A stretch of DNA of 64,000 bases from Panopea generosa (taxonomy: Eukaryota; Mollusca; Bivalvia; Adapedonta; Hiatellidae). A model generated the notes under the pieces. That model saw nothing but the letters and a program-made list of their open reading frames with translations. It was not told the DNA's origin and did not search any database. This document shows positions 1 through 64,000 of the stretch, one piece after another; positions within the stretch are counted from its first letter, which is position 1, and every line of letters begins with the position of its first letter. The stretch lies in assembly GCA_029582155.1 (NCBI GenBank), contig CM055902.1, positions 20,665,049 to 20,729,048 on the forward strand, read 5' to 3'. A program made the translations under genes and the position numbers.

Positions 1-320
1 TAAACAGGCACCTGTACTTTGGATCACAAAAGGTTGGACAGTAAAATAAAAATGTTATCATAGACACTGTAGTATGTGTATTTTGGACTTGTTAAGAATA
101 ACAGGAAACCTGTTTACATTAAAAAACACTGATTAATGCTCGCATTACAACAAAGGATTTCAAGCCTCGTTGTTTAAAAAACTGTATGCGAGAAAGTTTC
201 TAGTTACTTGCGGAAAGACTGGTTATAATCCAGTACAATCTGAGGTCTTCCCTCTTCCAACGATTACTGGACATGTATGTGCCGTTCTTGTCTTGAAAAA
301 ACACAACAAAACAAAGATGA

Positions 321-2219
<1,899 letters not shown>

Positions 2220-2552
2220 AATCCAAATGTTTTATGAATTGTTATGTTAAACTAAATCATGTGATCTGATAAATAGAGGGAACAATCTGTACAAGTTGTC
2301 ATGGCAACTTGTTATTTGTGTACACTACAGTACATGCCCTGGCACCAACTCCAGTGGATGACTTCCAAAATTTATTTTGTATAAAAACTTTTGTCAGCTT
2401 GTCATTAACATTTCTTTTGTTACATGGTTAATATATCGTACCATGCCAGCCAAGAGGAAAGATTGACTGTCGTACGTTACTGTTGTTCTCACGAACTGTT
2501 AAGATACAGCTGAACTTTTTACAGAAGCTGACATGAACAGTGAAATAGTTTG

Positions 2553-2558
2553 AATAAA
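2553..2558 (+). promoter_or_regulatory. possible polyadenylation signal of RUVBL2
   Basis: AATAAA lies about 330 bp after the RUVBL2 stop codon, in AT-rich sequence. The position is plausible for a 3' UTR end, but the hexamer is common in such DNA, so this is tentative. Confidence 0.3.
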
Positions 2559-2754
2559 TTGATAAACAATGAAATCTTTTATTTAATTTTCTTGTATACC
2601 AACTGAAAACTGTATATTGAGATAAAAGCAGGCCAACACACATCACACCATGTATGTATAATAACCCTAAATACTACAATTACATTTATACTAAAATAAT
2701 ATAAGTTGGTCAAGCATATATGAAATTACCTGAAACGATTCAAGCAAGAATTTA

Positions 2755-3310
2755 AAACAAGAGTTGTCAGAAAACAGAGATTGGAGGCAAACACCAAAAC
2801 TAAACGCAAAAGTTTAATCTGGGTGTCTACAGACGAAAAATTAAGTCCAAAGCGGCCATAACTTTGCCAAAATGCAACCCCCGAGTTATGGTTCTAGTCT
2901 GCGTGTTCCATTGATGATGGTGAACACACATGCGAATTTTCATTCATATGCAATGAGTGGTTACATAGATATCTTACCTGATAAAAACCTTTAACCTGAA
3001 AAAAAGGCCATAACTGTGCCAAAATGCAACCCAGAGTTATGGTTCGTGTCTGTGTGTTCCATTGATGATGGTGAACACACATGTGAAGGTTCATTCACAT
3101 CCAATGAGTGGTTGCATAGATGTTTTAAACTTATATGCAACTAAACTCAAAGTTTAACCTGGGTGTCCAAGTCCAAAAAGGGCCAATGAGTGGTTGCATA
3201 GATAACTGAAACTTAATTGCAAAAGTTTAATCTGGGTGTCTACAGACGACACCGACGCTGAGATCATAACAATAGCTCTCCTTGGACTTCGTCCCGGCGA
3301 GCTAATAATG
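2755..3310 (+). repeat. dispersed repeat beginning 'aacaagagttgtcag', with an internal tandem duplication
   Basis: It begins 'aacaagagttgtcagaaaac' and ends near 'gtcccggcgagctaataatg'. The same start recurs at 63877 at the right edge of the window. Inside, a block of about 150 bp with 'ggccataactttgccaaaat', 'gttccattgatgatggtg' and 'caatgagtggtt' occurs twice in tandem (about 2853-2990 and 3003-3120) and partly a third time. No coding potential is evident. Confidence 0.6.
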
Positions 3311-4289
3311 TATATTGAAGCAATTGTTGAGACGATCTGTTTGTGTTGCACATGTGATACATGTACTACCTTTACTGGTAATTGACCAGTTCTTGTGTAT
3401 GGTTCTGGTCTTGTATCAACACATACAGTTTATAAATGCTGGATATCCTTCCATATTTCTCAGTTTCGTACCAGTTCATGAAAATGGATCTATATTTGAA
3501 ATAATTCTAACAGCATGCAGTTTTGGGAGAGAAAAAACGTGCAAGCATTTATAGAACTGCCCAAATCGTTGAAAACAAAAGTTAAAAAGTTTTTTATTAC
3601 TCTTATTTCTCTATTTCTAATAAATTTTCTACAAGATTTTATGTGACAATAACAGATTAAACCACACAGCAACCAATCGGATCAAAATTGGCTATTATTA
3701 AGACAATCAACGGTTGGTCATGGGCATAACACTAATTCTCATCGTTTTATATTCCTAACCTGAGAATATGACTGACGGACAAAGTTAATCAAGCAAGACC
3801 AAAAATTGTCTTGATGTAGCAAATAATCTATTTGAATATCTACTTGTGATTTGCGTAGCAGGGTAAATCTATAAACACAACACTTTGTATAGTATCTTTA
3901 TTTTTTAAAAGGAGATTTGATCATACACTGGATGTAAATTTGTAACAAATATATGTTTATATATTGGATTATAAAACATTAAAAATATTTATAGTAAAAT
4001 GGATAGAGAGCAATAGGGACATCTTCAGCTGGACAAAAATTATGGTTGCTATGCCAACAAAATTGGTAAAATTATAAATAAAACCTGGATCATTCAAACT
4101 GAGTCTATGAAATTTGCCATGTGGATAGAGGTAGACAAATCATGGTTGCTATATAGGTTTGGGACTTGTGTTTTGCTTGCAATACTACCTGGCTTATTAT
4201 TAGACTCGACTTCCATTTATGGTCATAATGAAAATAACTACAAAATCTATTTTCACTTTGTAGAATTACAAGTAATGTGACCAATTATG
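3311..4289. other. intergenic stretch, no recognised feature
   Basis: AT-rich sequence between RUVBL2 and PGP. I see no exon with supporting splice sites and family similarity, no tandem array and no RNA gene. The short ORFs here look random. Confidence 0.5.
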
Positions 4290-4450
4290 CAATCAGGCTT
4301 CTGTTTCACCAACATTTTACTTAAATACTTAAAAACTTAATATTTAAAAAGTTTTTAAAAGTTTTGACTGGTTATTTATTTATTATATAATCAATATCAA
4401 TGAAACTATATGCAGTTTTACCGAAACAAGTCTAAAATCATGATCGCCTA
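4290..4450. mobile_element. partial MITE-like element
   Basis: It contains 'tgtttcaccaacattttact' and 'aaaagttttgactggttatt'. Both match, partly as reverse complement, the inverted-repeat element at 45050-45236. Only one half is clear here, so it is probably a diverged or truncated copy. Confidence 0.4.
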
Positions 4451-4837
4451 GCTGCCTACGTTAGATTTCAGTTTTTAGGTATGTGAAATAGCAGTCAGAC
4501 TATTCACAACAGGCATAGTTGTTATTGATATCTTCCTTCTCTGACCACATTGAGTGAAAACCTATATCAATGTGGCTCATAAGGGACACTCTGTTATGTT
4601 AAAACAGAATTTTACGATTGTTCATATATCAAAATTAAACCAATTTTTACTTTATCAACATATAGCTAAATGAAGTATTAAGTTTTACTTTCTGAAACTG
4701 CTAGTTTTGAAAAAATAAAATTTCTCAAAAAAATACTATAACTGATATTTCCTTTGAATTTGTTTCATACCGATATGATTTCGTTTGTCATACAATGTAT
4801 TCTTTAATACTAGAAACCTGTGTGGTTCAGGATAAGA

Positions 4838-5011
4838 ATAGTTAAACCTGTGGAAGTGGCCACCTCTATTAAGTAGTCACCTGTCTTGAGCAACCATAAT
4901 TCAATTTCCCATTTTAGCTTTCAAAGTAAATAAACCTGTATTAAGCAACCTGTCTTAAAAGGCCAATTTTGCCCATTCACTTGACTGGCTGCTTAAGACA
5001 GGTTTGACTAG
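4838..5011. mobile_element. MITE-like element, copy 1 of 2
   Basis: The ends are inverted: left 'agttaaacctgtgg', right 'agacaggtttgact'. The middle contains 'cctgtattaagcaacctg'. A second copy with the same ends and middle is at 6937-7071 in PGP intron 7. At about 130-170 bp with no ORF, it fits a non-autonomous DNA transposon. No target-site duplication was confirmed. Confidence 0.55.
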
Positions 5012-5446
5012 TATCACTTTCAAACTCTGCAGAGAATTCTCCATTTAAGTGTCATGTTCAGTTTACCATTGTTTGTCAAGTTCATTACTGTGGTTAAATT
5101 ACCAATCCATGCGGTTTCAAGTTACCAAATAAGTGATTTCAAGAATAGAACCACTATAGCTCATATATGTCATACATGTTAAGAGGCAACAATTTGTGTT
5201 TTTTATAGAACTTAATAAAAATTCTGCAGTTCTGTGGAGGTAATGAGGTTCTATTAAGTTCATTTTGCATATTAATTCGTTGTTTTTTTTAACCTGTGTG
5301 TGTTAATTTGTTTTTTATTACTTGGGGAGAGCAATCCTGGAACCTTCCTTCCTGTTTGTGTCATAATTTATTCTGTGTAAAAAAAACAATTCATTTATTC
5401 ATTCGAGAATAGCATGAGATCGAAATTTAAAAAAAAGAATACCTTG

Positions 5447-5452
5447 TTTATT
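5447..5452 (-). promoter_or_regulatory. possible polyadenylation signal of PGP
   Basis: The - strand reads AATAAA about 60 bp after the PGP stop codon, the first such hexamer downstream. Spacing and AT-rich context suit a short 3' UTR. Confidence 0.5.
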
Positions 5453-5509
5453 CCATATATATATATTAAAATAAATATCTAATAACAATTATCTAATATA
5501 TAGTTAACA

Positions 5510-8500
5510 TCATATATCTTTTATCATTTCTCCAAAGTGTGCTAACGAGTCTATATAAAACTCGGGTATATGTTTTTCCTCTCCAGCTTGCCGCCGCGCC
5601 TCCACCGAGTCTAGATTATCAACACCTGAAATGAGATGCAGATACTTAACTAAGGAAACATGTATAGGCAATGCCTTCGTTTCACACTGACAAAATTGTA
5701 AGCTTCTTGCAGAAAACATTTGAAAATTTCAATCAAAGAGCATGTTAGTCTGGTCTGACCATTCTTGAATACTATGTTGCGACGTGTAGTATTGTCACAA
5801 AGCAAAATGGAAGGGTGTAATTTGAAGGACAGCAGGCCACCTGTGAATAATGAATAAGTTGGAACAGAAAATGTGATTTTATAGCATCGGATGTTGGCAT
5901 TGTGAATCCAAAGTATTTTCGGTTTATATCATTGCATAAATTGCATGAAAGACTGTTCGTCCTCTGACATACATTTATGATCAATCTGGTGAAAGAACGT
6001 AACTGATGGTATTATAATGCCTGATCACTAGGTCACAGATGGAATTCAATGCCTGATTACTGGGTCACGGATGATATTAAATGCCTGATCACTGGGTCAC
6101 AGATGATATTAAATGCCTGGTCACTGGGTCACAGATGGTATTCAATGCCTGATTACTGGGTCACAGATGGTATTCAATGCCTGATCACTGGGTCACAGAT
6201 GGAATTCAATGCCTGATTACTGGGTCACAGATGGTATTCAATGCCTGATCACTGGGTCACAGATGATATTAAATGCCTGATTACTGGGTCACAGATGGAA
6301 TTCAATGTCTGATTACTGGGTCACAGACGGTATTCAATACCTGATCACTGGAACACTGATGATATTAAATGCCTGATCACTGAGTCACAGATTGTATTCA
6401 ATGCCTGATCACTGTGTCACAGATTGTATTCAATGCCTGATCACTGTGTCACAGATTGTATTCAATGCCTGATCACTGTGTCACAGATTGTATTCAATGC
6501 CTGATCACTGGGACACTGATGGTATTAAATGCCTGATCACCGAGTCGCAGATTGTATTCAATGCCTGATCACTGTGTCACAGATGGTATTCAATGCCTGA
6601 TGACTGGGTCACACAGATGGTATTCGATGCCTGACCATTGGGTCACATACTAATCAAAACCTGATTCCCTGTCTACATTACCTTCTGAACTACTGAAGGA
6701 TAAATATATTGGAAATTGGTATTCCATATCCTTAATTTTTACTTATATCAATTGTGTATAACCTCTTTACCTGGTGATTCAGTTTTTATATTTCTTGATT
6801 TATATCAATATATACCATACCTGTGAGCACAAGAAGAGACCGGAGACCACAATTTCCTGCCATGGCTATATCAGTTTTTAAGCTGCAAAGTAAAAAACCA
6901 GTGTTTATTTTAGCACAATCATGGTGTAACAAATACAGTTAAACCTGTGTTAGTGGTTACCTCTACTAGCAACCACTTAGTTTTAGTCAACCTGTATTAA
7001 GCAGCCACATATCTTTAGGGGTAATTTTTGCTCTTTCCCTTGAGTGGCTGCTTAAGAAAGGTTTGACTGTTTTACAGTTAAATACAACATACAATTTAAA
7101 TAGCACTATTAATCTGATATCACTACGTCTTTTAAGTTGTTTTTTTGAAAAGGCAGTGTCCAAAAAACAAATGTTTATTAATTTGTTAACTTCAAGACGA
7201 TAAAACGCTAAAACTGAAAGACTTGAAAGTAAAAGATGTAATTTGCAGCTGTTTTGATATGAAATGTAAACTTTTTTTCCCCAACAATTTGTCTTTGTGA
7301 ACAATAAAACTTTCCCGAACTCAGAAATTTTGATTAAATGTTGTGAAGACAGTTTTTGTTGTTTGAATATGTAGTGTTATTTTTATGCCATCGAGGGCTA
7401 ACAGACAATCAGTTACCCTAACCACTGTTTCCTGGGATCCTGGAAGGCTAACCAGTACTCATGTACACCTATCTCTACAAGTAACTGATAACATTCGCAC
7501 TTTAATCAGCTGTGAGAGAGGAATGGCAATGAGACTAAATTCGTATATCAATAAATACAGAGTAGGCAGCAGAGATTCCGATTTCACAACCCCTGGATTA
7601 ATAGTCTGATGCATTATCGACTAAGCTATCAGGGCGCAGAGTTTGTAAATATTTATTTGTATTTCTATGTATTTGTTTATTTTTGGCTTGTTTCTTTTAA
7701 ACTACTAATTTATATTTAATTAGTCATAACCATTATTTTATAAATTCTTCTTTATTATTTTTAAAATAATAGTTTTGATAAAAAAACGGGCAAAAAACCT
7801 GTTAACTTACTAGTCGCCCACCATCATCGTTTTCTCTGCCTCCAGTTTATGTATCTTGTGCAGCAGATCAAACATGGTAGTTGCAGGTTTACCAACAATA
7901 ATCGGCTCTCTGCAGGCTGGAATCTTCACAGAAGCTACAATACTACCCGTACCTGAGCATAGACATTATGTTAGACTTTAATCTAAAACATGCAGTGTAC
8001 TTTGGTTCAGAGTATAAAATCATGCTTATGAATTATAAAAATAAATAAATCATCTCTTCTCTGTACAGTTGTCATTCAGTTTTTATTATACAATGGCTAT
8101 TGCTTGTGAGAAATGACATAACTAAATGTTTCATAAACAAAATGTAAGTTCATCATCTAACAAATACTAGCCAAACAAATGTAATTTCTAATGCAATATG
8201 TCAAACACTAGCAAAACAAATATATGTTTCCAAAGTAATCTGTCAAATATTAGCAAAATAAATGTATGTTTCCAAGTAATCTGTCAAATACTAGCCAAAC
8301 AAATGTATGTTTCCAAAGTTATCCGTCAAATACTTGAAAAACAAATGTAAATTTCTAATGCAATCTGTCAAATACTAGCCAAACAAATGTATGTTTCCAA
8401 AGTTATCCGTCAAATACTTGAAAAACAAATGTAAATTTCTAATGCAATCTGTCAAATACTAGCCAAACAAATGTATGTTTCCAAAGTTATCCGTCAAATA

Positions 8501-11500
8501 CTTGAAAAACAAATGTAAATTTCTAATGCAATATGTCAAATACTAGCAAAACAAATGTATGTTTCCAAAGCAACCGGTCAAATACTAACAAACAGATGTA
8601 TGTCATGAAGTCTTCACAGTTATAGTAATATTGCTTTGTACAGATATCAGTTGATTACAAAAATCTGCGAGGAGTTTATTTTGGATTGTGAGACATAAAT
8701 GTACATTTTAAATGAATTATGTTTGTTTGCTCACCTGGTATAACGACATCAGATTTTATCGGTAGGAAAGCATCTTCATTTGTAGCTACAAACAAGTTAT
8801 CAGGATTCCGAGCATATGTCGCTGCCTTTATCATCTTTCTGTAACTATGATGTGGGTCAAATCCCACAAGGACCCCCTTCACCTGTATAAAAGATAACTT
8901 GTCACATGATGTAAAGAGGTATACAACAACAGACTCATTTTTGTTGTTTTTTATAGGATTTAAAGCAATTAAAAAAGTTACAGATTATATACATGTATGT
9001 CAAGTATTGCTATTTTTATTGTCAGAGGAAGATCCCAGACGCGTATACATATTCTCACAATATATAGAGTCATTGGATCGAGACAGGCTCCAACCCAGCA
9101 CCTCAGCAGTAAGAGGTAGGTATATCACGACAAAGCCAGCTTGAGACAGTATTATAAGCACTGACACACCAGAGTATCGTGCCTTCCGCATGCAAGCTGG
9201 GTGCTCTAGCACTACACCTTCACTACAGTTTGAAGGAAGATGAACATGATAGAACAATATGAACATATAGAAAATTCACAATCTATAAACTTTTGGTACT
9301 TACCTCAGGATCCGGTTGCCATTCATGCTGAAACTTGGCCACATCATCAAAACCACTGTCGGTACTTGGTGGAGCATCTGCCTGAAAAATATCATACCTT
9401 CAAGCGGCAATTTCAATAAATTTTCAATGTACATGTATGTAATGCAATTATGAAATTAAAATAACTCAGAAGGTATTCAGACCATAGAAGTATTTTCAGA
9501 AAGGGGCACATGATAATTCAAGAGTCACAACTAAGACTTCAATTATTCTGTCAATTAAGGGATTATATCAGGAAATAATGCTATGAATGTCTTAAAAAAT
9601 GGAATTATTTTTAAAATGGATAAAATACATCTCATTATTATTATTAATTAAAATCTGAATTGTTTGGTATGTGAAATCCCCCAAAACGAGACAAAATCGA
9701 TATCTAAATAAGAGGGGTAAACTTGAAACGAAATCCCCATTCTATAAATAGAAAACACATGAATAATGCTTGGCGACATTCAGACTTTTTCTAAAATGAA
9801 ATAATTTTTATTACGTGTAAACCTTTATAATGGATCAAACTAAAATCAAATGAAATCATGCCACCAATTTAATCCATATTACAAAATATGTTGCAATTTT
9901 AAGCGGGAAATCTATTTAATCTAACCTAGGCATATTGCCATCCCTTTTCAATATATTATTTTGGCATGTAATAATATCTTTTTGGTTATAAAGGGTCAGT
10001 GAGTATATATAGACATCATATATTGGAGAAAAAATGCTTATAGCCAATTTTAAACTTTTGAAAATTCCTGATAAATTCCCTTTTAGAGCATGTCCAGGAT
10101 TTGAAGATAATGTAAGTTTGGTCAATGAAACATGTGGGTGCCAGAGTGCACACAAGGTCAATTAGTGTAAATTTTCATGATTCAGGGGCCATATTGGAGA
10201 AAAAATCTTATAGCCAATTTTAAAATTTTAAAAAATTCCTGATAAAATCCCTTTGAGAGCATTTCCAGGATTTTAAGATAATGTAAGTTTGGTCAATGAA
10301 ACATGTGGGTGCTAGAGTGCACACAAGGTCAAATAGTGTAAATGTTCATGATTCAGGGGCCATAACTCAGACATTAATTAATTTATTTGGCCAGATTGAG
10401 ATCTCCTCCAGACTTTGTCATTTTATAACTTCTGAATAAGTTTGTTTAATATCAAAATGTTGGTGCCAGGGCTGGAAAATTCCACTCATCTGCTCGCCAT
10501 GACGAATGAACATTTGCTCAGTACGAGTAAGATTTAAGAAACTATATAACCTCATATTTCTTTGATATAAAGCATTTAAATAAAAATGTTGGAAAGGGAG
10601 GAAGAGTGGTTATTTTAAGAAATTTCAAGCCCTGGGTACTATATGAACACAATCTAAAATCCAATGGATGACAGCTAGATCACAGACAATAGGGCGATCA
10701 GAATAACTCATGCTGAACCTAGCCTTCGGCTGGAACCAGCTGAATATAACATCTTGAAAATAAGAACAGTCTAATGGTTACAAGCATATTAATAGAATTT
10801 TAACTTTAATAAAAGTATAACCTACCCCCAATCCAATACAGTCTATACCTTCATAGCCTAGCTCTGTTGCCAAACTTGGATTTCCAACCATGTACAATTT
10901 ACCTTTAAACCCAACAGTTTTCAGGTAAAGAGCAGAAGCATAGGCTGTACACATAATGTTCTCCTGCAAACAGATGTTATACTCATATTGAACCTATACA
11001 AGCTGTACACATTATGTTATCCTGCAAACAGATGTTATACTCATATTGAACCTATACAGGCTGTACACATTATGTTGATACAGGCTGTACACATAATGTT
11101 TTCCTGAAAAACAGATGTTATACTCATATTGAACCTACACAGGCTGTACACATAATGTCCTCCTGCAAACAGATGTTATACTCATATTGAACCTACACAG
11201 GCTGTACACATAATATTCTCCTGCAAACAGATGTTATACTCATATTGAACCTATATAGGCTGTACACATAATGTTCGCCTGCAAACAGATGTTATACTCA
11301 CATTGAACCTACACAGGCTGTACACATAATGTCCTCCTGCAAACAGATGTTATACTCATATTGAACCTACACAGGCTGTACACATAATATTCTCCTGCAA
11401 ACAGATGTTATACTCATATTGAACCTATACAGGCTGTACACATAATATTCTCCTGCAAACAGATATTATACTCAAATTGAACCTATATAGACTGTACACA

Positions 11501-14500
11501 TAATGTTCTCCTGCAAACAGATGTTATACTCACATATAAATGAAAACATATCTCTGAATGGTCGTTTCAACTTTGAACATATTTTCAATAAAAAAAATGG
11601 GATAATATGATAAAACAAGAGACCCACGAGGGCCTGAATAGCTCTACTGGCAACAAGTGGAGATATGAACATTTCAGAGGAAACGATTTTTGTAAATTCA
11701 TTTTCAACAAATCTTCTTTAGTAGACCACCATTCAATACTACATGTTGTATATTTAAGGTCTAGGCCATGAACTTCCACAGAAAATGTTTATTAAAGTTT
11801 TGCTTAAAATGTGCTTATAAGCCCTGTGGCGGGGGCATTTGTGATCGAATAAAGTTGGTTAAGAACTTGTCCATGAACTTGTGGTTACATAATTGCTGCG
11901 CAAGTTTGGTTAAAGTTCAATGAAAAATGAAGGTGCTATTTGTGACTACAAAATTTTCCCTATATAATTCTATGTAAAACATTGACCTCTGTGGCTGTCC
12001 AAATTTGACCCCATGAATTGGACCTTAACAAACCTTCTAGTGGACCTAAATGCAATGCTAAATGTAAAATATCTAAGGTCTAGGCCTAAAACTTTCAGAG
12101 AAAATGTGTTTTTAAAATTTCGCTGAACTTTCAGAGTAAAATGTTTTTTAAAGTTTCACTTAAAATGTGCTTATACACACCCGGTAATCTCCCAAACCAT
12201 CACATAAATGTGATGCAATAAAATGTTCGGTAGCATTTCCGGTGATGGTCTGATCACAAGTAATATTGACAAAGGTGAGTCGTCTTCAATGTTTCCGTAT
12301 TTTTCTTGTGTTTAAGAAATAGATAGAGTAGTAGATTAATATTTAATTTTTAAAGAAGAAGTAACAAGGATTATTTATAACTGCCAGTAGGGACTACCCC
12401 ACAGAAGCACTTCCTTTTTCCACTAGTGGTTACTAAACCTGTTTTTTCCTGGGAGAGTCGACCACGTTTTGAAAATCATTTGAAAATGTGCAATGTATTC
12501 AAAATTTGTTATTTAATATGTGTATTATGTTGTATACTTGTTTGTATATACGAGTGTGACGGTATTTTTCGCCCAGATATGAGGAAAATTATATTACTAT
12601 GATTCAATTTGTTTGAGTATTTAGCAAATTAAAAATTGCCCATTTTCAATTCAATCTTGTGTTCAGTTTTATATCTCCCAGACTGCGGCGTGGTCTAGTG
12701 GTAGAGCGTCCGCTTCGCATGCGGAAGGTCGTGGGTTCAATCCCCGGCCGGGTCATACGAAAGACTTTAAAAATGGTACTAGAAGCTTCTTCGCTTGATG
12801 CTCAGCATTTAGAGGAGAGTTCTAGGTCTGGTCGACCCGGTGTCAGTATAATGTGACTGGGTGGGGTATCATACCATGTGTCTGCGGCATGATACTCCAG
12901 TGTGACAGCGCTTAAAATACTGTCTCAAGTAGACACCATCGCGATATGACTGAAAAATTGTTGAAAGCGACGCTAAACACCATACAACAATATATTCTCC
13001 CAGTACATAGTTACACAGAGTCTGTGTTAGTTGTGAACAAATGTTCATAAATAACATATCATTTTCTGAAGCAATGTACATTTTAATAACATTAAGGCCA
13101 TAATGAATTAATTGCTAGATTATTATCCCTGCCTGCCCCCTTAATTTTCATGCTGCCCGACCCTTTTTAGAATACTGCCTCAAGTAGACATTAATGCGAT
13201 ATGACTGAAAAATTGTTGAAACTGACGCTAAAGTTAAATACCAGTAAAACTCTGAATATTTCATAAAAGTCAGTGATTCCTTATTCAAGATATCTAGCTA
13301 ATTCATCATTTGGAGTGTAATAGAGTCAGCAACTGAATGTAAATCAAGTGTTAAAAACAGAAAACCTCACTACTTCTTTACAATAGTTCTCCTCACCATT
13401 GTGTCACATGATCAAACACAGACTGCTCCCAAAGCTGTTTGTTAATGTCAACAAAATATTTAGCGAGGCCGTGGTGTAGTGTATAGCATAATAGCTGCTC
13501 ACACCAGAGGTTATGGGTTCAATCCAAACTCAGACTATATAGTCTCTCAAACACAAAACCCAGTACTGATTCTACCCGGAAACGGTTCCAAAAGCTATTC
13601 TTGAAAGCTCTGCAGTGCTAAAATTCATAAAAAAATTTAAAAACTCAAAATTGCCAATTTTTAAATAATATTTAACAGCAAAAGTCTGGTTATAAAACAT
13701 AAGTTTTACATATTCTCTAATAAAGTCACAAAGAAATTGAAATGTTATTAATTTATTAAAGTTGTTTTTTAATGCAAATTAAAAAATTTCAGATTTTGAG
13801 ATTGAGTTTTACTTTAAGATTCAAAAGTGTGATGAATTTAAACCCAGAGCTTACATGTACATCATTGCCACAATCTAGCTCATATAAATTAAAATAAAGC
13901 AATACTCAGTATGTTAACTGTAAACTCACCATTCAGTTGACTACTGTTAGAAAATATTACACAGCAACATTAAGCAGTGTTGATCAATATTTTAACATAC
14001 TTTTTTTTATTGTTTTATATTTTTGTACTTATGACAATGTTTTGTAAACTGTTTGATCACAATTAACCAAAAGTTATACAGTTGACTGATCGACTGATTT
14101 GCTGAATGTTTAGCGTCATTTTTATACCACCAAGGGCTAACAGATGACCAGTTAGCCTAACCACTCTTTCCTGGGATCCTGGAAGGTTAACTAGTACTCA
14201 ACATAATCATCTTCGCAAGTAACTGATAACCCTTGGATCAATATTCAGACGCTTATGGGGCACGGAGTAATTCTTTCATTGTTGCATGTGAAATTTGATC
14301 TACAATTTACAACTGGTTAATCAATAATGTTTTTCAATTTATTTTTGATAGAAATTCCACGTATGTATATGAAGACTTCACTGAAAATTCACAATTCAAT
14401 GCGCAAGCAAATCTCAAGTTAATAAAAAATAAATAAAATTTATATAAAGAAGTTTAAATGATTGTCATACAGACTTTGAACTCCTACATGAAACTGCATC

Positions 14501-17500
14501 CTTTTATCCAAGCACAGTCAGGCCCGTCTAGCTCAGTCGGTAAAACATTTGATAATCCAGGGCCGTCCTTAAACAAGAGGCCCACGAGGGCCGGAGGACG
14601 CATTACTGACTCATAGTGGCCATAGCACTTTTTGAAATTTCGCAATATTTACCCTCTATCGGGGGGTCCACTTAACAACTTATGAATAAATACCCCCACC
14701 ACACCTATACTGAACAAAAACTTAATTGCTATGAAATGGAAATACTTTAAATTCCCATACCATTCATCTGTAAAACAAAAAATTGTCCCCGTACAGAACC
14801 TTTATACAACCCAGGCCCTTGATTTGTCAGAACTTCAAACACCCACTCTTAGGGATTTGTTATGAGCAGAAATGCTTTAGATTTTAAAAAGAACTTTTTT
14901 GTACACATGGATGCGAAAATGAAAAAAAATCAATTTTCCCTATAATATTCCTATGTAAAAGTCACATTACAGGGCCCCAATATATCCCAGCCCCTTGATA
15001 TGCAGAATCTTCAATCCTTGCTGAGGTAAGGATAATTTATATCAAATATCAACTAGTTTGACTGAAAGGTTATTTAGAGGAAGCTTTGTGAAAATTCCCA
15101 ATTTTAACCTTATTGCCCCACCCACCCCCTTTCCCCTTATGGAAATTCAATCCTCTTTATTGAACAAACTCAAATTTATTCTTACTAGACATATCTACAC
15201 AAATGGAAGAAAAAATAAGAATTTTCCATTTTCCCATAGTATTCCTATGTAAAACTCAAAGACCTCTTACAGGGCCTCTATACATCCCAGTGCCCCTTGA
15301 TTTGTACAAACTTGGAACTCTTAATCATAGGAATAATGTATATCAAATATGAACACATTTGACTGACTGGTTGCTGAGAATAAAATTTATGACAATGTTC
15401 AATTTTAACCATTTTATGACCCCACCTGGCCGCTTTTAGAAAGTCAATCCTTTGTATTGAACAAAATTTTATTTGTTATGACTAGAAGATAATTCAAAAC
15501 TCAAACTGAATTAAAAAAGTCATAAATAAATGAAAAAAAGAGAATTTTCTGTTTTTCAAAAGTATTCTTATATAAAACTCAAAGCCCCCTTACAGGGCCC
15601 CTATAAATACAAGATCTTGATTTGTATAAACTTTAAAACCATACTCACTGAGATAATCTATATCAAATATGAACAAATTTGACTGACTGGTTGTTGAGAA
15701 TATTTTTGAAACTGTTCTATTTGAACCTTTTTTTGAGCAACCCTGGCCTCTTATGGAATGTCAATTCTTCTTATTGAACCAAATTTTATTTCCTATGACT
15801 AGATGATACTTCAGAACTCAAACTGAATAATAATTTTGCCTAAATAGATGAAAGAATGAGAATTTTCCCATAGTATCCCTATGTAAAATTTTAAGTCCCT
15901 TTACAGGGCCCCTATAAATATTAGCCTCTAAATTCTTATCTGCAATCAAACCCCTACACATTGGGATAATTTATGCCAAATATGAACAAATCTGACTTAC
16001 TGGTTCTTAAGAAAAAGATTTTTGTAATTACCAATTTTTACCCATTTGGGGCCCCTCCTGACCCCTTAAGACGTTGGAACCCAGTCATTTTTACAAATCT
16101 GAACCTCCTTGACCAAACAATGCTTCTGTGAAAAAAAAATTTATGTTGATTATAATGACATTGTGTCCTCTAATTGAACCTTTGGGCGGGGTCATTTTTA
16201 ACCCCAGGGACACCATTTGAACAAATCCAACAGAATTATAGTTGGTTATCATACTATATAAACATTTTCAAAATCTGTTGGGCGGTTCATGAGAAGAAGA
16301 GTTTTTAAGTTTTAGACTATTTTAAGTTATGGTGGCCATCTTGAATTTCAGATCGAAAAAAATGTTCTGTATAGTCTCCTATGCTATAGAAACATCCATG
16401 TGAAGTTTGAGTTTTATTGGCCCAGTGGTTTCAGATAAAGTGCTGCTAACTGACGACAGATGATGGACGCTGACAATGGGCCATTGCATAAACCCTTCTG
16501 AAGTTTGAGTTTAATTGGCCTTGTGGTTTCAGAGAAAGTGCTGCTAATGGACGACAGACAATGTACAACGCATCATCGCATAAGCCCTTCTGGCCGTTGA
16601 CCAGTAGAGCTAAAAATAAATTGTTTGCTGTGCTCGTATCTATTCACTCAAAATTACAGTTACCCAAACTTTTTTATTGACTTTCAAACTTTTTTTTTTC
16701 ATGATTTCTGTCCATTTGTTTTAAAAAAGACTATGCAAATCGAAATCCCCCCCCCCTCCCCCCACACACAAAAACAAAGATTAGCTGCTAACTCACCCAC
16801 ATGAAAAAAACTGGGCCGGAGCACACCAAACAAACATTTTTTGAATTATGGCTCAGGGGTCCGCTAACATCATTGTCTGTGACAAATAGTTTTACAGCCA
16901 CAAATAAATATATGGGGAAGTAGTCCCAAGAAATATGATAAGGTGCACTGACCAATATTAAATTATGGAAATACTGTCTTAAAAAGACGAAAAACGTCAT
17001 ACAAACAAACAAATTCATCCAAGCAGTCATATTCATGAACTATGATAGTTTTTTAAGTCTTTACCTCTTCAGCCGGGAATCCCATATCTTTGCATTTCTC
17101 TACCACTTGTTTTCTTGTTTTACTGCTGTTGTTTGTGATGTAATATATCCTCTTGCCCTGAAAAATACACAACAGCACTGTTTACTGGAAATGAAACATA
17201 TTCATTTTTGTGTGCAGATATCTTGCTTAAAGGCTGTGAGTCAGGAATAATATGTCTAAAAAATACAATTTTGTGCAAAATGAATATAAAACATCTAACA
17301 TTCATATATTTATATCAACTAAAATATGAACGTTTTGAAATTTTAGATCTGCCCAAAAGTAACACAAATCGATATTTTAATCAAAGTTTGAAATCAAAAT
17401 GGAATATCCATCCTTAAAATAAATATTATGCACCTTGACATTTGGGCACAATCTCAGATAAATAAAATTCAACAATTGTGAAATGAATCTAACTGAAAAC

Positions 17501-20500
17501 AAACTGAAATCACGTGACACATGAATACATTGCAATTTTAAGCAGGAAATTTATTTGAGTGTAAAAATTGTCCATACTGTTAAAGTAATACAATTAAAAC
17601 AGAAAGAAGAATGACAAGCACAGTGGTAAAACATGGAGTAAAAATATTATTTATAAATTTTCATTAAACAGCTATTAGATAAAAGTGTCACATAACATTC
17701 GAGTCGAGGTGCTATTTTTTAAAACTGTAGCACATGGTCCAGTGGTAGAGCATCAGACCCAGGATCAAAGGGTAATAGGTTTGATCCTCTGTCACAACTG
17801 TGTTGTCTCCATGAGCAAGATACTCAATTATCAACACATGCTGAAGTTCTGGTTCTACCCATGAATACTTTGAGTGTAAAATGTCCAAATTGATTTACTT
17901 GTTTCACAATCAATGTAAAATAAATAAGTTTAAACAAACTGCAATTTCACTTGATGATGCATGAATCACACTGTCATATATGCTCGAATCATGTACCAAA
18001 TAAGCACTGAGTAACACTTCTAGTTATTTAAAGCTAAAACTAATAAATTGTACCAGTATACCGATTGTGAAACAAGTTTTAACAACTTTCAATACACCCT
18101 CGTCTAAGACAGACAAATTACATTTAGCAAATTAAATACTGGCTAAAGTGCCTTTCTCAAGTAGCCAACATCTGAAACTGCTTAGGTGTCAAAACCACCA
18201 CTAAATCATTGGTCTAATGCTTTACCGCTAGAAGTACCCAACAAAATCTAAAAATTAAATGGAAAAACATAGATAATTACATTTCCTGCTAACATGGCAT
18301 GTATCGTATTGCCGAAATTTTGATGAAGGTCAATTTTCTCTGAAATGTCTTTGCTTATTCCTCAAAATTGTACAAAGCTTATTACGAAACTTGGAACTGC
18401 TCTCCGGTTCATTTTCCTGCGTAAGGCCAGAACAGTGTTGATTTTGAGAGGCCATCCTGTCTACCTTCGGACTGAACAGAAACTTTTTACATGAGTGACC
18501 AACACCTGTCCATCCACTACTGCCCTGCTTATGCAATCTATGTTTGACCTGCTGTACCGGATATTTTGTTGTATTGTGTTTTGCGTCACTTTCAACAATT
18601 TATCAGCCATATAACAAAAGTGTCTATTTGAGACTGTATTCTTAGCGCTACCACACCGGAGTATCATGCCACAGACACATGCATGATATGATACTCCACC
18701 AAGTCACATTATACCAACACCGGGCGGACCAGACCTAGAGCTATCCTATTAATGCAGAGGGCCATTTTTCAAGTTTTTTCATATAACCGAGCCGGGGATC
18801 GAACCCATGCTACAGCTGAATAAACATTTTTGAAATGCATACATACCAATTTTTTAAGTTTCTGCAATGCTTCACTACACCCAGGAATGGCAACGTTTCC
18901 ATGGTACAACACACCTGTAAATATACAACAAACTATCACAGTCAGTTACAGAAACACTAGCATATCCTAACAGTGCCTGCTTGAGACAGTTTTCTAAGCA
19001 CTGACACATTGGAGTATCATGCCACAGACACATGGTATGATAACCCATCCAGTCACATTATACTGACACCAGGCCAAATTGAGCTATAGAACTATCCTTT
19101 AAATGCTGAGTGCCAAGTGAGAAGGTTTCTATTACCAATCCATTTTTCAAGTATTTGGTATAACCCGGCCGGGAAAGGACCCATGGCCTTCCGCATGCTA
19201 GGGGAATGCTATACCCATAGACCATTTGGTCCTGCATTTTGGTGCAAGTTGTTCATAAGTGTGCATAGCTTGCAGTTACATGCATGTAACATTGCATAAG
19301 TGTGCATAGCTTGTAGTTACATTCATGGAACTTGGGATACATTCGTATGCTTGTACTCTGTGGCAGTATGTAACATATCAGGCGTATAAATTAAATCATA
19401 AACAGTGTCAAAATATTCTGCACATGAAGAAGTCTAGAAGTTTTACCCCTTTCACAACTATGAACAAATTTTATGAATTTTTGGGTAGCTGCAAACAAAT
19501 GAAGCTTAGCACAAACACTTTTGTGTACTGGTATTTAATTACATGTAATGTAGTGGATAAGGTCATCTGAAAATGCAGCATGGTTTTAGGGTAGAACTAC
19601 CCATAACACATTTATGGAACAATTTTAATGACTCTGGGGAAATTAGTTTAAAAATATGAAGCTCAACGCAAAAAGTCATCTAAAATTTTGTAGACTAAGT
19701 CAATGGTTCGTAAACGCCTGAAAAAATCTGCCTGTTTTGAGTATTACTACACCAAACACAAATCTATCAGGATTTTTCAAAATTTTATAATTGGCTAAAA
19801 AAAAATTTTTTTAATATACCATACATGCCTATATAACATACTCACTGACCCATATTGCCAACAGGATATCTATTCAAACATGCCAAAATAATATATTGAA
19901 ATAGAATTTTCTATCTTGGGCTATGTCCCTAGGTTAGACTAAATTAGATTTCCCACTTAAAATTGCACAATTTGTGATGTATTAAATGAGTCACATAGTT
20001 CCATTTTGATTTCAATTTTATCTGTTATACACATTTACACAAAGTACCAGTAAATATTGTTTCATTTTAGAAAGAGTCTGAATGATGATGTGAAGGTCAT
20101 CAAGCAGTATTTAAGTGCTGTCTATTTTTAGAATGGGGATTTTGTTTCAAGTTTACCAATCCAATATAAATATCAGTTTTGTCACATTATGGTGGATTTG
20201 ACATTTCAAAACATTTGGATTTCATTCATTAATGATAATGAGATGATTTTTATCCATTTTTAAAAATTGTTTTTTTTTCAGAACATTTATAGCATTTTTT
20301 CCTGATATACTTCCATTAATAATTAAAATGGACTTAAATGATTAGTGTAAGGTTTCTAGTTTGACTATGCCAGTGCTGTGTTTTTTTGTGCTTATGTGTG
20401 TATTGGAACATATTCATGAATTTGATGTAAATAAAGTTGAGTAAAAGATAAAATTGATCAACCAATAATTTGTAATCTTTTTATTTGACATGGGTCACAA

Positions 20501-20625
20501 GACAATAATCTATGTTATGCTTTAATGAATTGTTTATCAATAGGGCCATAATAAATTAATTGCTAGATTATCATCTCTGCCAGCCAACCACCTTATTTTC
20601 ATGCTGCCCCCGACCCTTTTTTTCA

Positions 20626-20656
<31 letters not shown>

Positions 20657-22476
20657 AATAATAAAATCCTCCCCCTCCCCCTTTTTAACAAAAGTTGGAT
20701 GATAATCTAGCAATTAATTTATAATGGCCTTAAAGTAGTTATTACACAAAAAGAGCCAATAAAACATAATTTCCATCAAAATGACTTATCAATTAATTTT
20801 TAATTGACCCCTGTATATTTTAAATAAGGTCTTCATCTATGCATGATTTTCATTCTTTTTTCCTCTGAGTGTATATTGGATCATCACAACTGGTTAATCA
20901 GCATGCAATTTACACTATGACTGTTAAATTTAATTAAATTCCACAAAAAATGACTCTAATTATCATTGGCAAACATCAAATCTGTTAAAATATATCCTTG
21001 TTCCATCTTTCATGTATGCTCCAAAACAACTTGTTGAATCATTAAAAGTCAAATTTCAAATCACTTTGACAGAAAAATTGGGTTTTATTGGCCAATTTCG
21101 TGATCTGTCTTTTTAGTAGCACTGTCTTCAGTAATAATTACTTTTATTTAGCTCAAACATAGAATATACATATTCCAAACAAGCTTTAAAACAGATTAAA
21201 AGGGAGTGGCCGGTTTTATGAAAAAAATAATAAATGTGTGACCAGTTTAACTTTGTTTGGTCCGGTGTGACTTGTTTAGATCCCAATACTGGTATGATGT
21301 GTGGGCTTAGTAGCAGCTCTGGAGGCTTGTCCAAAAGGCCTGAACTGTCTGGGTAGTGGTAGTGTTCATAATGTTCTCTTCTAACTGGTTCATCTTAAAC
21401 ACAGTTCTCACTAATTACTAATTATTCAGTATCGGGACTTTACACTGTAACAAACAGTTTGAATGGTTGATAATTTGAATTTCTTAAATATTTCTAATTT
21501 CAAAGTTGGTAAATGTCATTGGTTTTACCTTATGTTTAGGTTTTTGCCTGACTAGATAATCACACTGTGGCACAGGTATCGACTGCCTACACCATATCCA
21601 CCCCCAACCCAATATCTTGAACAAAAAGGTCAGCCTGTCAAATTCACGGTGCTGTTGAAGAGTTGGTAGGTTGAACTCTTGCAGCATGCTGGTGACACAG
21701 CCCAAGTGGCATAACTTTTATTCTGTCTTAACAATGCATACTGCATACTGTTACCCCAGTGTAGACCTTCGGCCATGGTGTTAACAAGATATGGATTACA
21801 GGATAATTTTTGAAGAAAGGTGTTGCTCAGTTGATAATAGTGAGAAGACTTTTAACTGGTATGCATACCGAGTGTACAATATTTCTTCTCATCAATAGGT
21901 CGGTCCATTTTTAAAGTTCCTGTTGGTAATTTTGGAGTAAGGCATGATCTTGGCTGATCGAGATTGTTTGATATCAAAACAATTGTCAGCACAAAGATGG
22001 ACTACGGAGGTTACCCACTCAGAAAGATTATTAATGTGGAATGCCAAGAAAAATGGGCCATGGTATTGACACTATCTATACCTAAATTAATAGGAGTACA
22101 AAATGTAATTAACCGAGAAATTCTTTTAAAAAAACAACTTAATTAGACATGTCTTTTGTTATTTAGTGATCACAATAATATCCAATTGTAACTAATTACT
22201 GTTTTGTTTTTACACTTGTGTACTAAATTTTAGTAGGTATTACATAATCTACTCCGGCGACAGTTAACGCGAAAACCGATAACAAACTCTGTGTTGCGTG
22301 TATTTCTATATTTGTATACATTGACGAACGAGCAGCTATGGAAATAAAACACGGATCTCACCATCACAATCAAACATAAAGTTGTCTACATTCCTAATCA
22401 CTTCATCTGCCGATGACTGGTCCAAAAGTCGCATTGTTTTGATATTTTTTAATGCCCGAAGTCCGTTTCGTATCAT
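5510..22476 (-). CDS. PGP: phosphoglycolate / glycerol-3-phosphate phosphatase, complete nine-exon gene
   Basis: A HAD-superfamily phosphatase that hydrolyses 2-phosphoglycolate and glycerol-3-phosphate, normally cytosolic. Exons in order on the - strand: 22476-22362, 18914-18847, 17157-17065, 10963-10826, 9381-9304, 8882-8735, 7952-7811, 6882-6821, 5625-5510. They join in frame to 960 bases (319 residues plus TGA), very close to vertebrate PGP. All introns are GT-AG. Motif I is FDCDGVL (nucleophile D36, acid/base D38), split by intron 1. Motif II is YITNNSSKTR (about 67-76). The cap region includes VGFDPHHSY (about 170-178). Motif III is IIVGKP (K235). Motif IV is VGDYLKTDI (D260, D265). The end PEFYIDSL matches the family C-terminus. 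One oddity is Tyr261 where animal relatives usually have Arg (GDR); its codon is split by intron 7. The first 18 residues are basic with no acid, so weak organelle targeting, or a start at Met15, is possible. The introns are packed with repeats. Confidence 0.95.
6006..6655. repeat. 32-bp minisatellite in PGP intron 8
   Basis: About 20 tandem copies of a unit close to 'tgcctgatcactgggtcaca' followed by 'gatggtattcaa' (about 32 bp). Variants change ggaat/ggtat/gatat and gggtc/gtgtc, and the right end is more diverged. It fills over half of the last PGP intron and has no coding potential. Confidence 0.9.
6937..7071. mobile_element. MITE-like element, copy 2 of 2, in PGP intron 7
   Basis: The left end 'agttaaacctgtgttagtgg' and right end 'aagaaaggtttgact' are inverted relative to each other, with the same middle block as 4838-5011 ('cctgtattaagcagcc'). 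Confidence 0.55.
7375..7625. repeat. dispersed SINE-like repeat in PGP intron 7
   Basis: Shares 'gggctaacagacaatcagtt', 'tttcctgggatcctggaagg' and 'caagtaactgataac' with 14105-14275. Its right end, read on the - strand, resembles a tRNA (A-box-like 'tgatagcttagtcgataatg' then B-box-like 'ggggttgtgaaat'). This supports a tRNA-derived retroposon inserted in - orientation. Confidence 0.5.
8140..8610. repeat. 42/84-bp minisatellite in PGP intron 6
   Basis: Two related 42-bp monomers alternate: one with 'tatgtttccaaagttatccg', one with 'taaatttctaatgcaatctg'. Both continue 'tcaaatact' and share 'caaatgta'. The 84-bp pair is repeated nearly identically about three times, with diverged single monomers at the edges. 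Confidence 0.85.
9138..9221 (-). repeat. internally deleted SINE remnant
   Basis: It carries the tail-side segment 'cttgagacagtattataagc' and 'gagtatcgtgcc' joined directly to the tRNA-head segment 'ccttccgcatgcaagc', skipping the SINE centre. It is the same family as the full copies at 12682-12991 and 53198-53517, in reverse orientation, in PGP intron 5. Confidence 0.6.
9480..10020. repeat. dispersed repeat in PGP intron 4, inverted copy at 19830-20330
   Basis: Blocks such as 'gggaaatctatttaatctaa', 'caatatattattttggcatg' and the run around 'gaaatccccattctataaat' recur reverse-complemented at about 19830-20330 in intron 1. A further piece is at 17500-17560. This is a dispersed element of at least 500 bp. 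I saw no ORF and could not fix the ends. Confidence 0.5.
10010..10370. repeat. two tandem copies of a ~170-bp block in PGP intron 4
   Basis: Copies at about 10022-10190 and 10195-10365 share 'cttatagccaattttaaa', 'taatgtaagtttggtcaatg' and 'gattcaggggccata'. Differences are few, so the duplication is fairly recent. Confidence 0.75.
10943..11535 (-). repeat. 59-bp minisatellite made from the PGP exon 4 splice acceptor
   Basis: About ten copies, one of them truncated near 11060, of a 58-59-bp unit. On the - strand each unit reads ctgtttgcag, then coding-like bases for ENIMCTA or close variants (DNIM, EDIM, ANIM), then tgtataggttcaatatga and on to the next unit. The first copy is the true junction: the acceptor and first codons of exon 4 (exon start 10963). 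Copies diverge from exon 4 after the ACAGCC codons and run into a TGA, so splicing to one would truncate the protein. Copy starts fall near 10943, 11001, 11083, 11142, 11200, 11258, 11316, 11373, 11431 and 11490. Confidence 0.92.
11617..12180. repeat. dispersed repeat beginning 'aagagacccacgagggcc'
   Basis: The start matches the element at 14572 ('aacaagaggcccacgagggc'). The body has the same style of repeated paragraphs ('attttccctatataattc', 'ctatgtaaaacattgacc'). An internal duplication around 'aactttcagagaaaatgtgt' and 'aactttcagagtaaaatg' is visible. The right boundary is uncertain. Confidence 0.45.
12682..12991 (+). repeat. full-length tRNA-derived SINE, copy A
   Basis: The head is tRNA-like: A box 'tggtctagtggtagagcgtc', an anticodon-loop region like tRNA-Ala(CGC), B box 'gggttcaatcc'. 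The body contains 'gatgctcagcatttagagg', 'gtgactgggtggggtatcat' and a tail 'acgctaaacaccatacaaca'. The flanks share a near-perfect duplication, ATATCTCCCAG (12671-12681) and ATATTCTCCCAG (12992-13003). The overall plan resembles molluscan tRNA-derived SINEs such as RUDI; that name is from memory and needs a library search. It is not a functional tRNA gene, because the acceptor ends do not pair. Confidence 0.85.
13095..13162. mobile_element. 5' half of the MITE at 20544, truncated
   Basis: 'ggccataatgaattaattgc' and 'ttttcatgctgcccgaccct' match the left half of 20544-20731. The element stops where a SINE tail fragment (13163-13230) begins. Confidence 0.6.
13163..13230 (+). repeat. SINE 3' tail fragment
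   Basis: 'cctcaagtagacattaatgc' and 'gatatgactgaaaaattgtt' match the 3' part of the SINE at 12682-12991. The head is absent. Confidence 0.6.
13464..13620 (+). repeat. tRNA-derived SINE-like repeat
   Basis: The A-box-like 'ggtgtagtgtatagca' and B-box-like 'gggttcaatccaa' are spaced as in a tRNA. They are followed by 'gattctacccggaaacggtt' and 'ttgaaagctctgcag', which also occur reversed at 1925-2066. It lies in PGP intron 3. Confidence 0.5.
14105..14275. repeat. dispersed SINE-like repeat
   Basis: Shares 'accaagggctaacagatgac', 'tttcctgggatcctggaagg' and 'gcaagtaactgataaccctt' with 7375-7625 and, reversed, with 960-1185. Confidence 0.5.
14521..14565 (+). repeat. tRNA-like fragment
   Basis: 'gcccgtctagctcagtcggt' followed by an anticodon-arm-like 'catttgataatccag' looks like the 5' half of a tRNA or tRNA-derived SINE. 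There is no T arm, so it is not a tRNA gene. Confidence 0.45.
14572..16615. repeat. 2-kb dispersed element with internal ~300-bp paragraphs, PGP intron 3
   Basis: It starts 'caagaggcccacgagggcc' and ends 'ctggccgttgaccagtagag'. Inside, a paragraph of about 300 bp recurs four or five times with strong divergence: 'ttcccatagtattcctatgt', 'tacagggcc', 'tatcaaatatgaaca', 'tttgactgactggttg'. A final part carries 'gtttgagttttattggccc' twice. No ORF of transposase or reverse-transcriptase type was seen. It may be non-autonomous, but the class is unknown. Confidence 0.6.
17722..17935 (+). repeat. tRNA-derived SINE, second family
   Basis: The tRNA-like head has 'ggtccagtggtagagcatca' and 'ataggtttgatcctc'. 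The body has 'catgagcaagatactcaatt', and the tail is 'caatcaatgtaaaataaata'. The same order is found at 35390-35597. It lies in PGP intron 2. Confidence 0.65.
18571..18809 (-). repeat. tRNA-derived SINE, truncated copy C
   Basis: Read on the - strand it has the same order as 12682-12991: 'gccggggatcgaaccc' (as + strand), 'gaccagacctagagctatcc', 'aggagtatcatgcc'-type blocks and the tail 'ttgcgtcactttcaacaatt'. The tRNA head is cut short. Confidence 0.75.
18976..19225 (-). repeat. tRNA-derived SINE, diverged copy D
   Basis: Contains 'gcttgagacagttttctaag', 'gagtatcatgccacagacac', 'ccagtcacattatactgaca' and head-derived 'ccttccgcatgcta'. Same family as 12682-12991, reversed, in PGP intron 1. 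Confidence 0.7.
19590..20470. repeat. dispersed repeat in PGP intron 1, inverted relative to 9480-10020
   Basis: 'gccaaaataatatattgaaa', 'ctaggttagactaaattaga' and 'agaatggggattttgtttca' are reverse complements of parts of 9480-10020. The left and right limits are uncertain. Confidence 0.45.
20544..20731. mobile_element. MITE with 32-bp terminal inverted repeats
   Basis: The left end 'ggccataataaattaattgc' plus 'tagattatcatc' is matched by the reverse complement of the right end with one mismatch over 32 bases. The short core is rich in A and C runs ('ctgcccccgaccc', poly-A, 'ctccccctccccc'). It has no ORF. A truncated relative is at 13095-13162. Confidence 0.85.
20732..22361 (-). other. remainder of PGP intron 1, no recognised feature
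   Basis: AT-rich, unique-looking sequence. No exon is needed here because exons 1 and 2 join in frame across the catalytic DxD motif. Short ORFs lack splice or family support. Confidence 0.5.
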
Positions 22477-22673
22477 GCCGGGTCAGCTGGAAATTTGGAT
22501 ATAAGGGAAGTAACTCATGATAAAAAATGTTAAAACCCAATCTATATTCAGACTGCTCTAATTTGGTGCCAAACAGTATGTTCAGTTGAACAAACAGCCA
22601 GTAGAAATCGATTGTAGTTTAACATATTTTAATATGAATTAGGTAGGCTAAAACCAGAGACATATAATAACAA

Positions 22674-25600
22674 CTAGGCTGGACATACTAGGCAACTTTC
22701 TGGACATACTAGGCAACTTTCAGAGCATACTAACCACTTTCTTGACATACAAGGCAACTCTTTGGATATACTAGGCAACAGTCAGGACATACAAGACAAT
22801 TGCCTGGACATACTAGGCAATTTCTGATTAGGCAACTGTCTTGGCATACTAGGCAACTTTCTGGACACACTAGGCAACTATCTAGGCATACTCGGTAATT
22901 GTCTGGACATACCAGGTAACTTTCTGAACATAAGTAAGGCAACTTTCTGGACATACTAGGCAACTTTCTCACATACTAGGCAACTGTCATGGCATACTAG
23001 GAAACTTCCTGGACATACGAGGCAACGTTCTAGGCAACAGACTGAACATACAAAGCAACTGTCTGGACATACTGGGCAACTGTCTGGATATATTGGGCAA
23101 CTGTCTCGATATACTGGGCAACTGTCTGGACATACTGGGAAACAATCTGGACATACAATGCAACTGTCTATACATACTGGGCAACTGTCTGAACAAACTG
23201 GGAAACAGTCTAGAGGTACAAGGCAACTGTCTGGACATACTGAGCAACTGTCTTGATATACTTGGCAACTGTCTGGACATACTGGGAAACAGTCTGGACA
23301 TACTTACGCAACTGCCTGGGCATACTGGGCACTTGTCTAGATATAACGGGCAACAGTCTGGACATACTGGCCACATGCCTGGATATACTGGGCAACTGTC
23401 TGGACATATTGAGTAATTGTATGGACATACTGGGCAACTGTCCGGACATACGGGGCAACTGTCTGGACATACCAGGCAACTGCTTGGACGTACTAGGCAA
23501 CTGTCTGGACATACTGGGCAGTCTTCTGGATATACCGGGCAACTGTCTGGACATACTTGGCAACTGTCTGGACATACTACGCAACTGTCTGGACATACTG
23601 AGCAACTGTTTGGACATACTTGACAACCGTATGGACATACTGGGCAGCTGTCTGGATCTACTGGACATACTAGGCAAATGTCTGGACATACTGGGCAGCT
23701 GTCTGGATATACCGGGCAACTGTCTGGACATACTTGGCAACTGTCTGGACATACTAGGCAACTGTCTGGACGTACTGAGCAACTGTCTCGACATACTTGA
23801 CAACTGTCTGGACATATTAGGCAACTGTCTGGACATGTTAACCATCTGTCTGGACGTATAAGGTAACTGTCTGGACATACTAGGTAACTGTCTGGACATA
23901 CTGAGCATCTGTCTGGACATTGTAGGCAACTGTGTGGACATACAGCACAACTGTCTGGACATACTGGGCAACTGCCTTGGTATACTGGGCAACTGTCTAG
24001 ACACACAGGACAACTGCCATCTCGACATAACTGCACTACTGCCTGGACATACAAACAACTGTCTGGACATACAAGCAACTGCCTGGACATACTAGGTAAC
24101 TGCCTGGACATACAAGGCGTCTGTCTGAATATACTTGGCAACTGTCTGGACATACTAGGTAACTGCCTGGACAAACAAGGCGTCTGTCTGAATATACTGG
24201 GCAACTGTCTGGACATACTAGGTAACTGCTTGGACAAACAAGGCGTCTGTCTGGATATACTGGGCAACTGTCTGGACATACTAGGTAACTGCCTGGACAA
24301 ACAAGGCGTCTGTCTGAATATACTGGGCAACTGTCTGGACATACTGGACAACTGTCTGGACATACTAGGTAACTGCCTGGACAAACAAGGCGTCTGTCTG
24401 AATATACTGGGCAACTGTCTGGACATACTGGACAACTGTCTGGACATACTAGGTAACTGCCTGGACAAACAAGGCGTCTGTCTGAATATACTGGGCAACT
24501 GTCTGGACATACTGGGCAACTGCCTGGACAAACAAGGTGTCTGTCTGGACATACTGGGCAACTGTCTGGACATTGTAGGTAATTGCCTGGACAAACAAGG
24601 CGTCTGTCTGAATATACTGGGCAACTGTCTGGACATACTAGGTAACTGCCTGGACAAACAAGGCGTCTGTCTGAATATACTGGGAAACTGTCTGGACATA
24701 CTGGGCAACTGCCTGGACAAACAAGGTGTCTGTCTGGACATACTGGGCAACTGTCTGGACATTGTAGGTAACTGCCTGGACAAACAAGGCGTCTGTCTGA
24801 ATATACTGGGCAACTGTCTGGACATACTAGGTAACTGCCTGGACAAACAAGGCGTCTGTCTGAATATACTGGGCAACTGTCTGGACATACTAGGTAACTG
24901 CCTGGACAAACAAGGCGTCTGTCTGAATATACTGGGCAACTGTCTGGACATACTGGACAACTGTCTGGACATTGTAAGTAACTGCGTGGACAAACAAGGC
25001 GTCTGTCTGGACATACTGGGCAACTGTCTGGACATACTAGGTAACTGCCTGGACAAATTGGGCGTCTGTCTGAATATACTGGGCAACTGTCTGGACATAC
25101 TGGGCAACTGTCTGGACATTGTAGGTAACTGCCTGGACAAACAAGGTGTCTGTCCGAATATACTGGGCAACTGTCTGGACATACTATGTAACTGCCTGGA
25201 CAAACAAGGCGTCTGTCTGAATATACTGGGCAACTGTCTGGACATACTAGGTAACTGCCTGGACATACCAGGTAACTGCCTGGACAAACAAGGCGTCTGT
25301 CTGGACATACCGGGCAACTGTCTGGACATACTAGGTAACTGCCTGGACAAACAAGGCGTCTGTCTGGACATACTGGGCAACTGTCTGGACATACTAGGTA
25401 ACTGCCTGGACAAACAAGGTGTCTGTCTGAATATACTGGGCAACTGTCTGGACATACTAGGTAACTGCCTGGACAAACAAGGCGTCTGTCTGGACATACT
25501 GGGCAACTGTCTGGACATACTAGGTAACTGCCTGGACAAACAAAGTGTCTGTCTGAATATACTGGGCAACTGTCTGGACATACTAGGTAACTGCCTGGAC

Positions 25601-28600
25601 AAACAAGGCGTCTGTCTGAATATACTGGGCAACTTTCTGGACATACTAGGCAACTGCTTGGACAAACAAGGCGTCTGTCTCGACATACTGGGAAACTGTC
25701 TGGACATACTAGGTAACTGCCTGGACAAAAAAGGCCTCTGTCTGAATATACTGGGCAACTGTCTGGACATACTAGGTAACTGCCTGGACAAACAAGGCGT
25801 CTGTCTGGACATACTGGGCAACTGTCTGGACATACTAGGTAACTGCCTGGACAAACAAGGCGTCTGTCTGAATATACTGGGCAACTGTCTGGACATACTA
25901 GGTTACTGCTTGGACAAACAAGGCGTCTGTCTGGATATACTGGGCAACTGTCTGGACATACTAGGTAACTGCCTGGACAAACAAGGCGTCTGTCTGAATA
26001 TACTGGGCAACTGTCTGGACACATGGGCAACTGTCTGGACATACTAGGTAACTGCCTGGACAAACAAGGCGTCTGTCTGAATATACTGGGCAGCTGTCTG
26101 GACATACTAGGTAACTGCCTGGACAAACAAGGCGTCTGTCTGAATACACTAGGCAACTGTCTGGACATACTAGGTAACTTGGACAAACAAAGCGTCTGTC
26201 TGAATATACTGGGCAACTGTCTGGACATACTGGGCAACTGTCTGGACATACTAGGTAACTGCCTGGACAAACAAGGCGTCTGTCTGAATATACTGGGCAA
26301 CTGTCTGGACATACTAGGTAACTGCTTGGACAAACGTGGCGTCTGTCTGGACATACTGGGCAACTGTCTGGACATACTAGGTAACAGCCTGGACAAACAA
26401 GGCGTCTGTCTGAATATACTGGGCAACTGTCTGGACATACTAGGTAACTGCCTGGACAAACAAGGCGTCTGTCTGAATATACTGGGCAACTGTCTGGACA
26501 TACTGGACAACTGTCTGGACATTGTAGGTAACTGCCTGGACAAACAAGGCGTCTGTCTGGACATACTGGGCAACTGTCAGGACATACTAGGTAACTGCAT
26601 GGACAAACAAGGCGTCTGTCTGAATATACTGGGCAACTGTCTGGACATACTGGGCAACTGTCTGGACATTGTAGGTAACTGCCTGGACAAACAAGGTGTC
26701 TGTCTGAATATACTGGGCAACTGTCTGGACATACTAGGTAACTGCCTGGACAAACAAGGCGTCTGTCTGAATATACTGAGCAACTGTCTGGACATACTAG
26801 GTAACTGCCTGGACATACTAGGTAACTGCCTGGACAAACAAGGCGTCTGTCTGGACATACCGGGCAACTGTCTGGACATACTAGGTAACTGCCTGGACAA
26901 ACAAGGCGTCTGTCTGGACATACTGGGCAACTGTCTTGACATACTAGGTAACTGCCTGGACAAACAAGGCGTCTGTCTGAATATACTAGGCAACTGTCTG
27001 GACATACTATGTAACTGCCTGGACAAACAAGGCGTCTGTCTGAATATACTGGGCAACTGTCTGGACATACTAGGCAACTGCTTGGACAAACAAGGCGTCT
27101 GTCTGGACATACTGGGCAACTGTCTGGACATACTAGGTAACTGCCTGGACAAAAAAGGCCTCTGTCTGAATATACTGGGCAACTGTCTGGACATACTAGG
27201 TAACTGCCTGGACAAACAAGGCGTCTGTCTGGACATACTGGGCAACTGTCTGGACATACTAGGTTACTGCCTGGACAAACAAGGCGTCTGTCTGAATATA
27301 CTAGGCAACTGTCTGGACACATGGGCAACTGTCTGGACATACTAGGTAACTGCCTAGACAAACAAGGTATCTGTCTGAATATACTGGGCAACTGTCTGGA
27401 CATACTGGACAACTGTCTGGACAGACTAGGTAACTGCCTGGACAAACAAGGCGTCTGTCTGGACATACTGGGCAACTGTCTGGACATACTAGGTAACTGC
27501 CTGGACAAACAAGGCGTCTGTCTGAATATACTGGGCAACTGTCTGGACATACTAGGTAACTGCCTGGACAAACAAGGCGTCTGTCTGAATATACTGGGCA
27601 ACTGTCTGGACATACTGGACAACTGTCTGGACAGACTAGGTAACTGCCTGGACAAACAAGGCGTCTGTCTGAATATAATGGGCAACTGTCTGGACATACT
27701 AGGTAACTGCCTGGACAAACAAGGCGTCTGTCTGAATATACTGGGCAACTGTCTGGACATACTGGACAACTGTCTGGACATACTAGGTAACTGCCTGGAC
27801 AAACAAGGCGTCTGTCTGAATATACTGGGCAACTGTCTGGACATACTAGGTAACTGCCTGGACAAACAAGGCGTCTGTCTGAATATACTGGGCAACTGTC
27901 TGGACATACTAGGTAACTGCCTGGACAAACAAGGCGTCTGTCTGAATAAACTGGGCAACTGTCTGGACATACTGGACAACTGTCTGGACATACTAGGTAA
28001 CTGCCCGGACAAACAAGGCGTCTGTCTGAATATACTGGGCAACTGTCTGGACATACTAGGTAACTGCCTGGACAAACAAGGCGTCTGTCTGAATATACTG
28101 GGCAACTGTCTGGACATACTATGTAACTGCCTGGACAAACAAGGTGTCTGTCTGAATATACTGGGCAACTGTCTGGACATACTAGGTAACTGCCTGGACA
28201 AACAAGGCGTCTGTCTGGACATACTGGGCAACTGTCTGGACATACTAGGTAACTGCCTGGACAAACAAGGTGTCTGTCTGGACATACTGGACAACTGTCT
28301 GGACATACTAGGTAACTGCCTGGACAAACAAGGCGTCTGTCTGAATATACTGGGCAACTGTCTGGACATACCGGGCAACTGTCTGGACATACTAGGTAAC
28401 TGCCTGGACAAACAAGGCGTCTGTCTGAATACACTAGGCAACTGTCTGGCCATACTAGGTAACTGCCTGGACAAACAAGGCGTCTGTCTGAATATACTGG
28501 GCAACTGTCTGGACATACTGGGCAACTGTCTGGACATACTAGGCAACTGTCTTGACATAACGGGCAACTTTCTTGACATACTAGGCAACTGTCTTGACAT

Positions 28601-29341
28601 ATCGGGAAACTGCCTGGAGAACTGTCTATACATACCAGGCAGCTGTCTGGACATACTAGAAATTGTCTGGCTTTACTGGGCAATTGTCTGGAAATACAAA
28701 CAACTTTCTGGACATACCGGACAATTGTCTGGCCATAGTTAACAACTGCCTGGATATACTGGACAACTGTCTTGACATACTGGACAGCTGTCTGGACATA
28801 CTTGGCAACTGTCTGGACATACATGTACTTGGGAACTGTCTGGTCATACTAGGCAACTGTCTGGACATACTGAGCAACTGTCTGGACATACTTGACAACT
28901 GTCTGGACATACTGGGCAGCTGCCTAGATCCACTGGACATACTAGGCAACTGTGTGGATATGTTAAGCATCTGTCTGGACGTATTAGGTAACTATCTGGT
29001 CATACTGGGCAACTGCCTGGCCATACTGGGCAACAGTCTGGAAATACTAGGTAACTATCTAGACATACTGAGCATCTGTCTGGACGTTATAGGCAACTGT
29101 CTAGACATACAGCACAACTGACTGGACATACTGGGCAACTGCCTGGACATACTGAGCAACTGTCTGGATATACTGGGCAACTGTATGGACATACTTGGCA
29201 ACTGTCTCGATATACTGGGCAACTGTCTAGACATACTGGGAAACAGTCTGGACATACTAAGCGACTGTCTGGACATTATACGCAACTGCCTGGGCATACT
29301 GGGCACTTGTCTGGATATAACGGGCAACTGTCTGGACATAA
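22674..29341. repeat. 6.7-kb satellite array, 21-bp monomer with 63-bp higher-order unit
   Basis: The 21-bp monomer is close to 'ctgtctggacatactgggca' plus one a. In the centre (about 24070-28540) three monomer types alternate as a 63-bp unit: 'ctgtctggacatactaggta', 'ctgcctggacaaacaaggcg' and 'ctgtctgaatatactgggca' (each plus one base), with occasional 84-bp variants. The edges (22674-24070 and 28540-29341) contain diverged single monomers, as expected of ageing array edges. Shared rare variants near 25730/27155 and 26021/27319 show an additional duplication of about 1.3-1.4 kb. Since 21 is a multiple of 3, several frames on both strands stay open for up to 969 codons. The array starts about 200 bp upstream of the PGP start codon. 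Confidence 0.95.
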
Positions 29342-32300
29342 AAAAAATGTTACACGACAACACCGCTCTGTCTTATAAGAGAAACTTATACCTACACAGC
29401 AAACCAAAACGTTACAAGACAACAACGCCCTGTCACAGAAGAGAAACTAATACTAAACAGCAAACCAAAATGTTACAAGACAACCCCGCCCTGTCACAGC
29501 AAGCCAACATTTTACAAGACAACACCGCCCTGTCACAGTGGAGAAACTAATACCTACACAGAAAGCCAAAATGTTACAAGACAACACCGCCTTGCCACAG
29601 AAAAGAAACTAATTCCTACACAGCAAGCCAAAATGTTACAAGACAACACCGCCCTGTCAAAGAAGAGAAACGAATACCTACACAGTAAACGAAAATGTTA
29701 CAAGACAACACCGTCCTGTCACAGAAGAGAAACTTATACCTACACAGCAAGCAAAATGTTACAAGACAACACCGCCATGTCACAGAAGAGAAACTAATAC
29801 ATAAACAACAAGCCAAAATGTTACAAGACAACACCGCCCTGTCACAGAAGAGAAACGAATACCTACACAGCAAGCCAAAATGTAACAAAACAACACCGCC
29901 CTGTCACAGCAAGCCAAAATGTTACAAGATAACACCGCTCTGTCACAGCAGAGAAACTAATACTCACACAGCAAGCAAAAATGTTACAAGACAACACCGC
30001 CTTGTCACAGAAGAGAAACTAATTTCTACACAGCAAGCCAAAATGTTACAAGACAACACCGCCCTGTCACAGAAGAGAAACGAATACCTAAACAGCAAGC
30101 CAAAATGTAACAAGACAACACCGCCCTGTCACAGAAGAGAAACGAATACATACGTAGCAAGCCAAAAATGTTACACGACAACAACGCCTTGTCTTATAAG
30201 AGAAACTAATACCTACACAGCAAACCAAAACGTTACAAGACAACACCGCCCTGTCACAGAAGAGAAACGAATACTTACACAGCAAGCCAACATGTTACAA
30301 GACAACACCGTCCTGTCACAGAAGAGAAACTAACACCTACATAGCAAGCCATATGTTACAAGATATCACTGCACTGTCAATGAAGAGAAACTAACACCTT
30401 CCCAGCAAACCAAAATGTGACAAGGCAACACTGCCTTGTCAATGAAGAGAAACGAATACCTACACAGCAAGCCAAACTGTTATACGACAACACCGCTCTG
30501 TCACAGAAGAGAAACAAATACCTACACAGCAAGCCATAATGTTACAAGACAACACTGCCCGGTCAAAAATGAGAAACTAATACCTACACAGAAAGCCAAA
30601 ATGTTACAAGACAACACCGCCTTGTAACAGAAAAAAACTAATTCCTACACAGCAAGCCAAAATGTTACAAAACAACATCGACCTGTCACAGAAGAGAAAC
30701 GAATACCTACACAGTAAACGAAAATGTTACAAGACAACACCGCCCTGTCACAGAAGAGAAATTAATACCTACACAGCAAGCAAAATGTTACAAGACAACA
30801 CCGCAATGTCACAGAAGAGAAACTAATACATAAACAACAAGCCAAAATGTTACAAGACAACACCGCCCTGTCACAGCAAGCCGAAATGTTACAAGATAAC
30901 ACCGCCCTGTCACAGTAGAGAAACTAATACTCACACAGCAAGCAAAAATGTTACAAGACAACACCGCCTTGTCACAGAAGAGAAACTAATTCCTACACAG
31001 CAAGCCAAAATGTTACAAGACAACACCGCACTGTCACAGAAGAGAAACGAATACCTACACAGCAAGCCAAACTGTAACAAGACAACACGCCCTGTCACAG
31101 AAGAGAAACGAATACATACGCAGCAAGCCAAAAATGTTACACGACAACAACGCCCTGTCTTATAAGAGAAACTATTACTCACACAGCAAACCAAAACGTT
31201 ACAAGACAACACCGCTCTGTCAAAGAAGAGAAACGTATACTTACACAGCAAGCCAAAATGTTACAAGACAACACCGTCCTGTCACAGAAGAGAAACTTAC
31301 ACCTACATAGCAAGCCAAAATGTTACAAGATAACACCGCCCTGTCAATGAAGAGAAACTAACACCTTCACAGCAAACCAAAATGTGACAAGACAACACCG
31401 CCCTGTCACAGAAGAGAAACGAATACATACACAGCAAGCCAAAATAATACAAGGCAACACTGCCCTGTCACAGAAGATAAACTAATACCTACACAGCAAA
31501 CCAAAATGGTACAAGAAAACACCGCCCTGTCACAGTAGAGAAACGAATACCTACACAGCAAATCAAAATATTACAAGACAACACCACCTTGTCACAGAAG
31601 AGAAACTAACACCTACACAGCAAGCCAAAATGTTACAAGGCAACACCGCCCAGTCACAGAAGAGAAACTAACACCTACACAGCAAATCAAAATGTTACAC
31701 GACAACACCGCTCTGTCAAAGAAGAGAAACTAACACCCACACAGCAAGCCAAAATGTTACAAGGCAACACCGCCCAGTCACAGAAGAGAAACTAACACCT
31801 ACACAGCAAGCCAAAATGTTACACGACAACAACGCCCTGTCAATGAAGAGAAACGGATACCTACACAGTAAGTCAAACTGTTACAAGACAACACCGCCCT
31901 GTCACAGAAGAGAAACTAACACCTATACAGCAAGCCAAAATAATACACGACAACACCGCCCTGTCACAGAAGATAAACTAATACATACACAGCAGACCAA
32001 TATGTTACAAGGCAAGACCGCCCAGTCACAGAAGAGAAACTAACACCTACACAGCAAACCAAAATGTTACAAGGCAACATCGACCTGTCACAGAAGATAA
32101 ACTTATACATACACAGCAAGCCAAAATGTTACAAGGCAACACCGCCCAGTCACAGAAGAGAAACTAACACCTACAAAGCAAGCCAAAATAATGCAAGACA
32201 ACACCGCCCTGTCACAGAAGAGAAACTAATACCTACACAGCAAGCCAAAATGTTGCAAGGCAACACCGCCCTGTCACAGAAGAGAAACTAATACCTACAC

Positions 32301-32800
32301 AGCAAGCCAAAATGTTGCAAGGCAACACCGCCCTGTCACAGAAGATAAACTAATACCTACACAGCAAGCCAAAATGTTGCAAGGCAACACCGCCCTGTCA
32401 CAGAAGAGAAACGAATACCTACACAGCAAGCCAAAATGTTGCAAGGCAACACCGCCCTGTCACAGAAGAGAAACTAATACCTACACAGCAAGTCAAAATG
32501 TTGCAAGACAAACACCGTCCTGTCACAGTAGAGAAACTAATACCTACACAGCAAACCAACATGTTGCAAGACATCACCGCCCTGTCACAAAAGAGAAACT
32601 AATACCTACACAGCAAGCCAAAATGTTGCAAGGCAACACCGCCCTGCCACAGAAGAGAAACGAATACCTACACAACAGGTCAAACTGTTACACTACAACA
32701 CCGCCCTGTCACAGAAGAGAAACGAATGCCTACACAGCAAGCCAAAATAATTCAAGACAACACCGCCCTGTCACAGAAGAGAAACGAATAACTACACCGT
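29342..32800. repeat. 3.5-kb satellite array, 62-bp monomer
   Basis: About 55 copies of a 62-bp unit: 'aaaatgttacaagacaacac', 'cgccctgtcacagaagagaa', 'actaatacctacacagcaag', 'cc'. It abuts the 21-bp array with no unique DNA between. Diagnostic variants show an internal duplication of about 1.03 kb: 'acctacacagaaagccaaa' at 29552 and 30582, 'ataaacaacaagcc' at 29801 and 30830, 'cttataagagaaact' at about 30193 and 31159. The right third has 'gttgcaaggcaacacc' variants, a separately homogenised block. Confidence 0.93.
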
Positions 32801-33230
32801 AATAAAAAAATTTTCTGAACAAGGTAGCCCATGCCATAGAAGTGCAACAGATAACTACACAGCATCTGATGTGACAAAAGAGAAATTAATCGTTACATAT
32901 CAAGCACACTTGTTATAGGGCATCGACGCGTTTGTTACAGAAGATATATGAATGATTACAGAGCTAACAAAAATGTTGAAGGACATCGCATCTCTTGCCA
33001 CAGAAGAAAAATAACAATTACAAAGTAAATAAAACTGTTAGAGGACAACATATATCTTGTTTTAAAAGAGATACGAGCAAACCAAAATGTTAAAGAACAT
33101 GTATCTCTAACGATAGAGGAGTAACGAATACATAATATACACGCTAAAATGTCACAGGATAATACCGCTATTGTCATAGAAAAGATAAAACTAGCCAAAG
33201 TCACTCAAGTGCAACAAATACGCGGTGCCG
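32801..33230. repeat. degenerate edge of the 62-bp array
   Basis: Spaced 'gttacagaagatat', 'cagagctaacaaaaatgttg' and 'gccacagaagaaaaat' blocks keep the 62-bp rhythm with heavy divergence. After 33230 the periodicity is lost. Confidence 0.7.
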
Positions 33231-34284
33231 AACCCACGTGATTTTATACTAGATTTCGATCGGGATGTAAGAACTTTTTTCACAATCGAAGTAAAAATAA
33301 ATAAGTTTAAACCAACCGCCGGTAATATAAAGTAACCAGGCAAAACCTGTTGGTTTTTGTTTTTTAGCTAAAAGTACAACGGCGCTTTGTGCTCGATTGA
33401 GACATTTGTCTCTATAAAGAGATGGCTTTCGTCTTTGTTTCGTGATCTTTAACGAACTATTCAGAAAGTTATCTGGAACATCTGTCTGTCAATATATCGT
33501 CACCGCACTTTGTGACACAAAATAACACATAATACCTGTCTTTTGTCAATATATCGTCACCGCACTTTGTGACACAAGATAACACATAACAGAAACTAGC
33601 CTCTATATATAGTCAACTATTGCAAAACAATGTCACCATTGTGAAAGAGAAACGAATAGCTAAATACAGTTTATACTGTCACATGGCACCAGAGCCTTAT
33701 CAGAGAATAGAACTAAATATATTTATGAGTAGAGTTTAAAAATAGAGTTTACACACGCGCTCCGTGATCTTTTGGAGCTGAATGTTCAGTAATTGATCCT
33801 GGTGAAATAAGTTTACACACACTCGACCGGATCAACAAACATGGCGTAAAATGTTCACTAATTGGTCTTTCTGACACAAAAATCACGCGCATTACCAAGT
33901 ACCATGAACGTTCAAAGTTTCTAAGACGCGACTGGATCTTTTCAGCATATAAGTTGCTGTTCATGTAGTATTATAAACACATAAAAAAAACAGTTTCTAT
34001 TCCAAGTGATACATTTCATACTAGTATATCTACCATTTAAGTGTTAGACATCAAATATTTGAGCCTCATGAATCAGAACACAGTAATTTAGGTGTATGGA
34101 TTTAGTGACTTTAACCTTTTTTCTATCCATAACCATACCCTTGGGGACAATGACTTGTGTCCAAGTGAATGTATACGTTGACACAAATGATTTTATAAAA
34201 CTGTTCAAAGAAAACCATTCAACATTTAATACACCAATAGCAAGGAAACGACTATAGTTAATTTCATATCCGTATTTCGTCTCT
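33231..34284. other. spacer with a short duplication and a SINE tail
   Basis: 33262-33315 matches the tail of the second SINE family ('aaaataaataagtttaaac'). A block of about 55 bp with 'gtcaatatatcgtcaccgca' and 'ctttgtgacacaa' occurs twice (about 33487-33540 and 33545-33590). No gene is supported here. Confidence 0.45.
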
Positions 34285-34412
34285 CGATATTCGACATGAA
34301 ACAGGTGCTGGGTGTTTTTAAGACACTCGTGTCAAACCTGGGATTGAACCTGCGTCATCTGGCGTTAGCTGCCAACACGTCTATCCAATATACTCTACAG
34401 CCACGCTCTAAT
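34285..34412 (-). repeat. tRNA-derived SINE-like repeat
   Basis: On the - strand: 'gcgtggctgtagagtat', then a B-box-like 'caggttcaatccca'. Same family as 13464-13620 and 1925-2066. Confidence 0.5.
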
Positions 34413-35389
34413 GAATTGTAAATTGAAATCTTCAACCTTCATAACGTATAGATGCTATTTATTTTTTAAATTTTACTATATGTTAGGCATTCTCTATAAC
34501 TCTGTGTTCAATATTTAAGGCATAGTGCCACCAGTTATAAATTATCCTTATTTCTTCTTCTTTAAAATGCATTTCCTTATTTTAATGCTGTTTTTCTTTT
34601 TGAATGGCATTATTGATGTATTTTGAACATTAGAAAAGAAAATTGATGCATGGAAATTGAGATATGAATACATGATTTCGTAAGTTTACCTTCACTTTGT
34701 CAACAGCGTACACACTGATAAGAAACAATATCTTAAGTGAGACATGATTCCCACTTTTCTCATCACATTTTGGTAGTGCAGAGGTTGATAAATAATAAAA
34801 TATTAGTTTCACTTCTTTCATTTGGGTCTCTATATGAATGACAAGCCTGCAAACTTTTTTCTATTTACTACAAAATAAAGGTAAAAAAATCAATGGTGGC
34901 GTTACACCTTAATGTGAAATATTATCTTTCCATAGTATTACGATAATACCTTTACGTGCCGAGGGAGGTTATTTTACTCACTATAATTTGCATTATGAGG
35001 TCTTCTTCCATCAATTTTAAAACTGACTGCTACATATAACATGTAAAGTGTTTTGGGTTTTTTTTTGTGTTTTATTTTTTTATAAAAATGGCGTTACATT
35101 GTATTGAATTTTATATATATAACAATGTTCTAAATGAGGTCTGCAATGGTCAGATATGTAATATAAAATTCTAAAAGTTGTCTTTAATATGTAAATGAAA
35201 TGAATAATCATAAAACATGCTAGCGTTACCATGGTTATGGTCATAGTCACCAGACCAGTATAGGATCCGTATGCTGTATGTGCGCCTCCGAATTTGCTTA
35301 TAGTAAAATTAGAAAATAATTATAATATATAGTAAAGACACTTTAAACAATGTATAATGGTTATGAATAACTTAGTGAAACTTGTAATC

Positions 35390-35597
35390 CAGGTGTAGAG
35401 TATCGGACCCAGGATCGGGGGGTCGTTGGTTCGACACCGGGGGGTCGTGGGTTCGACCCTTCTTCACGATTATGTGTAGTGAACAAGATAATGTGGCATG
35501 ATATGCTAAGTACTGACTGTACATAGAAATATTTCGAGCGTGATTTGCATAGTTGTAAAAACTTGTCCCACAATCGATGTAAAATAAATTAGTTAAC
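35390..35597 (+). repeat. tRNA-derived SINE, second family, with duplicated B-box segment
   Basis: A tRNA-like head contains 'gggtcgttggttcgacac' immediately followed by 'gggtcgtgggttcgaccc', a local duplication of the B-box region. The tail 'acaatcgatgtaaaataaat' matches 17722-17935. It ends about 40 bp from the - strand signal-peptide exon. Confidence 0.65.
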
Positions 35598-35635
35598 AAA
35601 ATGTACAAGATAATGATTATAATAGTTAACTATAC

Positions 35636-35683
35636 CTGGTAGAGGGCAATACAAGCCAACGCAACGACAGCGAAATATTTCAT
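35636..35683 (-). CDS. lone signal-peptide exon, divergent paralogue of the secreted-protein gene
   Basis: The - strand reads MKYFAVVALACIALYQ and then a GTATAG donor: 16 codons, phase 0. The first exon of the + strand gene at 40159 reads MKYLATIVLACFALCQ, also 16 codons ending in CAG at a phase-0 donor. The equal length, same phase and similar residues point to an inverted duplication of the gene start. I could not find convincing partners for exons 2-4 on this strand between 33.2 and 35.6 kb. The rest of the paralogue is therefore lost, too diverged to see, or lies beyond the satellite arrays. Confidence 0.6.
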
Positions 35684-35934
35684 ATTTGATGTTAAATACT
35701 GTTCTGAATGGTTCTGATAAAATACTGGAAAGAACTTCTACTTATCTAATCATGTGAATGTAAGATCAAGGTGGAAGGCGATTCGTTTTAAAATTCGTTA
35801 TCTAAAACAGCATTTTAGTAAGCTTACAATACACATCTCAGCCAGCATTGCAGACGTAGCAGAATCGCCATGTGGTCGAATATGTATAATATGTCATGAT
35901 TGGTAGTCATGGCAACCAGTCACCAGTTTATTCT

Positions 35935-36104
35935 GTCCTAGAACTATTTACTCAATGCTGAGCATCATATCGCGGTCACGTGGTACATATATAATATGTA
36001 TGATACCCCACCCAGTCACATACAAACACCGGATTAGCCGGTACTAGAACTAGCCTCTAAATGCCGAGCAGATGGCCGCAAACATATGTATGATACCGCC
36101 ACCA
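35935..36104 (-). repeat. SINE flank (left) hosting the 41-bp satellite
   Basis: 'atgataccccacccagtcac', 'tagaactagcctctaaatgc' and a second start, 'atgataccgccaccagtcaa', match the centre of the SINE at 12682-12991 in reverse. The sequence then enters the array exactly at the SINE's 'tactgacaccgg' segment. Confidence 0.75.
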
Positions 36105-38090
36105 GTCAACTAATACTGACACCAGTCTGACCAGTCCTAGACATAATCTCTTGATACTGACATCGGTCTCGCCAGTCCTAGACATAATCTCTTGATACTG
36201 ACAACGGTCTCGCCAGTCCTATACATATTAATCTCTTGATACTGGCACCGGTCTGACCAGTCCTAGACATTATCTCTTGATACTGACACCGGTCTCGCCA
36301 GTCCTAGACATAATCTCTTGATACTGGCACCGGTCTCGCCAGTCCTAGACATAATCTTTTGATACTGACAACGGTCTCGCCAGTCCTAGACATAATCTCT
36401 TGATACTGACACCGGTCTGGCCAATCATATACATAATCTCTTGATACCGACACCGGTCTGACCAATCCCAGACATACTCTCTTGATACTTACACCGGTCT
36501 GGTCAATCCCAAACATACTCTCTTGATACTGACACCGGTCTGGCCAATCCTAGACATAATCTCTTGATACTGACACCGGTCTCGCCAGTCCTAGACATAA
36601 TCTCTTGATACTGGCACCGGTCTCGCCAGTCCTAGACATAATCTTTTGATACTGACAACGGTCTCGCCAGTCCTAGACATAATCTCTTGATACTGACACC
36701 GGTCTGGCCAATCATATACATAATCTCTTGATACCGACACCGGTCTGACCAATCCCAGACATACTCTCTTGATACTTACACCGGTCTGGTCAATCCCAAA
36801 CATACTCTCTTGATACTGACACCGGTCTGGCCAATCCTAGACATAATCTCTTGATACTGACACCGGTCTGGCCAGTCCTATACACTATCTCTTGATACTG
36901 ACACCGGTCTGGCCAGTCCTATATATACTCTCTTGAAACTGACACCGGTTTGGCCAATTCCAGAAATACTCTCTTGATACTAACACCGGCCTGGCCAGTC
37001 CCAGACATACTCTCTTGATGCTGACACCGGTCTGGCCAATCCCAGACATACTCTCTTGATACTGACACTGGTCTGGCCAGTCCCAGACATAATCTCTTGA
37101 TACTGACACTGGTCTGGCCAATCCTAGACATAATCTTTTGATACTGACACCGGTCTGACCAGTCCTAGACATAATCTCTTGATACTGGCACCGGTCTGAC
37201 CAATCCCAGACATAATCTTTTGATACTGACACCGGTCTGGCCAATCCTAGACATAATCTTTTGATACTGACACCGGTCTGACCAATCCTATACACTATCT
37301 CTTGATACTGACACCGGTCTGGCCAGTCCTATATATACTCTCTTGAAACTGACACCGGTTTGGCCAATTCCAGAAATACTCTCTTGATACTAACACCGGC
37401 CTGGCCAGTCCCAGACATACTCTCTTGATGCTGACACCGGTCTGGCCAGTCCCAGACATAATCTCTTGATACTGACACTGGTCTGGCCAATCCTAGACAT
37501 AATCTTTTGATACTGACACCGGTCTGACCAATCCTAGACATAATCTCTTGATACTGACACCGGTCTGGCCAGTCCTATACCTTATCTCTTGATACTGACA
37601 CCGGTCTGGCCAGTCCCAGACATAATCTCTTGATACTGACACCGGTCTGGCCAATCATATACACAATCTCTTGATACTGACACCGGTCTGGCCAATCCTA
37701 GACATAATCTTTTGATACTGACACCGGTCTGGCCAGTCCTAGACATAATCTCTTGATACTGGCACCGATCTCGCCAGTCCTAGACATAATCTTTTGATAC
37801 TGACACCGGTCTCGCCAGTCCTAGACATAATTTCTTGATACTGACACCGGTCTGGCCAATCCTAGACATAATCTCTTGATACTGACACCGGTCTGGCCAG
37901 TCCTATACACTATCTCTTGATACTGACACCGGTCTGGCCAGTCCCAGACATAATCTCTTGATATTAACACCGGTTTGGCCAATCATATACACAATCTCTT
38001 ACTGACACCGGTCTGGCCAATCCTAGACATAATCTTTTGATACTGACACCGGTCTGGCCAATCCTAGACATAATCTCTTGGTACTGACAC
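36105..38090. repeat. 41-bp satellite derived from a SINE core
   Basis: About 48 copies of a unit near 'tactgacaccggtctggcca' plus 'gtcctagacataatctcttg' plus a. Its first 27 bases correspond to the SINE body (tactgacaccgg..gaccagacctag). Recent block duplications are visible: 36304-36516 is repeated identically at 36591-36803 (offset 287 = 7 x 41), and 36919-37131 has a close repeat at 37329-37541 (offset 410 = 10 x 41). Conceptual ORFs are by-products. Confidence 0.93.
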
Positions 38091-38170
38091 CGCTTGTACC
38101 ATTTTCAAATATTTGTCAAATCCGATCGGGAATCGTGCCTAAAACCTCCTGGATCTGAGGCAGACGGAAA
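38091..38170 (-). repeat. SINE flank (right) of the 41-bp satellite
   Basis: 'gtaccattttcaaatatt' followed by a degenerate B-box side ('ccgatcgggaatcgtgcct') matches the head side of the reversed SINE. The array is therefore bracketed by the two parts of one SINE. Confidence 0.6.
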
Positions 38171-38734
38171 TCGGTATCAAAAATTAGAAATGTTTATGTA
38201 GCTTTACAATGTTACCTTACTAGTATATCTATATACTTTTCAACTTTTTTTTTTATAAAGAGACACTATTGTACCGCCTTTTCTGATAGGTCCGCCTTTG
38301 CGTTGTCATGTATATAGATATTACATATGCGATAGTTCAACTGTACCAGACATCACCCTGTTATGTTATCTACTGGCAGCCACGACGTTGGCACGTTTAT
38401 ATCTGGCGTAGAACATCATGCTTTAAGGTCTCTCTTACAAGCACTTATACTAAATTTGTAGTTTAACTTGCAAATAAAACAATACACTTAATAGTACACC
38501 AAACGCATTTAAGTAAGGTCGCGTGGTTGACAAAATGAAAATGGGCGATTTTTAGTTTATCCATTTCAGAAGACAATGACAATACTATAAAGCCTGGAAA
38601 AACTTTTGTTTTCTTGTTAAAGGCATTTTGTCGAAAGATCTCATTATATTTTTTTTCGCCACATAGAAGTTATATTGGTAGACGGTTACAGGAATGACCG
38701 ATATCCCCTCGATCCCGATCCCGTCCCGCCCCGC

Positions 38735-39885
38735 CCAACTTCAAGTACGAGACGCGGACTAGTTGCACGCATATGGACTGACAGGAACAGACCCTACAAC
38801 TTCAAGTACTAGACGCGGACTAGTTGCACACATATGGCCTGACAGGAACATAACCCACAACTTCAAGTACGAGATGTGGACTAGTTGCACACAAATGGCC
38901 TGACAGGAACATAACCCACAACTTCAAGTACTAGATGCGGACTAGTAGCACGCACATGACCTGACAGGAACATAACCCACAACTTCAAGTACTAGACGCA
39001 GACTAGTAACACACACATGACCTGACAGGATCAGATCCCACAACTTCAAATACTAGACGCGGACTAGTAGCACGCATATGACCTGACAGGAACATAACCC
39101 ACAACTTCAGGGTACAAGACGCGGACTAGAAGCACGAACATGACCTGACAGAAACATAACCCACAACTTCAAGTACAAGACGCGGACTAGTAGCACGCAC
39201 ATGACCTGACAGGAACATAACCCACAACTTCAAGTACTAGATGCGGACTAGTAGCACGCAAATGGCCTGACAGGAACATAACCCACAACTTCAAGTACTA
39301 GATGCGGACTAGTAGCACGCACATGACCTGACAGGAACATAACCCACAACTTCAAGTACTAGACGCAGACTAGTAACACACACATGACCTGACAGGAACA
39401 GATCCCACAACTTCAAGTACTAGACGCAGACTAGTAGCACGCACATGACCTGACAGGAACATAACCCACAACTTCAAGTACAAGACACGGACTAATAGCA
39501 CGCACATGACCTGACAGGAACATAACCCAACACTTCAAGTACAAGACGCGGACAAGTAGCACGCACATGACCTGACAGGAATATAACCCACAACTTCAAG
39601 TACTAGACGGTGACTAGTAGCACGCACATGACCTGACAGGAACAGACCCCACAACTTCAAGTATGAGACGCGGACTAGTAGCACGCACATGACCTGACAG
39701 GAACAGACCCCACAACTTCAAGTACGAGACGCGGACTAGTAACACGCACATAACCTGACAGGAATAGACCCCACAACTTCAAGTACGAGACGCGGACTAG
39801 TAGCAAGCATATAGCCTGATAGGAACAGACCCCATAATTTCAAGTACGAAACGCGGAGTAGTAGCACTCACATGACCTTCCCAAA
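38735..39885. repeat. 61-bp satellite array
   Basis: About 19 copies of 'gacctgacaggaacataacc', 'cacaacttcaagtactagac', 'gcggactagtagcacgcaca', 't'. Variants cagacccc/cataaccc and tacgag/tactag mark sub-blocks. It ends about 170 bp before the TATA box of the secreted-protein gene. Confidence 0.93.
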
Positions 39886-40059
39886 AAATTGCCCCCTCCC
39901 CTTATTCCCTCCTATGGACATTGGACTTTTTCGTAGCATGTGTTGGCACTTAGCTGATAAATTTAAGTTAATTAAAGTTCACATATATAGCACTTAGAGA
40001 CAGAGTTCGCGACACCTAATCGCTATGAGAATTTCAACATCAGTGCATTGCTGTGTTCA

Positions 40060-40066
40060 TATAAAT
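40060..40066 (+). promoter_or_regulatory. TATA box of the secreted-protein gene
   Basis: TATAAAT lies 93 bp before the ATG at 40159. With initiation about 30 bp downstream, the 5' UTR would be about 65-70 bases. Confidence 0.6.
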
Positions 40067-40158
40067 ACCTGCCAGCTTTTTATTCAGCCTGTGTAAATAT
40101 CTGGTGCCAGCGAAAGTATCAAAGAAATACGATCTAATACGTATCAAAATTCAACAGC

Positions 40159-41083
40159 ATGAAATATTTAGCAACCATTGTTCTTGCTTGCTTTGCCCTT
40201 TGTCAGGTAAGTTTCTTTTATCAAGAACGGGCAATTGTGTTTTATAATATTTCGATCATGCAAAATGAAATAGAATATTAAAAATATTGCAGTTTTAAGT
40301 AGAAATTCTAGCAATGGTGTTGTTACGTAAGCTACAGTATACACATTTTTTAATCAGAAACACTTTAACAATTCTAAACACCAATGGTATTGTTTTGTTA
40401 AGAATTTCAATCTGCAAAATACGACTTTTGTGAGAATTGAAAACGAGATTTCGCGAGATTTTGCGTAAATACATGAGAGTTCATAAAATCCGTTGCCTTT
40501 CCTTTTCTACATGATATAATTCCTTGCTCCATGATACAAAACTACACTTAGAATCTTCGCTGTTATGCTTATCACACGCTTACGTAGTTTCACTGCAAAG
40601 TTAAGTGTTAACTACATACAATCTATTTTACTAAAACAACTGATTTTTTCACTTGTTTTTTTTCTGAAGCAGTTGATGCTGGACTCCCATTTATCTAACT
40701 TTCTTTATTTTATCTGTCTTTATCTTTATTTATTTCACTTTTTATTCCTTTCTTTTTTCATTACAATTGTTTTTTCTTTTCATTGTTATCTTAATTTTTA
40801 TTTTTATTTTGTATTATTGGCTTGTAAAATCACGTGCTTGGCACATATTACTTGTGGCTGGTTATAGCTAGGAATCGGATTCTTGATCAAAGGCTGTTAG
40901 CTGATTTTACAAGCAAACTTCAATGAATTATGTAGACAGAAAGAAAAATACCAACATATTTGCTCGAAGTTTTCGTGATAAATATGCCTGCAATGTATCC
41001 ATTTGTCATTGATCTTTTCTAACAGCACGCACGCCGCATCACGCCGAACAACGCACCACACACGGGACGCACGGCACACACAC

Positions 41084-41146
<63 letters not shown>

Positions 41147-41147
41147 A

Positions 41148-41203
<56 letters not shown>

Positions 41204-43085
41204 TCTCTCTCTCTCTCATACCATAGTTTTGGAGATTAAGACTGAAATAGAAAGCAAATATCGGCATGTGTGGACCGATGCAAGATTAAGATTGAAAAGG
41301 AGCGTGATATTTTAAGTGACAAAGTGTCTTACAAAGCTACTCTCTCTTCCACCAAGCTTGGCTTGAATCCGCGATCTCAACGTTGGGAGTTAAATGATCT
41401 TCAGACGGCTCCTTCGACAAAGGCGGTTCAGGAAAAAGGCCAGTTCAGCATCATACATTGTGTTTAGTGTCGCTTTCAACAGTGTTTGATACATCATAAC
41501 GGTGCATACTCGATACGCTAGAGATTTTGGATTTTAATTTCATTTTCATAATACAAATATGAAATTAAATGAACCCAGTATTTATTGCAGAACATCAATT
41601 TAATTCTACATCGGAAAGGGGAACATATATTCGTACAAAAGAATGTTAATAATTTGTCATTATTCTATTGCAGGCAATGACAACCACGCATCACCCCCAC
41701 CACTCACATGGACCGAGAACAACCCATGAACCAAATGAGTCGGAGCAAACGCTTTTCTCTTACAATCATGTAACGGTAAAAAAAACAATATTTATGAAAA
41801 CTTCGTGTTCTCTTACAATCATATAACGATACAAAACAACATTTATGAAAACTTCGTGTTCTCTTACAATCATTTAACAGTAAAGAAACAATATTCATGA
41901 AAACTTCGTGTTCTCTTACAATCATGAAGAAACAATATTTATGAAAACTTCGTGTTCTCTTACAATCATGCAACTGTAAAGATACACTTATTCATGAAAA
42001 CTTCGTGTTCTCTTATAATCATATAACAGTAAAGAAACAGTATTTATGACAACCTCGTGTTCTCTTACAGTCATGCAACTGTAAAGATACAATATTGATG
42101 AAAACTTCGTGTTCTCTTACAATCATGCAATGGTAAAGAAACAATATTTATGAAAACTTCGTGTTCTCTTATTATTATGCAACGGTAAAGAAACAATATT
42201 TATGAAAACTTTGTGTTCTCTTTCAATCATGTAACGGTAAAGATACAATATTTATGAAAACTTCATGTTCTCTTTCAATCATGTTACGGTAAAGAAACAA
42301 TATTTATGAAAACTTTGTGTTTCTTATAAAATATTAATCGCAATAAACGTTGCATTGTTATTGAAAAAATAGCGATTCAAATTTTGACCAATTTAAATTC
42401 ATCGGATTTTTACCTGGACATAATTGACTTGGTTAAGTAGTTGCGTTTCAGAGCGTCAAGTTCATAGGATAGATATTCTATAAAAAGTAACAGCTTTCAA
42501 AAACCGAAGGACGTCCATGGAATTCTACCGCTGAAAAAAAATAGTTCAACAGTTGTGTTCCAAATCGCCAATTATACTAATTCAGTTCGGAGATAAATAG
42601 CGAAATAATAAACTATTTCGTCCCTCTATGTAATTTTGACCCCTCGGTGAGATTTTCTATCGTACATGGATACTCAAGTTGAATCCTTATATTCTACTAG
42701 ACCATCACTTGCCCAGCCTTCAGTACTTTGGGTACTTTGATTTATTCCATTATAAACGAAAACATCAAATCCGTAAATTTTTTGTCACATTTGACCGCGA
42801 ATGTGCGATACATTATTAGTTTTATCCAGTTGCAATTACTATGCCAGTTTCCGGAACAAAGTTATGGGTCTTGCACACATACAATATATATATTAATATC
42901 ATATTTTCATTATGTAGAAGAAGAATTTTCAAAAGCAAAGATTACGAAAATTGCCGTGTATCCCTTTGATGGGTATTAATACGGTGAATGTTATGTCACA
43001 GCCAACTTACAATTCAGATTTCTTAAAATTACCATGTCTTCATCAAACTTGGCAATGTATGCCTAACTGCAATCGCACCGCCCAC

Positions 43086-43166
<81 letters not shown>

Positions 43167-43569
43167 CAAATGTGCATAACTGAACTCTATATATATCACG
43201 TGTGCCTAACCGAACTCTATATATATCACGTGTGCCTAACTGAACTCTATTCATATCACATGTGCCTAACTGAACACTATATATATCATATATGCCTAAC
43301 TGTTTATTTCAGCAAAATCTTCTTGTAAAATCAATTTACAATAAAATGATCAAGTGCTACGTTGCAACGTTATCGGATACAGAAAAGGTCAGCGTACACA
43401 CGGACACTGGATTGAGAGCCGTAGAGGTAAATATGCACAAATAATAAGTAGACTATAATATATCCGTAAATAAATGGCGCTGCTGTTGTTTCTGGTAGTC
43501 CTTCTGCCCGGTCGTTTATCAGTCCCTAATACTACTACTGATAATTTCATTGATGATGAAAATAATAAT

Positions 43570-43626
<57 letters not shown>

Positions 43627-44511
43627 CGATGATGGTCTGAGGTTACAAAGCTTTATTCCATGCTCAATTAATCACGATTGGACTAAACATAACGAAAACG
43701 TTAACGTTTAACTTTTGATGAATATTTTATGGACCCCGTCAAACTAACGGGTAATTGTGCTATTATTTTGTAATCAGACACCTGTGTATTCATTCGGCAT
43801 GACTCTTAGCGCAACAACGTGATTATGTTGTAATCAGACACCTGTGTTTGGAGTATATATTCGAGATGACTCGGCATGACTCTTAGCGCAACACATTATG
43901 TTGTGATCAGACACCCGTGTTTGAAGTATTCATTCTGCATGACACCGCAACACATTATGATGTGATCAGACACCCGTGTTTGAAGTATTCATTCGGCATG
44001 GCTCTTACCGCAACACATTATGTTGTGATCAGACACCCGTGTTTGAAGTATACATTCGGTATGGCTCTTACCGCAACACATTATGTTGTGATCAGACACC
44101 CGTGTTTGAAGTATACATTCGGCATGACTCTTACCGCAACACATTATGTTGTTTGATGTAACTGAAATTTCTGCAACTTGGCAGAATAATTATGCTTGTG
44201 AATATATTAAATTCCCATTTTAACATGGCGATATATTAATTATTTATTAATTCATAACTGTGTTGCAATGTAGGTATATTGTATATTGTAAGTTGCATAT
44301 GATGATAAGCTATGTAAGCTTCAATCTAATAAACTTTTCTGTATTCTGTATTCATAAGATAAATTTGAATTGTTGTTGTTGTTTTTAGTTGAAGGTATTT
44401 GCACAGCTTGCAGGCGCAACACCGACGACACAAGACATGCTTAATAAATCTGACGTACACCTGTGTTTGCATGGCGCTAGAAACCACACAGTAGACTATT
44501 TCATGTTGTAG
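40159..44511 (+). CDS. small secreted protein, four exons, unrecognised
   Basis: Exons 40159-40206, 41674-41775, 43313-43426 and 44389-44511 have GT donors and AG acceptors, are all phase 0, and join to 387 bases (128 residues plus TAG). Exon 1 is a textbook signal peptide (MKYLATIVLACFALCQ). Exon 2 encodes a His/Thr/Pro-rich linker starting AMTTTHHPHHSHGP. Exon 3 has QNLLVKSIYNKMIKCYVATL, then VSVHTDTGLRAVE. Exon 4 has LKVFAQLAGATPTTQDML and ends VDYFML. The mature chain has two cysteines (KCYV and HLCLHG), perhaps one disulfide, and a possible N-glycosylation site at NHT. The His cluster could bind metal, but that is inference. A TATA box lies upstream and AATAAA downstream. A similar signal-peptide exon is head to head at 35636-35683. 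Every intron carries simple or tandem repeats. I do not recognise the family. Confidence 0.75.
41083..41218. repeat. (CTGT)n then (CT)n microsatellite in intron 1
   Basis: Tetranucleotide CTGT from 41083 to about 41140 passes into interrupted CT dinucleotides to 41218. Apparent ORFs on both strands are by-products. Confidence 0.95.
41755..42330 (+). repeat. 52-bp minisatellite made from the exon 2 splice donor
   Basis: About ten copies follow exon 2 of the secreted-protein gene. Each has 'ttctcttacaatcatgcaac', then 'ggtaaagaaacaatatttat', then 'gaaaacttcgtg'. The first unit is the real exon end (codons for FSYNHVT and the GTAAAA donor, exon end 41775). Most later units keep the GTAAAG donor (copies near 41880, 41970, 42028, 42080, 42132, 42184, 42236, 42288). 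One has lost it (acgatac, near 41826) and one is shortened (near 41925). Confidence 0.92.
43088..43166. repeat. (CT)n then (TA)n microsatellite in intron 2
   Basis: About 54 bases of CT repeat are followed directly by about 25 bases of TA repeat. Confidence 0.95.
43168..43306. repeat. 30-bp tandem repeat abutting the exon 3 acceptor
   Basis: Five copies near 43170, 43201, 43231, 43261 and 43291 of 'tgtgcctaactgaactctat' plus 'atatatcacg'. The last copy runs into 'tttatttcag', the acceptor of exon 3 (exon start 43313). Confidence 0.85.
43570..43632. repeat. (GAT)n microsatellite in intron 3
   Basis: About 20 GAT units, with one interruption near the end (gacgat). Confidence 0.95.
43775..44160. 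repeat. 63-bp minisatellite in intron 3
   Basis: About six copies, best in the last four, of 'gtgatcagacacccgtgttt', 'gaagtatacattcggcatga', 'ctcttaccgcaacacattat', 'gtt'. The 63-bp length keeps a 21-codon frame open, which explains the short ORFs here. Confidence 0.88.
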
Positions 44512-44528
44512 TTTACGATATACATGCA

Positions 44529-44534
44529 AATAAA
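44529..44534 (+). promoter_or_regulatory. polyadenylation signal of the secreted-protein gene
   Basis: AATAAA begins 18 bases after the TAG stop codon, followed by a GT-rich stretch (ttgcgtttattt). This implies a very short 3' UTR. Confidence 0.6.
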
Positions 44535-45049
44535 AATACTACACAATACGTTGCGTTTATTTATGCCAGTAAAGTGTTGGAACAGTTTTATAACAAATCT
44601 CGATGTTTTGAATCAATTGTATTCGTTTTTTTAACACACCAAACGCCAAAATTGGAAAAATACATGTAGATTTTACGTTATGATGTGACTCCATCTATAA
44701 GTTGATATATCTTGTTTATTACTTTCATTATTATTTTACCACTGGTCGCCGCATTTCAGTTTTCATCAGTTTATACCGCAGACTAATTACGTTCAAGGTA
44801 TTCCTTCTTTCTGGAGGACACCACACATGGAAGTGGCGTCTTGGAGAAAGACACATTATCTGAACTTGCTTAGTATTGGGGTCGTAATCACCAACCATTC
44901 TTAAGAATATTCTTAGACTTCAGCTTAAAAAACAAAACTTCAATATAGGATATCTAATTTATAATGACAGATGAAATAATTGTGAGATTTTATTTGACTA
45001 TCTATTGGGTGTACCTGCATGCTTGTAAATTTTGGCCTAAAATGGCTCA

Positions 45050-45236
45050 TGTTTCACCAACATATACTTAAAAACTTAAAACTAATGAAAGCAGTCTGAT
45101 GATCATTATTTTAGACTGGTTCAAATTATACTACTTATTGGTTCATTGATAATGGTTACAGTTTAGATAAATAACCAGTCAAAACTTAGTTTAGTTTTTA
45201 AGAAATTAAGTAAAATATTGGTAAAACGGAAGCTTG
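45050..45236. mobile_element. MITE-like inverted-repeat element
   Basis: The left arm 'gtttcaccaacatatactta' plus 'aaaacttaaaact' is mirrored by the right arm 'agtttagtttttaagaaatt' plus 'aagtaaaatattggtaaaac', with some mismatches. It has no ORF. A partial relative is at 4290-4450. Confidence 0.6.
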
Positions 45237-46539
45237 GTTCCACGATCGTAGAAAAAATAATAAATTTGAACTAAACGTCGTCTCCTCCAACCATATCAAT
45301 GATACGAGGCGGACGAGCTGATGGGTGTTGGCTTTTAAAATGCAACGTTCCGCACGCACGATTAAGCCAAAGAGCTTTGATCTAAAGATCTATCGAAAAT
45401 GAAATCAAAGTAAGAAACGGAATTGTTTATTTATGTCAAAAGAGATAACAGTTCAAGCATGAGGAAGAAAATTATAGTCGGGACGCTGAAAAAGACCTCA
45501 GTTTGAAAGAACTGGATATAGGCTATGTAGATATAATGGGAAAAATGGAACAAGTTCTGTATTTCTCCAAAGAGCGTTAAAAAATAATGAGACTGTAAAG
45601 TGTATCAGTTAAACGTCCGAAACTCATTGAAAACAGGCCTTTTTAAGAGGGAAAAAACGCGCGCACTCGTCCAGTGGAAGTAACTATAAGGGTATACCGA
45701 TCACCACCTGTGAATGTTTCAGGACACAACTCAGACAGGAAATATCCAAAAAGAGATATCTTTTTCTTTTCTTTTTTTTTTTGTTTGGTGTTTAACGTCA
45801 TTTTCAACAAATGGACATATTACTTATGACATATGAAGTTTTATTGGTGAATGAACTAGTACAATACGTCCTTTCGCAAGTAAGACTCCAATGCCATGGC
45901 ATTAGCCATGAGAGGTTACTGGTCGTTAGTCGACAGCGTCTCATACCACTCTCACTCAGTCCAACGTATACGTTATATAAACGGTAACTACGCTGATATT
46001 ACGGTGATAACTACACACGATAAACCGGTACTTCCTGTTATTTTTGTGCACGCGGTTGGGCAGTGAGGTGGGAAAACCCCTTTGTTTTTTGATTATTATT
46101 TCGTTTTTAAATTAAAGATATAGCCGATACGAGCGGCATTATAAGTTTCAAGCGAGCATGTGCTTTTGAATGGGAACATGACCGTTTCCTCAAACATTCG
46201 AGAAAACACGTAATTTACAGATCCATTTATCACTTCGGAAGCAATTCTGCGACAATTTTATGTGTTTTATATGTTTTTTATATATCAATAAACCAAGTTA
46301 TAACGTTAAAAGAATAAAATTTGAGGTTATAAGGCTGCTAAACGCCAATATTTGCTTAGTACGTAGCATAAGTAGGTGCCTTGTATATTGTACGCTACAT
46401 AAGTTGAGGTATTGTGTCATTCAGCGGTATTCTAATTACATGAAATACTACTTCTGTCAACGCAGAATGATTTTGTTCATGATAAATATGGCAGACTTTC
46501 TCTTATTTGTCAACGATATACAAATATTAATGAATAATG
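45237..46539. other. intergenic stretch, little recognised
   Basis: 45785-45950 carries 'ggtgtttaacgtcattttca' and 'atgccatggcattagccatg', features of a dispersed SINE-like repeat. Otherwise I see no array, RNA gene or supported exon. An open frame at 46260-46544 leads into the retroelement relic and has no clear identity of its own. Confidence 0.4.
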
Positions 46540-46574
46540 GTTAAAAATACAGAATGCAAACGATTCAAAATACA

Positions 46575-46830
46575 TTAGAATTGTTTATAATATGCTTTTA
46601 ACTGATTTAGAAGTATATCCAAATGAGACTACTTGGGTTTCTTTATTGAATTTTTTTTTATCAAAGTTAGGCTTTAATAATATATGACTACATCAAGGTG
46701 CCGGATCATCGGAACTATTTATTTTAACAGTAAAACAACGTATCAGTGATCATTTATTCAATACTGGCATAGTCGTTTAACTGAGTCAACACGCAGAGTA
46801 TTTTAAATAGCATTATTAATTATAAATGTT
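46575..46830 (+). pseudogene. decayed retroelement ORF fragment (mollusc-type C-terminal domain)
   Basis: One frame reads ETTWVSLLNFFLSKLGFNNI, then a TGA in place of an expected Trp, then LHQGAGSSELFILTVKQRIS, then a one-base frameshift near 46770 into a frame with HSRLTESTR. The pattern of a 'LGF-N-W--QG-G----F---KQR--D' block followed by 'W--RL--S-R' is what I recall from C-terminal regions of retroelement proteins abundant in mollusc genomes. The stop and frameshift show it is dead. The family is from memory; no search was made. Confidence 0.45.
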
Positions 46831-48438
46831 CAAACCGCAGTCAATGTAAAAAAATAATAATAAAACAAAGTTTTTATTAATACAGTCGGCACGAGGAATC
46901 TGCTTCATCAAATTTGAACTGAATCGATGCTCAACTTTCAGATTTGAGGTTTCAGAATATTGAACCTTTGTTAAAGTGCCTGTCGTGTTGTTTACCAGAA
47001 CTCAGTAATTGGTCACCTGTACTGGTGCCACTGGCAGGAGTATATAGTTCTCGTGTTTTATCACCAAAAATACGAACATAAACGACATGAAGAATAATAT
47101 TGTAATAAAGAATGACACAAACTGAAAATAAAAAAGTTTCATTTTAAAGAAGTGATACCAATTATTATAATATGAGAACAAATCAATAAGTAATGTTGTA
47201 TTATAATATGAGAACAAATCAATAAGTAATGTTGTATTCGAACAATTATTACAATTTTAGCATGACTTTGTCGGTTACAAAAGCGTACAGAAGAAAAAGT
47301 CATATTATGCTGTAGAGGTTATATGCAACGTATTGTATGATGTGTCTTTTTCAAGTAATGTTTAAGACCACATCATGGTTTCAATGACTAACAATGGCAT
47401 AAAAATGACGGTAAATATTAAATCAAGCAATCGTTTCATTCTGTACCAAATATTTAAACAATAAAAAAACAATATGCACAAACTACGTTTCCGCCAATCA
47501 AGCATGCATAGCTCTAAAAATATACTCTACAATTATAAAACATGTGTAATACGTAATAGTATAAAATATAATTTGATATTAATATATATTAAGTATACAA
47601 ATTATAAATACTAGCATATAAAGGCAAATTTACCTTGGGCGTTTGGTTCTAGGCCCTGTACAGCCTTCGGCGCGCACACCAATAAGTGACCTACATGACA
47701 AGCAGTTTTTCACATGTAGTCACTATCAGTATTATGTTACACGGCGAGCACGAGTTGTTTAATTTGCTACACAAATCAAATACGTTGGTATTAAAAAACT
47801 AGTAGAGGTAGTAAGTTTTGTATTTGGCTCCGGATAAACTTTCAAACTTTCCAGCAGGTTACTTTGTAAGTTATATAAAAAAAAACGTGAAACATAAAAA
47901 CAATTAAATATACAGGATATATTTGTAAATGCATCGATTTTTGTTATTTCTCAAGCAAATTCTAACAATGAATCTTGAATAAGGGAACCCATGTTGTCAC
48001 CGAGTACTTGTTTTATATTTTAGATATTAATAGACATAGCATTTCATTTATATAAAAACGTTCACGAAAAGTAATTTTACGTTACTACAGCGTCTCAGTC
48101 TCCAGATTTGAGAAGGGGACATGGACATGTTAGATTTAAACTTCGATATTGAAGTGAATACAATTATGACACGTATTATCAGCTGTCATTAAATACTCCG
48201 ACAAAGACCAATGAACTGGTGGGAGACATATTCGGCACACGGTGACGTTTTGGTTCATTGTACTTAACAAAACTTATAGTTTAACACTATGTCCACACAA
48301 AACCACGCACAACAGAAATACCAAATTTCTTTTCTATCTAAAAGCCATTTTACAGTGAGTAGCTGACTCTCCTTACGATATAACTGCTGCACTTTATAAC
48401 TCCCTCATGAATTGATAATACTTATGTCGATAAAAATA
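46831..48438. other. intergenic stretch, no recognised gene
   Basis: AT-rich. A 45-bp duplication 'ttataatatgagaacaaatc' plus 'aataagtaatgttgtatt' occurs at about 47166 and 47201. 47375-47430 resembles the end of the SINE-like family at 960-1185. Nothing else is supported. Confidence 0.4.
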
Positions 48439-48733
48439 TTTTAACCCTTTACTTCATAGATACGCGTTTTCCCGTATCAATCACTGAAAGCCTTTGAAAA
48501 CAGTACAGGAAGAGTTCAGATTGCTCGTAGCGAGCAATCTGAACACTTCCTGCACTGTTTTCCACTCTGTTAGTTAATATAAACATAATTCACCCAATAA
48601 TTCAAAAGCCTTCTATATAAGGTGTGAAAAGGCGTTTATATTAGAGGTGTCCAAAGGCGTCTATATTAGAGGTGTCCAAAGGAGTCTATATTAGAGGTGT
48701 CTAAAGGCGTCTATATGAAGGTAAGGGTTAAAT
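48439..48733. mobile_element. MITE-like element with TIRs, internal palindrome and 30-bp subrepeats
   Basis: The ends 'tttaaccctttacttcata' and 'tatgaaggtaagggttaaa' are inverted repeats. Inside, 'gttcagattgctcg' and 'cgagcaatctgaac' form a palindrome with longer flanking arms (aacagtacaggaag / cttcctgcactgtt). Then come four 'agaggtgtccaaaggcgtct' subrepeats. A relative is at 57812-58017. Confidence 0.75.
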
Positions 48734-50150
48734 GTGTAATCCGTAAGGAGCCGTAACACCCTCTGGGAGAAACGTAAACACTAGAAAACATAAATCTTCC
48801 GCCCTATGGAAGGTGGATTTTTCTTTAATATGGCTTTTTGATCAGAAGAATATGAGCATCACTATAGAATAAGCAAAATTAAAAGCAATAATAGATCATT
48901 TTGAATATCGAATATCTGATATTATTGGCAAATAGTTGGAAATAAACTCTTATCAATGTATTAAAACTAGTGTAAATACAAACCTATGAATGGAATGGGA
49001 TTATTCCCAGATAGTATTTAGACCACGATAACTGTTCTCCTTTCAGGTTTATCCTGTAAATCTTTAAACACTAAAACGCAATATGTACAAGTTCCTTTAA
49101 AGTTATTCCTGGTTTGTGTCACACTATCGCTTCGAAATAAAAACACATGTACAACATAGTTTGTTAACTCATTTGTTATAATGTTCTAGATATAAAACTA
49201 ATGCTTTCTGTCAAAGTATCGAATCAGTCCCCCTTGGTATAAAATCTGAACTTATATACTTAATCTCGGTAATAATATGCATCGGTCAATTAACTTTTAT
49301 TCGCCGTCCGTGCTTATTAAAATGTGCTGGTAATTTAACATACCTCTGGTGATCCTTTCAATTAACTCATTAGATGGTGAAACTTATGCCACTTCATAAC
49401 TATAAGTTCTAAAAACCATAGCAAAGCCATGCCTTTGACCAAACTAGAGTCAAATATACTTTCAAGTGACCATATATGCAGTATAGGTCCACTGACCTGT
49501 ATAGGGTATAGCATTTATTGCATTTGCTGGTGAAAGTATTGGTGAGGAGTGATCATTCATGGCTAATCGGTTATCTACAGGTAAAACGCTCACCGATCAG
49601 GCGATATTTGTGATGATGTCCTTTTTTAGATATTGACCGTCCAGCACATTTTTGTCCGATTCTGAACACATTTATTTATCAGTATTACTTTAAACTATAT
49701 AGTATACTATATAGTATTTTTTAAAATCCATAAACCCAAGCTTTAATTGACTTTAACAAGATTTTATATAAATTTTCTTTCACAATTCAAAATTACGTAA
49801 TCCTAGCCTAGGTGTATCTATGTAGTAGAAGTTGATAAAAAAACACTATATATCATTTAATTGGATAACATATACGTGACTCCTTTAACCGTTAATTATT
49901 AACTGTTAAGATAGTACCACTTGCTTAATTAGGCTAACACAACCCAAAGTGTTATAATTGTTTCATTGTTTTATAATGCGACTGTATCGACATTTTTATC
50001 ATTGTGTTTGTAGTGTGACTGTATATATGCTTATCGCATGTTTGTCCATTCAGTTTCACGTGCAGTGTTAAACAGAGTTATGCATAACATTAAATTTTGA
50101 CCCCGTTGAATAATGATGCATAGGGTCATTTTTCAATGTTGAAAATGTTG
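48734..50150. other. intergenic stretch, no recognised feature
   Basis: Unique-looking AT-rich DNA. A perfect 22-bp palindrome lies at 49694-49715 (actatatagta mirrored). No exon, array or RNA gene is supported. Confidence 0.45.
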
Positions 50151-50152
50151 AC

Positions 50153-50177
50153 CCCCCCCCCCCCCCCCCCCCCCCCC
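50153..50177. repeat. poly-C tract
   Basis: About 25 consecutive C bases, followed by AATTTTTTTTATA and a repeat-like 'ggggcggcatgtagttatcg' plus 'cgtccgtccgtccgtcc'. The exact length is likely unreliable. Confidence 0.9.
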
Positions 50178-50344
50178 AATTTTTTTTATAGGGGCGGCAT
50201 GTAGTTATCGCAGCGTCCGTCCGTCCGTCCGTCCAGTATTTCGTGTCCGGCCTGTAACTTTGTTATGAATAGATGGATTTGTTGATACTTGCTACAAATG
50301 ATCAAAATAACATGACAACGTGTCGCGGGTAAGACCACCACTCG

Positions 50345-51845
50345 TACTTCAAAGGTCAAAATACAGCATTAGGTCGATATGTCGATAACAGTTGTTCTGT
50401 AATATAACAGTTTATAAAAGTATTGTATCCCTATAATTTCTATATATTATGTAAAGTACGGCATCAGGTCGATATATTCTAATAACATTTGTTCTATAAT
50501 ATAATGGTTAATAACGGTAGTGTATCCCTATCAAATCAAAATATTATTTAAAAATACAGCATTAGGTCGATATGTTCTGATGACAGTTGTTCTATAACAT
50601 AACAGTTGATAACGCTGATGTATCCCAATAATATCAATATATAATTTAAAATACGGCATTAGGTCGATATATCTTGATGACAGTTGTTATATAATATAAC
50701 GGTTTATAACGGTAATGTGTCCCTATAAAGTATCAGTATATCATTTAAAATACAGCATTAGATCGAATCGATATGTTCTGATAACAGATATATTATAACG
50801 GTTTAAAACGGTTGTGTAACCCCAGTACATCAAAGTATTATTAAAAATACAGCATTAGGTCGATATGTCGATAACAGTTGTTCTGTAATATAACAGTTTA
50901 TAAAAGTATTGTATCCCTATAATTTCTATATATTATGTAAAGTACGGCATCAGGTCGATATATTCTAATAACATTTGTTCTATAATATAATGGTTAATAA
51001 CGGTAGTGTATCCCTATCAAATCAAAATATTATTTAAAAATACAGCATTAGGTCGATATGTTCTGATGACAGTTGTTCTATAACATAACAGTTGATAACG
51101 CTGATGTATCCCAATAATATCAATATATAATTTAAAATACGGCATTAGGTCGATATATCTTGATGACAGTTGTTATATAATATAACGGTTTATAACGGTA
51201 ATGTGTCCCTATAAAGTATCAGTATATCATTTAAAATACAGCATTAGATCGAATCGATATGTTCTGATAACAGATATATTATAACGGTTTAAAACGGTTG
51301 TGTAACCCCAGTACATCAAAGTATTATTAAAAATACAGCATTAGGTCGATATGTCGATAACAGTTGTTCTGTAATATAACAGTTTATAAAAGTATTGTAT
51401 CCCTATAATTTCTATATATTATGTAAAGTACGGCATCAGGTCGATATATTCTAATAACATTTGTTCTATAATATAATGGTTAATAACGGTAGTGTATCCC
51501 TATCAAATCAAAATATTATTTAAAAATACAGCATTAGGTCGATATGTTCTGATGACAGTTGTTCTATAACATAACAGTTGATAACGCTGATGTATCCCAA
51601 TAATATCAATATATAATTTAAAATACGGCATTAGGTCGATATATCTTGATGACAGTTGTTATATAATATAACGGTTTATAACGGTAATGTGTCCCTATAA
51701 AGTATCAGTATATCATTTAAAATACAGCATTAGATCGAATCGATATGTTCTGATAACAGATATATTATAACGGTTTAAAACGGTTGTGTAACCCCAGTAC
51801 ATCAAAGTATTATTAAAAATACGGCATTAGGTCGATATGTTCTGA
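50345..51845. repeat. 486-bp higher-order satellite, three near-identical copies
   Basis: 'cagcattaggtcgatatgtc' occurs at 50364, 50850 and 51336, an exact 486-bp period. A fourth, diverging copy starts near 51822. Each 486-bp unit has five monomers of about 97 bp (cggcat/cagcat-taggtcgatat...gtatccc). Over the stretches I compared, the 486-bp copies were identical, while monomers within a copy are clearly diverged. That is the classical higher-order pattern of recent amplification. Confidence 0.93.
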
Positions 51846-52257
51846 TAACAGTTATTCTGTTATATAACGGGAAATGCCATCGTTATAAAACCGTTATATT
51901 ATAGAACACCTCTAATCAGAACATATTGACCTAATGCCGCAACTTACATATATATTATATAAAATGCAGCCTTAAGACAACACTCCACATTAAACTATTT
52001 CCATCTGTTATCAATATTTTATTAAATAAACGGCATTAGGTCGATATAATCTGATAACAATTGTTTTATAATGTAACGGTTTATAATCAGAACATATCGA
52101 TCTAAATTCCGCATTTTACATTATATATATATATATTGATGTTATCGGGATACTCAACCTTCTTGAAGCGTTATGTTATTGAACAACTGTTATCAGAACA
52201 TACCGACTTTATGCCGTATTTGACATAATATATTGATATTATAGGAATATCCAACCA
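51846..52257. repeat. inverted and direct monomers at the right edge of the 486-bp array
   Basis: 'aaaaccgttatattatagaa' and 'cagaacatattgacctaatg' (51885-51945) are reverse complements of the array monomer. A direct monomer (52020-52085) and further inverted ones (52085-52250) follow. The array thus ends in alternating orientation, directly against the retroelement pol fragment. Confidence 0.75.
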
Positions 52258-53184
52258 TCATGAAGCCCTTATCTTGGCTGGGTCTGCTTTGAGACCCTCA
52301 GACGTAAGCAAATGTCCGAAAAATTGTGCTTCAGTGACACTTATTTGGAGTTTTTCTTCATTAAAACGGATGCCTCTCTCAAATGACCTGTTTAATACGG
52401 CGCTAAGATTAAGGTAATTTTTTCGTGTTTTTCCATACACCCCACTGAGACCTTCAAAGCTCTCGTCGACTTTGCGGATAAATTCATCACCACACATACT
52501 AGTCCAAACGGTAGTCTCAGATACCTATATCTGCCAAATATGGTATTAAAGGTAGCCAGATAAGACGACTTTGATGCTGGTTTGATTGCCCAGTAGCCTG
52601 ATCTGGCATCTGGTTTGGTAAAATATTTTGCGCCAGTGAGCTTGGGCAAAATGTCATCCAAAGATCTCATAGGGTAATGTGGTCTGAGGATATCTGAGTT
52701 CAAATCTTTGGCATCAATGTATATTCTAAGTTTGCCAGAACCTTTTTCTGCTATGACCATTGAATTAACCCAATCAGTAGGTTTGTCTACTTTTGCAGTA
52801 ATCCCATCACTCTCCATTCTGGAAAGTTCTCATTGAGCCTATTATGTTACGCTACAGGGACTTTGCCGGGATGGTATAATAGAAATAGCTTGGGGATCTA
52901 ACCATATGTTGCACTCCCCGGGAAACAGACCAGTACCGTGAAATACTCTAGCATGTGTTTCTAGGACAGACGATTTAGTGAGGGGTCTTTCATGGTGGTT
53001 CCCATCAACGGAGTATGTCAGCATAATAAGTCTAAAATCAATACATGATTGGAGATCAAACAAGGGTTTTGACATAGTGTCAACAACATAAAATGGCACA
53101 GAACCCGTGTGACATGTCGCCGGATGTCTGCACTGTAGCATGACACAATCCTTAACCTTAAGCTTACTACCATCATATGCAGAC
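52258..53184 (-). pseudogene. Ty3/gypsy-type pol fragment: protease end and reverse transcriptase, inactivated
   Basis: Reading along the - strand: a protease-RT linker with KVKDCVMLQC and DTMSKPLFDLQSCIDF (before 53000), stops and frame changes around 52800-52850, then RT core with LRIYIDAKDLN, LRPHYPM, GAKYFTKPDARSGYWA, and FGRYRYLRLPFGL. After LPFGL a one-base shift leads to DEFIRKVDESFEGLSGVYGKT, then FFGHLLTSEGLKADPAKI. The catalytic xxDD block expected between SGV and YGKT is absent, as a short deletion. RNase H and integrase are missing because the fragment stops at the satellite junction near 52258. Confidence 0.85.
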
Positions 53185-53197
53185 ACAGTAGACAGGG

Positions 53198-53517
53198 AGA
53201 CCGCGGCGTGGTCTAGTGGTAGAGCGTCCGCCTCGCATGCGGAAGGTCGTGGGTTCAATCCCCGGCCGGGTCATACCAAAGACTTTAAAAATGGTACTAG
53301 AAGCTTCCTCGCTTGACGCTCAGCATTTAGTGGAGAGTTCTAGGTGTGGTCGGCCCCGGTGTCAGTATAATGTGACTGGGTGGGGTATCATACCATGTGT
53401 CTGCGGCATGATACTCCAGTGTGACAGCGCTTACAATACTGTTTCAAGTAGACACCGTCGCGATATGACTGAAAAAATGTTGAAAGTGACGCTAAACACC
53501 ATACACCAACAAAAACA
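53198..53517 (+). repeat. full-length tRNA-derived SINE, copy B, inserted in the retroelement
   Basis: The same element as 12682-12991 (A box 'tggtctagtggtagagcgtc', B box 'gggttcaatcc', tail 'acgctaaacaccatacacca'), about 320 bp. It is flanked by a perfect 13-bp duplication, 'acagtagacaggg', at 53185-53197 and 53518-53530. The duplication interrupts the protease reading frame of the gypsy-type element, so the SINE landed after that element. Confidence 0.95.
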
Positions 53518-53530
53518 ACAGTAGACAGGG

Positions 53531-53680
53531 GTTTCTCTAGCTTATTCTTAAGACCCAGAATCTGATACACATCAAACGGTTTTATATTTACCTGAGCCCC
53601 AGTGTCGTGCTTGAATTGTATTCTTTGTTTTGACGGTCCCACTTCCATATGTGAAAACACCTGGTTATTCACCACTTTGG
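53531..53680 (-). pseudogene. retropepsin-like protease fragment of the gypsy-type element
   Basis: The - strand has QRIQFKHDTGAQVNIKPFDV, containing the DTGA active-site motif of retropepsin-like proteases, and ends at KPLST where the SINE target site begins. The frame resumes on the far side of the SINE. Confidence 0.75.
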
Positions 53681-53739
53681 ACTCGACACTTTTGACAAAT
53701 TATATCTAAGTTGTGTTCATGTTCTATCTCGTGAACCTT

Positions 53740-54541
53740 GGCGGACCTGCATACTGTCAAAAAGTGGTTACATTTTGAACACTTGTGGCACTGTTTGCTC
53801 TTTGCCGGACACTGCTGTTTTGCCTTATGTTTTAAGCCACCACAGTTATTACATGTATTTCTGTTTTATCCATTGTGAGTCACTGTTCCTTTTGGTCTGG
53901 AACCGGCAGCGCCTTCTCGAGTGTGGGTCGCACCCTCGCATGAATCCCTGGCTTGACCTCCCTTATGCCCTCCTTGTTTTGCTCGCGGTCTGTTAATGAC
54001 GCTAATGTTAGCGGATGGTTGGCCGGGCTGCATGGTACATAACTGCTCCTGAACGTACCCAAATGATTGACATATTCGAATAGCTCTTTCAAGAGTTAGT
54101 TTTTCCCCCTCCGTCAGTAACTTCTCACAAATCTTGTTTGACTTGACGCCAAACACAATGCGATCTCTAATCATTTCATCTCTATAGTCAGCCCCAAAGG
54201 CACAGTCTAAAGCTAGAGTCTTAAGTTTAATAGTAAACTGTTTAATTGATTTTACTCCTTGTGTTTCATTATTGAATTTAAATCTTGCAAACACAGGGTT
54301 TGATTTGGGCTGCGCCTGGAAAGCATTAAATGTTACTTGACCTGATTTTTTCTGTTCATCCGACAAAACAAGTGTATTATATATTTCTCTTCCTGTTTCT
54401 CTAATCCAGAGAAGTAAGTAAGTCACTTATACCGCTGCCGTTTGTTTAACTAAAGCCCCAGCAAAAATCAGCTCCGCGTGTTGTCGAAATTTCTTAAATT
54501 TCTCTGACAAATTAACACTTTCCTAATCCATTGAAGGCATC
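53740..54541 (-). pseudogene. gag gene of the gypsy-type element, with stops
   Basis: Gag packages element RNA in cytoplasmic particles. From an ATG at 54541 the - strand reads MPSMD, a TAG, then SEKFKKFRQHAELIFAGAL, a TAA near 54427, then WIRETGREIYNTLVLSDEQK and on through TLERAIRICQSFGY. A basic stretch (RPKGTVTHNG) is followed by another TAA near 53874 and a zinc-knuckle region NTCNNCGGLKH..QQCP with more Cys pairs (CHKCSKC). Three in-frame stops make it non-functional. The order gag, protease, RT on one strand fits Ty3/gypsy. No LTR pair was found. Confidence 0.8.
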
Positions 54542-54796
54542 GGCACACCAGATATTGTTTGTGGGTGAGTGTTCAATATTCCAACTAATTATTTATGAAA
54601 TTCTGTCACTAAGAATGTACACGAATAAACATCCAGGAATTTTTGAAATCCGTAACTTCTGTCACCATGTAAAATTATTGGATGCTTTGGGTTAGAAATA
54701 AGAACGGCACAGTATGTGCTCTAACTAATGGTTTACTACAAGATGCATATCATAAGAGAGTCTGTACAAGAGTGACCAGCAATGGTATTAGAGAGG

Positions 54797-54895
54797 CTTT
54801 GTTTTACGCCACCACAGTTATTACATGTATTTCTGTTATATCCATTGCGTGTCACTGTTCCTTTTGGTCTGGAACTGGCAGCGCCTTCTATTAGT
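54797..54895 (-). repeat. ectopic gag zinc-knuckle fragment flanked by a direct repeat
   Basis: About 85 bp match the gag region at 53832-53916 in the same orientation (NRNTCNNCGG, SRPKGTVT). The fragment is bracketed by 15-bp direct repeats with one mismatch, 'atggtattagagagg' (54782-54796) and 'atggcattagagagg' (54896-54910). Where the main gag has a TAA stop this copy has TAT (Tyr), so it did not come from that gag in its present form. Confidence 0.75.
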
Positions 54896-55035
54896 ATGGC
54901 ATTAGAGAGGTTTATCAGTTTATTTGATTGACATGTAGTATGCGGAGCTACCATACTGTTGCAGTCACAAAAACTCCTATAATTATAATAATAATCAGGC
55001 CAGAAAATCCTTACAATCCTGTCAAAGACCCTGAG

Positions 55036-55795
55036 GGTATCTGCCTCTCTCGTCAGCGTTTTCTTCTAATTTTGAAATGAAATATAAGCTGTTATAATAA
55101 TACATATCTAATTATCAAATGTTATGTATGATTTTCGAATACATCTTGTTTTACATAAAATTATATATCTTAATTAAAAAATGTTTTAAATAAGTTTGTT
55201 GTTGACGTGGTTAGTCTTTTCCTCCGAATTTCGAATTTGGTCAGCGTATTCTACATATTTTGAAAGGAAAAAATAAGCATTTCAAACAAAAGTGTGATTA
55301 TCAGTTTTATGTATGTTATTAAGATACATCTTCATTTACTTTAAAGCATAACTTTTAAATCAATAATGTTCACAATAAGTTATTTATTGACTTGGTCAGC
55401 GTTTTCCTGCAAAACTCGAATATGGTCAGCGTTTTAGATTTTAAACAGAAAAATAAGCTATTAAAACCAACATCTGATTCTTAATTTTATGTATGTTATT
55501 CAAATACATCGTAATTTACGTAAAAACATAACTTTTAAATCAATACTGTTTACAATAATAATTGTATTAACTTGGTCAGCGTTTTCCTGCCTAACTCGAA
55601 TTTGGTCAGCGTTTTCTTCATATTTTGAACTTAAAAATAAGCTATTAAAACAAACATCTGATTATCAATTTAACGTAAATTTGTAAAATACGTCCTAATT
55701 TAGATAAAAATACAATTTTTAAAACAAAAGTATTAACAAAAAATATTTTATTAACTTGGTCAGCGTTATCCGACTAATCAGCGTTTTCCTCGCAT
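55036..55795. repeat. ~178-bp tandem repeat, about four copies
   Basis: Each copy carries 'cttggtcagcgttttcctgc', 'aactcgaatttggtcagcg', 'aataagctattaaaac' and 'aacataacttttaaatcaat', with moderate divergence. The array ends about 20 bp before the CRE of the next gene. Confidence 0.85.
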
Positions 55796-55814
55796 TATTT
55801 GATCAGCCCATAGC

Positions 55815-55870
55815 TGACGTCAGCGACGAAAGTCGGTGTTTAGAGTGGCCCCAATAAACGGCGCATGCGC
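55815..55870 (+). promoter_or_regulatory. promoter with CRE and NRF1-type sites
   Basis: TGACGTCA, the palindromic CREB/ATF site, is at 55815-55822. GCGCATGCGC, the NRF1 core, is at 55861-55870, only 10 bases before the ATG at 55881. No TATA box is seen. This pattern is typical of animal housekeeping promoters, and such sites are rare in the AT-rich surroundings. Confidence 0.7.
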
Positions 55871-55880
55871 ATTCACGAAA

Positions 55881-58800
55881 ATGGCGCCAAGAAAAAGAAA
55901 AAGTTATGAAAACAAAAACAACAACCACATAAAAAGACTCAAAACAACAGTTAAAACGAATATGCAGCAAAAACTCAGAGATCGAAGAAGCACAATTTCA
56001 GTGGACGATTCTATTTTCACTGGATTTCATGCTGATAAAACCTTGTTGAAAGAGCTGAAACATTCTGTTGACATTGTCCGTTTAGGAAAAGACGAGCTTG
56101 GGTTTAATCTATTGAAGCTAGAAGAGTCCAATGCCCGAATCTCTACATCATTCACAAATGCCTCATGTTCTACCAGAATATGTTCGTACGTCAATGTTGC
56201 AAACCGTTTGGAGGAAAGGTCATACTCTCTTGGAAATCTTTTCGCGTATGGTCTTGACGCATTGAGGGAATATATAAATAATCCACGGAACATACCTTGC
56301 CGCAAAGGAGCCAGAATCGCACTATCCAACCTTCTTAAGTATTGGTCTTCTCCAAATGATGGTTAGTTAACCTGATTAGTCACAAAGTCCGCACTTTTAT
56401 TTTTGAAGCCTGAGATGTGTATTAATCTTGTAGGGCAAGTAAACTTTGAATTTGCGTAAGGTTTGACTTGGGCTCAATTTGTACAATAAATTGTGTTTCA
56501 CTAACGTCTGTAAACTTAATTTTTACTTAAACAAAACGTATGTTTTGGCCTAACTTTATGCGAGGTATTGTCTCACACCACAATTAAATTTCCCATAGGG
56601 CTCCATTGTAACATTATTGTCAACAACACTGTGAAAAATCCAAATCTGCAGCATGTGTCTGGGCTCAAATTCTTGACTGGTTCAATATCTGCAAATATAA
56701 ACAAAAAAATACATATGTTGACCAGGTTGTTTTTTTTTAAATTCAAAGTTTTTGAAGGACCTGTCAATTTCCAGAGAAATAGTACGCCAACAATGCATCA
56801 CCAATACCGTTCGACCCATCAAATCTAAAATGTCACAGAATTGTCTAGAAACCTGGTATCAGCATCAAATTTTCAGTGGTGATTTCTAAAATATTGACCA
56901 TTTAACACATCATAAGAATAAATAAATCGAAGCAATATAAAGTCCTGAAAATAGAAGAAAAAGGCAACTATAGTTTTAATACTACCTCCTTCATCTGTAG
57001 GTCCGGAGTATTCAAGGGAGATAATAGAGGCGTGAGTCCTGAAGATCTTGCGTATATATAAAATGCTACCGTTAGTGTCATGGCGAGTATAATAACTATT
57101 TTCGACACTCAACATCATTTAAGAATTCATCTTCAAACATATGGAAATAAAAATCTATGTAACAAATTATTTTGTAATGAGTAGTGATTCGTTACCACCA
57201 ATGATTCGTTAATCTGGCAGCAGTGAGCACTGTACATTAATACAAAATAGATCTTCTTTAATTTTCTGTTTAGATAAGTGATTCAGAATGACCGTTCTTG
57301 ATTTTAAACAATATTTTATTCAAGAACTGAACATACAATAGTATATTACATAACATACAAAATTCATAAAGGCCATTCATCAATTACAAACAATTCTAAG
57401 AATACTTAAAATATTAAAAAACAACATTAAAATATACATTAATTATTGTTTAATCCAGCTTTACAAGGTTTGACTGAAAAAGAAGTCCATAGTCTGAAAA
57501 TACACAACCAAAAAAAGAGCAAATTTCTTATTATAAGTTATATTACCCCACCCGCTTTGTTACATGTACTATTTACTCCATTTATTCCCCAATATTATTA
57601 TGTTCGAATTTTGATAGCAGGTCTGTTACACTTAGTAACTGAATGTTCCCAATTATTGTAGATTAATGAATAATTTATAATCTTATCACTGACACAGTGA
57701 AATCTATCATGATTTTTTACAGAAACATGATGAGATATTCAAGACTGCAACATGTTAAGTCTTCTTGGCTAGAAAAGATACCAAAATAGCAGCTTGTTTT
57801 ATTTCCTTTAATACTGTTTTGACCCTTTACTCCATAGATACGCGTTTTCCCGCACCAGTCACAGATTGAATGTAACGAGCAATCTGAACACTTCCTGCAC
57901 TGTTTCCACTCTGTCAGTTAATATAAACATAATTCACCAATTGCTGATATGTGGTGAATTAATGCTTTCAATTTGGAAGAGTCAAAGAAAATGCTTAAGG
58001 AGCAAAGGGTTAAATAAGCAACTTTAATACTTTGTTTCTGACTTCCGTTTTGTTTGTTTACTTACAATATTTAGGTCACATGTGGACAGCAAAGCAAATT
58101 TAGTACGACAAATTTCATTGGCTGTTTCTTTTTACACATATCATATAACGGCGGGTCTGATTGGTCGACTCAGTATGTCACACAGTCGAGTCAACAACTC
58201 CGCATGCTGCTATTCAATGCAGTTAAACTGGTGGATACAGGCTAGTGATTTAATGGTTGGTGCTAATTAATCCTGAGGTGTGCACACACCAATCAAAGGT
58301 ATTAAAGATACTTGTCACGTTCGTTTTTGTCTCGCAGCGACAAAGGAGAGACGAGACTAGGGTGTTGCTTTTCCATCAGCGGCGAAGTCAAACATTTATT
58401 TTTAGCTCTTATGTTAAGGTTTTGTTTTTACACTATTTTTCAACAAGTACAAGTGCTAGGACAATCATACTTGGATCATAGTGACAACTTACACCCTGCA
58501 TCATATTATATACTGCAGATGCTGAGTGTGACCTACATTTCATGGTCCATTGACATTGTTTTTGTTGTTTTTTTCAGGGGATTTTTTCTGACATTAGGTT
58601 AAAAAAAAAAACTATTTTGAGGTGGGAATGGGGCCGAATTTCGCCACATATTTGGGGTTAAAAAACACTGGCAAGGCCCAAAAAGAAATAAAATTGTGAA
58701 TTTTCAAAAATCCTCTTCTCAAGATCTATCAAGCCAAATTTGTTAATATTTTGTATAAATGATCCCTATGAGTAGGGGTTTCATGTTTATTCAAATGAAG

Positions 58801-59500
58801 GGGGCCTTAGGCTATATTGGGGTTCAGTAATCTGGAGTATTGTTTAGTCAAAATAGCTGAGCCCAAGACTTCTTAAGGCTATTCAATATCCATAAAGGGC
58901 CAGCAGGGGCCCTAAAAGGAAAAAAAAAATAGTGAATATTCCAAAATCTTCTTTTTAATAACTGATAAGCTAAATTAGTTCATATTCGGTAAAAATGATC
59001 AATATGAGCAAGTGTTTTAAATTTAAGTATTAAAAGGGGCTAGGGTCCATTGGAGCTCAGTAAGGTGACTTTGATTTTACATGGAAATGCTATGGGACAA
59101 TGCATCATTCTCATTACCTCATATGTAACTATAATAAGTTGTTCATAGGCTTAGTCTTAGTCTTAGTTCTGTTGAAATATCAGGCATTGCATTACCCATT
59201 ACTTTACATTGTGTATATATAAAATGCAGCATCTGGTGCCTGGCATCAACTTTTTTCTTGTTCTCTGTATGTTATTAATTCTTTTGTTATCTACAGATCG
59301 GGAAGCACTTGCAGTTGACAGGGATTTTACTGGCAAAGAATGTGAATGGGCTTTAATTTTGGCACAACATTTATTTTCCAAGTTGACAGTGAAAAGGGAT
59401 TATAAAGTTGATAGTAAATACAGTCACAAAGGAGATGAAAGTCATTGCCCATGCCCATCTCATGATACTCTGACTGGTTCATTTGGAGATACAAGCATTG
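55881..59500 (+). CDS. basic, probably nuclear protein, first two exons; incomplete, unrecognised
   Basis: Exon 1 is 55881-56361 (160 codons plus one base, donor GTTAGT). Exon 2 is 59297-59500 (phase 1 to phase 1, acceptor ctacag, donor GTGAGT). The start is chosen at 55881 because of the context cgaaaATGG and the promoter just upstream; an upstream in-frame ATG at 55836 is weaker. The N-terminus is very basic (MAPRKRKSYE.., HIKRLK), a likely nuclear localisation signal. Further on are DSIFTGFHADKTLLKELK, NVANRLEERSYSLGNLFAYG and RKGARIALSNLLKYW. Exon 2 begins DREALAVDRDFTGKE and ends PCPSHDTLTGSFGDTSIG, with a CPC pair. The 2.9-kb intron holds a MITE-like element. No stop is reached, so the gene continues downstream. 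Weak candidate exons are at 62222-62294 and 62767-62810. Confidence 0.6.
57812..58017. mobile_element. MITE-like element related to 48439-48733
   Basis: The ends 'gaccctttactccat' and 'aaggagcaaagggttaa' are near-inverted. The inside has 'gatacgcgttttcccg' and 'cgagcaatctgaacacttcc', shared with the first copy. The palindrome arm is partly lost and the 30-bp subrepeats are absent. Confidence 0.65.
58600..59110. repeat. repetitive intronic stretch with paired paragraphs
   Basis: Two loosely similar paragraphs (about 58655-58810 and 58895-59060) share 'ggcccaaaaagaaata'/'ggccctaaaaggaa', 'gtgaatatt' and 'agtaatctgga'/'cagtaaggtga' type blocks. It resembles the style of the 14572-16615 element. 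No coding function is apparent. Confidence 0.35.
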
Positions 59501-59916
59501 GTGAGTTATTTATAGTTGATGACTTTGTAAGCAGTGCCTTTAAGAAAGTTGATAATTGATTCAGCCATATTATGGGAATGGTGGCAGGAGTAGTATAAGG
59601 CCTAAACAAAAATAGTGTTTGTTTCCCCTTGCGTGACTGATCCACGAAAAAAGCACCGACTAAAAAAAATTTATTGGGGAAAATTTCTGATTTTTTTTTT
59701 GATTTTTTGACCGCTCCGGGCTTGTCTTAAAAATCGGACAAGCGAGTTTTCACAATACACATGTCTGCAAATATCTCTATTCTATACAACACATGTGAAA
59801 CTGTTGCTAATAGACCGCAACTAATCAGTAGAAACAATTGACCCCCGCGTGTTTACCGCGTGCCAAATAATGCGAATTCTGAAAACATCTCGTGCATATT
59901 CAATTATCTATGTTTA

Positions 59917-61065
59917 TGCTCCCCCAAAGGGGGGAAGCATTATAGTTGCCACTTCGTGTGTCTGTCAGTCCATCAGTGTGTCACCAATACTTGTCCAGGC
60001 TATTTCTCTACAACCTCTGGTTGGAATTTTATGAAACTTACTAGGATGCATCATTACCAAGTACTGATGTGCATATTGTCTTTTGTGTTCCAGTTCGGTG
60101 ATTTTTCACGGAGTTATGGCCCTTTGATTCTGTTTGTGACCAAATTCTTGTCCGGGCTATTTCTTTACAACCTCTGGTTGGAATTTTATGAAACTTGCTA
60201 GGATGCATCATTACCAAGTGCAGATGCGCATACTGTCTTTGTGTTCCGGTTCGGTGATTTTTCAGGAGATTATGGCCCTTTGAGTCTGTTCGTGACCAAA
60301 TTCTTGTCCGGGCTATTTCTCTACAACCTTAGGTTGGAATTTTATGAAACTTGCTAGGATGCATCATTAGCAAGTGCAGATGCGCATACTGTCTTTGTGT
60401 TCGGGTTTGATGATTTTTCACAGAGTTGTGGCCCTTTGATTCTATTTGTGACCAAATTCTTGTCCGGCTATTTCTCTACAACCTCAGGTTGGAACTTTAT
60501 GAAACTTGCTAGGATGCATCATTATCAAGTGCTGATGCGCATACTGTCTTTCTGATTCGGTTCGATGCTTTTTCACAGAGTATTGGCCCTTTAATTCTAT
60601 TTGTGACCATATTCTTGTCCATGCTATTTCTCTACAATCCCATGTTGGAATTTTATGAAACTTGCTAGGATGCATCATTACTAAGTGCAGATGCGCATAT
60701 TGTCTATGTGTTCCGGTTCGGTGATTTTTCATGGAGTTATGGACCTTTGATTGAATCTGTGACCAAGTTATTGTCCGCACTATTTCTCTACATCCCCATG
60801 TTGGAATTTTGTGAAACTTGCTAGGATGCATCATTACCAAGTGCAGATGCGTATATTGTCTTTGTGTTCCGGTTTGATGATTTTTCACGGAGTAATGGTC
60901 CTTTGATTCTATTTGTGACCAAATTCTTGTCCACGCTATTTCTCTACAACCCCATGTTGGAATTTTATGAACTTTGCTAGGATGCATCATTACCAAGTGC
61001 AGATGCGCATATTGTCTATGTGTTTGGTTCGGTGATTTTTTCACGGAGTTATGGCCCTTTGATTG
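59917..61065. repeat. 156-bp tandem repeat, about seven copies, with element-like left end
   Basis: 'cttgctaggatgcatcatta' recurs near 60036, 60193, 60349, 60505, 60662, 60818 and 60974 (period 156-157). Each unit also has 'accaaattcttgtccgggct', 'ggttggaattttatgaaact' and 'ttcacggagttatggccctt'. The left end, 'gctcccccaaaggggggaag', is a short palindrome. The ORF on the - strand (60484-61044) is a by-product. Confidence 0.85.
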
Positions 61066-63170
61066 AGTCTGAGTGGTTTAAAATAAGGACGCTGCATTTA
61101 ATGATCACTTACCTCTCATTGCTAAGGTCATAGGTTCTAGTCCGTGTAAGTGAAAGAGACCACCATCATCTCAAGTGTTGATGCCATCTAATCTATGTCT
61201 GTAAATAATAGAAAGCCCTGCAATCAACAGAATGATTTTCCATCTCTTATATACTTTAATGGCATTCTATTTATAGTAACATAAAATGATATTTGATTGG
61301 TCAGTATTTTAGTAATTGGTAAGGTCTATTTATACTTTAAAAATCTAACCAATTAGAAATCGGGTACACCGAACATAATAATATAGTTTCGACCTATTGG
61401 TGACAGTTGTCGATGTCGAAGCCGAGGTCAGCATTCGATTTTTTAAGCCACGATCATTTACAAGAGGAACACGCTTTTAGTATAATTCTTTCAGATTTGT
61501 CATCAAAGTCACAACTACTGTCAAATGGAAGATAACCGGAAGGGATCATATGATATAGCTATTTTCGGTTCTTATGATGTCATTCACGGTGCGAGGGTAC
61601 ATGTTACGTCATGTTTGACGCGGCAAATCAATAGAGCGGAAAAAATATGTTAAATACTCCATACTCTACTAGAATCGAGCAAGGGATAAAGGAGTTATGC
61701 GGGTTTTAAGTTTTGAGGGGTAATATTATGCTGTTTGAGATTTCAACTCACTGTAGCTATGCTTATGTACATTTTAAACGTAAACTTTAAACATCAGTAA
61801 CTCGAAAACTAGTTGGCTTATCTTCAAAAAATTTCAGATTTGGAATCGGAGAGATAAGACCTTTCATTTGGTACCTGTTTTGCAATACTAGATTCATACA
61901 TAAAGAAAATTACTTTTTTTATATTTTCGTCTTTAACTTGTATTCTAATAATCAAATTTTAATCCCTCTGATACTATTTTTAGCATTTAGTACACATAAA
62001 GATTACGGGTTCTATAGAAATGGTTTGAGTAACCTTTAAATACAAGTTCAAATCATTTTTTCAACAATACGTTGTAAAACATGTAAAAAATTGGTCACTT
62101 GCATTGTAAAACATGTATAAAATTGGTCAATTGAGGAATCAGACAGTTTACATCTACAATACAAAATAATTTAAAATATAAAATGGATTTCCTCGCACTG
62201 TTTTACAATGTAAAAACTCAGATGTTTGCAATTATTATTGCTTTGAAGGATTGTCTTAAAGTTCTAAAATCAGGATGTGGACATCAACCATTTGGTAAGT
62301 GTGTAACAATTTACACTAATTGATTGTATAATATCTTTATGTCTGATGACACTTGTGTACTATCTAATGTTAAGAACATATACTGCTGCGTAGTAGTGTA
62401 GAGCTGATGGGTGTGTTGGATTGGTAACACAGTGGAGGATGTGTTTGTATAAAAGGGGATGTTAGGAGTTATTTGGGGTCTTTTTGAGTTTCAGCCTTTT
62501 TGAAGTTTAGGCCATCATTTAAAAAATTGTTTGTTTGTAGTGCCCTGACCCAAACTTTTTAGTGTGGGTAGGAAGGTAGGATTTTTTATATATTTTTTTT
62601 TTTTATTGTGGGTGCATGTGAATTTAGTCTTTAATAGTATATTGTAACTGTGTTATTAGCATGTATCTGTGATATGTACCTATTGGCTATTAACACTCCT
62701 CTGCACTATGCTAACCTGCTTTCTAACATAACTGCATGTCTTGTGGTCTTCGCATTACCATTTCAGCCATTTACCAGACAACCATAGTGATAATGGATCC
62801 TGGGGTTCAGGTTAGACACAGACAGCTGCACATAAGACACTTTAAAAAATGCAGGAAATCAAATATTAAAGAAATATCTTTTATCACATTTGAAACTGAA
62901 ATTGTAATATGCTTTATATAGCTTTTTTATTTTTTAAATTCAGAACTTCTATGATAAATACTGTCACATTTATTTATAAGTGTCTTTGTTGAAAACAGTG
63001 GGAAACTTAGATTGTTCTACTAGTTTATAGTAAAATAGTGTCTATTTTGAAGCGTGTTGTGATAAACTTACCTTACCTTTAATAGTTTTATTACTTTATT
63101 TACAGTAAGTACACCACTAGCTTTAAAAGTTTTCATCATGCAATAGACATTAGATTTGTTGATTTTTATA
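61066..63170. other. AT-rich stretch, only weak exon candidates
   Basis: Possible exons for the upstream + strand gene are 62222-62294 (MFAIIIALKDCLKVL.., donor GTAAGT) and 62767-62810 (acceptor atttcag, donor GTTAGA). The two are compatible with each other in phase, but the first does not follow exon 2 in phase and the second has a poor donor. Nothing else is supported. Confidence 0.3.
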
Positions 63171-63171
63171 A

Positions 63172-63832
63172 CGTATATTCCCTAATTAACGCCCCCGGGG
63201 GCGTTACATTTTACAAGGTGGGGCGTTTATAAAAGATAAAAAAAGCAAATTTAACAACAACAGTTAAAAATACAATAAAACCAATAAAGCCATGGAAAAA
63301 AAAATTAAATCCGGTTTAAATCCCCGAAAAAGTGGTTCAGAATTATTTGAGAGTGAATGAAATTATCAACATAGGATGAAAAAAGCTGAAAATCTGTATG
63401 AAATTACTAGTCTGCGTACTGGAAAATCCGAATTTATGGTCAGTGAACTCTTCACTTTAAATCACTTGGACGCTTACTCTTATCAGCCAGGAACAATGAG
63501 CTTTCAGCGTACACAGATTAACCGCATTTTCCGACGTTTTGTAACGTTTTAATCGGCAGACGGTATTTTTACTAGTATTAAACAGCAAATATGGGAAAGT
63601 ATTTATTCAACCAAAAGTGGTTAAGTGGTCACCCAAGATATAAACAATGGGTTAAAGAGTTCAAAGGTAATAAACATTCCGCTAATTGTTGTCTGTGTAA
63701 CAAAATAATCAATCAGGGAAAGATAGGCGGATACGCACTCAACTCGCATATACGTTTTATTTTTTAATTTTCCAGAAAAATAGGTGGGGGGCGTTTATTA
63801 GATGGGGGGCGTTTATAAGGGAATATACGGTA
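63172..63832. mobile_element. terminal-inverted-repeat DNA element, ~650 bp
   Basis: The left end 'cgtatattccctaattaacg' plus 'cccccggg' is mirrored by the right end 'ggggggcgtttataagggaa' plus 'tatacggta', with the inner motif 'aacgccccc' also repeated. It is too short for a full transposase and contains the small zinc-finger-like ORF at 63591-63767. It is probably a deletion derivative of a larger DNA transposon. Confidence 0.65.
63591..63767 (+). CDS. BED-finger-like 58-residue ORF inside a TIR element
   Basis: ATG at 63591 to TAA at 63767. It reads MGKYLFNQKWLSGHPRYKQW, then the sequence around CCLCNKIINQGKIGGYALNSH. The FN.KWL start, the C-x2-C pair and the following ..G...L.SH pattern resemble BED-type zinc fingers at the N-terminus of hAT-like and related transposases. 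The final zinc ligand (second His) is missing because the frame ends NSHIRFIF. Likely the N-terminal remnant of a transposase; family recalled, not searched. Confidence 0.45.
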   Translation: MGKYLFNQKWLSGHPRYKQWVKEFKGNKHSANCCLCNKIINQGKIGGYALNSHIRFIF

Positions 63833-63876
63833 CATCACTTTTGTTCCGAATACAAACAGCTTTGGGTAAACATAAC

Positions 63877-64000
63877 AAGAGTTGTCAGAAGACAACAAAG
63901 CTCACCGATGGGATAAAACTCACCACCCATGCAAAGATTAAGATTGGAGGCAAACAACAAAACTTAAATGCATCTAAACGCAAAAGTTTAACCTTGGTGT
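63877..64000 (+). repeat. dispersed repeat beginning 'aacaagagttgtcag', cut by window end
   Basis: 'aacaagagttgtcagaagac', 'agattggaggcaaacaacaa' and 'cgcaaaagtttaaccttggt' match the start of the element at 2755-3310. Confidence 0.7.

Follow-up and report, generated by a model that had tools for sequence, protein, structure and literature searches.

A mirage-type minisatellite at the exon 4 acceptor of a PGP-type phosphatase gene in Panopea generosa

How does a gene fare when one of its splice acceptors is preceded in the transcript by nine copies of itself, and where did these copies come from? The question is raised by a 64,000-nucleotide stretch of Panopea generosa DNA (assembly GCA_029582155.1, contig CM055902.1, positions 20,665,049 to 20,729,048 of the forward strand; hereafter the window), in which a nine-exon gene lies on the minus strand. 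Its product scores 251.2 bits against the TIGR01452 (PGP_euk) profile, beyond the curated cut-off of 201.95, and finds its best PDB match in glycerol-3-phosphate phosphatase: judged by its sequence, the host gene is an intact PGP-type phosphatase, as a first-pass annotation of the window had named it, and the exon 3 donor placed there at 17065 is upheld by the 17065/17064 boundary.

5510..22476, minus strand: PGP gene, nine coding exons, 319 aa, no inner stop
22476-22362, 18914-18847, 17157-17065, 10963-10826, 9381-9304, 8882-8735, 7952-7811, 6882-6821, 5625-5510, minus strand: the PGP exons
17065..17157, minus strand: PGP exon 3
10964..17064, minus strand: PGP intron 3, with the array at its 3' end
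10826..10963, minus strand: authentic PGP exon 4, 138 nt, with an array-type acceptor before it (AG end 10964) and GTAGGT after it

From 11532 to 10943 on the minus strand, the intron 3/exon 4 junction is repeated head to tail: nine copies (the decoys) precede the authentic junction, which is the tenth member of the array and runs on into exon 4. Each unit is made of the end of intron 3 and the start of exon 4. The tenfold amplification proposed earlier, its derivation from the exon 4 junction, the identification of the copy adjoining exon 4 as the real one and the array limits all hold; the proposed unit length of 58–59 bp is right for eight decoys of 58 bp, but not for unit 8, a fused unit of 83 bp. 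One of several overlapping TRF rows covers 11080-11532 with a period of 58, 7.8 copies, 93% matches and a score of 778.

10943..11532, minus strand: mirage-type minisatellite, nine decoy units and the part common with the authentic junction
11475..11532, minus strand: decoy unit 1, acceptor AG end 11511, translation ENIMCTVYIGSI and stop
11417..11474, minus strand: decoy unit 2, acceptor end 11453
11359..11416, minus strand: decoy unit 3, acceptor end 11395
11301..11358, minus strand: decoy unit 4, acceptor end 11337; donor-like AAT/GTGAGT at the unit end, last exon base 11302
11243..11300, minus strand: decoy unit 5, acceptor end 11279
11185..11242, minus strand: decoy unit 6, acceptor end 11221
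11127..11184, minus strand: decoy unit 7, acceptor end 11163
11044..11126, minus strand: decoy unit 8, 83 bp through fusion with an incomplete extra copy of the exon part; acceptor end 11104, TTTTTCAG
10986..11043, minus strand: decoy unit 9, acceptor end 11022

A junction inside an array is not improbable per se, because tandem repeats are so abundant here: they cover 32% of the window, and three counted arrays of at least four copies, the exon 4 junction array included, cover 9.9% of the PGP gene span (under free placement, 1.6 of the 16 PGP junctions would be expected inside arrays). The unusual feature is that the array-covered stretch is a working acceptor. For the other eight exons, taken with 60-nt flanks, the window held nothing more than short matches at E 0.009 or worse, and Rfam gave no matches at gathering scores within the window. 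In structure the array fits a rare repeat kind that has already been described but that the first-pass annotation did not name, the 'mirage' minisatellites of amphioxus, which the available passages report for Adh3, the globins BflGb6 and BflGb9, troponin C and PGBD5 repeats (PMC3087553, PMC3902484). As in these, minisatellite-like tandem copies extend across an intron–exon boundary, the authentic junction lies within the array and the copies carry splice signals: CAG/G (a slash marks the splice boundary) is kept in 19 of 19 decoys over both versions of the region described below, whereas in the amphioxus passages many copies carry such signals, not all. The host here is a mollusc and not a cephalochordate, with mostly 58-bp units and nine or ten decoys; its splicing is predicted, whereas that of the amphioxus mirages was tested.

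How well do the decoys compete on paper with the real site? The real site and eight decoys read CTGTTTGCAG/G and one decoy reads CTGTTTTTCAG/G; the unit 8 acceptor is TTTTTCAG, and over the final 22 bases of the intron seven of the nine decoys are identical to the real site. Acceptors were scored with two rough matrices, the first approximate and the second built on only 7 sites: seven of nine decoys score exactly as the real site and unit 8 scores below it in both, while unit 2 comes near it with the first matrix and surpasses it with the second. Among the 352 AGs of intron 3, the decoys and the real site take ranks 8–18 with the first matrix, where 7 of the 307 AGs that lie outside the array equal or exceed the real site; with the second they take ranks 2–11, unit 8 excepted (rank 30), and 2 of the 307 do so. 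The earlier view that plausible acceptors lie upstream of the real one is borne out. Local RNA structure was rejected as a reason for which the real acceptor would prevail, as accessibility overlaps with that of the decoys and is not decisive: the decoys have an unpaired probability over positions -20 to -1 of 0.40–0.46, the real site one of 0.43, with the shorter span (0.32–0.43 and 0.38 with the longer), and that of the AG alone is 0.13–0.65 and 0.63 (longer span, 0.09–0.79 and 0.42), the real AG being more open than seven of nine decoys at the shorter span and exceeded by units 1 and 5. Recursive splicing was also discarded, CAG/GT being present in none of the decoys in the unit list.

A DNA search of the whole genome with the array, by a method that passes over simple repeats and very frequent words, returned three matches at two loci, namely the array itself and, at a distance of 379 kb, a sister version of the region; with these two loci alone matched, a mobile satellite was rejected. 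The sister version (B) is an allele placed in tandem or a paralogue, and it holds ten decoys against nine here (A), that is 11 against 10 members with the authentic junction, eight of them in register from the 3' end. Unit number differs between these two versions within one assembly; in amphioxus, unit number differs between haplotypes, with 6 and 3 units reported for BflGb6 in the available passages (PMC3087553, PMC3902484). Both coding sequences are intact, with 4 of 960 nt and 1 of 319 residues changed between them, and because these differences are so few when compared to the approximately 2% divergence of introns 3 and 4, both versions look functional despite the array. By eye in the unit list, with no tree, A3 equals A6, B3 equals B6 and A4 and A7 are one base apart, and the edge units A1/B1 and A9/B10 hold variants absent from every other decoy: inner units are alike and edge units distinct, which is the concerted-evolution pattern of mirage minisatellites.

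Signs of constraint on the decoys are weak. Substitutions fall in 1 of 22 intron-side and 8 of 21 exon-side columns (Fisher p 0.009; intron-side against all 36 others, p 0.021), a split picked after the array had been seen, and the contrast shrinks to p 0.21 once two indels are added as variable columns; this intron-side sparing, taken together with the CAG/G of all 19 decoys, hints at constraint. The array does not clearly stand out from its surroundings by stronger conservation: A and B differ at 5 of 489 positions in 10964-11453, compared with 19/1000 in the 1 kb of intron 3 beside it (p 0.27), 29/1427 in intron 4 (p 0.17) and 114/4516 in the remaining intron 3 (array lower, p 0.04), and intron 5, at 2/421, is lower even than the array.

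The reading that we favour, with a probability of roughly three in four, is a locally born, copy-number-unstable and near-neutral mirage minisatellite, with the authentic acceptor of exon 4 still the one mainly used. The ancestral unit would have combined ~22 nt from the end of intron 3 with ~21 nt from the start of exon 4 and ~15 nt of junction sequence; duplicated in tandem at the locus, it would have been multiplied by unequal exchange or slippage into the nine decoys of A and the ten of B, and the array would persist since its cost is small. Exon 4 would probably be joined mainly at its own acceptor through exon definition, in which the exon 4 donor pairs with the nearest acceptor (the real one lies 138 nt from it, the decoys 196 to 685 nt). 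RNA joined at a decoy would run into a stop after 12 or 20 codons, and its degradation would be likely: the 12 added residues predicted by the first-pass annotation apply to eight of the nine decoys, and unit 8 reads through 20.

Against near-neutrality stands the possibility that the decoys, chiefly in a cassette between the acceptors of units 1–4 and the unit 4 donor GTGAGT, occupy the spliceosome as decoy or poison exons do and thereby retain intron 3 or yield poison RNA, so that PGP output drops with decoy number. The tie of seven decoys with the real acceptor, unit 2 lying close or above, is what such a brake would use, and AAT/GTGAGT in unit 4, on which the first-pass annotation is silent, agrees with 8 of 9 donor letters, a level attained by two of the 382 GTs in intron 3 (14 of them have at least 7), beating the true exon 4 donor (6/9), in a plain count of consensus letters and not a splice model. 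With this donor-like site the acceptors of units 1–4 would define putative cassettes of 35, 93, 151 and 209 nt, four of four giving stops, unit 4 with its own site forming a possible 35-nt exon; the site makes poison cassettes possible, and decoy exons are reported to retain introns in human OGT and others (passages of PMC12017769). However, the site arises by a single A-to-G change, and its presence in the register-matched unit B5 of the sister array says little because both versions are of recent common origin. The decoys bear no robust sign of selection and the amphioxus mirages are reported, in the passages available, as splicing normally (PMC3087553, PMC3902484), so that the tunable splicing or decay switch proposed earlier is not supported and we consider a brake unlikely. 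More doubtful still is the full claim that an acceptor-copy minisatellite with one gained strong donor sets a copy-number-dependent brake on a housekeeping phosphatase; if true, more units would trap more spliceosomes on decoys and leave less PGP, and the A-to-G change creating GTGAGT would be the step from passive decoys to poison cassette. Unit 4 aside, no GT inside the array exceeds 5/9 donor letters, and unit-by-unit microexons via TAG/GTTCAA were discarded at just 4/9 (hand count); TATGTGAGT at the upstream edge of the array has 7 donor letters.

The polarity could also be reversed, with an older satellite having given its edge to exon 4 and moved the acceptor. The sister exon 4 has ATA at codon 95, as do decoys A9 and B10, which suggests that sequence may move between array and exon, and an alignment to the PGP structure has a three-residue gap one residue into exon 4, adjoining the junction. 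In that alignment, however, NIMCTAY of exon 4 matches solved PGP gap-free with TAY identical, because of which the exon 4 sequence probably predates the array, and the whole-genome search found no further unit locus; this polarity is hardly credible. It is very improbable, too, that the unit number is an assembly artefact: the internal unit variants are ordered in register between A and B, an order not expected of inflated copies. The sister version may be the other haplotype placed in tandem. A and B keep a common order, with gaps and many indels, across the 100 kb of B examined, and an outer probe from 20560001 is matched at 89% by 20174403, 385.6 kb off, as un-purged haplotypes could give; B being an allele would leave the array itself unaffected.

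On the favoured reading, the PGP array suggests that this repeat kind extends from amphioxus to molluscs. Muscle-type myosin from the same genome likewise points to a mollusc, probably a bivalve: a 286-residue query, joined from five exon pieces of one locus that were read frame by frame, the locus being chosen by eye among ten for its resemblance to muscle myosin, scores, among the 60 of 97 matches listed, 492–498 bits against PDB entries such as 1dfk, 1b7t and 2ec6 (scallop), 486 against 3i5f (squid), no more than 448 against Myosin-7 (vertebrate) and 433 against 3jbh (arthropod). We recognised no mollusc case in a non-exhaustive search of the literature on molluscs and bivalves; an abalone gene has an intronic minisatellite, with nothing on a splice junction in the passages available (PMC6905558). 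The locus offers a natural experiment in the choice among ten near-identical acceptors, and because these differ in position, downstream exon bases and distance to the next donor, reads across the junctions would give a direct measure of exon definition. Related systems differ in instructive ways. In human IFI6 (6-16), a minisatellite with several splice donors (Turri et al. 1995) likewise stands at a junction and supplies more than one usable site, two downstream units acting as donors to give three mRNAs according to PMC4526556; these sites are donors and the mRNAs are said to encode isoforms, whereas the PGP sites are predicted acceptors and nine of nine decoys would lead to a stop. The decoy exons in retained introns of OGT, ARGLU1 and SF3B1, that of OGT tested by mutation and antisense (PMC12017769), share cryptic intronic sites ahead of the real acceptor and a premature stop, but are cassette exons, whereas the PGP decoys form a tandem array in which a single site is strongly donor-like by consensus count. 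Internal tandem repeats in human segmental duplications also place minisatellite units at exon–intron boundaries and vary between paralogues (PMC2812944); these lengthen exons or introns or reportedly make novel introns, whereas PGP exon 4 is unchanged.

The junction array lies in a PGP-type gene, the product of which scores 251.2 bits against TIGR01452 (PGP_euk; curated cut-off 201.95) and is matched end to end over a 199-residue part by the solved glycerol-3-phosphate phosphatase 7po7 (E 8.1e-37). Among the matches listed, muscle-type myosin pieces from this genome score highest against mollusc myosins. The relevant features are:

22476 to 5510, minus strand: complete PGP-type gene, nine coding exons, 319 residues, without inner stop
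17064 to 10964, minus strand: PGP intron 3
11532 to 10986, minus strand: nine decoy units at the 3' end of PGP intron 3

Each decoy unit starts with TGAGTATAA and contains an acceptor, joined to roughly the first 21 bases of exon 4; its last ~15 bases, TATATAGGTTCAATA or a variant, are not the continuation of exon 4. The first-pass annotation had proposed an amplified exon 4 junction, and this is what we find: nine decoys of intron end plus exon start, with the authentic intron 3/exon 4 junction as tenth array member. Its unit length of 58–59 bp holds for eight of the nine decoys (58 bp) but not for unit 8, in which a partial doubling of the exon piece brings the length to 83 bp. All 22 intron bases are the same as at the real site in 7/9 decoys; unit 2 carries one substitution within them and unit 8 reads TTTTTCAG. 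The array, known here from DNA, has the anatomical features of a mirage minisatellite, one that spans an exon-intron boundary. PGBD5 and troponin C are described as further amphioxus cases (PMC3902484), and the human IFI6 repeat (PMC4526556) is a counterpart on the donor side, as opposed to the acceptor side seen here.

In order to assess the decoys as acceptors, we scored them with two rough matrices: seven of the nine equal the real site exactly in both, unit 2 scores 3.65 (real site 3.74) in the first and 5.7 (4.81) in the second, and unit 8 falls lower in both (3.46 and 1.06), in support of the earlier description of plausible acceptors. Decoys and real site occupy ranks 8 to 18 among the 352 AGs of intron 3 in the first matrix; outside the array, 7/307 (first) and 2/307 (second) score at least as high as the real site. 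PGP exon 3 ends in frame, and joining it to any decoy leads to a stop (9/9): after 12 residues in eight cases, as had been anticipated, but after 20 with unit 8. Exon 4 would then measure 196 to 685 nt, compared to 138 nt with the real acceptor. From established splicing knowledge, exon definition would account for the presumed use of the real acceptor, decoy use requiring exons of this greater length; decoy-joined RNA would probably be removed by nonsense-mediated decay, since the decoy stops precede further exon junctions. Unit 4 also contains a donor-like AAT/GTGAGT, matching 8/9 consensus letters and arising from one base unlike most units; only two of the 382 GTs in intron 3 reach 8 letters and 14 reach 7 or more, with the true donors of exons 1–8 at 6 to 8 by this count. 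Its possible cassettes with the acceptors of units 1–4 (209, 151, 93 and 35 nt) would all result in stops. The first-pass annotation did not mention this site. Separately, AAG/GTAAAT at position 10903 within exon 4 matches 8/9 letters, against 6/9 for the exon's own donor.

A genome search (1,474,161,289 bases, 39 contigs; window at G000:C9:20665049-20729048, i.e. CM055902.1) found one other array locus, at 20297192-20297853 of the same contig, the main match being 97% identical. This sister locus sits in a second copy of the region (version B; the window is version A). A comparison covering 100 kb of B shows the two versions to be colinear, apart from gaps and indels. The 20.17–20.36 Mb and 20.56–20.74 Mb intervals of the contig form a long colinear duplicate with many indels and offsets of about 379–386 kb, with a further match at 385.6 kb. 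Version B may be the other haplotype, placed in tandem un-purged, or it may be a true segmental duplication; the PGP coding sequences differ at 4/960 bases and 1/319 residues. Copy number differs between the two versions of this assembly: the sister array has ten decoys and the window nine, with eight members in register counted from the 3' end. It is on the 5' side that the arrays differ. Unit number therefore changes on the time scale of ~2% intron divergence. A 32-bp minisatellite in intron 8 (6005-6647, 20 copies) has sister matches spanning ~1.7 kb (20290829-20292536) and seems to have changed copy number too.

The decoys could act as a copy-number-dependent splicing brake on PGP, a reading drawn from their anatomy that we consider unlikely; a near-neutral mirage minisatellite is our preferred reading. 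CAG/G is kept in all 19 decoys of both versions, and substitutions affect 1/22 columns on the intron side, counted in 17 decoys (A8 and B2 have indels and were excluded), 8/21 on the exon side, counted in all 19, and 3/15 in the tail, counted in 17 (without the fused units A8 and B9). The intron side differs from the exon side (Fisher p = 0.009) and from all 36 other columns (p = 0.021), but p rises to 0.21 once the two indels count as variable columns. Divergence between versions is 5/489 over 10964-11453 (units 3–9 and part of unit 2) and 0/82, plus two gaps, over 11454-11535. Compared to the former, adjoining stretches of intron 3 (19/1000, p = 0.27) and intron 4 (29/1427, p = 0.17) are not clearly higher and the rest of intron 3 is higher (114/4516, p = 0.04); intron 5 shows 2/421, and divergence taken in 500-base windows varies between 0 and 8.6%. 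We read this as no convincing sign of constraint on the decoys. Codon 95 of exon 4 is ATT in the window and ATA in the sister, ATA also occurring in decoys A9 and B10. This single silent site is no more than a hint of sequence exchange between the array and the coding exon.

Tandem repeats make up 32% of the window, and three arrays of at least 4 units, the junction array included, occupy 9.9% of the PGP gene span. Under free placement 1.6/16 junctions would be expected within such arrays, and thus one junction hit is not surprising. The eight other PGP exons with 60-nt flanks gave only short matches to the window (E 0.009 or worse). Upstream of PGP, a 21-bp unit forms an array of 6.6 kb (22679-29340) that begins ~200 bp from the start codon (22476); the likely promoter region would accordingly be satellite. 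Arrays of a 61–62-bp unit follow at 29344-32797. For a ~450-bp element near the locus (L030, 1-454) a search reported 214 matches, those listed being nearly all to 1-454, often tandem and on many contigs. Finally, 50358-51868 holds approximately three 486-bp repeats with 99% matches, which we take to be a very recent triplication.
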